A stretch of 64,000 nucleotides of DNA from Pegea sp. RAD2-039 (Eukaryota; Chordata; Thaliacea; Salpida; Salpidae): NCBI GenBank assembly GCA_034620365.1, contig JAQGEQ010000305.1, positions 434,001-498,000 on the forward strand, read 5' to 3'. Made by a program: the position numbers and the translations under genes. This document shows positions 1-64,000 of the stretch, one piece after another; within the stretch, counting starts at the first letter, position 1; the number at the start of each line of letters is the position of its first letter. Below the pieces are notes generated by a model. It was given only the letters and a program-made list of their open reading frames with translations. It made no database searches and had not been told where the DNA came from.

Positions 1-323
1 AATAATTTAAGATAGACTTGTATCATGCATATTTTGTTAATTAAAAGTTTAATCTAATCAGCAATAACACAACACTACTACGTGCTAATTATCTAATAAA
101 TCCAAAATGTTTATTAAAATTTACTAAAAAATTTTCATATTTTAAATCTGACAAAAAATATTCTGAAAAATTATTCTTTTGAAGCCAAACTGTTGCTGGT
201 TAGAAGAGCATTATGCATAGATGAATTACCTGATATAAAGAACTGAAGAACAAGAAGCAAAGAAAACAATAACAAAAATTGCACGAAAAAGAACTTTCAG
301 AAAACGAAATCTTGAGAAATTTC
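1..323. other. AT-rich flank downstream of PEX19
   Basis: No gene is seen. The stretch is AT-rich and lies 3' of the minus-strand PEX19 stop codon, so part of it is probably the PEX19 3' UTR. Confidence 0.5.
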
Positions 324-1157
324 TTATGAAATGATACATTGATCAGAAGATAGATGATTTAAAGATGGTAACTGTCCCATCAAATCACTTTTCTCAACTA
401 ACTCCTCAGGAGGATCTCCATAACCATGCATCTCATCAACAATAGCAATAATCCGTCTTGACCTCTCAGACTTAATGACTTCACTGTCTTCATCTTTTTC
501 AGCTTCAAATTCCTCACAAATTTTCTCCAAACATTTCAACTGATTTTTATAAGAAATTAATTCTTCTTCAGAAATTTTATTTTCATTTTTATCTAACCAA
601 GTTGGAAACTTCAAACACAAATCTTTAAGAGGATCATACATCATACTTTTAGATAACATAGTTGCCATTAAACCTTCCATCATATCAACCTCTTTCTTCA
701 AAAACTCATCATCTCCTAAATTCATACCAGCAAAAGATTCCCCTAAGCCATCCCCACTACTGCCACTTAGTTTTTTATTTTTCATATCTTTAGTCATCGC
801 ATCAAAAGTGGATTTTAAGGAGTCCTTCAAACTTTCATCTTTAGCCTCACCTATAGTTGTTGGGACTGAACCATTAATCTGAGATTGGATGTTCGCCATC
901 AGTTCAGGATCTTCATTTTTCAGCTCATCCAAAGCATTGTCCCATTCAGATTGAAGATTTTTGGTTGTTTCTTCATCAAAGAACTGAGAAAATAGAGCAG
1001 TTGGATTAATGCCATTTGAATTGCCAGGAAAAGAGTTATAATTGATTTGATCTCGTTTACCAATTGGTGTTGTATTTGGGGGTTTTGGAGTCTTATCAAA
1101 ATCTAAAAGAGCATCATCTAATAAATCATCCAAATCACTATCAGTAACATTTGTCAT
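324..1157 (-). CDS. PEX19: PEX19, peroxisomal membrane protein import receptor
   Basis: PEX19 is the cytosolic chaperone and import receptor that delivers newly made peroxisomal membrane proteins to PEX3. This is a single-exon gene of 277 codons, close to the roughly 300 usual for the family. The acidic start DSDLDDLLDDALLDFD (about residues 6-21) matches the conserved N-terminal PEX3-binding segment. The C-terminal half holds the cargo-binding helices (PLKDLCLKFPTWL, and KICEEFEAE followed by a GDPPEEL turn). The last four residues, CIIS, form a CaaX box for farnesylation, which is typical of PEX19. I start at the ATG at 1157; the frame is open 27 nt further upstream but from a TTG. The nearest genes, GALT and the repeat protein, lie on the same strand but 2.3 kb upstream. 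Nothing looks broken. Confidence 0.95.
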   Translation of the reverse strand: MTNVTDSDLDDLLDDALLDFDKTPKPPNTTPIGKRDQINYNSFPGNSNGINPTALFSQFFDEETTKNLQSEWDNALDELKNEDPELMANIQSQINGSVPTTIGEAKDESLKDSLKSTFDAMTKDMKNKKLSGSSGDGLGESFAGMNLGDDEFLKKEVDMMEGLMATMLSKSMMYDPLKDLCLKFPTWLDKNENKISEEELISYKNQLKCLEKICEEFEAEKDEDSEVIKSERSRRIIAIVDEMHGYGDPPEELVEKSDLMGQLPSLNHLSSDQCIIS

Positions 1158-3448
1158 TTTTGAATATTTTCTACAAAAAATCAACTTTAAAAAATATAAT
1201 TTTAGATTAGTATGATGATAACAATAAAATGAATTTCATAATTTTTTATCTTTAAATAAAAAATAAAACAAAATTTTAAGGATTCTATTTTTTTTTTAAT
1301 TTACAGCTTATAATATTTTTACGAAGTCATAAATATATCTAAATCTAATAAAGCTAAGCAAAAACTAATAATTTAAACTTCATTAAAATAAAACAATTTT
1401 TTAATACTAGTTGCAACAAAAAATATAACTATAGAAGCTACAAATAATTTTGTTTTTAATTTATAACAGATAAAAATTTAGAAACTTTTTTTAATGTTTC
1501 TACAAATGAAAGAAAAAAATTATACAAAAAATCACAATAATAAGATAATTTAAAAATATAAAAATCAAATCATAGCAATAAAAAGTATTTCAATAAATCT
1601 AAACAAGTTTTTCAAGATTAACGGATTTCAACATAAACAGATTTATGTTAGGTATATCAAACTGGAGGGAAAACTTGTATTATTACGGCAAAGTTTGTTT
1701 TTGAAATTATAAATATCAACATATTTGATTAATTTTCAATGGTTCCAGTTCTTTCATCAAATAACTGGTTTAAACTTAGTTTTATAATTTTGAAACATAA
1801 AAAAAAACATTTTGAGAAAATATTAGTGTAGGAGATAAATTTGAAATTGTATCGCTCGCTATATTTGGCTAAACTTTTTTAAATAACTTGAATTGTAATA
1901 GATTTAATTTTAAATTTTATAAATTCTAAAGGTAATATTACATATTCATAAAGCACGAAATGTATGTGAAGCAAACCATTTAAACTAGTTTAACCAACTT
2001 TAATGACTTTCTTAACAATTTCAACTTTTTTTAAATGCAGTAATAACAAATAACAAAATAAGAATTTATTAATAATTTGGAGACAAAAGCGCTGGACAGA
2101 CTTAAGTCAAAATTATTGACTTAATTTTTCAGCTTATCTTTTGATACACAACAGGGAGAGAAAACCTGAGTTTAAAAGTATGCCCGAAAAATTTCAAAAC
2201 CTAAAACTTCTTTATAGCAGTTCAAACTATCGGAAATAAGAGCTCAAACTATCTCTTATCGAAAATAAATTTGATGTCTTAATTAAAAGGTCTTTAAAAG
2301 GTGTTAATAGATAAATTAAAAATTTTATGTTGTTAGAATTTGATTTTTTGGGGATTTTGTGAAAGCTTTATAAAACCTAAAGATTTTCAAATGCTTTTTT
2401 GTGTAAAAAACATTTCAATGTTAAAACTACCCATTTTATTAAAAATAAACGAATTTGTTAAAAGGCTTATTAAATTTTTTTATGATGTAATCACAATGCA
2501 GAATTTTTCAAAGTTTTATTTTAAAAAGTACTTTTTTCGAAGTATCATGATGTCTTGGAATTTTTTAAATCTTTGAAATTTTTTATTGGATGCACATACA
2601 ATTTCATGATAACATATTTTAAGTATTATCTAAAAAGAAAACTTTTTATATATTGATTTAAATACCTAAATTTAAAAACTGGTTTAAACTTTACTTCTAA
2701 ATCTTGATAGTAGTAAGTTATATTAGTGATATTTTAATCTTCTAAGAAGTTGCAACTTACACTTCTGAAATAGTCAAAAACGGCCGTTAGGTTTTCGAAA
2801 CTGACGAAGGTTGGTTTGAATGTGATCAAGAAGTTGGGGCACTTCTACCAAAGAAACTAATCTAACAATTTCAAACTATCTACTAACATCTACATCACAA
2901 ACTTTGCATGGGGTAGAGGAATTGGTGGGCAGAACTTGTTAATGAATCCTAACTGTATCAAAGTGACCAACCAAAGAAACTGGTAAATGGCTCATTGTTT
3001 AAAGGTGCAAACTCCTTATGAAGTTTAGATGGCTTTACACTACCGACTCCAAAAACTCCATCTAATCAAGAGAATCTTAACATTTTCAATCACTCTTCAA
3101 CGCTCAGTCTGATAACAGATTTTATTCATGCAGCGGAACTCCAAGTGGATTTGAGATTTGATGAACATTCATCTATCAGTTTCGTTATCTTCAAGAACTC
3201 TCAACTTTACTATTGTAATGTGTGAGCTGAGGTAACAAAAACAACTCTTTTTAAATCGATTCTTTGAAGTACAACAATTTGTTATCAATCAATATTTAAT
3301 TGGAGAAAATTAAAATGAAATAAAAGAGATTTGAAGTAAAAATCACAAATAGCTTGAAGTAATCAAAAAGTAAACAAAATTGCTGAAGATTTCAAAATAA
3401 AAATAAGATTTAGAATCACACAAAGATTAGAAGATGATTTAAGAAGAT
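1158..3448. other. Intergenic, no gene seen
   Basis: AT-rich spacer between PEX19 and GALT. The part at about 2750-3240 is visibly less AT-rich than its surroundings but has no long frame or recognisable domain on either strand. It could be an old repeat or untranslated sequence. Confidence 0.45.
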
Positions 3449-4534
<1,086 letters not shown>

Positions 4535-4632
4535 TTTGCAAAAATTTTTAAAGCTAAAATACAATTTTTTAAATTTAGAAAACATTTTTTTAAAATGACA
4601 AAAAAGTCGATTTGAATTTCATGACAAAAGGT
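4535..4632 (-). promoter_or_regulatory. 98-nt spacer between two same-strand genes, possible trans-splice or operon spacer
   Basis: On the minus strand the stop codon of the repeat protein is followed after 98 nt by the GALT ATG. The spacer contains a T-rich run ending in TTGTATTTTAG about 20 nt before the ATG, which resembles a 3' splice acceptor with no 5' partner. This is compatible with an operon resolved by spliced-leader trans-splicing, or with a tiny promoter plus a 5' UTR intron. It is an inference from spacing only. Confidence 0.3.
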
Positions 4633-5964
4633 TCACAAGGTTCTATTTTTTCGACTTCTCTTTCGATTTCTTTTTCTTTTTTTCTTTTCTGGGCCTTTAC
4701 AGGTATTCTTTGAGGAATCATTTGAAACTTTTGAAACATCTGAGATCTTATCACGTGACAAAACCTCACCTAGATCACGTGACAAAACTTCTCCTGCATC
4801 ACGTGACAAAACCTCTCCTACATCACGTGACAAAACCTCGCCTACATCACGTGACAAAACCTCGCCTACATCACGTGACAAAACTTCTCCTACATCACGT
4901 GACAAAACTTCTCCTACATCACTTGACAAAACTTCTCCTGCATCACTTGACAAAACCTCGCCTACATCACGTGACAAAACTTCTCCTACATCACGTGACA
5001 AAACTTCTCCTACATCACGTGACAAAACCTCGCCTGCATCACGTGACAAAACTTCTCCTACATCACGTGACAAAACTTCTCCTACATCACGTGACAAAAC
5101 TTCTCCTGCATCACGTGACAAAACTTTGCCTACATCACGTGACAAAACTTCTCCTGCATCACGTGACAAAAGTTCTCCTACATCACGTGACAAAACTTCT
5201 CCTACATCACGTGACAAAACTTCTCCTACATCACGTGACAAAACTTCTCCTGCATCACGTGACAAAACTTCTCCTACATCACGTGACAAAACCTCGCCTA
5301 CATCACGTGACAAAACTTTTCCTACATCATTGGACATATCTAAATTCAATTTGATCCTTTTTGTGTCTTCAGAAACTTCAAGAGACTCTTTCTCAAATCG
5401 CGCAATAGAAGCTTTGCATCGACGCCTCTTCTTCTTAATTTTAACTTCTGTAGCAAATTCATTGCTCATCTTCAAATGAAGACAAATTTTTCCGTAAATT
5501 ACTTTAAAACTGTCCAAAAAACTCTTCAAAATTGAAAATATCTTACTGGCACAACTAATCAACAAAAGATGCTGTGAAATAAAATGTTCAATGGAAAGTT
5601 CCTTCTGACATAAGATGGTTCCTTCCATACATGAAGAGCTAGTGATCTGTAGAAGCAAGATTGATTGCTTGACAAAAGCTTTCAACTCATTCATATATTC
5701 ATCAGAATAAATTGAATTAAAGTCATTATCTTCACCAATTAGCTGAAGGTGTTTGTTTGTAAGTTGGAGTAATTCTAAATTAGCAAACTTTCGAATATTT
5801 CTTTCAATTTTTCGGAAAGCTTGATAAAATTTAAACTGTTTTTGAGCATTATGAATTTTGTACAATACTTGTGAGATGATGACCAGCTCTTTGACAAACA
5901 TTTTCATCTTTTCACTTGCCAAAACTTCATTTAAAGATTTTATGATTTCTTTGACACAGACCAT
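4633..5964 (-). CDS. Basic protein with 24 copies of an 8-residue repeat (possibly NEPRO-like)
   Basis: Single-exon frame of 443 codons; the ATG at 5964 is the only sensible start. Residues about 1-165 are a helical, Lys/Leu-rich domain (including VKELVIISQVLYKIHNAQKQ and YQAFRKIERNIRKF). It recalls the N-terminal domain of NEPRO, a nucleolar factor tied to RNase P/MRP, but I make that match from memory and it is weak. A basic stretch (KIKKKRRRCK, about 175-184) looks like a nuclear localisation signal. Then come 24 tandem copies of DVGEVLSR with few changes (K for E, A or L for V, S for R), and a lysine/arginine-rich tail (EKKKRKRNRKRSRKNR). The repeat alternates hydrophobic and charged residues. 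The gene sits just upstream of GALT on the same strand. Function is not established by the sequence. Confidence 0.7.
   Translation of the reverse strand: MVCVKEIIKSLNEVLASEKMKMFVKELVIISQVLYKIHNAQKQFKFYQAFRKIERNIRKFANLELLQLTNKHLQLIGEDNDFNSIYSDEYMNELKAFVKQSILLLQITSSSCMEGTILCQKELSIEHFISQHLLLISCASKIFSILKSFLDSFKVIYGKICLHLKMSNEFATEVKIKKKRRRCKASIARFEKESLEVSEDTKRIKLNLDMSNDVGKVLSRDVGEVLSRDVGEVLSRDAGEVLSRDVGEVLSRDVGEVLSRDVGELLSRDAGEVLSRDVGKVLSRDAGEVLSRDVGEVLSRDVGEVLSRDAGEVLSRDVGEVLSRDVGEVLSRDVGEVLSSDAGEVLSSDVGEVLSRDVGEVLSRDVGEVLSRDVGEVLSRDVGEVLSRDAGEVLSRDLGEVLSRDKISDVSKVSNDSSKNTCKGPEKKKRKRNRKRSRKNRTL
4751..5330 (-). repeat. 24-bp coding minisatellite, 24 copies, most with a CACGTG core
   Basis: A 24-bp unit is repeated 24 times in the frame of the repeat protein. 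Because 24 is divisible by three, the array stays in frame and also leaves antisense frames open. On the plus strand nearly every unit contains TCACGTGAC, a palindromic E-box; two adjacent units (near 4920-4950) carry CACTTG instead. Variation is mainly at the C/T and G/A positions of the flanking bases. The near-identity of the units suggests recent expansion or gene conversion. Confidence 0.9.
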
Positions 5965-7179
5965 TTTTAAATAAAAGTTTTAAAATAAAAATTATAATGT
6001 ATAAAACTTGTATTTTTAAAATAAAAACTAAATGATAAAAATGTTTCATGTTAGAACAAAAATTATAATTACTATAACAATAAGGTTTTAAAATAATTAA
6101 AATAATAATGATTAAAATTAAAAAAAAATCTTCAAAATAAATAACATAATTTACTTATAGTTAATAATTATATTGAAAAATCATTAACAAAAATACTCTA
6201 ACTTATATTTACTTTAAAATTACTAATAAAACAAATATCAAAATCTATCTTGAATAATTATTCAACAGTAAATGAGATAAAATAAACATAAAAAATAGTT
6301 TTAAAAAGTTCAATTAAAGTAAAAATTAAATCAACTTTAATAGTTTAATGTTCTTATACAGCTTTAAACTAAGAGCTTAAGTTTTTTTACATTTTGTAAT
6401 TTTTCTTGTAGAATAAAATCATTTATAATAAATATTTCATACACCATTAAATAAGAAAATCTAAATAAATTATCAAATAAAACATATCTTATAATATAAT
6501 ATAAATATATGGTCTATAATTATTTTTTATATTCAAAATTTAATTATAATTTTCTATATATAAATATTGTATCTACCATAATTTTTAAACTAATTAAATA
6601 TGAGTAACAACAAATAAATTTCTTATAAAAAACATTGTTAAAATTGTAACACATTTTTAATCTAACTTAAATTCTTATTTACAAAATTAAATTTAAAAAA
6701 AATTAGTATATGAAAATAATACATAAAATAAAAGAGTTAAGATTGAGAAAGTTTCATAATTTAATAGTAATCAGAAATCCTCTAAAAGATAAAATTCAAA
6801 AAAAAATAAGCATAACTATGTAAAAGATAGAACAATTTTGCAGAAACTACGGAGTACATTAAGGGCATTGCAATATAGGGTATCTCCCGGTAACAAAACT
6901 ATTTAAAATGAAATATGTTCAACAAATTTATATTTATAATTTGAAAAAATTTTTAATATCAAAAGTAACTATTCTATTTAATTGTCGTTATTTTATTTTA
7001 TTTATTATTTTATTTACTTGATACTCATTCTACTTCTAAATTTACTTTCAGTACAATACTTCTAGTATTGTTAGTATATAGACCAAATAGTATACATGAA
7101 TTATATATTATATATTATTACAATATGTTAGACTATTATAGTGTACTATTATATTATTGTATATTTTAGATATATAAAA

Positions 7180-7340
7180 TAAAGGCTCCACTGTCGCCCA
7201 GTAACTGCATTCATCACGCCCTTACAAAAAGCGCGACTAGATGTGTCTTTCTCACATTTGCTTGTTTAGTCACCAGCGTGTTTACAGGAAAGTCTTCATG
7301 CAACAGCTATTAACTTTTTAAACTTTTCTTTTTGTCACTC
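7180..7340. repeat. Dispersed repeat, copy A
   Basis: This segment resembles one at 15330-15470. The shared core is GCTTGTTTAGTCACCAGCGTG here and GCTTATTTAGTCATGAACGTG there, with further weaker similarity on both sides, including AAAGCGCGAC before it and a TTTTCTTTT stretch after it. No terminal inverted repeats or coding frame are obvious. It is probably a short non-autonomous mobile element or an old element fragment. Confidence 0.45.
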
Positions 7341-8369
7341 TTCTTAATTTTTTCAATACTCATTCTTTTCATTTTTAGAGATTCAAACTTTAAAGAACAA
7401 TAAAATAAATTCATTAATTAATAATTAAACCCCTTAAACACTAAAACATTTCTATAATATCAAAATCCAAGATTGTTCCAATCTTTTTATAGAAAAAGCT
7501 TGTCTTAGAATCTTGGTGGATTAAAGATTTTATAAATTAAAATGTTGCATTGACTCAATTGGCTTAATTCTACATTTTTCTACTCTATTTGGAATTCGAA
7601 CGAGCTTAGAAATAGCAAAATATGTTTTATTGCGCTGTCTTATGTTTGTTAAATGACGAGCCCTAAATAATTTCTTGACATGAACCTGACTTATATCTTT
7701 ATAATTACTTGATGAGGTTGAGATTGGTTTGAGAAAAGTTTCAAAATGAAAAAACATGATTACCTACTTCCTGTTATTTTAGTAATTTAGTTATGTGTTT
7801 AAAATCAATCAACAAGTTTGTAGTACAAGAAATTAAAACAGCAAAACAACATCAAAAATATTAAATATGAAAATAGTTTATTGAGTTAATGTTTGGAATC
7901 TAAACTTTTAAATTCATGGTTTGAATTCCTGAATGTCAATTTATTAAAAAACCAGCATTGTTCAACTAACTTTTGATCGATATAAACTTGTTTTCCAATA
8001 GCACCAAGCTAAGAACAATATATAGATAAATCTTGTGCCTGGTGCTGAGGGGGTGTACCCCTCTTATAACGACCAGTAGTTACTTAAACAGTAGTTCGTG
8101 TATTTTTCGAAAGTAAATTTGATATAAATATATCCAAAATCTTAGCAAATGATAAACATTCTATTAGCTTTCTTAATTTTTAAAGTTATCTATCTATCAT
8201 CTAATCACAAGAACGTATTTTACTAAGTATTTTCAACTATTTTATTTACGTGATCAAAAATACATTTTAAGGCTTCTTAAATTAAAGTAATTAGAATTTA
8301 GAAAATATCTGAGATATATTTTCCAGCAAAATCTGATCGTATCTTCACTTGATAATGTGAAATTGTTTA

Positions 8370-8390
8370 TTTATTTATTTATTTATTTTT
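8370..8390. repeat. TTTA microsatellite
   Basis: A short tract of about five TTTA units in an AT-rich spacer. Confidence 0.6.
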
Positions 8391-10672
8391 GTATATTAAG
8401 TGCCTACTTAAGCAAATTACTTGTTGATATGTTTGACTTTCACCTATAATTAGCTTCTAAAACTGTTTCTTCAATTGTTTACTAAAGTATATGCTTCGAA
8501 AACAAAAGAAAATTTATTTTATAGTTTCAAATTGACTTTTATAAACTTTCAAATGCAATTTAAAAAATAAATAAAAAGTTATATAAACTGATTCGGTGTA
8601 ATACATAAAATCGAATAAATCAATCAAAATAATCAATTTTTAAAAATCGATTAGTTATAGATGGTATTTTTCAGATTTCATTTTTACAAGTTTATAATTT
8701 TAACGTAAACCAAAATGAATTCAAATTTATTTGAAACTGTTCTTTGAAAAACGAATCAAGTATTATAAACCAAAAACGATTTCAAAAAACGAATAGTTTA
8801 AATTCAATGTTTATGAAAAAAACCCTTTACAACATATTAATTTTACTTCCTTCAGAAATTCGGTCGTATTTAAACTTTGGTAACATCTTCCTGTTAATTA
8901 AACAAATAAATATTTAGAATTCAGACATAACAAAGATTAATCAAATATTTTTGAATTTTAAAAAATATCACAAGATATTCTGTAGCTGTTTTATTTACAA
9001 ATGAAATAAATGGTGCTGTGTAAAAATTTAGGTATGTTAAAGAAGTCAAAGTATAGACATTTATCCGAAAATTGTTAGATACAACTAAATAAAAGAGATA
9101 GTTACTTGTTTTTAAAAATTTGATTGGTAATTATTAAAATAAAAAGATAAAAATAAGTTTGAAAGTAAAACTATGCAACTTTTACTAAATAAGTTATTTG
9201 ATAAGTTATAAGGGTTCGAACCTGACTAATAAACATTCAAACTCATTCAAACTACAAAGTATTTTACTTGATGCGCAACCCAAAGTTCTTTTTTCGATTT
9301 CATAATTTAAATCAAAACTTTTTAAAATGATTTAAAAAGGAAGCTATGAAAATGTTTAAAAAACAAATCACACTTTTTCATTAAATCTTATAAAAGTTCA
9401 GTTTATTTTGTGACAACATTCAATTTAAAAGTAATTTTTTGAACTTTTAATGACTTTGAAGAAAAACTTGGGCAATTTATTCAAGTTTAATTTCTGAATT
9501 AAAAATAGCTTCAAACGCTTTTGGATCTGTATCTTGAAAACTATTACCTACATAAAATTGTTTTTTTACATGTTTGTAAGTGTTTAGCCTACTTTTATAT
9601 TTTAAAAATCAAGTTCCAAAAATTTAAATGTCAAAATGTTTTTTGATAAAGAATTGATACTAACTAAAATCAATTTATTTATTAACCTTAAAAAAGATAG
9701 ATAATTGATAATTTAGTAATAACAAGAAAAGTTTCTTTTTTATCTGTTATTTTTATCTGTATAAAAGTGATAAAAATACTAAAAATGATTTTTTTTTAAT
9801 TTTTGGATTTAAGCAATCTATGTCAAATAAAATATTTGAACTTTCATTAAGAGCTTTTTCACATCTGACCTTGAACTTGCCAAACAAATATTTTAATCAA
9901 TTTCAATTTGTATTTTGGACTTTAGTCAAATATTTCACAATAACCAAGCAGTTTATAAATATCTTTCTATTATTCTCCTATTTTTAATTATTACTATAAA
10001 TCTTAGGTTTTTAATTCAAGAAATAAACTAAATAAATATTTCAAAATCAAATGTTATTTAGCAATATATTTAGAAATTTTTTGAAATTGTGCTTAATCTT
10101 ATTTTTGTAATTTACTTATTGTTAGAATATTTCAAATCTTATATATTTTTAAAAAATTTTTATCAGTTATTTCCAGACATTAACAATAAAATTGACAAAA
10201 ATTAAAGAAATTTGGTGGAAATTTTAAGAATCTGGAGAAATCAATTCTATAAGAAAACAAAATATATTTTAAAAACAGTGAAAAGATGTAAACAAATAAA
10301 TAATTTAAGTTATTGGAAAAGGTTAATCTAGAACAAATCACGATCACGCCATTCAATGATAATCAGGTGATCTTGCAACTTGATTACCCTGTTAAAAAGA
10401 GGTTTTTATAAAAATAAACGGCAGCGGATGACATTTTCATTACTTCAATGCTAGAACTGCCTTTTCTGTTTCTTTAATAACTTCCTGCCGTCTATTCGCA
10501 GGTTTCAGGACTCGATCATATTGACGTGATGCTATGACGTACATAGATTCAACAATTACTGAATCGTTCATATTAAGGGGTAACTAAAGGGCATTGACTT
10601 AAGGTCATTTAACAGAAGCTATCATGAGGGTATCTAAAGTTTTCAAGCAATTTCATAGGCTCGCCTGTTACA

Positions 10673-10707
10673 CGTGACAATAAAGAAAAAGGCGGTGCGT
10701 ATAAATA
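10673..10707 (+). promoter_or_regulatory. TATA box with upstream E-box
   Basis: TATAAATA at 10700-10707 lies about 44 nt before the ATG of the FG-GAP gene, placing the expected transcription start near 10730 and giving a very short 5' UTR. An ACACGTGAC E-box lies about 30 bp upstream of the TATA box. The surrounding 300 bp are less AT-rich than the spacer. Such a focused promoter fits a highly or tissue-specifically expressed secreted protein. Confidence 0.55.
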
Positions 10708-10750
10708 GCGCGAAGGTTTTGATACATCTCATTATACATACGTAAGCAAG

Positions 10751-12659
10751 ATGAAGTTATTAAGTATTGTCAGCTTATTGATGTTGATCATCAACATCGA
10801 TGGAAGCCGTGTAAGACAGCGACGATTTATTAACAGCTTTCGAGCAAGATTAATCAAACAGGCAAGCTCTTTACGAGATGAACAGGTCAAGCCTCGATTG
10901 CTCGCTCAAATGAAGCTTGGTGGACAGCCAAGAGGAGTTTTTGTAAGCTTAAATTTGTTTCTTGATATAGATTCGTTTTCCTTTCTGCATTTAGCTTTTG
11001 CAGTGTTGCCGAAGTGGAAATTTCAAAATATTTACTTAAAAGTTGAAAGCAAATAGTAGAAACCGCAACAATTCTGAACAAATAACTTGTCACTTGAGTT
11101 GCAACTTCTTGTTAATCATCAACTTATGTTGATCCTTAGACAATCCCAGATGAAAACGCGAAAATCGACATCGCTGTCAACTTCCTAAACGCGAACACCT
11201 CACAAATTTCTCTTCTTCGAGTAAGCAACGTGATTGGTTGGTTGAAAAACCGATCAGATCACTTGAAATTACAAACAGTAGCTGAACATATTGGCTGGCC
11301 CGAGCAAGTGGGCGAAGTGAGTGGTCAGTATCGCGTTATTACCATATAAGGACTTGCTGATAACAAGTGATCTTTTTAGGAGAGTATATTCCCAACATTT
11401 CTCCACCCTATTGGTGGTTGACGACTGGGTTTAATCAACACGATCAAGTTGATGGACAAATAGCTTTGATTCCACTTCGTGATGATCTCCCGGCGATTCC
11501 GATCATGATGACTCCTCAAGAAGCTCAGACGAAGTGGAATTATTGGAATATTGAATGGGCGGACATGAATCAAGATGGTTGGCCGGATGTTGTTGCTTCT
11601 CGATCTCAAGGGGAAGAAGACTCGATTCAAACTTCCGAGATTGTTTGGCTGGAAAATCCTGGATGGAACTCAATTATTGATCATCGCGCTCCGTAAGTTG
11701 ATCCTGATCTTTGATGAATAGGACTCTCTAAAAGATCCTGTCTTTAGATGGACGATTCACTCAGTGACAAATGGACCGGATGTCAACTTCCGGATTATGA
11801 AAGTTCCAGATAAAAACGGAGAAACCAAAATGGTCATCATTGGTCTTGGGTACTGGACCCATAAGATATACGTCATTTGGACTGAAGGTTTGAAGATTCA
11901 ACATTCGGCATTCAGCATTCTGAAATTCCTATCTCAGATCCCGAACAGGATTGGAGTAATGTTGAATCCATTCGCGAACGCGTCATCGGGAACCATGCAT
12001 GGTACTGGGATATTGTGATTGCTGATATCAATGCCGATGGACGCGATGACGTCATCGTTTCCACATACGCGTAAGTGTTGATGATGAAGTTTGAAAATAG
12101 AAATTGATGATTGTTGAATTTAGGATGAGAAGTTGGAGAAGTTCTCTATTCGTATACGAAATCCCATGTGACTTTAAGAGGGATAATTGGAAGAGACACA
12201 CCATCCTGGATGGAGGTGATAATATGAGTGATGAACCTTTCAACTCCGGAGGAAAGATCAAAGTCTTCCATCCGCTTGTTAGAGATAGCTCGACTTATTT
12301 GAAAAAGAAGAAACCTTTCATCTTATTATCTGGTGATAATGATGGATACGTGAAAGTCCTTTCTCCTGGATCCAGGTCATCTACTGTATGGGATTATAAT
12401 GCGAGAGTCGTAAGTTGAGATGATGATATGATTGGTTGATATAATATCTTCAAATAATATTCAGATCTTTCATGCTGTTGGACCAGTGGGACCTGTTGCC
12501 TTGGAAGATCTTGATCATGATGGGTTTATGGAGATTATTATCCCTGCTATGGACTCTCAAAGACTTTTGTTCTTTACTTACAAACCAACTTCAAGTTTAA
12601 TAGCTTATGACATAGATGAACGAAAAGTTGATATTGATGCGATCATTGAAAGATTGTAA
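10751..12659 (+). CDS. Secreted FG-GAP/VCBS-repeat protein (7 exons)
   Basis: Exons 10751-10942, 11140-11316, 11385-11692, 11748-11887, 11938-12070, 12124-12409 and 12465-12659 give 476 codons with matched phases; the third acceptor (GGAGAG before 11385) was chosen to keep frame. Residues 1-18 (MKLLSIVSLLMLIINIDG) are a clear signal peptide, followed by an Arg-rich stretch (VRQRRF) that may be a processing site. Several Ca2+-binding loops of the FG-GAP/VCBS beta-propeller type are visible: ADMNQDGWPDVV, IADINADGRDDVIV, LSGDNDGYVKV and LEDLDHDGFMEIII. Such propellers are found in integrin alpha chains and in secreted proteins of unknown role; the compact length and lack of a membrane segment fit a secreted protein. 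I do not recognise the exact orthologue. It is preceded by a TATA box and stands alone on its strand until RPN2. Confidence 0.85.
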
Positions 12660-13464
12660 AAACTTTCTATATTTTTTTCTAGTTTTGTGAACTAAATTTG
12701 TAAATTCTTCTTCTCGTCTCTTCAGTATTTCAATTTGTACAAAATTAAAGAAAAATTAATTCATGTTTTAATAGATAATACTTCTTGTGTTTACTGCCTG
12801 ATGGATAACTTTCTTGAAACTGTTTAAGTTTAAAAAATACATTTCATAATAAAAAATTTGCCATAAACTGTTTCGTTTATTTATTTGATTACAATCACTA
12901 AACAATCTGATCAAAAATATCAGAAACTCACAAAGTTTCCAACAAATGATTTGTATTAAAAAATCAAAAGTTTCAAATAAGATTTATTTTATTTAACAAA
13001 ATAATGTATATATCATTGAAAATTGTTTAATTTCATAAATCGAATTATTCCACTAACTAAACATCTATCTGTAAATAAAAGTATTTAGACATTTCAGAAG
13101 TGATTTGAGCAAAACATTTGTTTTTACAAACTTACACAATTGAAATATTTACAGAAAGCAAATAAAATTATGAAGTATGAGTTAGTAGATTGAAATAGGA
13201 AATCATATTATGTAGATTGGTTCGGAAATTGTTTGAGAAAATAACTTTAGGTATCGATTGAGGTCGATTACCTGGTGATAAGAAGTTTCTATCACAACTT
13301 ATCACAGGACTTACAAATGATAAAGATAAAATTGACATCAATGATTTAAAATGTTATTCTAACAATAACAACTTTAGTGCAAAATTATAGAATAAAGATA
13401 TCCAAAAATTGTGTATGTAGTTTATGTATATGCTCATAACATAAACAAAAAGATGGACGCGTTA

Positions 13465-13535
13465 TTGTTGGGATGATGAGTTGTTAATCCATTGTGCTTC
13501 GAGGAGATAAGCTCAAATCTCGCCTCGTCGTCGAC
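13465..13535 (+). repeat. tRNA-like sequence, possible SINE head
   Basis: GATGATGAG at 13472-13480 can pair over nine positions (with G-T wobbles) with CTCGTCGTC at 13524-13532, like an acceptor stem. Between them lies a B-box-like AGCTCAAATCT inside a GAGAT...ATCTC stem. The span is 61 nt, too short for an ordinary nuclear tRNA, so a degenerate tRNA or the tRNA-derived head of a SINE is more likely. The sequence after it stays less AT-rich for about 300 bp. Confidence 0.35.
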
Positions 13536-15329
13536 TGTATAGTATATTACACGACAAACTAAATAATATAAACAAATAGTACCACAGTCTCGTGGTTGCT
13601 TGAGAAAAAGTAAAAGATATGGGAGTAAACTAAGATAAGAAGTCTGTTGGCCTCTGTACCACTATCTTAGGTTACTGGGCCGTGTTACTAAACATAGAGT
13701 CTAAATAGTTGGGGATATCTCAGCACACGAAACTCTCCACTGTAATTAAAGATCATGCGCATACAGGAAGAAGGTGTCAACTTCTATACATTTGCTGCTT
13801 CGGTCTACAAAGCTCAACCAAAAAATTTTGCCACAATTTAACAAATAGATTTAAAGTTTTTCTTATCAGATATAAACAAAAGTTTAAACTTTAAACTAAA
13901 AACTGTTATCTTAATGTTATCATCAAGCAATTTTTTTGTGTTAAGATGTGCTAGCTTTTCAATACTTACATATAACTTGAAATATTTGAAGTTGATAATA
14001 ATTACCTTTAAAGATGGTTTAAATAAAAGTGAACTTTGAACTTTCCGAAATGTAAATACAATTTCTGTTCATTGTCAAACTTCAACTAAAATGTCAAAAA
14101 ATAGTTCAAACAAAATGATAAGACTTTGGAATTCCAATGCCGATTTTAGATTTGTGTTTAATTTTATTGATAATTCAACTAAATTAAATAAATTGTTATC
14201 TTAATCATAAAGTTATGTTCTTTCGACTTTTATCAGATATAAATTTTCAAAAATTGTTGTTTAGTAGGAGTTAATGTCGATATTTGTCAATAAAATTGTA
14301 ATAGATAGCTTATTTCTTTCTGGTAGTATTGACAAATCTTTTTAATGTCTTTTCAATCAAGCGTGAACGTTTTTGTGAAAAGTTTTTGTTTACCTTGGTA
14401 ATGATATCCGAGTAGTGTTTACAGGTGAATGTGCTAATTCGACCCAATAAGTATTCAAACAAATTGGGGTTCTACAAAGAATTAATTTACAATTTTTTAA
14501 AGTAACTTCACGAAGATTTAACAGAAACCAAAGTTCCTTGAATTTAATCAAACCAATTTAAAAATAAGTTTTCTGGTTACTTTTCAATTCTATTAAATCT
14601 TCAGTTAATATTTATTTTAAGAATTACAATAAAGATTAGATGAAAAATATATAATAAAGTAAGTATTAACATTTTCAAAATTATACAGCCGAAAAACTAT
14701 TATAAAAATCTTACAAAGTATGAATTAACTATTGCATTGTATATTAGCTCTCTGTTCTTGATATAATTTTTATTTTTACTTTTATGGTTTGAAAACATCT
14801 GTAAAAAATAATTTTAGTGTTATAATCTTATCAGAGATTTTGAAAAAATAACAGTTACAAAATTTGCAACTTCAAAATTGTTACTGTTTTAATTAGCTCC
14901 CGAATTATAGGTCCTATAAGATCGTCACTATCGAATTTTGGACCATTTCTACTGACGATGCCTACAAGGCATCCTCTGCATCAAATATTGAGATTTTATT
15001 TCTGTGGAAATGTGTTTGCTAGCATAAAGTTCAGAATCGAAACCAAAGTTACAAAATACAGACTTTGTTGAGTTGGTCACGTTTATAGTAAATTTTATCC
15101 AAACCGTTTATCCAAAATTACAATAAGAAGGAATAGAGCCCCAGTAAAATCTTCTTTGAAATAGTTGGATATACAACTATCAATTGCCTCAACTTGCAGC
15201 ATATCGTACAACATAAAAAAAAACCACCAACAGTGCGTCAGTATCTATCTAAGGCAAACCAAAGTCAACACTACAGATAAAATAAACATATTTCAAGAAA
15301 GATGAGGGTTTCATGGTCATAAAGCGACT

Positions 15330-15470
15330 TTTGACCATTTTGTAACAATGATGTAAGAAATGCGAAATGATGTAATTTTCGCACTTTGGCTTATTTAGTC
15401 ATGAACGTGCCTGCCAGTAGGTAAAAACTATGATTCCATATTTATTACTTTTCTTTTATCGCTCCTTTTT
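15330..15470. repeat. Dispersed repeat, copy B
   Basis: Second copy of the short repeat seen at about 7180-7340. It shares the GCTT(A/G)TTTAGTCA...CGTG core and the same order of flanking words. Divergence is high, so these are old copies. Confidence 0.45.
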
Positions 15471-16336
15471 GATGTATGCATATATCTTCATTTTACCTTC
15501 GAGTCTAAAATCACAACTACAAGCTCTGTGATAATACTGTACAACCTACAAATTATCTGGACTTTGCAATGAAAAACTTATTTTGTTATTTGTTATCATA
15601 GCTAAAGGTAAAACGATTTGTAAATATATTTTGCTTAGCACAAATAAATTTATATTGAAATGGCCTGTAGAAAAAGCTGAAAAGCATGCAAACTTTATAG
15701 AAAAACGTTTTACAGAAACATCACGTTAGAAAATACGATTTAGGGTAATCTTTAAAGGTGGACTCTTAAAAAATGAATTTACAGTACTGATTAAATAATA
15801 CAACTACTAAGTTTTCATAGAGTTTTATGATATTTATGAGCGCAAAAGAGAATATTTTTCAGATATATTAATACTATTTAATTACGAATAAACAAAAATT
15901 TAAAATAGTTTTCATAAAATTAAATATATCCTTGATTATAGAATTTTTTTATATTTTTTACTAGTCGTACAAACTTATGTTATCTTAATAAAATTTTTCA
16001 ATATTTTAAAAATATTTAAGAACACCTAAAATCAAAAAAGATTTATCAAGTAAATAAAACCTTTTAATAATATCAAACTTATAAAAAATATAATTAAAAG
16101 CTTTTTAACTGATGATTTTTAATATTAGTTTTCATTTATGATTGTGTACGTTTATATTTTTGAATTTATATATTTTATCTAATAGGATATTTCAGTTCGA
16201 AATGCTACTAAAAACGACCATATTATCACACTATTTTGCTATTATTCAAGTTTGCCACGTCTGTATACAAAAACGTCATCTACTTTTCATTAGCATTCAT
16301 ATCTAATATTTTGAAACGTTACTATTGAATGAAAGT

Positions 16337-19300
16337 ATGAATCAGTTTGGTAAGTTATTTATTTATTTGTTTTCAACAATTAAATTATTAAATTTATTTA
16401 TAGGTTAACTAGTTTGCAATAATCAAATTTATCTGAAATCAGTTTGGTATTTATTTATTTATTTGTTCCAACAATTAAATTATTAAATTTATTTATAGGT
16501 TCACTAGTTTGCAATAATCAAATTTATCTGAAATTAAATTATTTTTTGAACTTTTTTATTGAAATTGTTCCTATTTGTAGATATTTTTTATTTTAATTTA
16601 TTTTAAATGAATTTATGAATTATTAGTTTTATTCTGACTCACAACTAAACTTTAAAAGTTTTATTTTTTAAATTATGTATTTAATTGTATTATTTTTTAC
16701 ATTTTTGAATTAAAACATATATTATTTATTCTTTTTTTTTATATATTTTAAGGCCTAAATATATCAAATATAAATTAATAAAAAAATTTTTTATTGTTAA
16801 TCTAATTTAAACTAAGCTTGATCCACTAATTAATCTTTTTTATCTACTATTGCTAAATATCATCAATTTTTTTGTAGGTTTTTTCCTCTCATTTTTATTG
16901 GTAGTAAATTTGGCTTCAGCAAGTCAACTTCTTTCAGTAATCTCATCTTCTGAAAGTTCTAGACTTGCTGATTTGTTCAAGGTTTGTTATTTATCAATTT
17001 TATTCCTGTTTATTATTTTATTAAACCTTTTTTTAAACTGATGGTTTAATTTTGATTTTAAATTATTATTTTTTTATAAAAGGGAAAATATACTGATGTT
17101 GAATCAGCTTATTATTCAGTTGTTGGATTAAAAAGTTTGGGTTTATTAGGAGATGCTGAGAAAAAGGTTTCTTTAAAATATATTTCAATACAAAATTTTA
17201 ATATTTATATTTCAACCATTTTTAAAGTTAATATAATTTTTATATTTTTTTATTTTGAATAATTAAATAAAATGATTTTAAAATCTTGACTTTTAACAAT
17301 TTTTTAATTTTTTAGTCTGCCTGTACACTAGTGAATAATGTAGATACAAACTCCATAACCTCTCTTGGTTTTGCTGGTTTGTTGTACCATGAACTCAAAT
17401 CAAGTTGCAAAGTTAGTTTTAAACACAAATATTTTTGGTTTGAATAAATTTTGATCATATTTTAGGCTGGTAAGAAAGTTGAGGAGGCAATTGAATTTCT
17501 TAAGGGCAAGTTAGAAAGTAGTAACACCCTTGCTTTGTATTCTGCTGTTTCCTTCTTTACTGGCGTTGGTCACAAAGGTTTGAATGACTAAAGGATTCTA
17601 ATTGGGTGACTAATTTTAGGTTTCTTTTATAGTTGATAGTGATAAAACTACTTCTTTGTTGTTGGCATCCTTGAAAAATGATAACAGTGTTTTGATGTCA
17701 TCTTTGGCTCTTTCTGCTCTTTCAAAAGTCCCTGGAGCAGATCTGGACTCTTTTGTAAACTCTATTGACGTTGAAGTAAAGATTTTTGATTAATTTTTTT
17801 GACAAATAACAGATCTTGACAATCTTTAGGATATGGTTGCTCAAGCAGATGAAATTGATTCTAAATATCTTCATTTTGAGAATGATCTTGAAACTACATC
17901 AGCTTTTCTTTCAGCTGTCTTTGATTTATCTGAAGCAACCAATAAGAAACCTTTAATCACATCTGTAAGTTGACAATCTACAAAAACTTATCTCACAAAA
18001 ATCGTTTTTTCAGGATCAAATTGTTCAACTGACAAATTTTGTTCTAAGAACAAAAGGATATACTCAGAGCACCAAAGATGCTGCCATGCTCCTAAAAACT
18101 GTTAGCAAGATTGCTGCTTCTAAACACGTAGTCGTTGCTAAAGGAGAAGTGATTTCAGGCACTTCTATCTCTGATAATCGACCAAAACTTCAGGTTTTCA
18201 ATTTGATATTTCTTTTTCCACATTTTTCAACTTTTTTCTGTATTTTTTGCAGATTCTTTTCAATGATATTTTCTCAAAGCCTGTAAACAACTTGAAAGTC
18301 AAAGTTGAAAGTGTCATACGTGCCGATGATAATGAAGCCCTTATCTCGAATACACCTTTCAAATTTGATGGTCTTAGATTATATGAATTAAAAGTTTGGG
18401 ATTACAAACCTCTCAGCGGCTTCTATGACGTCTCCATCAAGTGAATCTTCAATCGATCTGATGATTTTCAATCCACTAAACTTCTATTTGCAGCATCCAA
18501 TCTCCTGATGGTCAATCTCTTACTGGATTAATCAGTTCTGAGTTCCGTGTTAAAGTCACCGCAAAAGTTGTTCTTAAAAATGTTGAAATTGGAACTGCTG
18601 AGAAAGATGAGACCACTGGAACCTTAAAAGGGTAAATCTGAAGCTGAGATCCTCAACATCTTTCTAATCAACCATTTTATAGAGTGGAGTACCCAGGCAA
18701 GGCGGTTGCTTTCAAAGCCGACAGACAGCAAAGAATTTTGATGAAATTCCAAGTTGAAGATCAAACCAATGGAAATCTTGTTACTCCACATCAGGTGAGT
18801 TGGTGGTCGCTATTTATCATTCCAAGATTGAATCTTTGTTGTCATCAGGCTTTTGTTCGATTCGAACATCGAAACACGAATCAAAATATTATCTTTGTGG
18901 CTGAAGCTGATAAAACTTCCACTTATAAATTCGAGATAGATTTGATGTCAGCTGGAAAAGATCAATTCAAATCTCTTTCAGGACTTTATTCCGTGTCTCT
19001 CATCATCGGAGATGCAACAATTTCAAATCCAATCTCCTGGAATTTGGTGAGTTCTCTCAAATACTTCAATTTGTCTTCATATCTTCATCACCAACTTCTT
19101 TTCCAGTGTGACGTCACTTTGAAATTGGGCGAATCTGCTGAGAAAAGTAAATCGGCTGCAGAGATGTTGTACTCCCAAAAAGAAGAGATTAAACACGTGT
19201 TCAGGAAACCTGAAAAACGACCTCCAGTTTTGGTCTCACAAGCCTTCACACTTGCTTGCATCCTTCCTTTTATTGGACTTCTTGTGTCTGTAAGTATCTA

Positions 19301-19618
19301 CTTCCAAATCTCAAGACTCAATCTTCAATTGAATCTTTATCCTAGTGGAAGATAGTTGGAGCCAACCTGAGTGGATTTGAAGTTTCTCCAAAACATTTGA
19401 TCTTCCACCTCGGAGTTGGAGGTGATTTAGATCATCATCTGATCTCTCAAATGATTTCTGATTAACTTTATTTCGTTGCAGGAATCTTCACTCTCTATTA
19501 TCTCTTTTGGACCAAGCTTAACATGTTTGAAACTATTCGATATTTAGCTTTAGTTGGTTCAGTTACCTTCGTATTTGGCAACCGGGTCTTATCAGAGATG
19601 GCGAACCGGCGTAGTTAG
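16337..19618 (+). CDS. RPN2: RPN2, ribophorin II, oligosaccharyltransferase subunit (15 exons)
   Basis: RPN2 (yeast Swp1) is a structural subunit of the ER oligosaccharyltransferase that N-glycosylates nascent proteins. Exons 16337-16349, 16878-16981, 17083-17166, 17316-17411, 17466-17577, 17633-17775, 17830-17964, 18014-18193, 18253-18440, 18494-18631, 18683-18794, 18849-19046, 19107-19289, 19346-19421 and 19482-19618 give 632 codons, against 631 recalled for human. The first exon holds only MNQF; spliced to exon 2 it gives a signal peptide (MNQFGFFLSFLLVVNLASAS), which is why I prefer this ATG to an in-frame TTG at 16850. The lumenal part is followed by C-terminal membrane segments and the hallmarks IFHLGVGG, WTKLNMFETIRYLALVGSV and FGNRVLSEMA. 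No damage is seen. Confidence 0.95.
16343..16536 (+). repeat. 97-bp tandem duplication spanning the RPN2 exon 1 splice donor
   Basis: The sequence beginning ATCAGTTTGGTA at about 16341 recurs about 97 bp later (16438). Both copies contain the TTTATTTATTTG stretch, CAACAATTAAATTATTAAA and TTATAGGTTnACTAGTTTGC. The first copy has the true donor CAGTTTG|GTAAGT; the second has CAGTTTG|GTATTT, and both contain an acceptor-like TTTATAG. The copies differ at only a few positions. Confidence 0.8.
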
Positions 19619-22600
19619 GCGGAAAGTGATTTTGTATGTCCGCGCAAGTTTACATATTAGATGTCAAATTTTTAGAATAATTGTTCTTTTGAAGGTTTAA
19701 ATACAACAAGTTTAATACAGAAATAAAATTTATTATTAACTTTTCGAATTGGTTTGAAACTTGTTGAAGTCAAATGATCAGATCTTTCATACACTGTATA
19801 TTTTCGCAAAACTCATTTGGATTTAGTTCAATTCTTCAAATAAATCAAATTAGTTCCAAAAATTTAAAAGTCAAATCAAATTCCAGAATTTTTGTAAATC
19901 AAACAAACTGAGATACTTGCCTTCCACTTCAAATATAAATATATAATAAAAAATCAGTTACTTCGACTTACAAAATGTATCAGTAGTTGGCCAAACAAAT
20001 GTTACAAAACTCCTTCTACCGGTAACCGTTTAAGCAGCTACATTTTTTACACAGATAAGATCATTAAAAGTGATAAATCATTATAATTTTTTGAATTTAG
20101 TATTATGCCTTTAGAGGTAGTACTTTTCTAGGTTTGAATCTTTATTATAGAATTAAGAATATTTGAATTTTTGGTTGGTTTTATTTACTATAACTTAGAT
20201 GTTGAGTCATTTTGATGACTTGAAAGACAATCTTTCAGTGAAATATTCAATTGAATAGCTATGGCAAAAACATTTGCTACAAATGCAATTGAATAGATAA
20301 GTTGAATCTGATTATAATTTCATTACATTAATATAAATAAGTAAAATATCTCTTGCAAACTGGATTAGTTAAAGATTTATTAAAATTATTACCAAGTTTT
20401 TGTAAACTTAATTATTTATTTGTTTCATCTACTTATTTTCATTTTCGATTTTTTTCTGTATCTTTCCCACTAATAATAAATTAAATAGTTGTATCTACAT
20501 CAACTCAAATGAGTGCCAGTTGGATGTGTAAGTGCCTTATAGGTTTACAAGAGTCAGTCTCCTCTTACACTAATGATACGATTTAGAATCTGTTTAAAGA
20601 TTCTTTAGAATCTTCTGAAATTTAAATTGAAACGATTAGTTTTACTAACTGCTGATATTTATGGCTTCTTTTCAACTTTATAAGTAAGATTAAAGTGCTG
20701 AAGATTATTAGATTTATAAAGAATTAAATTTGTCTAATAAAAGATTTCGAAGATTTGGAACTTATTAAAGCCAAAATAGCTTCAAAACTTAATTCTTAAA
20801 AATTTGGAAACAAACGCAGTTCGGTTTGAAGTTGTTTGAAAATGATGTCAATTCAGGACTATCATCTCATCCTCACTTCTTTGTTTTTTTATTTTATTTT
20901 AAAACGAAAATTTATTTCTTACAGTTGTGGTAATCTAATTATAAATATTCTGACAGCATTTCAGAATTGTGATGTTTGACTTCTCCAATATTCAATCTAT
21001 TTTTTAGTTGTCAAAATCAAAATCTCGAATCGCACTAAAACGTAGTAAAAACAGGAGTTTAAAAAAAGTTGTTTTGAGATGAATTCAAAAACTTTTGATA
21101 TATTGAATTGAATAAAATATAAATTAAATAAACAATATTATAAATCTAAGAAGAAAGATATAAAAGGTTAAAAATTTATTTTAAATTTTATTTATAAATA
21201 ACTTATAAAAAAGAAGATTCAACTTCAAGAATTAATCTCTTAAGTAACATCATCAAATATAAACTGATATAATCAAAATATCCAAATATTTTTTTTAGAT
21301 TACAAAACAAAATTAAAACTTGAAAAACTTCTAATGTAAAACTAAATTTGTCAAAAACTAAATAGCAAATTATTTTCCAATTAAGTCAATTTTTTGTAAT
21401 CACGATTGGATCCATATACTAATAAACTTACATATTTGAATAGATAATAAGTTTTCGAAACTTCTAAAGATTTAAAATTATTAAAAGCTTGTTGAAAAAT
21501 TATATTAAATTTACTAAATAATAGAGATTTTGTGGTGTGCGTCATCTAGCGGAAATATGATTATTATATACTAAGTATTCCCTGTTTCACTGCTTACAGA
21601 TATTTTGTTGAAAAATGGAATTTATTTTGTGAAAATTTATAAAATAAAAATAAACATAGTAAGCAAACAGAAAAACTAAATTTTATCCTTGATTCAATTT
21701 TTATTTAAAATATTAAAACTTTAAAATAACAGTGTTTTTTAATTATTATGATTATTTGTAAGCTCAAAATAAAAATAAAATCACAACAAATTGAAATCTG
21801 TAAAAAAATCAAGAATATTTTGCATCAATCGATATAAATAATAAAAACTAAAATAAGTAAAATATTATTTATTTGAATGATTTTTATTATGAACAAAAAA
21901 ATTAGGAAGCTTTTGCTTTTACATTTTCATGTATATTTTTATAAATACAGGATTTTAAGAGTTTGATTTTTTAAGCATCTTTTTGAAATTCATATTTACA
22001 CAACCTTGAAGATATTTTAATATCAAAGTTTTTCATTTTAGCTAAAAATAATAACTTAATGATATTTATCTTAAGAAATTCCATTGGCTTTAGAATAAAT
22101 CTTTAATTCTAATACTTCTTAAATTATTTTGATTTCAACAATTGTTTGCTTTTCTTATAAAAATTTATTGAAGTAAATTATGCAAATTATTTTATAAGAG
22201 GGGTATTTGCTTGAATGAATATCAAATAAATTTTATTTTTTTTTGAATTTAAACTTAACGCTCTGTTGAATTTCAAGCAAAATATTAGTCTGCTTGCTTT
22301 TAATAAACTCAAATTTGAATATTTTGAAGTCTGATTATAATAATAAAATTTAGAAATCAACAAAATACTAGTAAAAGTATTACAGTTTATATATAAATAA
22401 AATTTAAATCACATTTTCAATTCAATAAAAACTTTAATTCGAATAATACAGTTTATCTTCAAAAACATATTATTTATCAAAACTTGTTAACAGGATGTGA
22501 TTTTATCATAATTAATTGTGATGAAAATGATTAATAAAATATTAATTCAATTTCCTACTTAAATGTGAAAAATTGTTTTTCAAAAACGATTTTTTTGTCA

Positions 22601-23049
22601 GCTCAGATAACTTTTAATTTTACATCCGAAAAATTTCGATCTAAAAATAAGTTGCAGGACAACATTTTGCTCAATATTTGGTTCATTAAAAAAAACTTTA
22701 ATTAAAAAATATTTGTCTACTATCAAAACTTTCCTGTAATCATCTTTTTGATTATTTTATATAAATTATCTGGTTATATTTCGAATAAAACATTTTGTTA
22801 CCAATCCGTAAAAAATAAGTCATAAAAAGTAAATCGAAATTTTCAAATATAATAAATTTTATTAATTAATCTAAAATAACACTTTTCTGAAATAAAGCAA
22901 AGAAGAAAAATTTTGATTATACAACTTGATAAGAAGTTGTGATGCTATTTTCAACATCGTTTAAAAGTTTAATAAAATTTAATAATAACAAATAAATCTG
23001 AATAATAAATCATTTGCTTTATCGTATAACCTTCTATAAAATTCAGTAA
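19619..23049. other. Convergent intergenic region, no gene seen
   Basis: About 3.4 kb between the 3' ends of RPN2 (plus) and the SLC6 gene (minus). It is AT-rich with no convincing frame. A slightly less AT-rich patch lies near 20500-20580, and a GCGTCATCTAGCGG word near 21540 resembles fragments seen in many invertebrate repeats, but I cannot classify either. Confidence 0.45.
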
Positions 23050-25965
23050 TTAGTTCTCAGCGTCATCTATCATTATACTTTCACAGGTTTTTTGATTAGG
23101 AATAATTATTTGTGGTTTTCGGGCTTCTTTGATACGCTGCAAATAAATTGACAATTAACCATAGTTTGGTTATTTCTACTTAATGTAATTTCAGAAATGG
23201 TAATTTAACGGATCTTTTAGCTTCTAATAATCAAAAACGAGAGTTACTTCTATAAGCGTTCCAGGGCGACAATAAATTTCAAACATCATCCAGCCAGGCA
23301 CACAAAGAATTGAAGCCAAACTCAGCATCCAGCCCAAGGCATTTGCCCAATTTGGATAGACATAGTCGTAAAATTTTAGTGGTTTGTGATTGGCAATAAA
23401 GAACAAAATACATAGCTACAAAATATAAACATTTCCAAATTACAAGAAGATTTAAATTAACTTTGAAATAAAAACTAAAAAATTTGTTTAAAAATTCGAA
23501 AATAATTTTCTAAAACTTCAAAATGAAAAGATATTCTTACGAATGAAAGGATTGGAGTCACAAAACGGAAGCATAGACTCATATAGATTGAAGGATAATA
23601 TCCAATCATCTCTTTGATATTATCATAATAGCGTCTTGAACCGTAAACCCAACCAACCGCAATGGATTGCCAGGCAACCAACCATAACAAAGCAATTCCA
23701 CTAACCGCAAAGTTATCAAATATTTCAAATAGGTAAATACCACCCTAAAATACCAACTTCAAGATGTGTGGTTGGTTGAATGTACTGACCGGTGGCAGAA
23801 ATGTCAAGCCACAAAGGAAGGCAGTTACACAAAATATCCCAGTAAAAAGTTTCCGGTTTGTTCGACACCAATTAAATGAGTCACAAAAGATTGTAAGAAA
23901 ACCTTCCATGCAACAAAACTTCAAAAAATTAAGGTTTTGTTTGACAGTAGCTAAAACAGTTTCGTGGCTTTTCATCAATTCATTTGTCCATGTATCAAAA
24001 AGTTTAAACCGGTGCACTTGGTGGCAAAAAGGTGCCGAGGACTGGCCTGCTACTCACTTGACTATCAATGGCGATTGTGATCAACATCAAGAAGAAGCAA
24101 GCGTTCCAAAATTGTGGGATTGGCATAAATGATAAAGCCGTTGGGTATGTGATAAAAGCTAAACCAGCACCTACAAGTCAGTCAGGTTAAAAGAGGACTG
24201 AAAGTTTTACAATTAACCTGATTGCACTACAACTTGAATGTCTGTTTTCATTACTTCAGCCATATTTCCTAACACAGCAAATACTGCAAAGCCTCCGATG
24301 AATGACGTCACCGAACAAGAAATCGATAGATAAAAAGTCCTCCTGAAATAATTTAACTTTAATCTTGTTACACTAATTATGTAACTTTAAATTTGACAAG
24401 CACTAAAGCAAATCACCTGTAGCAATCGCTGTTGAATTTACTAAAGCTTCCAAAGGCGATAGAAATAGTCAAACAAATTGCATATGAATAACAAACTTGA
24501 CTTCCAGCATAAACCCAAACCTGTACAAAATCTTTTTTGAGCTGATAAAGTCTCAAATATTTATTTTGCTTACTTCAGGTCTAGCTAGTTCTGTAATATT
24601 TGGTTTCAAATAATATTTTATTCCTGTAAGAGACCCTGAAAGAGTACATCCTCTTACTAGTAGGACAATCAGCATAATGTAAGGGAAGATACTCGAAAAG
24701 TAAACAACCTAAAAGTAATCAAATTATTATTTTGATACCAGAAACATTGTTTAATGTAACTTTAAAACTAAAATTTTTATTTTTATTTTGAAATACTGAT
24801 TAAACAGCTCTTACTTTGCCCGTTGACTTAGTCCCCCGAAAGACACAGAAATAAACAAGAATCCAGGAAAACGACAAACTTAGCACCAGTGGCCAATTAT
24901 CTAATCGACCATAATCGTCAATTCCTTTTGATTTTCTCAAAATAAAGTTACTGAGAGAAAAACACTTTCAACATTTAACCAAATTAAGTTATTTCTTATT
25001 TTAAATTACTTAAATTGTTTACAAAACCAATTTTTTATAAATTTTATAATAATAAACAATTATTAAATCGATTATGCAAAACTAATTGCTAAAAACAAAT
25101 CGAGTAAACTGTTTTTTGAAACTAACTTCCAAAACTCGATAATTGGTAATGAACTATTTTCTGTACTAAAACTCGTCAGGTTGTTTGCCACGGCAGCCTT
25201 GTAAGTGACACAGGAGTTGGTGTTGTACCAATTATCTGAAATTCACGAAAATAAATAAACTGTTTTGAAGTAGTAAGTACATTAAACAAATAAGATTTAA
25301 ACTAGAATCGATTTAAAAGATTTAATTTAAAACCGACCGCATCTCATCCAAGGAAGCTCAGTAACTCGAAGAGTTTGAACAAAATAACAAACAGACCAAG
25401 CCATGATGACGATGTAGTAGACACAAGAAAATAAACTTAACGTCGCTGACCCTAAACCAACCCCCTAATTGTAAATGTAAACTTGAAGAATTTTTATATT
25501 TATTTTGTGCTTCTTAAGACCTTCATTATAGGAGCAATATTCCAAGCTTTAAAAGCACTTTGTCTTGTATACTGTCCAAGTGAGGTTTCCAAAAAGAACA
25601 TTGGAAAACCACAACAAATAACAAAGATGGTATAAGGAACAAGAAACGCTCCTGCAACACGAACAATAAAATTTTGCAATTTCAAACTTGTTAGCGGTAA
25701 ATACAACCTCCTCCATATTTGTAAGTCATGTAAGGAAACCTCCAAATATTTCCTAATCCGACAATTGCTCCCAACGAAGATAAAAACGTTTCTCGGGTAT
25801 TTTGCCAAGTTTCCCTTTAAAACATTATTTATCAGCGAATTTAAAGTTGAAAACCCTAAAGAAACATTTAATATATACACAAATTCACTACCTCGGTTTT
25901 CTTTCCTTCACCATTTCTATTTCTACTTTATCGTTCAAATTCCATTTGATTAATTCATTTGACAT
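23050..25965 (-). CDS. SLC6-family Na+/Cl- coupled transporter (14 exons)
   Basis: Plasma-membrane symporter of the neurotransmitter/amino-acid transporter family. Minus-strand exons are 25892-25965, 25708-25814, 25521-25651, 25338-25464, 25127-25235, 24815-24950, 24574-24708, 24417-24520, 24218-24342, 24058-24170, 23790-23918, 23541-23744, 23248-23415 and 23050-23136; total 582 codons, in phase. TM1 carries GLGNIWRFPY (residues 44-53) with glycine where monoamine carriers have aspartate, so an amino acid, GABA or glycine-like substrate is more likely. Other marks are GGGAFLVPY, TSLGQYTRQ, the extracellular cysteine pair WMRC...NSCV with NLT and NSS glycosylation sites, TM6 QSGAGLAFITYP, and TM8 IDSQFCCMEGF. 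The last exon (KEARKPQ..., tail) was found beyond a 111-nt intron. The exact substrate cannot be read from sequence. Confidence 0.93.
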
Positions 25966-28900
25966 TTTGTATTTTATGAAAAAAATTAGAAAAATTTTTT
26001 TATAACCTTTTACTAAAACCAATGAATCATCACAATAGTAAGATAAACAAAGGCCTAAAACTGTCTACGTATAAACTTTACAAACTATTTCTTTAATAAT
26101 AACTAAAAACTGTTGAAACTAAGTGACGCATAGAAAAATTCAAACCTTTAAAAAATGAAAACAATTTATTGTAAAAAACAATGAAAGAACTGAATATCAG
26201 GTAAACTTACCGGCTCTAATAATTATGTTATCAAAAATTAGTTTCTGGTTTTCATACAACAAAATATAAAACTTAAAAAAGTGAAATAAATAGTTTATAG
26301 TTGAACTACCAGGTTAATTAAAAAATTAGAAGTTGTTCTTCAGAACTTTCTTCTTTGCTTGAGATTATGAAATTATTTAATTACAAATGAGAAAATAATT
26401 GGTAAATGATGACTACAAGAAAGTTTTAAATTAATTACTGAAAATATTTCTAAAAAGAAATGGAATTTTTTGTAGTAAAAAGCAGCTGTCAACTTTTCAG
26501 ATAGAAATTATCGAAATAAAATTCAATTATTCGAAGAAAATTATGTAATAAAAACTCTGACTTCAACATAAATCACCCCAAGCTACATGTGGTGATTCTA
26601 AATAATAACGCTTCAAAACAAAACCTTAGCTATTATTAAATTTGGTCCAAATATTATGAATAATTATCTTTAAGATAAACAAATAATAAAGCAACTGAAC
26701 AGGAAATTAAATAGTGCAATCTACAGATAAGAGCCTTTATATTTAATACGAAAAAACAAAATAGCTATTATAGAAATACATTTATGTTTAATTAATTTAT
26801 TATTTTAATTATTTGATTTATATAAATTTATTTGAAATTAAGGCATTCAGTTAAATAAAAAACTTATACTTAAGAACAAATTTTATGGAAACATATAAGT
26901 ATATTCTATATACAACAAAATGTTTTTATCAATTTGGTTTCAATTTAATTTAAACATAGAAGCTATATAACCTGAGCAAAGTTAAATGCTTAAAATGTAA
27001 CCTACTAACAATTTTCTAAATTGACTTTTTTATTGATATAAAATTGAAATTAGAATCTAAAGCAAAAAACTAGTAAAAATACCCCCACGAAATCTTAACT
27101 GATTGTTGTAAGCTTGATTTCGATAAAATTCGTTAATAAAGTAATTTTATAAATTCATCTAGCCGTAAAAATGTATAAATATGGTGTTACTAAGTAATAA
27201 ATATCTTCATCACGTGAATGTCGCCAATTTTCGTCATCTAACTGCTTCTAAAATTATGCTTGTTAACTTGTTTGTCGCAAGAATAATCTTAAAATGTTTT
27301 AAAACTTCTATAATTTATTACAAACTCATTTGGTAGTGAAAGATCCCAATTTGAAAGCAAAAAGTAGAAACTTAAAAATCAGTCTTCTTGAAGTTATTTA
27401 TTTAAGTTAAATTATGCTGTTCAAGAAAAAGCTGAATTGTTATAATATCGCCAACATTGCCATTTCTAAACTGTGAATTTTTCGCTTTTACAATACTATG
27501 ATTCTGTGCAATTCTTCATTGTCATATGCTTTTTCGTTTAACACGTCAAATAGATCTAATTTGTGAGAATGTGTGTTAGCGAGAGGTGCTCTCTTTAGGC
27601 ACCCTCCTTCACATTTATTGTAATAAATAAATAGAATAATATCAAATTTACTAAATTATTACAACTAGATATGGTTAACAATAATATTTTAAAAAGCCAG
27701 ATAATTTTTTAGAAATAAACAACCTATTTTATCTTAATTTTGTTTCTAGCTTTTAAAAGTGCTAGTCGAAAACCATATAGTTTTTGTGGCAAACAAACCT
27801 GAAACGTTTTCATTTTTACACCTGACTTATCAATCATATTAAAATTATGCTTTCCTAATTCCTAGAACAAATCTTTAATTTTTTATAAAACATTTCTTGA
27901 AAGTAATTTATTATCTAAATCTTTTTTTAATGTAAATATTTAAATAGAAATTAAATCTTATTATAAAATCGAAGGTATATCACCTACCAAAGATTTCATT
28001 TATAAAACATAAAACCAAAACAGATTATACAAATTCATTTTATGTTACGTAAAATACAAACATGCTACAAACCGGAATTGCTGCCAACTTGAAAGCTTCC
28101 TATTTCGTGTTACTTTTAGATTGCTGATATTTTAGTTATAAAATTTTCATTAAATGTCTTTTCATATGTTTCGGTTTTATAGTGTAAAGTAAATATCAAC
28201 ATATTAACTGGAAATTAAAATGTAAATTTTTTTATCATACTAAAAACGTTTAACTGAACAATTTAACTTTTACTAAATCACTAAATATTTTTGAGAAACA
28301 TTTTGCTCTATTTACAAAATAAAATTTATATTTTTCACTTTTTATAAATATCTGAACAAAAATAAAATGATTATTATGTTCTCTCTCAAAACAAATTCCA
28401 TTGAATTATCAAGTACAACTTTAATAAAATAAATAATAATGATACAATCCTTTTTTGATCTAAAAAGTTGTCAAGCTAAAAAGTTACTTCAAAATGTTTG
28501 TTGCTGGCATTTTAAAGAAAAATGTAAAGTAATTTTTTTTCTCATATCTTTTCGGTTTGGTGTTAAGTGATGTGGAAATAAGGTAAGGCTAGTTTTATGA
28601 GATCAATAGTTCTTGGCAGAATTTAAATAAAGTTTGATCTAGATATAAATCTTTGATGTTAAGTACAAACTACCTGTAAAAATTTTAGATAAAATAGTTA
28701 ATTGGTTACAAATGATCTAAGATTTTAACCTAAAATTTTGAATTTTATAAATCATTGAGTTTTTTAAGCAAAGTTATTTTCTTTAAAAAGTTTCACTCAA
28801 AAAAGGAGAAACTATCTCTGGAAACTATTTCTTTTATAGGTAGATTCTGCTATAAAAATTTATCACATTCTGTAGATTGAAATAAATATATGAAACATTT

Positions 28901-29721
28901 ATAACATCAGCCAAAAAATGTTATCTTTTAATTTTATGTAAAAAAACAGAAATTAAAAACTTGAATTTTAGATAAATTAAAAACCAAATAATAGCAAAAT
29001 AAATATTCTACTTTAAAACTTTTCCTCAATTTTCTGTAATATTTAAATGAATTTGTTTTTTTTAAGTGAAAAATCATGATCGAATTTTTGAAGAAATTTA
29101 GCTTAAATATTTAGTAATTTTTTTAATATTTTTATTTCGTGTAAAGTATTGAAAGTCACCAAAAAATGCCACAAAACCCTTTTTTCAAACTTGTTGATGA
29201 CCAACACAAAATGATTTAACCAAAGCCCAGCTACTAATTTATGAAACTTAATTTTAAATAATATGTGATCTTCTATACAAGAAAACTATTATAAGCTTAT
29301 TAATTTGCTGACTAATTTTTAATAATTTTTTTCTCGTCAAAGAATAAACATTAGAAAAAAATAGTTTCAAATTAATTTTTGGTCGTTTATGTCTATTCTT
29401 ACAAAGTCATAAGTCTTTGAACAAAATGACAAAAATTACAGCTGATTTTATTTAGTGGAAACGAAAGTAGACGAAACAATTACTACAGATTTTAATATTT
29501 GTATCTAAAAGCGCGTTGAAGTACTCTAAAGATGAAATGAAACTGCATTTTTTCTTATGATCATTTAAATAACTACATCAAAGATGATAGAAATAAATTT
29601 CAAGTGACAACACCACAATGGAATGACGATGAAAAGTGAATTTACCCAAAAAAGCTTCTACAAAGAAAATCTCGACAAAAAATTGAGTTAATTACAGAAA
29701 CACAGCTTGTGATGAAACAGA
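25966..29721. other. AT-rich intergenic region
   Basis: About 3.8 kb between SLC6 and EFHC1, both on the minus strand. No gene is seen. It contains one recognisable repeat, a LINE 3' end at about 27500-27625; the rest is AT-rich spacer that must include the SLC6 promoter near 26000. Confidence 0.45.
27500..27625 (+). mobile_element. LINE 3'-end fragment, plus orientation
   Basis: TTGTGAGAATGTGTGTTAGC, followed by GAGAGGTGCTCTCTTTAGG and CACCCTCCTTC, then a TTTATTG...AATAAATAAATAG tail, matches the reverse complement of 39400-39480. That other copy is joined to reverse-transcriptase sequence, so this is a 5'-truncated 3' end of the same LINE family. The A-rich end with AATAAATAAAT fits target-primed insertion. 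Confidence 0.6.
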
Positions 29722-32710
29722 TCAGGATGTCTCTTTGACATCTTCTGGTTGATCTGAGCATTTTAACGGAGGATGATTCTGATGAAGAGATCGGATGCTA
29801 TCGAGAGTTGCTATTGGGTACCAATCGGCATGCTCTTCCAGCAAAGTTAAGACTCTTGCATCACAGTTTACAATTTTAAATCGATGCTTGAAAACTGAGA
29901 AAATATATTTAAGTCATCCTTACTTTTAAAGAAAGATCAGATCTCACTTTTAATCTCTGCACCGATGTAGAAATCTCCAGGAGTGTAATAAACTGGGTTA
30001 TCTGTGTCTCCTTCACCTGGTTTGGGAACCTTGCTTGCTTCCAAAAACTTTCCTCCAATGATTCCTGAATTCCGAACCATTCGCTCAAAGATACTCAGCA
30101 TATCATCAGCAAGCCGATAAGACATAATAAACTGTCTGTTCTTATCTTCAGGTCGTTTTGACATCTAGACAACGATTTTTATAATCTTAGATATGACTTT
30201 TTATTAATCAAATTTGAATCATTGAAACGCACCAATTGAATCTCATATCTTAAAGTTTTTGTATCGAATTCAAGCATTTGAATAAAATCTTTTCGAGGAG
30301 GTTTTGGCATAAGAGTCAAACAATTTTGTAAAGAGTCTTCTAAGGATCCAAAGCCATTATAAGAAGGTAAGATCTAAATACAGATTTTAATTTATAACTA
30401 AAATATTCAACTTCATGTTTTGTTTAGTTTCGAAACTTCACATTTTCATAAAAATATGTTTTAAAAAATCTGACTAAAAATTATATAAATCGGTTAAAAA
30501 AGTGAAATAAAAAATTTAAAAATTTAATTGAAAATCAAATGAAAATAAATTTAATAAATTCAAAAACGGTTTTTTGTCTTAAATCCTTAAAAAAAACGAC
30601 TTCAGTGAAGATTAAATTGTATTTTTGAATAAAAATGATCAAACCCTTTTAGAAGCATCAGCAGCTGGTCCTGTTACATCAATTGGAGTAAAATCAGTGA
30701 CTCCGCAACATTCTCGATAATAACTGTCAGAAATAAATTCAGTTCTTTTTAGATTAAAAAGAAATAAAAAAAATCACCGTTTTGTAAAATCATCAAGATC
30801 ATAGATAAGAAAACGTCTTCCATAGATGAAGATTGTCACGCCAATCTTAAAATCAAGAGGTGAGAACCAATCCATCTGTTCTTCGTCTGTCACTTCCATC
30901 ACAATTGCAGGAAATGAAGCTAGAAAAAGTTGACATTTAATTGTTTGTAAAAAAGACACGCTCATCAAAGTAGGTGATAGAAGCAAGCGTCTCTTGAGCA
31001 GTTTCGACCATGAATTTGTTGCTAGACAACTGTATTCTATCGAACGTTTTTTATAAATCCAACTAGTTTTTAATTATACTCGGAGTTCTAGTATGAACAG
31101 TTACCAGAAGACTTCAACTGATTTAAATTGAAGACTTTTTAGAAGTTACAAAAATAACTGTTTCAATTTTATCTGAATCGATTAAAGATTAAATTCGTGA
31201 GTCAGTTAAAAAAGTATTCAAATCGATAAAAGATAGATTACATTTGATGGCAAATCGATCTTTAGGGATTTTCTGCCTTCTGACGAGAGCCGGGAAAGGA
31301 TCGTATCCATCGTTGGGTTTACGTACTTCACGGATTTCAATTGTGTCATCAACAAGAAAGAAATGGATGATAAAAGGTCTCATCTCACCAAACATCGAAT
31401 GACGATCGTCCCAGACACAATAGAATCTCAAAACCTTTCATATAAACAAGTTTTAAGATGAAGAAGTTGATAAAATAAATTACTTTTCTGTCTAGTTCCA
31501 GAAACTTCTTTCTATTATCCCAAACTGAAGGAGTTACAAATAATTGAGGAGAAACAACTCTTTTGAGCGTATAAGGGTCATCAGGGATTGACTCTGCATC
31601 ATTCAACACGATTCCTTGACTTTGCAAATATTCCTGTTAAAAATTTGTTTCTTCTAAGAATTTATATTTTTGAACAAAGTTTTATCAAAAGGTTTATTTA
31701 ACTAAAGGTAAAATATTTTCAATGTTTAACTATAAAGATTTTATCTATTTATTTAACATCTATAAATACTTTAAAAGTAAAAACGTAAACAATTTAAACA
31801 AAGAAATTGTTTATCATTTCAACAAACTGTTCGAAAAACTTTTATAAAAAAGTATTAGAGCTTTAAAACAAATAATCTAGAAATTGTTTTTATGAATTGT
31901 TTTAAAATTACTTCAGTGAATTTATCACAATTTGTGAGACGAAAAACTTTTCCATATACAACTAGATTGCTTGCTACATTCAAGTCTTTCCAACCCCAAT
32001 TATTTCCCTGGTCATCTTTTGGTAGACGTTGTCTTTTTAAAAATTTCCCCTTTATAAAATAAGTCTGATTAACTGAAACATTATTTAATATTAAAATAAT
32101 ACCTGAGGTATGCCAGAATTTTCAACCTTTGGTTCAATTATTGCAATGCTATCATCTTCAAGATAATAATAAACATCAACTGGACGAACACGATAAAATT
32201 CTTCTTGTGATTCATTGACAGTTTCTTTAAAGTATCCAATAAACTTAAGTACCTTTAATCAAACACAATGACATCATAAAAAGTTTCTTAAACTAAACAT
32301 GAAAATTGTAAGTAACAGCTTTATTAATTTATAAGCTTTTTTCATTATATAAAATACTATAAAAATACCTTTTTATCAAATGCAACATGTGCTGGAAGAA
32401 ATCTCTCTGGAGCTGCTTGCTTTGATTTACCATAAGTTAGAGTTGGCATCTTATTAGCTAATTCATTTAATTCATCTTCGGATATTTGATTATAATATAA
32501 ACGTTCTCCACCCAAACCTACTGTAGGCTGGTGTGTTTGCATGTACCCATTCTTGAATTTCAATGTATTTGATACATGAAAACGTTGTTTCTGAAAAAAA
32601 AAATTATAAAAATTAGTATAATAAATTTTTAATAATTTGAAACATACTGTAGGATCTATGAATGTATTTCCAGGTAGGAACGGTAACCCATCAGCACGTG
32701 TTGTTGACAT
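29722..32710 (-). CDS. EFHC1: EFHC1-like ciliary protein, three DM10 domains (11 exons)
   Basis: EFHC1 (Rib72 in algae) is a microtubule inner protein of motile cilia. Minus-strand exons are 32648-32710, 32369-32590, 32103-32252, 31912-32049, 31484-31633, 31242-31434, 30778-30919, 30645-30723, 30233-30373, 29948-30164 and 29722-29894; total 555 codons in phase. The start [10 protein letters not shown] and the following [22 protein letters not shown] match human EFHC1. Three DM10 domains are seen: about residues 94-195 ([14 protein letters not shown]), 235-350 ([18 protein letters not shown]...DDTIEIREV) and 410-520 ([13 protein letters not shown]...[10 protein letters not shown]). The third ends with [15 protein letters not shown]. 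The frame stops about 40 residues later, so the C-terminal EF-hand of human EFHC1 (640 aa, recalled) is absent. No further exon with an EF loop was found in the 3' spacer. Confidence 0.93.
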
Positions 32711-34465
32711 TTGAGTTTTGGTAAGTCAATGCCAACTATATAAATATTTTCTATTTACTACAAACAAATTAACCCTAAAGTTTAAAAATAATAATTAGGA
32801 ACAAAAAAATGTAATAAAATTTACATTATAGTATAAAATTATGAAACTAAATTCAAAATATAATTCATAAATTTATGAGAATTATAATCAATCACGGATT
32901 GAATAAATTTATATAAATTAATGAAAATATATATAAACTAGATAAATATTTGTTTGAACTTAAAACAATTTTTGAGCCCAATGAGTTTATTTTAGTAAGT
33001 TTTAAAATTTAATTACAAAGTTAATAATAAATCCAAATTTGTTAAACTTAATATTACCAAATAAATGTTAACAAGAAAATTAAAAATTAAGTTCTTAGAA
33101 AAAAATAATTTTCAACCTATTATGAAATTAAATTCTTACAAATTAAACTATTTTAGGTTATTTCAGATTAAAAAACAATTTTTAATTATGAATAAAAACA
33201 TCACAACATGAACACTAGCTACCCTAGTTACCTTAGTTACAATATGCACTTTAGCGCCCTCGGTGGTAAATAATTTAAAATAATTAGTTATCAAAAAGTA
33301 TTATAACATATAATTAAATATAAGAAAAATATTTACTTCTTATGAAAATAATTTTGATAGAAAATAAGTATCCTCAAGTCTCCTTAAAAAATGTTGCTAC
33401 TGCATTTATAATGCCACATATTAAAATTTGTTAAACTTGTCAGAAGCTATTCGAATTCATCAAAATATACCGATATTAATTTTGTAGTAACGCATAATTA
33501 AAATGCATCTATCAATCTTAAAAAAACTTTTTTATAGACTACATAATTATTATATTTAATTATTGTTTAAAACAATAATAATTAATTACAACCAATTTTA
33601 TAAAATATTTTTGGAAAATAATATTTAAACACAATAAAGTCAAGGTGATATGAGTTTAAAAGCTCACAAATAAAGGTTACTTGAACAACTTGTTTTAAGA
33701 TGGTTAGTAAGATATTTAAGTAACTCATCTTTTGTTACGATTAAACTTTATAAAACTTGTTCTGAGTAAACTTAAATGATTAATCAAATATATAAAGTTT
33801 TAGTCTGAATTTCTTGTCATAATAAACCATGACTATTTTCTTTTCAACAAATTTTTTCAGTTATAACTAAATAATAAATCAATTTACAGTTATTTCTGCA
33901 GCTTTCACATTTGTTGCTTCAAACTATTTATTCAAATTGAAATCAAACCTTATGATAATATATTAGTGACCCAAATTTCTGGGAAGTATTTTGAACTGTT
34001 TTGAAAGTTTGCAGACTAAATTTAATGAGTTGATGAACAACAGAAAATCTTCATGGAGAAGAAAGATTCAAACTTCAAAGGTTCCGCGATTCACTCAGAA
34101 TCTTTATAAATGATTAGACCTAAGCACAAACTAATACAACTGGAAGATTTAAGATTAGTTTCAAAGCTTAAAAAGGTCAGAGGATAGATTTGGGTGGAAA
34201 ATTTGAAGCTGTTTTCTGACTTCGATCAAAGAAGTTGCTCACAAAAAGTCTTCAGTCTAAAATTTCGTTCGAAAAATAAAACTTTTGAATTTTATTAAAA
34301 GGAAAACACAAAAATATTTCAATTAGAAAATTAGAAAAAGGATTTTGATGAAAGGACGAAGAAAGTGAAACTGCCAACAGATGAAGATGAAACAATTTAG
34401 AAGTGATTTGATTGGTTTATGAAGATTACATGATCGGAAAGACTGCGGATGAAAAATCGGAAATT
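32711..34465. other. Intergenic, EFHC1 promoter to FBXO8 3' end
   Basis: AT-rich, no gene seen. A short GC-richer patch at about 33200-33270 (including TTAGCGCCCTCGGTGG) stands out but has no assigned role. The last 300 bp are probably the FBXO8 3' flank. Confidence 0.45.
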
Positions 34466-37400
34466 TCAAACTGGGCGAGAAGATTCGTCCCATCGTTGTG
34501 GAGCAACATGACCAATAAGATATACATTATCATACAAATGACCAGCAAAGTCCCGGTCTACAGCAAGAGGTTCGACCAGGAGTGGTCTTCGATGACGAGG
34601 TATTCGTTGAAGGGCGGCTTCTTCGAGTTGATGTGTCGCCTGGCAAATATTTCGAACAAACTCGCGTTTCGACATCTTGTTCTTGACATGAGGACTCGTC
34701 AAGTCAACTGACAGAAGGATAAGTGAGAAGCAGAGGACTCCAACGGTTTCTAAGGAGATTTGAAGATGAAGATTAGAAGTTTTTAAGTTATTTTCTAAGT
34801 TTAAAAACATAAACAATTCGTTTAAAAGTTCCCAAAAGAAGCTATAGATGATGAAGCTAGTAGCTGAGATCTTTACATTCAAGTCATGATATCAATTACC
34901 TTGATTAAGTTTGATGTGTGGATTATCAGCGCAAAATTGTTTCGAAAATTTGTCGATTAAATCGTTGAGGTTTTGATGCTGATTAGTTGGTGCTTGGACT
35001 GCATTAAAGAACTTTCTGAAAGAAAAACACATCAAAATATCCTGATCATTTTCAAGTGATACATACCTGAGTGCATTGGGAAGAAATTGGTTTTTAAAGT
35101 TTTGTAGTTTTATAAATTCTTCTAGAACATCTTGCCTGTGAATGATTAATCAGCTGATAGAACTTCATTCAAAATAAAATAATCTATTCATCACTACAAT
35201 TAAACGGAAACTAAATGCTAACAAACACTTGCTTGTAGCTTAAATATCATATTAAACAAGTCATTAATCAATTAAAACACCAATTATTATCGCAAATAAA
35301 CATTTTTAATAATTTGATTAAAAAAAATAATTCAAATAAATCCTTTTGAGCTTTTTTCTTTCTATAAAAGTAAAACCATAAGTAATCCATTAACAAAATT
35401 TATGAAGAAAATGAACAAATTAAAATAAAAAGATTTAATTGTAGAATTTAAAACCTTTTTTACAAATTAAAAGAAAACCAAAGAAATTTCTAAAAAGCTT
35501 TTCAATCTAATTATTAAATTTCTGTGGTATAAATAAAACTTTTAGTGATCTAAAATTATATTTTTAAAAAAAGACATCAATTTTCAGAGCAATTCAATTT
35601 AGAGACAGCTAATAGCTGAAAACATTTTTGTGTTAGTTGAAAAAATTAAACAAAAATTATGAGTTAAATAAAAATAGTCAAAAAAGTTATTAAAATTCAA
35701 TTGAATGATTAATATAAAATAATTATTAATTTTTTATAATTTTTCGCTAATCTTTGTCAGTTGACTTCTATATCAATACTTAATCAAGTTTCATTAAAAA
35801 ACTTTCAATTGGAAATTTTAACAAACCAAAAGATTGGAAATTAGCTTTAAATCTTTTGCTGCACTACAAAAGCATAAAAAAAAACCCTCAGGCTAAAAGC
35901 ATGAAATAGCTTGATGGAGAAATCATGAATCAATAGAAAAAGTCTGAACTAGTTGTAAAGACACAACTTGCAAGTAAAAGATTGGAATCACGCTTCAATA
36001 ACCACAAAAAAGTTTTTTGTCCTGGTGGAATGAACTTTATCTTAAAACAAGATCTTTAACTGAATGAAAAATAAATATAATAAAAATATAATTATACACT
36101 AATACATGACTACAGTTTACACATTTTACCACTCTTAAGAGGAAAACAAAACTATATAATAGCAGAAAATAATTAAAAGATCTAAAGTACATTTCAAGAT
36201 ATGTAATATAGAGAAGATTTCAAAATAACTCCGAAATTGATAAGTTTTTAAACTAATAACGCGTATTCATAACAATTAGCCAAATTTAAATCAATACTTT
36301 TGCCAGATTGTTTAATATTATAATAAAATTTTTAATTTGTATACATAGTATATTCAATTAATTTTTAGGAACATTTATTTACCTTCTGATGTATCAGCTG
36401 ATGTGGAAATGAAACTATTTTTTAAATAATCAGGTATACTCCCATTACTTTCTTTAATTTCAACATGAAAATTACTTTCTTTGCTAATAGTTAAGACTTT
36501 AAAAGTTTGGAATTATAATCTAATTAAATAAACTCATAGTCCAAGTGAAAATATAGTCTAAACTTAAAGTATATTTCTTTCTTTGTTTTGATAAAATTTG
36601 GAGCTTAAAACTAAAATAATTTTTTTAAAGACTATAAAAGATGTAACTGTGGTAGTTACTAATCTTTAAGTTGACCAACGAACCGTGTGTTTAAGTAACA
36701 TCGAACTTTCTGCCAACAAAGTTGGTTTGTTGAATGAAAGAAACGAGCAATGACTGCTCCATCATCAACTAGTACCTCGTTGTCTATCAAATACCGGATA
36801 CCCTTTGATAAAAAAAATCAGATTCGAAGAAGATACAGATGAAGATTACTAACCCATTCAGGTTTATTATTGAAAGTCAAACAAGCCTCATCTAAGAGTA
36901 GAAAGAGGCGTTTGAACGGTTTCTTTTCTAATTTCCAAAAGTCATAAGCAACGCAATAACCCCACGAAGCACGACATAAACTGTAGATAAATAGTTGATA
37001 TTTACATAATATAAAAATATATACGTAGGTTGGATCTATATATAATAGGTTGGATTATTTAGCGCTTTACAAAAGTCAACTTCTTTGATTTATTCACATC
37101 TTAAAATTTACAATAAAATAAAAAAGAAGTAAAATTAAATGAAGAGGTTGAAGATAATTTGTGTCTAAGGACTAATAATAAAAAAAAGCTTTAATAATAT
37201 ATAAAAATTACATTAAAAAATTATTATTATTTTTAAATGATATAAAATATAATAATTATTAATTATAAAGATAAAATAAAAAATATATAATTTTTATTTG
37301 TTAATAAAACCATCACTTTCTAATATATCCACTATACTACCAAATATAAAAGAAAAAACTGAAAGAAAAACAAAACAAATGTAAAAAAGAAAAGCAATTC

Positions 37401-38978
37401 AAAAAAGTAATTCTTTATAATATTTATCTAAATATTTTATATAAAATTATATATCTTAGAAAATTGTCATTTATTTTTTATAATTTTATCTAATATTTAT
37501 GGAATAATTGAATAAACTGAAGAATCATGAATATAAAATTATTTACATTATGAGTTATAACCATTAAAATAAATTGAGATTATATATTCTAATTTCATCT
37601 TTTATATTTTTATAATTATTTACATCTAAATTTATAAATTACTTTTGTTAAAACTTATTATTATTATACTTGATATATTCAGTAACTATATATTATTTTA
37701 TATATTTTTCATAGTATTCAATCTTGAATAGTAAATATAATTTTTTCTTTTATAATTTTCTAAATTTATATTCATAGTTCTTCAAATATATTCATTTAAA
37801 TTATATAATTTTATTAATGAGATAATTTTACCAAAATATAAATATTTATTTAGTTATTTAATAAAATATATTACATAAATAATTGTTTATGTTTATATAG
37901 AACTTTGGTAATCAAAAGTTTTAAATATATTTAAATATATATAATATTGGTAAGTAAGAAACCAGTGTCCCACCCTTCCCATAAGATCTCATCATTTGCA
38001 AGGTTTGACCAAACACAAGATGCCAGGCATAGATCAGTTGCATTGAGGTTTTTGAGAATCTAGATATAAAAAAGATATTTTATAATTTGAAATTATGATT
38101 ATCATTTACCATGGCTAAAATTATTGTTCAAAATATTTTAAGTTTTATAATTAATTATATTTTATGTTTTAATAATATGAGTCTAATAAATATATATTTA
38201 ATTTTTATATTTATTAATTGTGTTCTAAATTGATATAATAATAAATGTTCTTCTTTTAATTAATAACTTTATCAACAATTATTAAAGTTTTCAACTTAAT
38301 ATATAAATTGTTTTCATAAATAAAAATTAAAAGAGATTTATTTAATAACTTGTAAACATTGCATAATAGTAGATATCAAAAATAGATAACATCATTAATT
38401 AGAACAACATTTAATCAAATATTAATTAAAAAATTATTTTATTAGTTTGTTTTATTTATAATTCAATTTATATTATATATAAATATATGGAAGGTTACTT
38501 GAAAAAAATTAATATGTAAAAGTTATGATTATCTAGAAACTATAAATTCTTTCAAATAAATAATAGAACTAAAAATATCTAGCTTGAAAAAATAAAATTA
38601 TATTTATATTAAAAAATTAAAATTATTAAAAAAAAACAACTTGTAAAGCTAATTCTGGTGGAAGTAAGTTCAAATCTACAAAATTCTCTAAAGGTGATGG
38701 TTTTTGAAAATGACTTCCTTTATTCTGTATTCTGGTCAACCTTCCAACTAGCCCTGGCCCTCCACAAAATAAAAAATAAAATCATAAAAAAAATCACAAT
38801 TTTAAAATTAATATAACCAATTAATTAAAATTATAATTGTTTATTTGTAAATATAATTGAAATAAATTTGTGGATAATCATAATACTTACATTTTTTGTT
38901 TTGGAATCTTGCTAATGTAATTTGATCAACATGGTTTGGTATATTATGATAACTTTTCCTCGAATAATTTTGTCCCAT
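34466..38978 (-). CDS. FBXO8: FBXO8, F-box and Sec7 domain protein (8 exons)
   Basis: FBXO8 combines an F-box (SCF ubiquitin ligase adaptor) with a Sec7-like domain; in vertebrates it is linked to ARF6 regulation. Minus-strand exons are 38891-38978, 38641-38759, 37974-38059, 36854-36980, 36684-36802, 35067-35135, 34900-35015 and 34466-34749; total 335 codons in phase (human 319, recalled). The N-terminus MGQ is a possible myristoylation site shared with human. F-box at about 58-105 (LNLLPPELALQILKNLNATD, then LCLASCVW). The Sec7 part includes FKNQFLPNALR, ILLSVDLTSPHVKNKMSKRE and GHLYDNVYLIGHVA. Between FVRN and the GHLYDN motif there are about 20 extra residues (ALQRIPRHRRPLLVEP region) and a short tail after HVA. 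Intron 5 (35136-36683) contains an inverted copy of GGT7 exon 1. Introns 3 and 2 are very AT-rich. Confidence 0.94.
35195..36635 (-). repeat. Inverted duplicate of GGT7 5' region, inside FBXO8 intron 5
   Basis: This 1.44 kb arm is the reverse complement of 40585-42029, with roughly 97% identity by eye and a few small indels. It contains the GGT7 upstream region, exon 1 and about 1.2 kb of GGT7 intron 1. The arms are separated by about 3.9 kb that includes FBXO8 exons 1-5 and the LINE fragment. Because the GGT7 arm at 40585 is joined to the rest of that gene, I take the right arm as parent and this one as the copy. Confidence 0.92.
36383..36488 (-). pseudogene. Copy of GGT7 exon 1 without its ATG
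   Basis: The 106-nt exon is identical to GGT7 exon 1 except that the start codon reads ATT instead of ATG; a second change lies just upstream. The GAAG|GTAAAT splice donor is kept. It lies in the sense direction of the FBXO8 transcript, so it could be a cryptic exon if an upstream acceptor is used, but it cannot start GGT7 translation. Confidence 0.85.
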
Positions 38979-40731
38979 TGAAATTAATTTGAATCAAAAA
39001 TTACCATAAATAATATTGTCACTTGTAGTGAGAAATTTTATGATTTCACTATTAAAAACTTGCATTAGTCATAAAAATTTTTTTATAGTAATCATCCATA
39101 ATACAAAAATAAACAGGACAACATTTATTTCTAAAAATTAATGGAAAGGAAATTTAGATTTGATTGACAAAATGTTTCGCATTTTATATGAAAAAAAAAA
39201 TAAAACCAAATGTTTAACATTTATCTATAGTGCATGGGCTGCGAGTGAAAAATTTTATTAGTTGTAAACAAAATGAGCAGATAATAAAAGTTTGTTATTA
39301 TTAATATAAAAAAATATGAACCCAGTATAGACATAAGCAAAACTTAATTTATGAATTAAAAATTAAAAAAAAATAAAAGATCTTATTTATTTGTTTCAAT
39401 AAATTCGAAGGAGGGTGCCAGAAGAGAGTATCTCTCGCTAACACATATTCTCACAAATAACATCTAATTAGTGAAAAATATAGAAAGTAAAAGATGTGAC
39501 ACATGGCATTTCGATATCACTCAAAGCATATAGCAGTGAACATTGTGCCATTTAAACTCAGATGATCGAGTAATGATAAGCTCTTGGACCGAAGATATTC
39601 GTTGAATAATAAATCCATTCATTGGTACAAGGAATTTGCAGCTAGTTCACGGGAGAAAGTTATAAGTTCAGACTTTGTAGGCTGAATTCTGAGCTGCCAG
39701 TTTTCTACAGTGTGTAGTGTAGTTTGAAGTTTTGAAAGATTTCAAGATAATAGCTTGATGTCATCTACATACACAAACACACTGAAATCATCTACTGCTT
39801 CTAATCTTCTGATCAAGTCTCCGATGAAAATTAAAAAGAGAGAGGACCCCGAATGAAACCCTGAGGAACACCACTGATGTCTTGGCTAGGATTGGATAAC
39901 GATATTTCAACTGGGTTCAAGATAAACAGTCTGTAATATTATAGATATAATTTCTCAAGTAAAAAACAAGCGAAATTGTTAGTTCAGGCTCATATAAAAC
40001 TGGCTATATTTATAAAACTACATGTGATTTTTATCTAAAGTTATAAAATAGTTTTGTGATGAAAGTGTTTTGAAAGTTCGAAAAATACATAGATGAAAAA
40101 AGCATAAAGAAAAAATACAGCAGAAAAGAGCGTCAGAAAGACGGTTTAAAAATGGTATCAGAGTTTATTTTACTTGTTACGAGGTGTGTTTGTGACTGAA
40201 TCGTCTGATTCGCAAAAGGCACACCCGACGGTATTTTTACAGGAATATGATTGAGATTTAGTGATCATGGAACCTTAATCTTTATTTTGCCTATGCCTAA
40301 AAGCAAGTTCAATCTCTTAGACATCTATCTTATAATCACTATTTTGTTTTTCATAGCTAAACCTTTTATTTATTAAGCTACGAAGTTAACTCAACTATTT
40401 CTTCATTTTTCACTAACATACCAACTAGATTTAGTAAAATCCTTAAGAGTTATTGTTGCGCTCTTAAAAACGTACGATAAAGTTTAAAAATATTCATTTT
40501 AAACTTGAAGGTTTGTATAACAACAATTAAAATGAGATTTTTAAAATTGGTATAAAAACAAGCTTTAAACTTTTAAAGACCAAAATAGTCTTTAAAAAAA
40601 TTATTTTAGTTTTAAGCTCCAAATTTTATCAAAACAAAGAAAGAAATATACTTTAAGTTTAGACTATATTTTCACTTGGACTATGAGTTTATTTAATTAG
40701 ATTATAATTCCAAACTTTTAAAGTCTTAATT
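38979..40731. other. Divergent promoter region of FBXO8 and GGT7
   Basis: The two genes start back to back 1.75 kb apart. The region is AT-rich except for the LINE fragment at about 39375-39900. From 40585 it is also the outer end of the inverted duplication, so the copied arm carries about 147 bp of GGT7 upstream sequence. No TATA box is obvious. Confidence 0.45.
39375..39900 (-). mobile_element. LINE remnant, reverse-transcriptase C-terminal part plus 3' end
   Basis: On the minus strand a decayed reading contains SGVPQG, then GPL(S)F, LIFIGDLIRRLEAVDDFSVF and YVDDIKLL, which are the palm motifs of a non-LTR reverse transcriptase (the YVDD box), followed by the W-Q-L...KSE thumb-like region. 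Stop codons and frame changes interrupt it, so it is inactive, and everything upstream of the palm is missing. The 3' end (39375-39500) is shared with the fragment at 27500-27625. The domain order suggests a Jockey/CR1-like LINE, but the clade is uncertain. Confidence 0.75.
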
Positions 40732-42029
40732 ATGAGCAAAGAAAGTAATTTTCATGTTGAAATTAAAGAAAGTAATGGGAGTATACCTGATTATTTAAAA
40801 AATAGTTTCATTTCCACATCAGCTGATACATCAGAAGGTAAATAAATGTTCCTAAAAATTAATTGAATATACTATGTATACAAATTAAAAATGTTATTAT
40901 AATATTAAACAATCTGGCAAAAGTATTGATTTAAATTTGGCTAATTGTTATGAATACGCGTTATTAGTTTAAAAACTTATCAATTTCGGAGTTATTTTGA
41001 AATCTTCTCTATATTACATATCTTGAAATGTACTTTAGATCTTTTAATTATTTTTCTGCTATTATATAGTTTTGTTTTCCTCTTAAAAGCGGTAAAATGT
41101 GTAATCTGTAGTCATGTATTAGTGTATAATTATATTTTTATTATATTTATTTTTCATTCAGTTAAAGATATTGTTTTAAGATAAAGTTCATTCCACCAGG
41201 ACAAAAAACTTTTTTGTGGTTATTGAAGCGTGATTCCAATCTTTTACATGCCAGTTGTGTCTTTACAACTCGTTCAGAAGACTTTTTCTATTGATTCATG
41301 ATTTCTCCATCAAGCTAATTGATGCTTTTAGCCTGAGGGTTTTTTTTTATGCTTTTGTAGTGCAGCAAAAGATTTAAAGCTAATTTCCAATCTTTTGGTT
41401 TGTTAAAATTTCCAATTGAAAGTTTTTTAATGAAACTTGATTAAGTATTGATATAGAAGTCAACTGACAAAGATTAGAGAAAAATTATAAAAAATTAATA
41501 ATTATTTTATATTAATCATTCAATTGAATTTTAATAACTTTTTTGACTATTTTTATTTAACTCATAATTTTTGTTTAATTTTTTCAACTAACACAAAAAT
41601 GTTTTCAGCTATTAGCTGTCTCTAAATTGAATTGCTCTGAAAATTGATGTCTTTTGTAAAAAATATAATTTTAGATCACTAAAAGTTTTATTTATACCAC
41701 AGAAATTGAATAATTAGATTGAAAAGCTTTTTAGAAATTTCTTTGGTTTTCTTTTAATTTGTAAAAATGGTTTTAAATTCTACAATTAAATCTTTTATTT
41801 TAATTTGTTCATTTTCTTCATAAATTTTGTTGATGGATTACTTATGGTTTTACTTTTATAGAAAGAAAAAAGCTCAAAAGGATTTATTTGAATTATTTTT
41901 TTTAATCAAATTATTAAAAGTGTTTATTTGCGATAATAATTGGTGTTTTAATTGATTAATGACTTGTTTAATATGATATTTAAGCTACAAGCAAGTGTTT
42001 GTTTGATATTTAGTTTCCGTTTTATTGTA
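40585..42029 (+). repeat. Inverted duplication, right (parent) arm
   Basis: Holds the GGT7 proximal upstream region, exon 1 and most of intron 1. Its reverse complement is at 35195-36635. Homology starts at ATAGTC (40585) and ends at ATTGTA (about 42029). Confidence 0.92.
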
Positions 42030-45000
42030 TTTGTTTTGATGTTTGACATCTAATTTTATTAGTTTTTAAATTTAATCTTTAAAATTATGAAAAAAAAAGC
42101 GACTTTCTTTTTTACAAATTGTTTTTTTTATTTTTTATGACTGTTGAATTACCATTTCTTCTAAATTTTATCTCATTTTAATCCTTTTTTTCTCCTCAAC
42201 AATTTATTAATTTTGCTTTATTAGACACTAAATTAGTCAGTTTTTAAAACTCAATTGAGAGATAATTTTTTCAGAGGTATTTCTTCAGCGTGCTATTAAT
42301 TTATCAATTTGTATTAGGGTTTTTAATGATATTTAAAATGTTTATAATTTTTTTTTATAATTTTTGTAGGCCAAGGCGCAATTCTACAAATGGAAGATAT
42401 AGAGAATGGTTCATCTCCCAAAAAAGCCAGATCATCAGCATCAAATGATTCTACTTCAAATATTTTGATGATGGAACTATCCCCAGAGGAAAGTTCACCT
42501 TTGAAGGAAACCCAAAATGATCCTTTTTCGAGTTCGAAGTACCTTCTAATTAACATTCATTGATTAATTTTTTTGAAGAATAAATTTTTAGATGGTTTCG
42601 ATTCTTGAATGGGGTTTATATGTTAATAATTGGAATGGTAGTTTTAGCATTTGTTCTAACCCTGGCATTAATTTTCCAATCAAGCTTCGGAGTCAAACAG
42701 GTTTTTAACAAATTCTATTTTTATAACCGGAAATCAGAGATTCGTCATTCATCAGGTATATCCTCATGGTGCAGTCATCTCATCAAACTCGGAGTGTTCG
42801 AAACTCGGGAAAGATTTTTTATCTGAGCCTTTAACTTCTACAGTTGATGCAGCGATCTTGACAAGCCTGTGTCTATCTATTTTGCATCCGCACTCTTCTT
42901 CACTTGGAGGGTCAGTTTGAATCAGGTTTTTAATTCCATCAACACATTTGTTGACAGGGGAGGTTATATGATTGTATACAATCTCCGAGGAAGACTAAAT
43001 GATTCAAGTGAAATCAATTTTCGTGAGATGAGCGGCGAAAGACTAACAGAAGATTTATTGAAGAACTTCTCCTCTGAATCCCTTCCAAAAGGTCTCAAAG
43101 TTGCAGTACCCGGTACTATCAAAGGCTTGTTTCAAGCCCACCAGAAGTATGGAAGGTTTGTATATCAAGCTTTAATTGATTGATGAAATTATGGGCAAAA
43201 CTGTTTGTACTAAATTGTGAAGATATAAAGAGATTTTTTTGTACTTTTGATGCTCTTCACATCAATAAAACCCTTTTCGGGCCCCTGAACATGCTTTTGG
43301 GGTTGTAAACTGGATTAGATAGTCAGTAAAAGATAAAACTCCTAAAAATATCAATCATATCAGTTTTTTTGTTGCCATTTTTAAGTTTTTTTCTCAACAT
43401 TTTAGGAAGCATCTTTGGTTAGACTTTATTTACTGTTTTTAAAAGATTCTTTAAATATTAAATTAATAAAATTTTGATGATTTAGACGAAGCTGGGAAGA
43501 GATAATGATGAGAGCCAATCACTTAGCTTTGAAAGGAGGCTTTGTTTCACCAGAATTAGAATCAGCAATTTCAGATGTCAATTTATCATCATTATCTTCT
43601 GATCTTCGAAATTTGATTACAAATCAAATTGGGTTGAAGTTGAAAGTCAACGATAAGTTACCACCTCAAAAACAACTTGCTTCTCTCTTCAAAGTTAGTC
43701 TTCTATTTGATGAATTATTTTCATTTTTTAATGATTTTAATTAAGAGAATTTTAAAATCTTTAAAACTTTTTTCATCTGTTGAATTTTCTCGTTAAATTT
43801 TGAAAATTTTCTTTCAGAATTTATCAAATTCTGGAATTGAAGCATTTTATGAAAGCTCATTTACAAACAGTTTGATCAAAACAGTCAGATCACAAGGTGG
43901 CATCTTAACAGTGGATGATTTAAAATTTTATAAACCAATTTCTTCTCCAAAACCTCATCTAATGCTCTTCAATTGTAAGTTCTTCAAACTATCCTAAATC
44001 AACTGGAACTTTATTTCAATTTCTACAAAGCTATGAGATGTGTAATTGGAAAAGGTTCTATGTTTGGATCTGTTGTTCATTACATCATTGGGCTTCTAGA
44101 AAGTAGCAAAAGTTCAAAAGAAACTTTCAATGGAACTCTACAAGTTTGTCTCTTGTTTTTATATTACTTTTTTATAATCAAATTCACAACCACAATGTTA
44201 GTTGCTATAAAAAGGCATCTTGAAAAAACCCTCGACCACCAAGCGCAAGATTTGTTTGTAAGAAAAGTTTGAGTTAGTCCAGAAGTTTTTACTTATTAAG
44301 GTGCTGAGTCTTGTTAATTAAATGCAAGAATGGAATTAGTGCCACAAAAACACTCAGCAATTAGTTTAATAAATTAATTTCTTCTACAGCTTCATCAACT
44401 TATTGAATCGATAAAATTTGGAATGGGAAAATTATCTCAAGGGTTTAATTTCACCTCAGCTAACAAGTTAGTTCCGACTTTACATCATCAGTAAATGATC
44501 TTACATCTCGAAGATTTCCGACCATCAAAAACAACAGCGTCTATCCACTGAGAGATTATCTTCAAGGATATCAGCCTTTAACTTTCAAACAGAGTACTCG
44601 ACAATTTGTAAATACTCTGGGTCCTGATTATATTGCAGTTTCTTTAGTCATGTAAGATGTTGTTGACAAATCCGAGCAACTGAGTTCATCTTTACCTCCA
44701 GGAGTCTTGGATCTTCCTTCGGATCAGGAATCACTCAATCAGGAGTCGTACTGAATGATGCTGTGACAGATTTTTCCTGGCCTCAGAAGAACCCTTTAAC
44801 TTCAGGAAAACTTTCCGAGGTGATTTTAGATCTTCATCTTTTTATCAACTAACCTTTTAATCTTTAGACAAATCTTGTAAGACCTCGATCTCGTCCTATT
44901 TCACCACTCATTCCAATGATCACAATCCCAAAATCTTCACAATGTGGGACTTATCACCTGGTTGGTGAATCTGGAACAGGAGACACAAGTCTCGCTGGTG

Positions 45001-45608
45001 AGTTGAATATAAATCTTTGATCTTCATCACTTTAATCTGCATCAACTTGTAGCTGTCACAAGAGTCTTATTGGATTTATCTTTTGGAAAATCCTTCAATT
45101 TTAGTATCTCAGATTTTCGGTTATTCCCCGTTTTTGAAAATGGAACGAGTAGTGTTTACATTGAAGGTATCTTTATTTATTCTTCATCTTCTTATCCTTT
45201 TCTGCTGATTTTATTATGATCTTGTTGTGATCTTCTTCTGAGTTTAACTTTCTCTTAACTTCATCTAATCTTCTGTTGATCCTTACCAGATCTTCTGATC
45301 TGATGTTGACCTTCATATGATCATTCAGTTCTAATCTTCTTCTGATCCTTTTTTATCTTGCTTACATCTTCATCAGATCTTCATCTAATTATTTTTAAAT
45401 CTTTGATTGATCATTCTGTTCTTTTATAGAATCTACACCAAAGCTTCTAGTTGAAAATCTCAATCTGATGGGACATCATTTAGTTCCCATATCTCAAATT
45501 AGAACTGATACTAAAAGTTTTATTTGTGGAATCACACGTCACAAGAAAGGCTCCTTTGATTTATCTCATGATCACCGGATGACCAATGGTAGTGGATATT
45601 TTTTCTAA
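40732..45608 (+). CDS. GGT7: GGT7, gamma-glutamyltransferase-like type II membrane protein (14 exons)
   Basis: Exons 40732-40837, 42370-42538, 42592-42700, 42756-42910, 42958-43155, 43486-43693, 43818-43974, 44031-44143, 44390-44466, 44514-44651, 44702-44819, 44868-44997, 45053-45166 and 45430-45608 give 656 codons in phase (human GGT7 662, recalled). A cytoplasmic N-terminus is followed by one membrane anchor (about 98-121, NGVYMLIIGMVVLAFVLTLA) and the GGT fold: VYPHGAVISSNS, TSTVDAAI, HPHSSSLGGGGYMIVY, SGIEAFYESSFT, SFGSGITQSGVVLND and DFSWP. At the position where active GGTs have the catalytic threonine (GGTAHLSVV-like), this protein has GPDYIAVSLV (from residue 467), as human GGT7 has GPDDFIVA. 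It is thus probably GGT7 and probably not an ordinary transpeptidase. Exon 1 is duplicated in FBXO8; the 3' end from 44915 is triplicated. Confidence 0.94.
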
Positions 45609-48600
45609 AAACTTTTACAGAATGTTGAATCAGAAAAATTGTCAGTTTTGACTTTCATTTTTGTTTACAGAATTTCAATTTAATTTTATTAATTGGAAAT
45701 TGCCAGTAATTAAATTTAACAAAAGCCATTTCCATGAATAAATTATAGATGCACATTAGTATCTATTTATCTTTTTAAATTTGTTTTTTATTTAAAGAAA
45801 ATTGTTGTAGGTTTATAAAAAGCCAATTTATCTATATTTTATATTATGTTACTGAATCTGTATTTATCGTTCTTTAACTTTATATTAATCTGTAAAAACC
45901 TTCTTTAGATTGTAAACTTATTCGTAAACGATATTGTTTTTACCTCTTATTTAGCAATTTATTTTTTATGCTCTTTAGATGTATATGTATTCTTTGCACA
46001 TTCTTTGAGAAACATAATGTTGGTGTCATCTTAAAAATCATCAGTTAAAATAAAAGAACAAAAAAAGTTATTTATATAAGAACAATTTTTATTCGGAAAA
46101 TATTTAAACTTTTTTGATAAAAACTTTTTATCAAAGTTTTTAAAAGTTAAAGAGATAAGTTTATTATTTAAGAATAAGGAAATATTTTTAATTAAATTTA
46201 ATTACTGACAAAGTGAAAAACCAAAATAAGTTTTGCTGTTTTATGAAGTGAAACACATAAAAGTAAATTCAGAAAGTACAAAAACCTAAAATATAATAAT
46301 TAGATCTTTTCTCAATTTTAAGTTTAGTGTTTATAATTAAAAGTTTTCAAGATTTGGGTTACAGAGCCGACATCTTTAAAAAATTCCAAGTCTTAAAACT
46401 ATACGGCTCTTTAATTAAATTTGATTTAATTGTATAAGGTTAATCAACAACAAAATTTTAATGATTTGAATTAATTATTTTTATAACAATCTAGTTTGCT
46501 AAAGAAACCTGGAAATGTTGGAGTGAATTGAATCTCATCTACATCTCATCATCTTATGTATAATGTCTTTTGTATTCTGCCTTGAACTTTCATTACTACA
46601 CGAATGTACAATTTATACATAAGTTAAAAGTAGTTTCATCTGAAATTGTTCAATTTAAATCATCTAACTCTTTGTATAGTTGCCTTAATCTTTGGGTCTA
46701 CGTTGACAATCAGAAATTTATTTACTCAAGAAGTTTATTGATTGCTTTTACTTGAAGTAAACCGATGTTAAGTTCAAACAAAATGTCTCTTTTTTTAAAT
46801 GATTGTCCTAGGACACACTTTCTCGGCAAAATCGACGTTGTCCTCAAAAACTTCATTGTGGTTTCATGACTTTGTCTCTGATCAATCATTGTTTCTGAAT
46901 AAGCCAACAGATAACTTCTAAAATCATTTATCTTACTGCAGTATACATTCTTGAGTTTGCTGCCATCTGTTTTGTAGTTTGAGCGCTTAAAAACCATTAT
47001 TAGCTTTTCGAATCACTAACTAGAGCCCAGTGTACTCGTCAAAGCCTTGCACCTGTTTACCTTTCCAATAAAGGCTTTCACTAAATGAGTAAGCAGTTAA
47101 TCGTTCATCAGTTCCTAAAATACACTTGTAACGAGTAGTCAAGGGAAATGTTTGCTGCTCTAATAGAGGAAATTATGTGATTAGTTTTAATACAAGTGTT
47201 TTATCGATTCAAATTTTTATTTCAAACTATAAACTTGACCATTTTCATTAACAAAAGTTCAATTCAATATACAAATATGAGACAAATAGTCTAATAAACC
47301 AAATTAAATGAGTTTTCAGAAAATATTTCATAAAAACACATGATAAAAATCAATCTTTAATTCAATTTAATGACTAGACTTAAACAAAATATTGACACTT
47401 AACTGTTATTTGAGACTAAAATATAACATTTCTTTATAAAACTTGACAATTTCAAACTAGGAGAACTTATAAAAGACTATTTCACACAAAAATCGAATAC
47501 ACTTAAAAAGATATCAACTAATTGAGCAGAAAAATTCTTTCCTGTAGATAAATTTTGTACTTGGTGACCAAATGTTCTTAAATGGAATTAATTATCTACT
47601 TTCGGAGTTTTTCAAAATTGTGTTTGACTTCGTATAAAAAAGGAAGAGATTATAAAATAAACAATAATTTCTTCAACATTAAAAAGGAAAACTATTTGTA
47701 AGATATACCGCTGTTTAAAAGGAAACTGCTGAAAATGTTTTAAAAATATATGATAACCCATATCTTACAACTATCTTAAGAAGTTATTTCAAGTAAAGAA
47801 CGATTTAATAATGATTAATTTAATAAAAAGTTAGAAAGTATTTTGTAAATTAATGTCAAAAGAACTTTTAGAAAAATGTTTTTAGTAAATTTTACTTATA
47901 TGTTACACTAATTTTTTAACCTTTACAATTTTTTCTTCTAACTCGAACTTCTAATAATAAAAGATTTTAGTTTGATCAATAGACATCAACTGTAATGATA
48001 CCCGCTGTGATGTTTTTAGTTACTTTATCATTATTATGTTAGGTTTTCTCATAAGTTCGTAATAAAGTTATGTTTCTATTTAATAATAAATGTTTTATTT
48101 TGGTGCACTTGAATTCTGTGATTATTTTCTGTTAATTAAATATAAAACTAAACTGGTGTAAAATTTAAAAAACAAACATATATATATTTCGGAAAAGCTA
48201 AAAATAAGCAACAATTTTTTTGTTTATCTTTCATCTAATGTAGAAACTTTAAATCACTGATAATAAAATATATCAACTTAAATTAGGGGTTTTTTTGTTA
48301 GTCTACCATTTTGTAAATTTCAAAAGTTAATTGAGCTCCGAATATTTTTCTCAAATGTGTTCTTTTGTAACCAATCTTTTCTTAAGGTAGTATTTGAAGG
48401 TTTCTTAATTTGATTGCCAAATTTTCGGGTTAATGTTTGCACTCGATTAACAAAACTTTCATTAATTATTATTTTTGTGATTATATCATGTTTACCATTT
48501 AATTAAATTTATTTAAAATATATTGTTTTTTATGGTTTTAGTTTTCTATTTAATTTATTACTTTTTCTTGATATTAAAACATAATAAACTTTATATTAAT

Positions 48601-49057
48601 TTTGTGATAAATTCCTTATCTGTATTTAAAACAAAATTATTATGTTTACAAATATTTAGAAAGTTCATATTTTTTTTTCTTTTTGTTTATTTTTATTATA
48701 TGAATAATTTTATAATAACTCTCATAATTTAGGATTTATATTAATTTTTCAATATTTGGATATTATTTAATATTGTTGTTTTATTATAATTTGATTTGAT
48801 TTAAAAAATATGATCTAGTTTTAATAATTTCATAGAATTAATTAGAGTTTATTTTAAATTTAATAGAATTATGGAACATGAATGAATATTTTTAATTTTT
48901 TGATAAATAGATATATTTTACTAATTTTATTTATTGAATTTATTTTTTAATAATAATTTTAAAATATTTTTATTTTTTAAATATAAGTAAATTTCTAATT
49001 AATTTTTTTTGCATAAAGCTAGTTTTTTATGGTTTTTTTTAATTTATATCATGCAAT
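45609..49057 (+). other. GGT7-to-CYLD spacer, copy 1
   Basis: No gene seen. The spacer must hold the GGT7 polyadenylation site (an AATAAA is at about 45737) and the CYLD promoter near 48900-49050. Most of it is repeated at 52071-54991 and 57880-60812 with few differences. Short frames in it are not conserved between the three copies, which argues against coding. Confidence 0.6.
45671..46199 (+). other. 529-bp segment present only in unit 1
   Basis: In units 2 and 3 the flanks TTTGTTTACA and ACTGACAAA are joined directly through AATT. Unit 1 has AATT at both ends of the extra segment (45671 and 46200), so a microhomology-mediated deletion in the ancestor of units 2 and 3 explains it. It includes the AATAAA nearest to the GGT7 stop. 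Confidence 0.75.
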
Positions 49058-51381
49058 ATGTCGTTGGTTTATAACCTGAAACAGCAAATTAGTTTTTATA
49101 TGGTATTAGAAGATACTTATTTATATCTATCTCAGGCCAGTTCTAAAAAAGTTTCGCCTATTAAAAAAATGAAGGCTATTCCGAAAGGTAAATTTTATGA
49201 ATTATCTTTTTAATGATGGTGATTATTTATTTTTAGGGTCTATACTAGAAGAAGTATATAGTCCCAATTGTCAAAGATTATTGTATCTTGTTCAAAATGA
49301 TTTAAGAAACGGTGAAAAACTATATACTGTTTCTAGCAAGAATATAGAAATTCAAAAAATAACAAATGTAAGATAATTTATTATCATAATTTAATTAGCT
49401 ATGACTAAATATTTTCAGAATTGAAGTGTTTTTAGAAATGTCTTTTTAAACACTTATGATTAGAATGTGGGTTGCTAATTGTTGATATGATTAATTTTAT
49501 AAATTTTAAATGCTTTTATTAAGATTTATTCCTTTAACATGATTGATCTATTCCAAGATTCTTTGAATGGACTATAAGCGAGTCTTTAGACAACAGATTA
49601 TGTTCATAACTCTATGAATATACTTTGAGCCCTTTAAAACTTATTATAAGTTTCCTTAAAAAGCTTTTAAACTGTTTAACATGATTGATCTATCCTAAAC
49701 TTCCTTTGAGCGGACTAAGCGTGTCTTTAGACAACAGATTATGTTCAAAACTCTACGAATATACTTTGAGCCCTTTAAAACTTATTATAAGTTCCCTTAA
49801 AAAGCTTTTAAACTGTTTAACATGATTGATCTATCCTAAACTTCCTTTGAGCGGACTAAGTGTGTCTTTAGACAACAGATTATGTTCATAACTCTACAAT
49901 ATACTTTGAGCCCTTTAAAACTTATTATAAGTTCCCTTAAAAAGCTTTTAAACTGTTTAACATGATTGATCTATCCCAAACTTCCTTTGAGCGGACTAAG
50001 TGTGTCTTCAGACAACTGATTATGTTCATAACTCTATGAGTATACTTTGAGCCCTTTAAAACTTATTTTAAGCTTTCTGAACCATCTCTGTGATACATAA
50101 ACATGTTTTTAATATAAACTTGTTTACTTTTTCTGAAGGCTTTCGCAAAGTTATTGCTAGCTGTTCCATGTTTAGCATTGAGATTTGATTTTCTGAAACA
50201 ACAAATCCATCTGCAGAGAGCTCTTAGCTGTTTGATTGGTGATTCGGTTCAAGTTAATGTTTCTGATCATTATTATCCAGGTAAATTTCAACACCTGAAT
50301 AACTTATCTGAGAATTTACTTGTTTATCCAGGTATTGTAAGATATAAAGGAGAAATACCCCATCATGTGGGTATCTACTTTGGGATTGAAGTTTTCCATC
50401 CTGGAGTTGGCGACTCAAACGGAGTGAATAATAAGAAGAGGTTTTAAACTTGAGTTTTTCAACAAACTCATTTGAACCTTAAAATGACTTTCAGATGCTT
50501 CTACTGTAAAGATGACTATGGGATTTTCACGAGTATGGAAAGTATTCACTTCGAGTCAAAGAGGAAGAAACTTCAGCGGATGTCAAGCAGACGGACTACA
50601 AGTATACATCACTTGATGATATAAAGATGTAACTATTCAATCTTTTTAGTGGTAGTTGGAGAAAGATTGAAATCCGTTGATCCCTATCAGAACATCACAA
50701 AGATGGAGCTTGATCAGATTGGGATCTTTCTTGGATATGAAGTCTCACTCTTTGTTGATTACAAAGGAAGAGAGAGTGAAGAGCGAGGCACAGTTCGGTT
50801 TGTCGGTGATTAAATTTGACGAAATTTGCAAAAGTTACTGAGTCATCTACAGGTCGGTTGCCAGGGTACCTAGCTTCAAGTGAAATCCATGTTGGGATCA
50901 ACCTGAAACGACCAGCAGGATCAGGAACCGGGATTTATCGCGGATACCAATTATTTGAAGCGCAGATGGATCACGCTGCGATTGTTCCATTGTCGAGGAT
51001 CAAAGTAGTTGAGAATGATGTTGTATCACCGAGTCTGTTGAGAAAGAGCCGGAGGAAGAGTAGGAAGAAGGCTCATTCATGCTCTTCTTCAGAGGTAGAT
51101 CAACTCCGGATGTTGATCTGATATCTAACATTAGTTGTTTACAGAAGAGTTCTTCCCAAGGATCAATCAACTTGCCAGATACAACCTCTCCAATCTCAGG
51201 TTCGGAGTCTTCGATCCCAACTTCGATCGAGTCTTGTTTTGATTTGAGTTGTGACTTTTTAGAAATGAAATCATTGACGACGGATGCTTTGACTGGATGC
51301 TTCCTTGAGATTGGGACCCTTGTTCAAATCGATCGAAATAAAGTGTACTCGAAGGAAGTAACCTGTAGCCAGTTTCAATGA
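49058..51381 (+). CDS. CYLD: CYLD copy 1, truncated: two CAP-Gly domains, no protease
   Basis: CYLD removes Lys63- and Met1-linked ubiquitin chains and binds microtubules or partners through CAP-Gly domains. Exons 49058-49187, 49237-49367, 50139-50280, 50332-50440, 50495-50601, 50650-50805, 50853-51094 and 51145-51381 form an open frame of 417 codons. The N-terminal region matches CYLD (FYMVLEDTYLYLS, KAIPKGSI). CAP-Gly 1 at about 125-190 (YPGIVRYKGEIP, GIYFGIEV, CKDDYGIF); CAP-Gly 2 at about 235-320 (GTVRFVGRLPGDL-like, HVGINLKRPAGSGTG, YRGYQLF). Exon 8 is cut at 51376, where GGT7 exon 12 sequence follows; the junction itself creates the stop (CAG TTT CAA TGA). CAP-Gly 3 and the USP domain are missing. 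The transcript would use GGT7 tail sequence as 3' UTR. No other damage is seen, so a short protein is possible. Confidence 0.85.
49531..50074 (+). repeat. Minisatellite in CYLD intron 2, copy 1: 4 units of about 141 bp
   Basis: Units start at TAACATGATTGATC at 49535, 49677, 49818 and 49958, spaced 142, 141 and 140 bp. Each holds TTTGAGCGGACTAAG (the first is variant), TTTAGACAACAGATTATG and CTTTGAGCCCTTTAAAAC. The last unit runs into the common intron end. Confidence 0.9.
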
Positions 51382-52070
51382 TCACAATCCCAAAATCTTC
51401 ACAATGTGGGACTTATCACCTCGTTGGTGAATCTGGAACAGGAGACACAAGTCTCGCTGGTAAGTTGAATACAAATCTTTGATCTTCATCACTTTAATCT
51501 GCATCAACTTGCAGCTGTCACAAGAGTCTTATTGGATTTATCATTTGGAAAATCCTTCAATTTTAGTATCTCAGATTTTCGGTTATTCCCCGTTTTTGAA
51601 AATGGAACGAGTAGTGTTTACATTGAAGGTATCTTTATTTATTCTTCATCTTCTTATCCTTTTCTGCTGATTTTATTATGATCTTGTTGTGATCTTCTTC
51701 TAAGTTTAACTTTCTCTTAACTTCATCTAATCTTCTGTTGATCCTTACCAGATCTTCTGATCTGATGCTGACCTTCATATGATCATTCAGTTCTAATCTT
51801 CTTCTGATCCTTTTTTATCTTGCTTACATCTTCATCAGATCTTCATCTAATTATTTTTAAATCTTTTATTGATCATTCTGTTCTTTTATAGAATCTACAC
51901 CAAAGCTTCTAGTTGAAAATCTCAATCTGATGGGACATCATTTAGTTCCCATATCTCAAATTAGAACTGATACTAAAATTTTTATTTGTGGAATCACACG
52001 TCACAAGAAAGGCTCCTTTGATTTATCTCATGATCACCGGATGACCAATGGTAGTGGATATTTTTTCTAA
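51377..52070 (+). pseudogene. GGT7 3' fragment in unit 2 (part of exon 12, exons 13-14)
   Basis: Copy of GGT7 from 44915 to its stop codon, fused directly after CYLD copy 1 exon 8. Splice sites and the final stop are kept, and there are a few substitutions. It lacks the start, the membrane anchor and most of the GGT fold, and is read out of any GGT7 frame because the junction stop codon precedes it. Likely role at most 3' UTR and polyadenylation. Confidence 0.9.
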
Positions 52071-54991
52071 AAACTTTTACAGAATGTTGAATCAGAAAAA
52101 TTGTCAGTTTTGACTTTCATTTTTGTTTACAAAATTACTGACAAAATGAAAAATCAAAAAAGCTTTTCTGTTTTATATATTGAAATTCATATAAGTAAAT
52201 TCAGAAAGTACAAAGACCTAAAATATAATAATTAGATCTTTTCTCAATTTCAAGTTTAGTGTTTATAATTAAAAGTTTTCAAGATTTGGGTTACAGAGCC
52301 GACATCTTTAAAAAATTCTAAGTCTTAAAACTATACGGCCCTTTAATTGAATCTGATTTAATTGTATAAGATTAATCAACAACAAAATTTTAATGATTTG
52401 AATTAATTATTTTTAATTTTTTAATTTTTATAACCAGCTAGTTTGCTAAAGAAACCTGGAAATGTTGGAGTGAATTGAATCTCATCTACATCTCATCATC
52501 TTATGTATAATGTCTTTTGTATTCTGCCTTGTACTTTCATTACTACACGAATGTTTCAATTTATACATAAGTTAACAGTAGTTTCATCTGAAATTGTTCA
52601 ATTTAAATCATCTAACTCTTTGTATAGTTGCCTTAATCTTTGGGTCTATGTTGACAATCGGAAATTTAATTATTCAAGAAACTTATTGATTGCTTTTACT
52701 TGAAGTAAACCGATATTAAGTTCAGACAAAATGTCTCTTTTTCTTTAGATGATTGCCCTAGGACACATTTTTTCGGCAAAATCGACGTTGTCCTCAAAAA
52801 CCTCATTTAGTTTCATGACTTTGTCTCTGATCAATCATTGTTTCTGAATAAGCTTACAGATAACTTCTAAAATAATTTATCTTACTGCAGTATATATTTT
52901 TGAGTTTGCTGCCATCTGTTTTGTAGTTTGAGCGCTTAAAAACCATTATTAGCTTTTCGAATCACTAACTAGAGCCCAGTGTACTCGTCAAAGCCTTGCA
53001 CCTGTTTACCTTTCCAATAAAGGCTTTCACTAAATTAGTGAGCAGTTAATCGTTCATCAGTTCCTAAAATACACTTGTAACGAGTAGTCAAGGGAAATGT
53101 TTGCAGCTCTAATAGAGGTAATTATGTGATTAGTTTTAATACAAGTGTTTTATCGATTCAAATTTTTATTTCAAACTATAAACTTGACCATTTTCATTAA
53201 CAAAAGTTCAATTCAATCTACAATTTGAGACAAATAGTCTAATAAACCAAATTAAATGAATTTTCAGAAAATATTTCATAAAAACACATGATAAAAATCA
53301 ATCTTTAATTCAATTTAATGACTAGACTTAAACAAAATATTGACACTTAACTGTTATTTGAGACTAAAATATAACATTTTTTTATAAAACTTGACAATTT
53401 CAAACTAGGAGAACTTGTAAAAGACTATTTCACACAAAAATCGAATACACTTAAAAAGATATCAACTAATTGAGCAGAAAAATTCTTTCTTATAGATAAA
53501 TTTTGTACTTGGTGACCAAATGTTTTTAAATGGAATTTATTATCTACTTTCGGAGTTTTTCAAAATTGTGTTTGACTTCGTGTAAAAAAGGAAGAGATTA
53601 TAAAATAAACAATAATTTCTTCAACATGAAAAAGGAAAACTTTTTGTAAAATATACCGCTGTTTATAAGGAAACTGCTGAAAATGTTTTAAAAATATTTG
53701 ATAACCCATATCTTACAACTATCTTAAGAAATTATTTCAAGTAAAGAACGATTTAATAATGATTAATTTAATAAAAAGTTAGAAAGTATTTTGTAAATTA
53801 ATGTCAAAAGAGCTTTTAGAAAAATGTTATTAGTAAATATTACTTATATGTTATACTAATTTTTTAACCTTTACAATTTTTTCTTTTAACTCGAACTTCT
53901 AATACTAAAAGATTTTAGTCTGATCAATAGATATCAACTGTAATGATACCCGCTGTGATGTTTTTAGTTACTTTATTATTAATATGATAGATGTTCTCAT
54001 AGGTTCGTAATAAACTTATGTTTCTATTTAATGATAAATATTTTGTTTTGGTGCAGTTAAATTCTGTGATTATTTTCTAACTAAAAACTAAACTGGTGTA
54101 AAATTTAAAAAACAAACATATATATATTTCGGAAAAGCTAAAAATAAGCAACAATTTTTTTGTTTATCTTTCATCTAATGTAGAAACTTTAAATCACTGA
54201 TAATAAAATATATCAACTTAAATTAGGGGTTTTTTTGTTAGTCTACCATTTTGTAAATTTCAAAAGTTAATTGAGCTCCGAATATTTTTCTCAAATGTGT
54301 TCTTTTGTAACCAATCTTTTATTAAGGTAGTATTTGAAGGTTTCTTAATTTGATTGCCAAATTTTCGGGTTAATGTTTGCACTCGATTAACAAAACTTTC
54401 ATTAATTATTATTTTTGTGATTATATCATGTTTACCATTTAATTAAATTTATTTAAAATATATTGTTTTTTATGGTTTTAGTTTTCTATTTAATTTATTA
54501 CTTTTTCTTGATATTAAAACATAATAAAACTTTATATTAATTTTGTGATAAATTCCTTATCTGTATTTAAAACAAAATTATTATGTTTACAAATATTTAG
54601 AAAGTTCATATTTTTTATTCTTTTTGTTTATTTTTTATTTTTGAATAATTTTATAATAACTCTTATAATTTAGGATTTATATTAATTTTTCAATATTTGA
54701 ATATTATTTAATATTGTTGTTTTATTATAATTTGATTTGATTTAAAAAATATGATCTAGTTTTAATAATTTCATAGAATTAATTAGAGTTTATTTTAAAT
54801 TTAATAGAATTATGGAACATGAATGAATATTTATAATTTTTTGATAAATAGATATATTTTACTAATTTTATTTATTGAATTTATTTTTTAATAATAATTT
54901 TAAAATATTTTTATTTTTTAAATATAAGTAAATTTCTAATTAATTTTTTTTGCATAAAGCTAGTTTTTTATGGTTTTTTTTAATTTATATC
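52071..54991 (+). other. GGT7-tail-to-CYLD spacer, copy 2
   Basis: Duplicate of the unit 1 spacer without the 529-bp segment. No gene seen. Confidence 0.6.
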
Positions 54992-57190
54992 ATGCAATAT
55001 GTCTTGGTTTATAACCTGAAACAGCAAATTAGTTTTTATATGGTATTAGAAGATACTTATTTATATCTATCTCAGGCCAGTTCTAAAAAAGTTTCGCCTA
55101 TTAAAAAAATGAAGGCAATTCCGAAAGGTAAATTTTATGAATTATCTTTTTAATGATGGTGATTATTTATTTTTAGGGTCTATACTAGAAGAAGTATATA
55201 GTCCCAATTATCAAAGATTATTGTATCTTGTTCAAAATGATTTAGGAAACAGTGAAAAACTATATACTGTTTCTAGCAAGAATATAGAAATTCAAAAAAT
55301 AACAGAAGTAAGATAATTTATTATCATAATTTAATTAGCTATGACTAAATATTTTCAGAATTGAAGTGTTTTTAGAAATGTCTTTTTAAACACTTATGAT
55401 TAAAATGTGGGTTGCTAATTGTTGATATGATTAATTTTATAAATTTTAAATGCTTTTATTAAGATTTAGTCCTTTAACATAATTGAACTATTCCAAGATT
55501 CTTTGAATGGACTATAAGCGAGTCTTTAGATAACAGATTATGTTCATAACTCTATGAATATACTTTGAGCCCTTTAAAACTTATTATAAGTTCCCTTAAA
55601 AAGCTTTTAAACTGTTTAACATGATTGATCTATCCTAAACTTCCTTTGAGCGGACTAAGCGTGTCTTTAGACAACAGATTATGTTCAAAACTCTATGAAT
55701 ATACTTTGAGCCCTTTAAAACATATTATAAGTTCCCTTAAAAAGCTTTTAAACTGTTTAACATGATTGATCTATCCTAAACTTCCTTTGAGCGGACTAAG
55801 TGTGTCTTTAGACAACAGATTATGTTCATAAATCTACGAATATACTTTGAGCCCTTTAAAACTTATTTTCAGCTTTCTGAACCATCTCTGTGATACATAA
55901 ACATGTTTTTAATATAAACTTGTTTACTTTTTCTGAAGGTTTTTGCAAAGTTATTGCTAGCTGTTCCATGTTTAGCATTGAGATTTGATTTTCTGAAACA
56001 ACAAATCCATCTGCAGAGAGCTCTTAGCTGTTTGATTGGTGATTCGGTTCAAGTTAATGTTTCTGATCATTATTATCCAGGTAAATTTCAACACCTGAAT
56101 AACTTATCTGAGAATTTACTTGTTTATCCAGGTATTGTAAGATATAAAGGAGAAATACCCCATCATGTGGGTATCTACTTTGGGATTGAAGTTTTCCATC
56201 CTGGAGTTGGCGACTCAAACGGGGTGATTAATAAGAAGAGGTTTTAAACTTGAGTCTTTCAACAAACTCATTTGAACCTTAAAATGACTTTCAGATGCTT
56301 CTACTGTAAAGATGACTATGGGATTTTCACGAGTATGGAATGTATTCACTTCGAGTCAAAGAGGAAGAAACTTCAGCGGATGTCAAGCAGACGGACTACA
56401 AGTATACATCACTTGATGATATAAAGATGTAACTATTCAATCTTTTTAGTGGTAGTTGGAGAAAGATTGAAATCCGTTGATCCCTATCAGAACATCACAA
56501 AGATGGAGCTTGAATAGATTGGGATCTTTCTTGGATATGAAGTCTCACTCTTTGTTGATTACAAAGGAAGAGAGAGTGAAGAGCGAAGCACAGTTCGGTT
56601 TGTCGGTGATTAAATTTGACGAAATTTGCAAAAGTTACTGAGTCATCTACAGGTCGGTTGCCAGGGGACCTAGCTTCAAGTGAAATCCATGTTGGGATCA
56701 ACCTGAAACGACCAGCAGGATCAGGAACCGGGATTCATCGCGGATACCAATTATTTGAAGCGCAGATGGATCACGCTGCAATTGTTCCATTGTCGAGGAT
56801 CAAAGTAGTTGAGAATGATGTTGTATCACCGAGTCTGTTGAGAAAGAGCCGGAGTGAGAGGAGGAAGAGTAGGAATAAGGCTCATTCATGCTCTTCTTCA
56901 GAGGTAGATCAACTCCGGATGTTGATCTGATATCTAACATTAGTTGTTTACAGAAGAGCTCTTCTCAAGGATCAATCAGCTTGCCAGATACAACCTCTCC
57001 AATCTCAGGTTCGGGGTCTTCGATCCCAACTTCGATCGAGTCTTGTTTTGATTTGAGTTGTGACTTTTTAGAAATGAAATCATTGACGACGGATGCTTTG
57101 ACTGGATGCTTCCTTGAGATTGGGACCCTTGTTCAAATCGATCGAAATAAAGTGTACTCGAAGGAAGTAACCTGTAGCCAGTTTCAATGA
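54992..57190 (+). pseudogene. CYLD copy 2, truncated and interrupted
   Basis: Same exon layout as copy 1: 54992-55127, 55177-55307, 55939-56080, 56132-56240, 56295-56401, 56450-56605, about 56653-56903 and an exon 8 that ends at the junction stop (57188-57190). A single base is missing in the ATGTC(G)TTGG start region; this puts an ATG 7 nt further upstream in frame (MQYVLVYN instead of MSLVYN), so the N-terminus can still be read. In exon 6 the codons GAT CAG have become GAA TAG (stop at 56515-56517), before the second CAP-Gly core. Like copy 1 it lacks CAP-Gly 3 and the USP domain. It is most likely a pseudogene. Confidence 0.85.
55471..55874 (+). repeat. Minisatellite in CYLD intron 2, copy 2: 3 units
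   Basis: Units start near 55475, 55617 and 55758 and are the same about 141-bp unit as in copy 1. Confidence 0.9.
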
Positions 57191-57879
57191 TCACAATCCC
57201 AAAATCTTCACAATGTGGGACTTATCACCTGGTTGGTGAATCTGGAACATGAGACACAAGTCTCGCTGGTGAGTTGAATATAAATCTTTGATCTTCATCA
57301 CTTTAATCTGCAACAACTTGCAGCTGTCACAAGAGTCTTATTGGATTTATCATTTGGAAAATCCTTCAATTTTAGTATCTCAGATTTTCGGTTATTCCCC
57401 GTTTTTGAAAATGGAACGAGTAGTGTTTACATTGAAGGTATCTTTATTTCTTCTTCATCTTCTTATCGTTTTCTGCTGATTTTATTATGATCTTGTTGTG
57501 ATTTTCTTCTAAGTTTAACTTTCTCTTAACTTCATCTAATCTTCTGTTGATCCTTACCAGATCTTCTGATCTGATGCTGACCTTCATATGATCATTCAGT
57601 TCTAATCTTCTTCTGATCCTTTTTTATCTTGCTTACATCTTCATCAGATCTTCATCTAATTATTTTTAAATCTTTTATTGATCATTCTGTTCTTTTATAG
57701 AATCTACACCAAAGCTTCTAGTTGAAAATCTCAATCTGATGGGACATCATTTAGTTCCCATATCTCAAATTAGAACTGATACTAAAAGTTTTATTTGTGG
57801 AATCACACGTCACAAGAAAGGCTCCTTTGATTTATCTCATGATCACCGGATGACCAATGGTAGTGGATATTTTTTCTAA
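57186..57879 (+). pseudogene. GGT7 3' fragment in unit 3
   Basis: Second detached copy of GGT7 exon 12 (part), 13 and 14, fused after CYLD copy 2. It carries its own substitutions (for example GGA to TGA in the copied exon 12, in CTGGAACATGAGAC). No start codon or upstream exons. Confidence 0.9.
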
Positions 57880-60812
57880 AAACTTTTACAGAATGTTGAA
57901 TCAGAAAAATTGTCAGTTTTGACTTTCATTTTTGTTTACAAAATTACTGACAAAATGAAAAATCAAAAAAGCTTTTCTGTTTTATATATTGAAATTCATT
58001 AAAGTAAATTCAGAAAGTACAAAGACCTAATATATAATAATTAGATCTTTTCTCAATTTCAAATTTAATGTTTATAATTAAAAGTTTTCAAGATTTGGGT
58101 TACAGAGCCGACATCTTCAAAATATTCCAAGTCTTAAAACTATACGGCACTTTAATTAAATTTGATTTAATTGTATAAGGTTAATCAACAACAAAATTTT
58201 AATGATTTGAATTAATTATTTTTAATTTTTTAATTTTTATAACCAGCTAGTTTGCTAAAGAAACCTGGAAATGTTGGAGTGAATTGAATCTCATCTACAT
58301 CTCATCATCTTATGTATAATGTCTTTTGTATTCTGCCTTGTACTTTCATTACTACACGAATGTACAATTTATACATAAGTTAAAAGTAGTTTCATCTGAA
58401 ATTGTTCAATTTAAATCATCTAACTCTTTGTATAGTTGCCTTAATCTTTGGGTCTACGTTGACAATCAGAAATTTATTTACTCAAGAAGTTTATTGATTG
58501 CTTTTACTTGAAGTAAACCGATGTTAAGTTCAAACAAAATGTCTCTTTTTTTAAATGATTGTCCTAGGACACACTTTCTCGGCAAAATCGACGTTGTCCT
58601 CAAAAACTTCATTGTGGTTTCATGACTTTGTCTCTGATCAATCATTGTTTCTGAATAAGCTTACAGATAACTTCTAAAATCATTTATCTTACTGCAGTAT
58701 ACATTCTTGAGTTTGCTGCCATCTGTTTTGTAGTTTGAGCGCTTAAAAACCATTATTAGCTTTTCGAATCACTAACTAGAGCTCAGTGTACTCGTCAAAG
58801 CCTTGCACCTGTTTACCTTTCCAATAAAGGCTTTCACTAAATGAGTAAGCAGTTAATCGTTCATCAGTTCCTAAAATACACTTGTAACGAGTAGTCAAGG
58901 GAAATGTTTGCTGCTCTAATAGAGGAAATTATGTGATTAGTTTTAATACAAGTGTTTTATCGATTCAAATTTTTATTTCAAACTATAAACTTGACCATTT
59001 TCATTAACAAAAGTTCAATTCAATATACAAATATGAGACAAATAGTCTAAGAAACCAAATTAAATGAATTTTCAGAAAATATTTCATAAAAACACATGAT
59101 AAAAATCAATCTTTAATTCAATTTAATGACTAGACTTAAACAAAATATTGACACTTAACTGTTATTTGAGACTAAAATATAACATTTCTTTATAAAACTT
59201 GACAATTTCAAACTAGGAGAACTTGTAAAAGACTATTTCACACAAAAATCGAATACACTTAAAAAGATATCAACTAATTGAGCAGAAAAATTCTTTCTTA
59301 TAGATAAATTTTGTACTTGGTGACCAAATGTTCTTAAATGGAATTAATTATCTACTTTCGGAGTTTTTCAAAATTGTGTTTGACTTCGTATAAAAAAGGA
59401 AGAGATTATAAAATAAACAATAATTTCTTCAACATTAAAAAGGAAAACTTTTTGTAAGATATACCGCTGTTTAAAAGGAAACTGCTGAAAATATTTTAAA
59501 AATATATGATTACCCATATCTTACAACTATCTTAAGAAGTTGTTTTAAGTAAAGAACGATTTAATAATGATTAATTTAATAAAAAGTTAGAAAGTATTTT
59601 GTAAATTAGTGTCAAAAGAACTTTTAGAAAAATGTTATTAGAAATATTACTTATATGTTATACTAATTTTTTAACCTTTACAATTTTTTCTTCTAACTCG
59701 AACTTCTAATACTAAAAGATTTTAGTTTGATCAATAGAAATCAACTGTAATGATACTCGCTGTGATGTTTTTAGCTACTTTATCATTAATATGATAGATT
59801 TTCTCATAAGTTCGTAATAAACTTATGTGTTTATTTAATAATAAATATTTTGTTATGGTGCACTTGAATTCTGTGATTATTTTCTGTTATTTAAATATAA
59901 AACTAAACTGGTGTAAAACTTAAAAAACAAATATATATATATTTCGGAAAAGGTAAAAATAAGCAACAATTTTTTTGTTTATCTTTCATCTAATGTAGAA
60001 ACTTTAAATCACTGATAATAAAATATATCAACTTAAATTATGGGTTTTTTTGTTAGTCTGCCATTTTGTAAATTTCAAAAGTTAATTGAGCTCCGAATAT
60101 TTTTCTCAAATGTGTTCTTTTGTAACCAATCTTTTCTTAAGGTAGTATTTGAAGGTTTCTTAATTTGATTGCCAAATTTTGGGATTAATGTTTGCACTCG
60201 ATTAACAAAACTTTCATTAATTATTATTTTTGTGATTATATCATGTTTACCATTTAATTAAATTTATTTAAAATATATTGTTTTTTATGGTTTTAGTTTT
60301 CTATTTAATTTATTACTTTTTCTTGATATTAAAACATAATAAAACTTTATATCAATTTTGTGATAAATTCCTTATCTGTATTTAAAACAAAGTTATTATG
60401 TTTACAAATATTTAGAAAGTTCATATTTTTTTTTCTTTTTGTTTATTTTTATTATATGAATAATTTTATAATAACTCTTATAATTTAGGATTTATATTAA
60501 TTTTTCAATATTTCAATATTATTTAATATTGTTGTTTTATTATAATTTGATTTGATTTAAAAAATATGATCTAGTTTTAATAATTTCATAGAATAATTAG
60601 AGTTTATTTTAAATTTAATAGAATTATGGAACATGAATGAATATTTTTAATTTTTTGATAAATAGATATATTTTACTAATTTTATTTATTGAATTTATTT
60701 TTTAATAATAATTTTAAAATATTTTTATTTTTTAAATATAAGTAAATTTCTAATTAATTTTTTTTGCATAAAGCTAGTTTTTTATGGTTTTTTTTAATTT
60801 ATATCATGCAAT
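57880..60812 (+). other. GGT7-tail-to-CYLD spacer, copy 3
   Basis: Third copy of the spacer, closest to copy 2 in structure. It is the promoter region of the only CYLD copy that can be full length. No gene seen. Confidence 0.6.
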
Positions 60813-63464
60813 ATGTCGTTGGTTTATAACCTGAAACAGCAACTTAGTTTTTATATGGTATTAGAAGATACTTATTTATATCTATCTCAGGCCAGTTCTA
60901 AAAAAGTTTCGCCTATTAAAAAAATGAAGGCTATTCCGAAAGGTAAATTTTATGAATTATCTTTTTAATGATGGTGATTATTTATTTTTAGGGTCTATAC
61001 TAGAAGAAGTATATAGTCCCAATTGTCAAAGATTATTGTATCTTGTTCAAAATGATTTAAGAAACAGTGAAAAACTATATACTGTTTCTAGCAAGAATAT
61101 AGAAATTCAAAAAATAACAGAAGTAAGATAATTTATTATCATAATTTAATTAGCTATGACTAAATATTTTCAGAATTGAAGTGTTTTTAGAAATGTCTTT
61201 TTAAACACTTATGATTAAAATGTGGGTTGCTAATTGTTGATATGATTAATTTTATAAATTTTAAATGCTTTTATTAAGATTTATTCCTTTAACATGATTG
61301 ATCTATTCCAAGATTCTTTGAGTGGACTATAAGCGAGTCTTTAGACAACAGATTATGTTCATAACTCTACGAATATACTTTGAGCCCTTTAAAACTTATT
61401 ATAAGTTCCCTTAAAAAGCTTTTAAACTGTTTAACATGATTGATCTATCCCAAACTTCCTTTGAGCGGACTAAGTGTGTCTTTAGACAACTGATTATGTT
61501 CATAACTCTATGAATATACTTTGAGCCCTTTAAAACTTATTTTAAGCTTTCTGAACCATCTCTGTGATACATAAACATGTTTTTAATATAAACTTGTTTA
61601 CTTTTTCTGAAGGCTTTCGCAAAGTTATTGCTAGCTGTTCCATGTTTAGCATTGAGATTTGATTTTCTGAAACAACAAATCCATCTGCAGAGAGCTCTTA
61701 GCTGTTTGATTGGTGATTCGGTTCAAGTTAATGTTTCTGATCATTATTATTCAGGTAAATTTCAACACCTGAATAACTTATCTGAGAATTTACTTGTTTA
61801 TCCAGGTATTGTAAGATATAAAGGAGAAATACCCCATCATGTGGGTATCTACTTTGGGATTGAAGTTTTTCATCCTGGAGTTGGCGACTCAAACGGGCTG
61901 ATTAATAAGAAGAGGTTTTAAACTTGAGTCTTTCAACAAACTCATTTGAACCTTAAAATGACTTTCAGATGCTTCTACTGTAAAGATGACTATGGGATTT
62001 TCACGAGTATGGAAAGTATTCACTTCGAGTCAAAGAGGAAGAAACTTCAGCGGATGTCAAGCAGACGGACTACAAGTATACATCACTTGATGATATAAAG
62101 ATGTAACTATTCAATGTTTTTAGTGGTAGTTGGAGAAAGATTGAAATCCCTTGATCCCTATCACAACATCACAAAGATGGAGCTTGATCAGATTGGGATC
62201 TTTCTTGGATATGAAGTCTCACTCTTTGTTGATTACAAAGGAAGAGAGAGTGAAGAGCGAGGCACAGTTCGGTTTGTTGGTGAGTAAATGTGACGAAATT
62301 TGCAGAAGTTACTGAGTCATCTACAGGTCGGTTGCCAGGGGACCTAGCTTCAAGTGAAATCCATGTTGGGATCAACCTGAAACGACCAGCAGGATCAGGA
62401 ACCGGGATTTATCGCGGATACCAATTATTTGAAGCGCAGATGGATCACGCTGCGATTGTTCCATTGTCGAGGATCAAAGTAGTTGAGAATGATGTTGTAT
62501 CACCGAGTCTGTTGAGAAACAGCCGGAGTGAGAGGAGGAAGAGTAGGAATAAGGCTCATTCATGCTCTTCCTCAGAGGTAGATCAACTCCGGATGTTGAT
62601 CTGATATCTAACATTAGTTGTTTACAGAAGAGCTCTTCTCAAGGATCAATCAGCTTGCCAGATACAACCTCTCCAATCTCAGGTTCGGGGTCTTCGATCC
62701 TAACTTCGATCGAGTCTTGTTTTGATTTGAGTTGTGACTTTTTAGAAATGAAATCATTGACGGATGCTTTGACTGGATGCTTCCTTGAGATTGGGACCCT
62801 TGTTCAAATCGATCGAAATAAAGTGTACTCGAAGGAACTAACATCCAGCCAGTTTCTGTACGGTGTGGTCCGGTGGTTGGGTCAAGGTTCCCTTAATGAG
62901 GTCAGATATACTCTCAGTATTTTCAATTTTGTTTTACATTTTCAAATCTTGATCCTGTAGAACAACATTCTATCCCATAAGATAATCCTTGTACCTTTTA
63001 AGAATATTTTTGTAGATTTGTGTATTCAGAGGCTTAGAGCTTATAATAAGATGCTCTCAAAAAGTCCCTATACCCCTGAATATATTCTGTTCCTCTGTAA
63101 ACATGCCTTAATACTTCTTGAACATATTCTCAGCCCCTTGAACATGTCCCTAGCTCTGTGAAAAGCCTTTTAAACATCCAATAAGCTTTTCAACATGAAA
63201 TTTGATAGTCTTCCTCTTAAACTTTCTGATGTAATATGGAATCGAGCTTTTCGATGTATGCAACAAAGATAGCATGAAGCGCTCATCTGTAAACTCAGTT
63301 GTTTAAATTCTTTTAGAATCTTGCTGGGGTCGAATTGGAGGAAGAAATTACAGGATTGGGAGATGGGATGTACCAAGGAGTAAGATACTTTACAGGACCT
63401 CCAGATCGTTGTCTGATACTACCAACTTCTATTTGTTACCCTGACAAACGGTTTGCTACATCTG
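60813..63464 (+). CDS. CYLD: CYLD copy 3, deubiquitinase, 5' part (continues past the window)
   Basis: Exons 60813-60942, 60992-61122, 61613-61754, 61806-61914, 61969-62075, 62124-62279, 62327-62577, 62628-62900 and 63317-63464 are open for 482 codons plus one base. CAP-Gly 1 and 2 are as in copy 1. Exon 8 continues past the unit end (LYGVVRWLGQGSLNE) into exon 9 (NLAGVELEEEITGLGDG and YQGVRYFTG), which is CAP-Gly 3, matching human [25 protein letters not shown] (recalled) in order. The ubiquitin-specific protease domain should follow beyond 64000. Compared with copy 1 it has three more codons in exon 7 and one fewer in exon 8. Intron 6 is 47 nt with a GTGAGT donor. This is the copy expected to supply full-length CYLD, a negative regulator of NF-kB type signalling in animals. 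Confidence 0.88.
61286..61545 (+). repeat. Minisatellite in CYLD intron 2, copy 3: 2 units
   Basis: Units start near 61290 and 61432. Same unit as in copies 1 and 2. Confidence 0.9.
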
Positions 63465-64000
63465 GTAACTTACAACTTTTTACACTTCAATTAACATCAA
63501 GTAGTGTCTAGCATGATAAGATGATTGGTTTATAAATGCAAGGGTCTTAGTTTTAATTTTATTTCAAGTATAATAATTTCATGAAATATCTATTGAGTCG
63601 TTCATCACTTCTTGTGACTGCTTACAACGACAGCAAAAGTCTTTAAAGACAAATGTTGTGCTATCTGTAAGCAATGTAAAAGCTGATCAAGTTGCCAACT
63701 CAGCAAGCTTGTTAAACTAGATTTTTGTTTAGTGACAACAACTGATTGTGCTAAGTCAAATGAAAGCCGATTACTGCGCAATATCCACACGCCACCATCA
63801 GTTCTAACTTCTAAAATGACTGGGTCCCACAGAGGGATACAAGGATATAACAACTCGTGTTATTTAGACGTTACCTTATTCAGGTAATTCCATCTTATAA
63901 ATACCACAAATTTCATTGGGATTTTCTTTTGATTGATTCATTTTCACTTGCTTGTATCTACAATTTTATGTTTTCAATTTTTATTTTTTTTTAGTTTGTT
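63465..64000 (+). other. CYLD copy 3 intron, unclassified less AT-rich patch
   Basis: Follows the exon 9 donor (TCTG|GTAACT). A patch at about 63605-63855 is less AT-rich than the rest and has an open minus-strand frame of 82 codons (from YPCIPLWDPVILEVRTDGGV). I do not recognise a domain; it may be part of a mobile element. The next CYLD exon is not seen before the window ends. Confidence 0.4.

Follow-up and report, generated by a model that had tools for sequence, protein, structure and literature searches.

A segment running from exon 11 of a GGT7-like gene to exon 8 of CYLD stands three times, head to tail, in the window analysed here (the whole stretch of 64,000 nucleotides from Pegea sp. 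RAD2-039), and each parent gene is kept once at the edges of the array. We give a probability of roughly four in five to an origin by near-blunt tandem duplication followed by misaligned homologous recombination, with conversion or haplotype mixing between the units and with leftover pieces that are most likely functionless. The triplication, described earlier in a sequence-only reading, was borne out by self-BLAST and by a three-way alignment of the exact units; the alignment also returned the same unit lengths, and self-BLAST placed all three units on the same strand.

44915..51376, plus strand: unit 1, 6462 bp; native GGT7 3' end, intergenic region, and truncated CYLD exons 1-8
51377..57185, plus strand: unit 2, 5809 bp; GGT7 3' fragment, intergenic region, and CYLD 5' fragment
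57186..62856, plus strand: unit 3, 5671 bp; GGT7 3' fragment, intergenic region, and native CYLD 5' part (exons 1-8 to the join point)
51376..51377, no strand: junction 1, CYLD exon 8 joined to GGT7 exon 11; read directly and used as a genome query
57185..57186, no strand: junction 2, with a join identical to that of junction 1; read directly and covered by the genome query

Direct reading of the two junctions (51376/51377 and 57185/57186) showed that the same CYLD base meets the same GGT7 base at both, as had been claimed, and that the overlap at the join amounts to one base, CYLD base 62856 and GGT7 base 44914 both being C. The GGT7 side of the join had been assigned to exon 12; in our coding model it falls in exon 11 of 13, a mismatch that an unseen 5' untranslated GGT7 exon could explain. 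In a search of the genome (105.7 Mb in 387 contigs), a 401-bp query spanning junction 1 matched four places among the best candidates scored, namely (i) both junctions over the full length (1-401) and (ii) the two unjoined parents over 174-401 and 1-177 of the query. A rearrangement of the DUP-TRP/INV-DUP type was rejected, since the middle copy is not inverted and every unit matches the same strand.

The upstream parent was modelled as the sole open combination of GT/AG borders near the approximate exons, and its 3' end forms the start of unit 1.

42390..45608, plus strand: complete GGT7-like gene; 13 coding exons, 620 amino acids, N-terminal hydrophobic segment, spliced open frame

Its protein matches Pfam G_glu_transpept (E 1.7e-70) and GGT1 in the PDB (E 4.4e-35). 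These matches do not separate GGT7 from GGT1, and we take the gene to be GGT7-like from a resemblance in GSGI..SGVVLN....DFSWP and from the earlier label. The protein query gave 19 matches in the genome, 18 of them at this locus and one, weak, on C236, and thus no second full GGT7-like copy was found with it. In unit 3, an additional TGA interrupts the GGT frame of the GGT7 3' piece. Intron 8 of the model (44443-44471) measures only 29 bp; 19 introns were modelled, 12 in GGT7 and seven in the CYLD of unit 3, and 13 of these measure 47-56 bp. Upstream lies an inverted repeat (35195-36635 and 40585-42029) with 1.45-kb arms that are 98% identical; it ends ∼360 bp before the GGT7 ATG, and its arms have, beyond themselves, one weak 56-bp match in the genome and are not an evident mobile element.

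The downstream parent comprises unit 3 and the sequence beyond it, and the claim that one GGT7-like gene (the upstream part plus unit 1) and one full CYLD remain agrees with our models, in which CYLD is apparently complete.

60813..64000, plus strand, continuing past the window to ∼499500 of the contig: apparently complete CYLD; exons 1-8 spliced, later exons read by eye and not as one spliced frame
49058..51381, plus strand: truncated CYLD of unit 1; 417 open codons, then TGA at 51379-51381

The identity of CYLD is secure at the sequence level, in that the part after the join matches CYLD in PDB entry 2vhf (E 4e-85) and the CAP-Gly part matches the CYLD entries 7owc, 7owd, and 1ixd. A query with the part after the join gave 11 matches, nine at the locus and two on C53 (CAP-Gly part only), and no other full CYLD copy in the genome. 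The join cuts CYLD at the third CAP-Gly region, before the peptidase. Accordingly, the unit 1 fragment contains two CAP_GLY stretches (Pfam E 2e-23) and lacks the peptidase; a CAA codon spans its join, with TGA as the following codon. The TGA follows the join directly at both junctions (51379-51381 and 57188-57190), which rules out an open frame through the join and with it a gene for a chimeric protein. Nor would the frame be kept if the joined exon were skipped and CYLD exon 7 spliced to either exon 12 or exon 13 of GGT, as worked out by hand from the exon lengths. The CYLD frame of unit 2 is broken by a 1-bp deletion just after the ATG (∼55003) and by a TAG in exon 6; a later in-frame ATG in the first exon might bypass the frameshift alone, but not the TAG. 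No RNA genes were detected in the window at Rfam gathering scores or by ARAGORN (bacterial code used).

The units had been called nearly identical outside indels. This description stands insofar as they are 97.6-98.1% identical in pairs over aligned bases, and it needs qualification insofar as they carry ∼2-2.4% substitutions and 16 gap runs. Units 1 and 2 differ at 141/5781 positions (2.4%), units 1 and 3 at 110/5646 (1.9%), and units 2 and 3 at 137/5660 (2.4%). Of the 6490 columns in the three-way alignment, 5635 are ungapped; among the latter, 191 are variable, with 82 changes specific to unit 2, 54 to unit 1, and 53 to unit 3, and two sites showing three bases. The largest features that distinguish the units are a block found in unit 1 only and a minisatellite in CYLD intron 2 with a different copy number in each unit.

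45671..46199, plus strand: 529-bp block in unit 1 only, from the alignment and a genome search
49533..50072, plus strand: 141-bp minisatellite of unit 1, 3.8 copies
55473-55867, plus strand: 141-bp minisatellite of unit 2, 2.8 copies
61288-61546, plus strand: 141-bp minisatellite of unit 3, about 2 copies, from BLAST and absent from the tandem-repeat listing

Within the 529-bp block, 45675-46199 matches itself alone in the genome, so a mobile-element origin is unsupported. AATT is present at both edges of the block, and the difference is compatible with either a microhomology deletion in units 2 and 3 or an insertion in unit 1. AATAAA, the polyadenylation signal, occurs after the GGT7 stop in unit 1 only, inside this block (992, 530, and 521 bp were scanned in units 1, 2, and 3, respectively), which would fit unit 1 as the working GGT7 end. 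A genome search did not find the 141-bp minisatellite outside the array.

These differences bear on whether the array could be an assembly artefact, that is, a two-unit array, or one differing between haplotypes, assembled as three units from two haplotypes. In some polymorphic invertebrates allelic variation spans ∼2%, and the divergence of the units would fit that range. However, the units differ at 191 of the 5635 columns and in 16 gap runs, the window contains no N, and genome searches found the junction, the 529-bp block, and the minisatellite on no other contig. Moreover, at least one junction would have to be real or else be a misjoin within two exons, and the second is identical to it at the base level. 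We therefore consider an assembly error unlikely as the source of the array.

The distribution of variable sites along the units is mosaic. Patterns at 189 of the 191 sites (the two three-base sites were dropped) form 84 runs where 124 were expected, and none of 10000 shuffles produced so few. Units 1 and 3 match each other through a run of 16 variable sites (46608-46860; p = 0.0002), units 2 and 3 through a run of 10 (45670-46255; p = 0.0004), and units 1 and 2 through a run of five (p = 0.18). Under a single unequal crossover, the middle unit should be most like unit 3 in its 5' part and most like unit 1 in its 3' part; the best split for this pattern lies at 48074 (p = 0.017). Toward the 5' end, unit 1 is set apart from units 2 and 3 by a 15-bp gap and by the 529-bp block. 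The three distances in the first 756 columns are nearly equal (1.2-1.5%). In the last 1 kb, units 1 and 2 differ by 1.5%, units 2 and 3 by 2.3%, and units 1 and 3 by 2.6%, while a gap of 9 bp close to the 3' end unites units 2 and 3, against the grouping of units 1 and 2; all of these patterns are unrooted, and reading them as kinship assumes a clock. Changes specific to unit 3 are densest in two places, 48147-48645, where they make up 9 of 10, and the last kilobase, where they make up 16 of 31; four positions just before the join belong to this class.

51358..51376, plus strand: 19-bp stretch leading up to the join; at four of its positions unit 3 departs from the base common to units 1 and 2

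By two post hoc tests, these four changes near the join gave a Poisson p of ∼1e-4 (25 bp) and were matched in 0 of 50000 permutations (22 columns). Since dense clusters also occur elsewhere (six overlapping windows each for unit 1 and unit 2 changes), and since the stretch was chosen post hoc, the cluster at the junction may be a coincidence.

The proposed order, duplication and then unequal crossover, is thus upheld in part. It is modestly favored by the split at p = 0.017, by the absence of the 529-bp block from units 2 and 3, and by the four junction changes common to units 1 and 2; it does not cover the closeness of units 1 and 3 or the extra mosaicism. Because units 1 and 3 are the closest overall and agree at 16 consecutive sites, a single crossover is insufficient, and one crossover alone is rejected by the significant mosaic. 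Judged from the site patterns, the mosaic would need gene conversion or parental haplotypes that already differed; if they did, the divergence of the units cannot date the event. Two successive independent duplications that reached the same join twice are barely credible: nothing but the existence of two junctions speaks for them, whereas the join is base-identical, four neighbouring changes are common to both junctions, and a one-base overlap offers no homology to steer the same join twice.

A near-blunt duplication followed by unequal crossover is the simplest origin of two identical junctions. The segment from GGT7-like exon 11 to CYLD exon 8 would have been copied once in tandem, by near-blunt and probably error-prone end joining or by template switching; error-prone replication has been proposed for human triplications, with small changes at some junctions, in a passage of PMC4352052. 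Misaligned homologous recombination may then have produced a third unit in which this junction recurs, and the units may have been patched into a mosaic by gene conversion or by recombination of haplotypes that differed. The duplication would have been tolerated because a whole copy of each gene was kept at the edges. The leftover pieces, namely a transcribable CYLD 5' fragment in unit 1, a broken one in unit 2, and GGT7 3' ends with no GGT7 start in units 2 and 3, are most likely functionless.

The unit 1 fragment could instead be a retained functional gene for a peptidase-less CAP-Gly protein that competes with full CYLD, and two points would suit such a role, namely the 417 open codons, which include two CAP-Gly stretches, and the duplicate of the CYLD upstream region that accompanies the fragment. 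We estimated dN of 0.0167, 0.0177, and 0.0176 and dS of 0.0226, 0.0301, and 0.0299 among the CYLD fragments of units 1-2, 1-3, and 2-3, which gives dN/dS of 0.74, 0.59, and 0.59, respectively; the nonsynonymous shares (16/22, 17/25, and 17/25) do not differ from random (p = 0.81, 0.49, and 0.49). Neither coding constraint nor positive selection on the CYLD copies was detected by dN/dS or the random comparison, at a power that is low, as pairs with unit 3, the working CYLD, look unconstrained too. The 11 exon changes specific to unit 1 had a 0.60 chance of introducing no stop; given this chance and a nonsynonymous share indistinguishable from random, the openness of the unit 1 frame does not count as evidence that it is used, and we rejected it as a sign of selection. 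The lack of any detected constraint, the 0.60 chance, and a dN/dS similar to that of the broken unit 2 copy all argue against a functional gene, as does the position of the stop, which precedes the next splice donor by 78 nt, a further intron lying beyond. Under the 50-55 nt rule, nonsense-mediated decay of such a transcript would be expected. We consequently regard a retained functional gene as improbable. Slightly less probable still is its most specific form, in which unit 1 makes, from the duplicated upstream region, a stable CYLD amino-terminal protein with two CAP-Gly regions that ends at the junction, competes with CYLD, and differs between individuals according to unit number.

Of the 966-kb contig, 273 kb were compared, and local duplications (at least 1 kb, at least 90% identity, direct or inverted) account for ∼78 kb of these, the array included. 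The contig's first 200 kb contribute 55.3 kb, and the 73 kb between the window start and contig position 507000 contribute 22.8 kb. Duplications being so widespread there, the GGT7-CYLD array is one of several in the compared sequence. A second tandem array lies ∼5.7 kb past the window end (contig 503721-507000), with 1.3-kb spacing and 91-96% identity, and runs to the edge of the compared stretch, while the start of the contig (1-77341) holds large direct and inverted duplications that are 98.9-99.9% identical in pieces of at least 2 kb. Elsewhere in the window, a 24-bp tandem repeat (4750-5329, ∼24 copies) sits inside a 448-aa open frame on the minus strand that matches NEPRO_N at residues 8-165.

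The array belongs to a known and ordinary kind, the modular tandem segmental duplication, and alone raises no long-standing question. It offers a clean, small example in which a duplication with both ends inside genes survives, both parents are kept, and the junction is preserved at the base level, with interior pieces that drift and yet continue to exchange sequence; the number of units in this species could be followed with the junction as a marker. Our literature search for CYLD with CAP-Gly tandem duplication in invertebrates found none. The closest architecture is that of human RCCX, the closest mechanism that of tandem-duplication chimeras in Drosophila, and the closest studied array Sdic.

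The outer edges of RCCX are occupied by intact RP1 and TNXB. Excerpts of PMC11542561 describe its modules in a row, with partial genes (TNXA and RP2) where modules meet, and copy number altered by unequal crossing over, with conversions. The GGT7-CYLD array shares with it the head-to-tail repeat of one junction, the partial genes at the joins, and the whole parents at the edges (CYLD past exon 8 being read by eye), as well as signs of recombination or conversion between modules, in that the mosaic here is significant, with differing parental haplotypes as an alternative source. It differs in that RCCX modules are larger with whole genes inside, whereas no unit here holds a whole gene. In Drosophila yakuba, tandem duplications that ignore gene boundaries fuse the 5' portion of a gene with the 3' portion of a second one (a passage of PMC5460883), just as a CYLD 5' part is joined here to a GGT7 3' part on the same strand; here, however, the frame stops just past the join, and there are three units. 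Sdic of D. melanogaster is described, in parts of PMC7475035, as an array that originated when a pair of neighbouring genes underwent segmental duplication, with gene conversion and pseudogene pieces. The likeness thus extends to a two-gene tandem array, conversion, and pseudogene pieces in the repeat, whereas the copies of Sdic retain coding potential and show evidence of selection (the same parts of PMC7475035) and the CYLD copies show no constraint in tests of low power.
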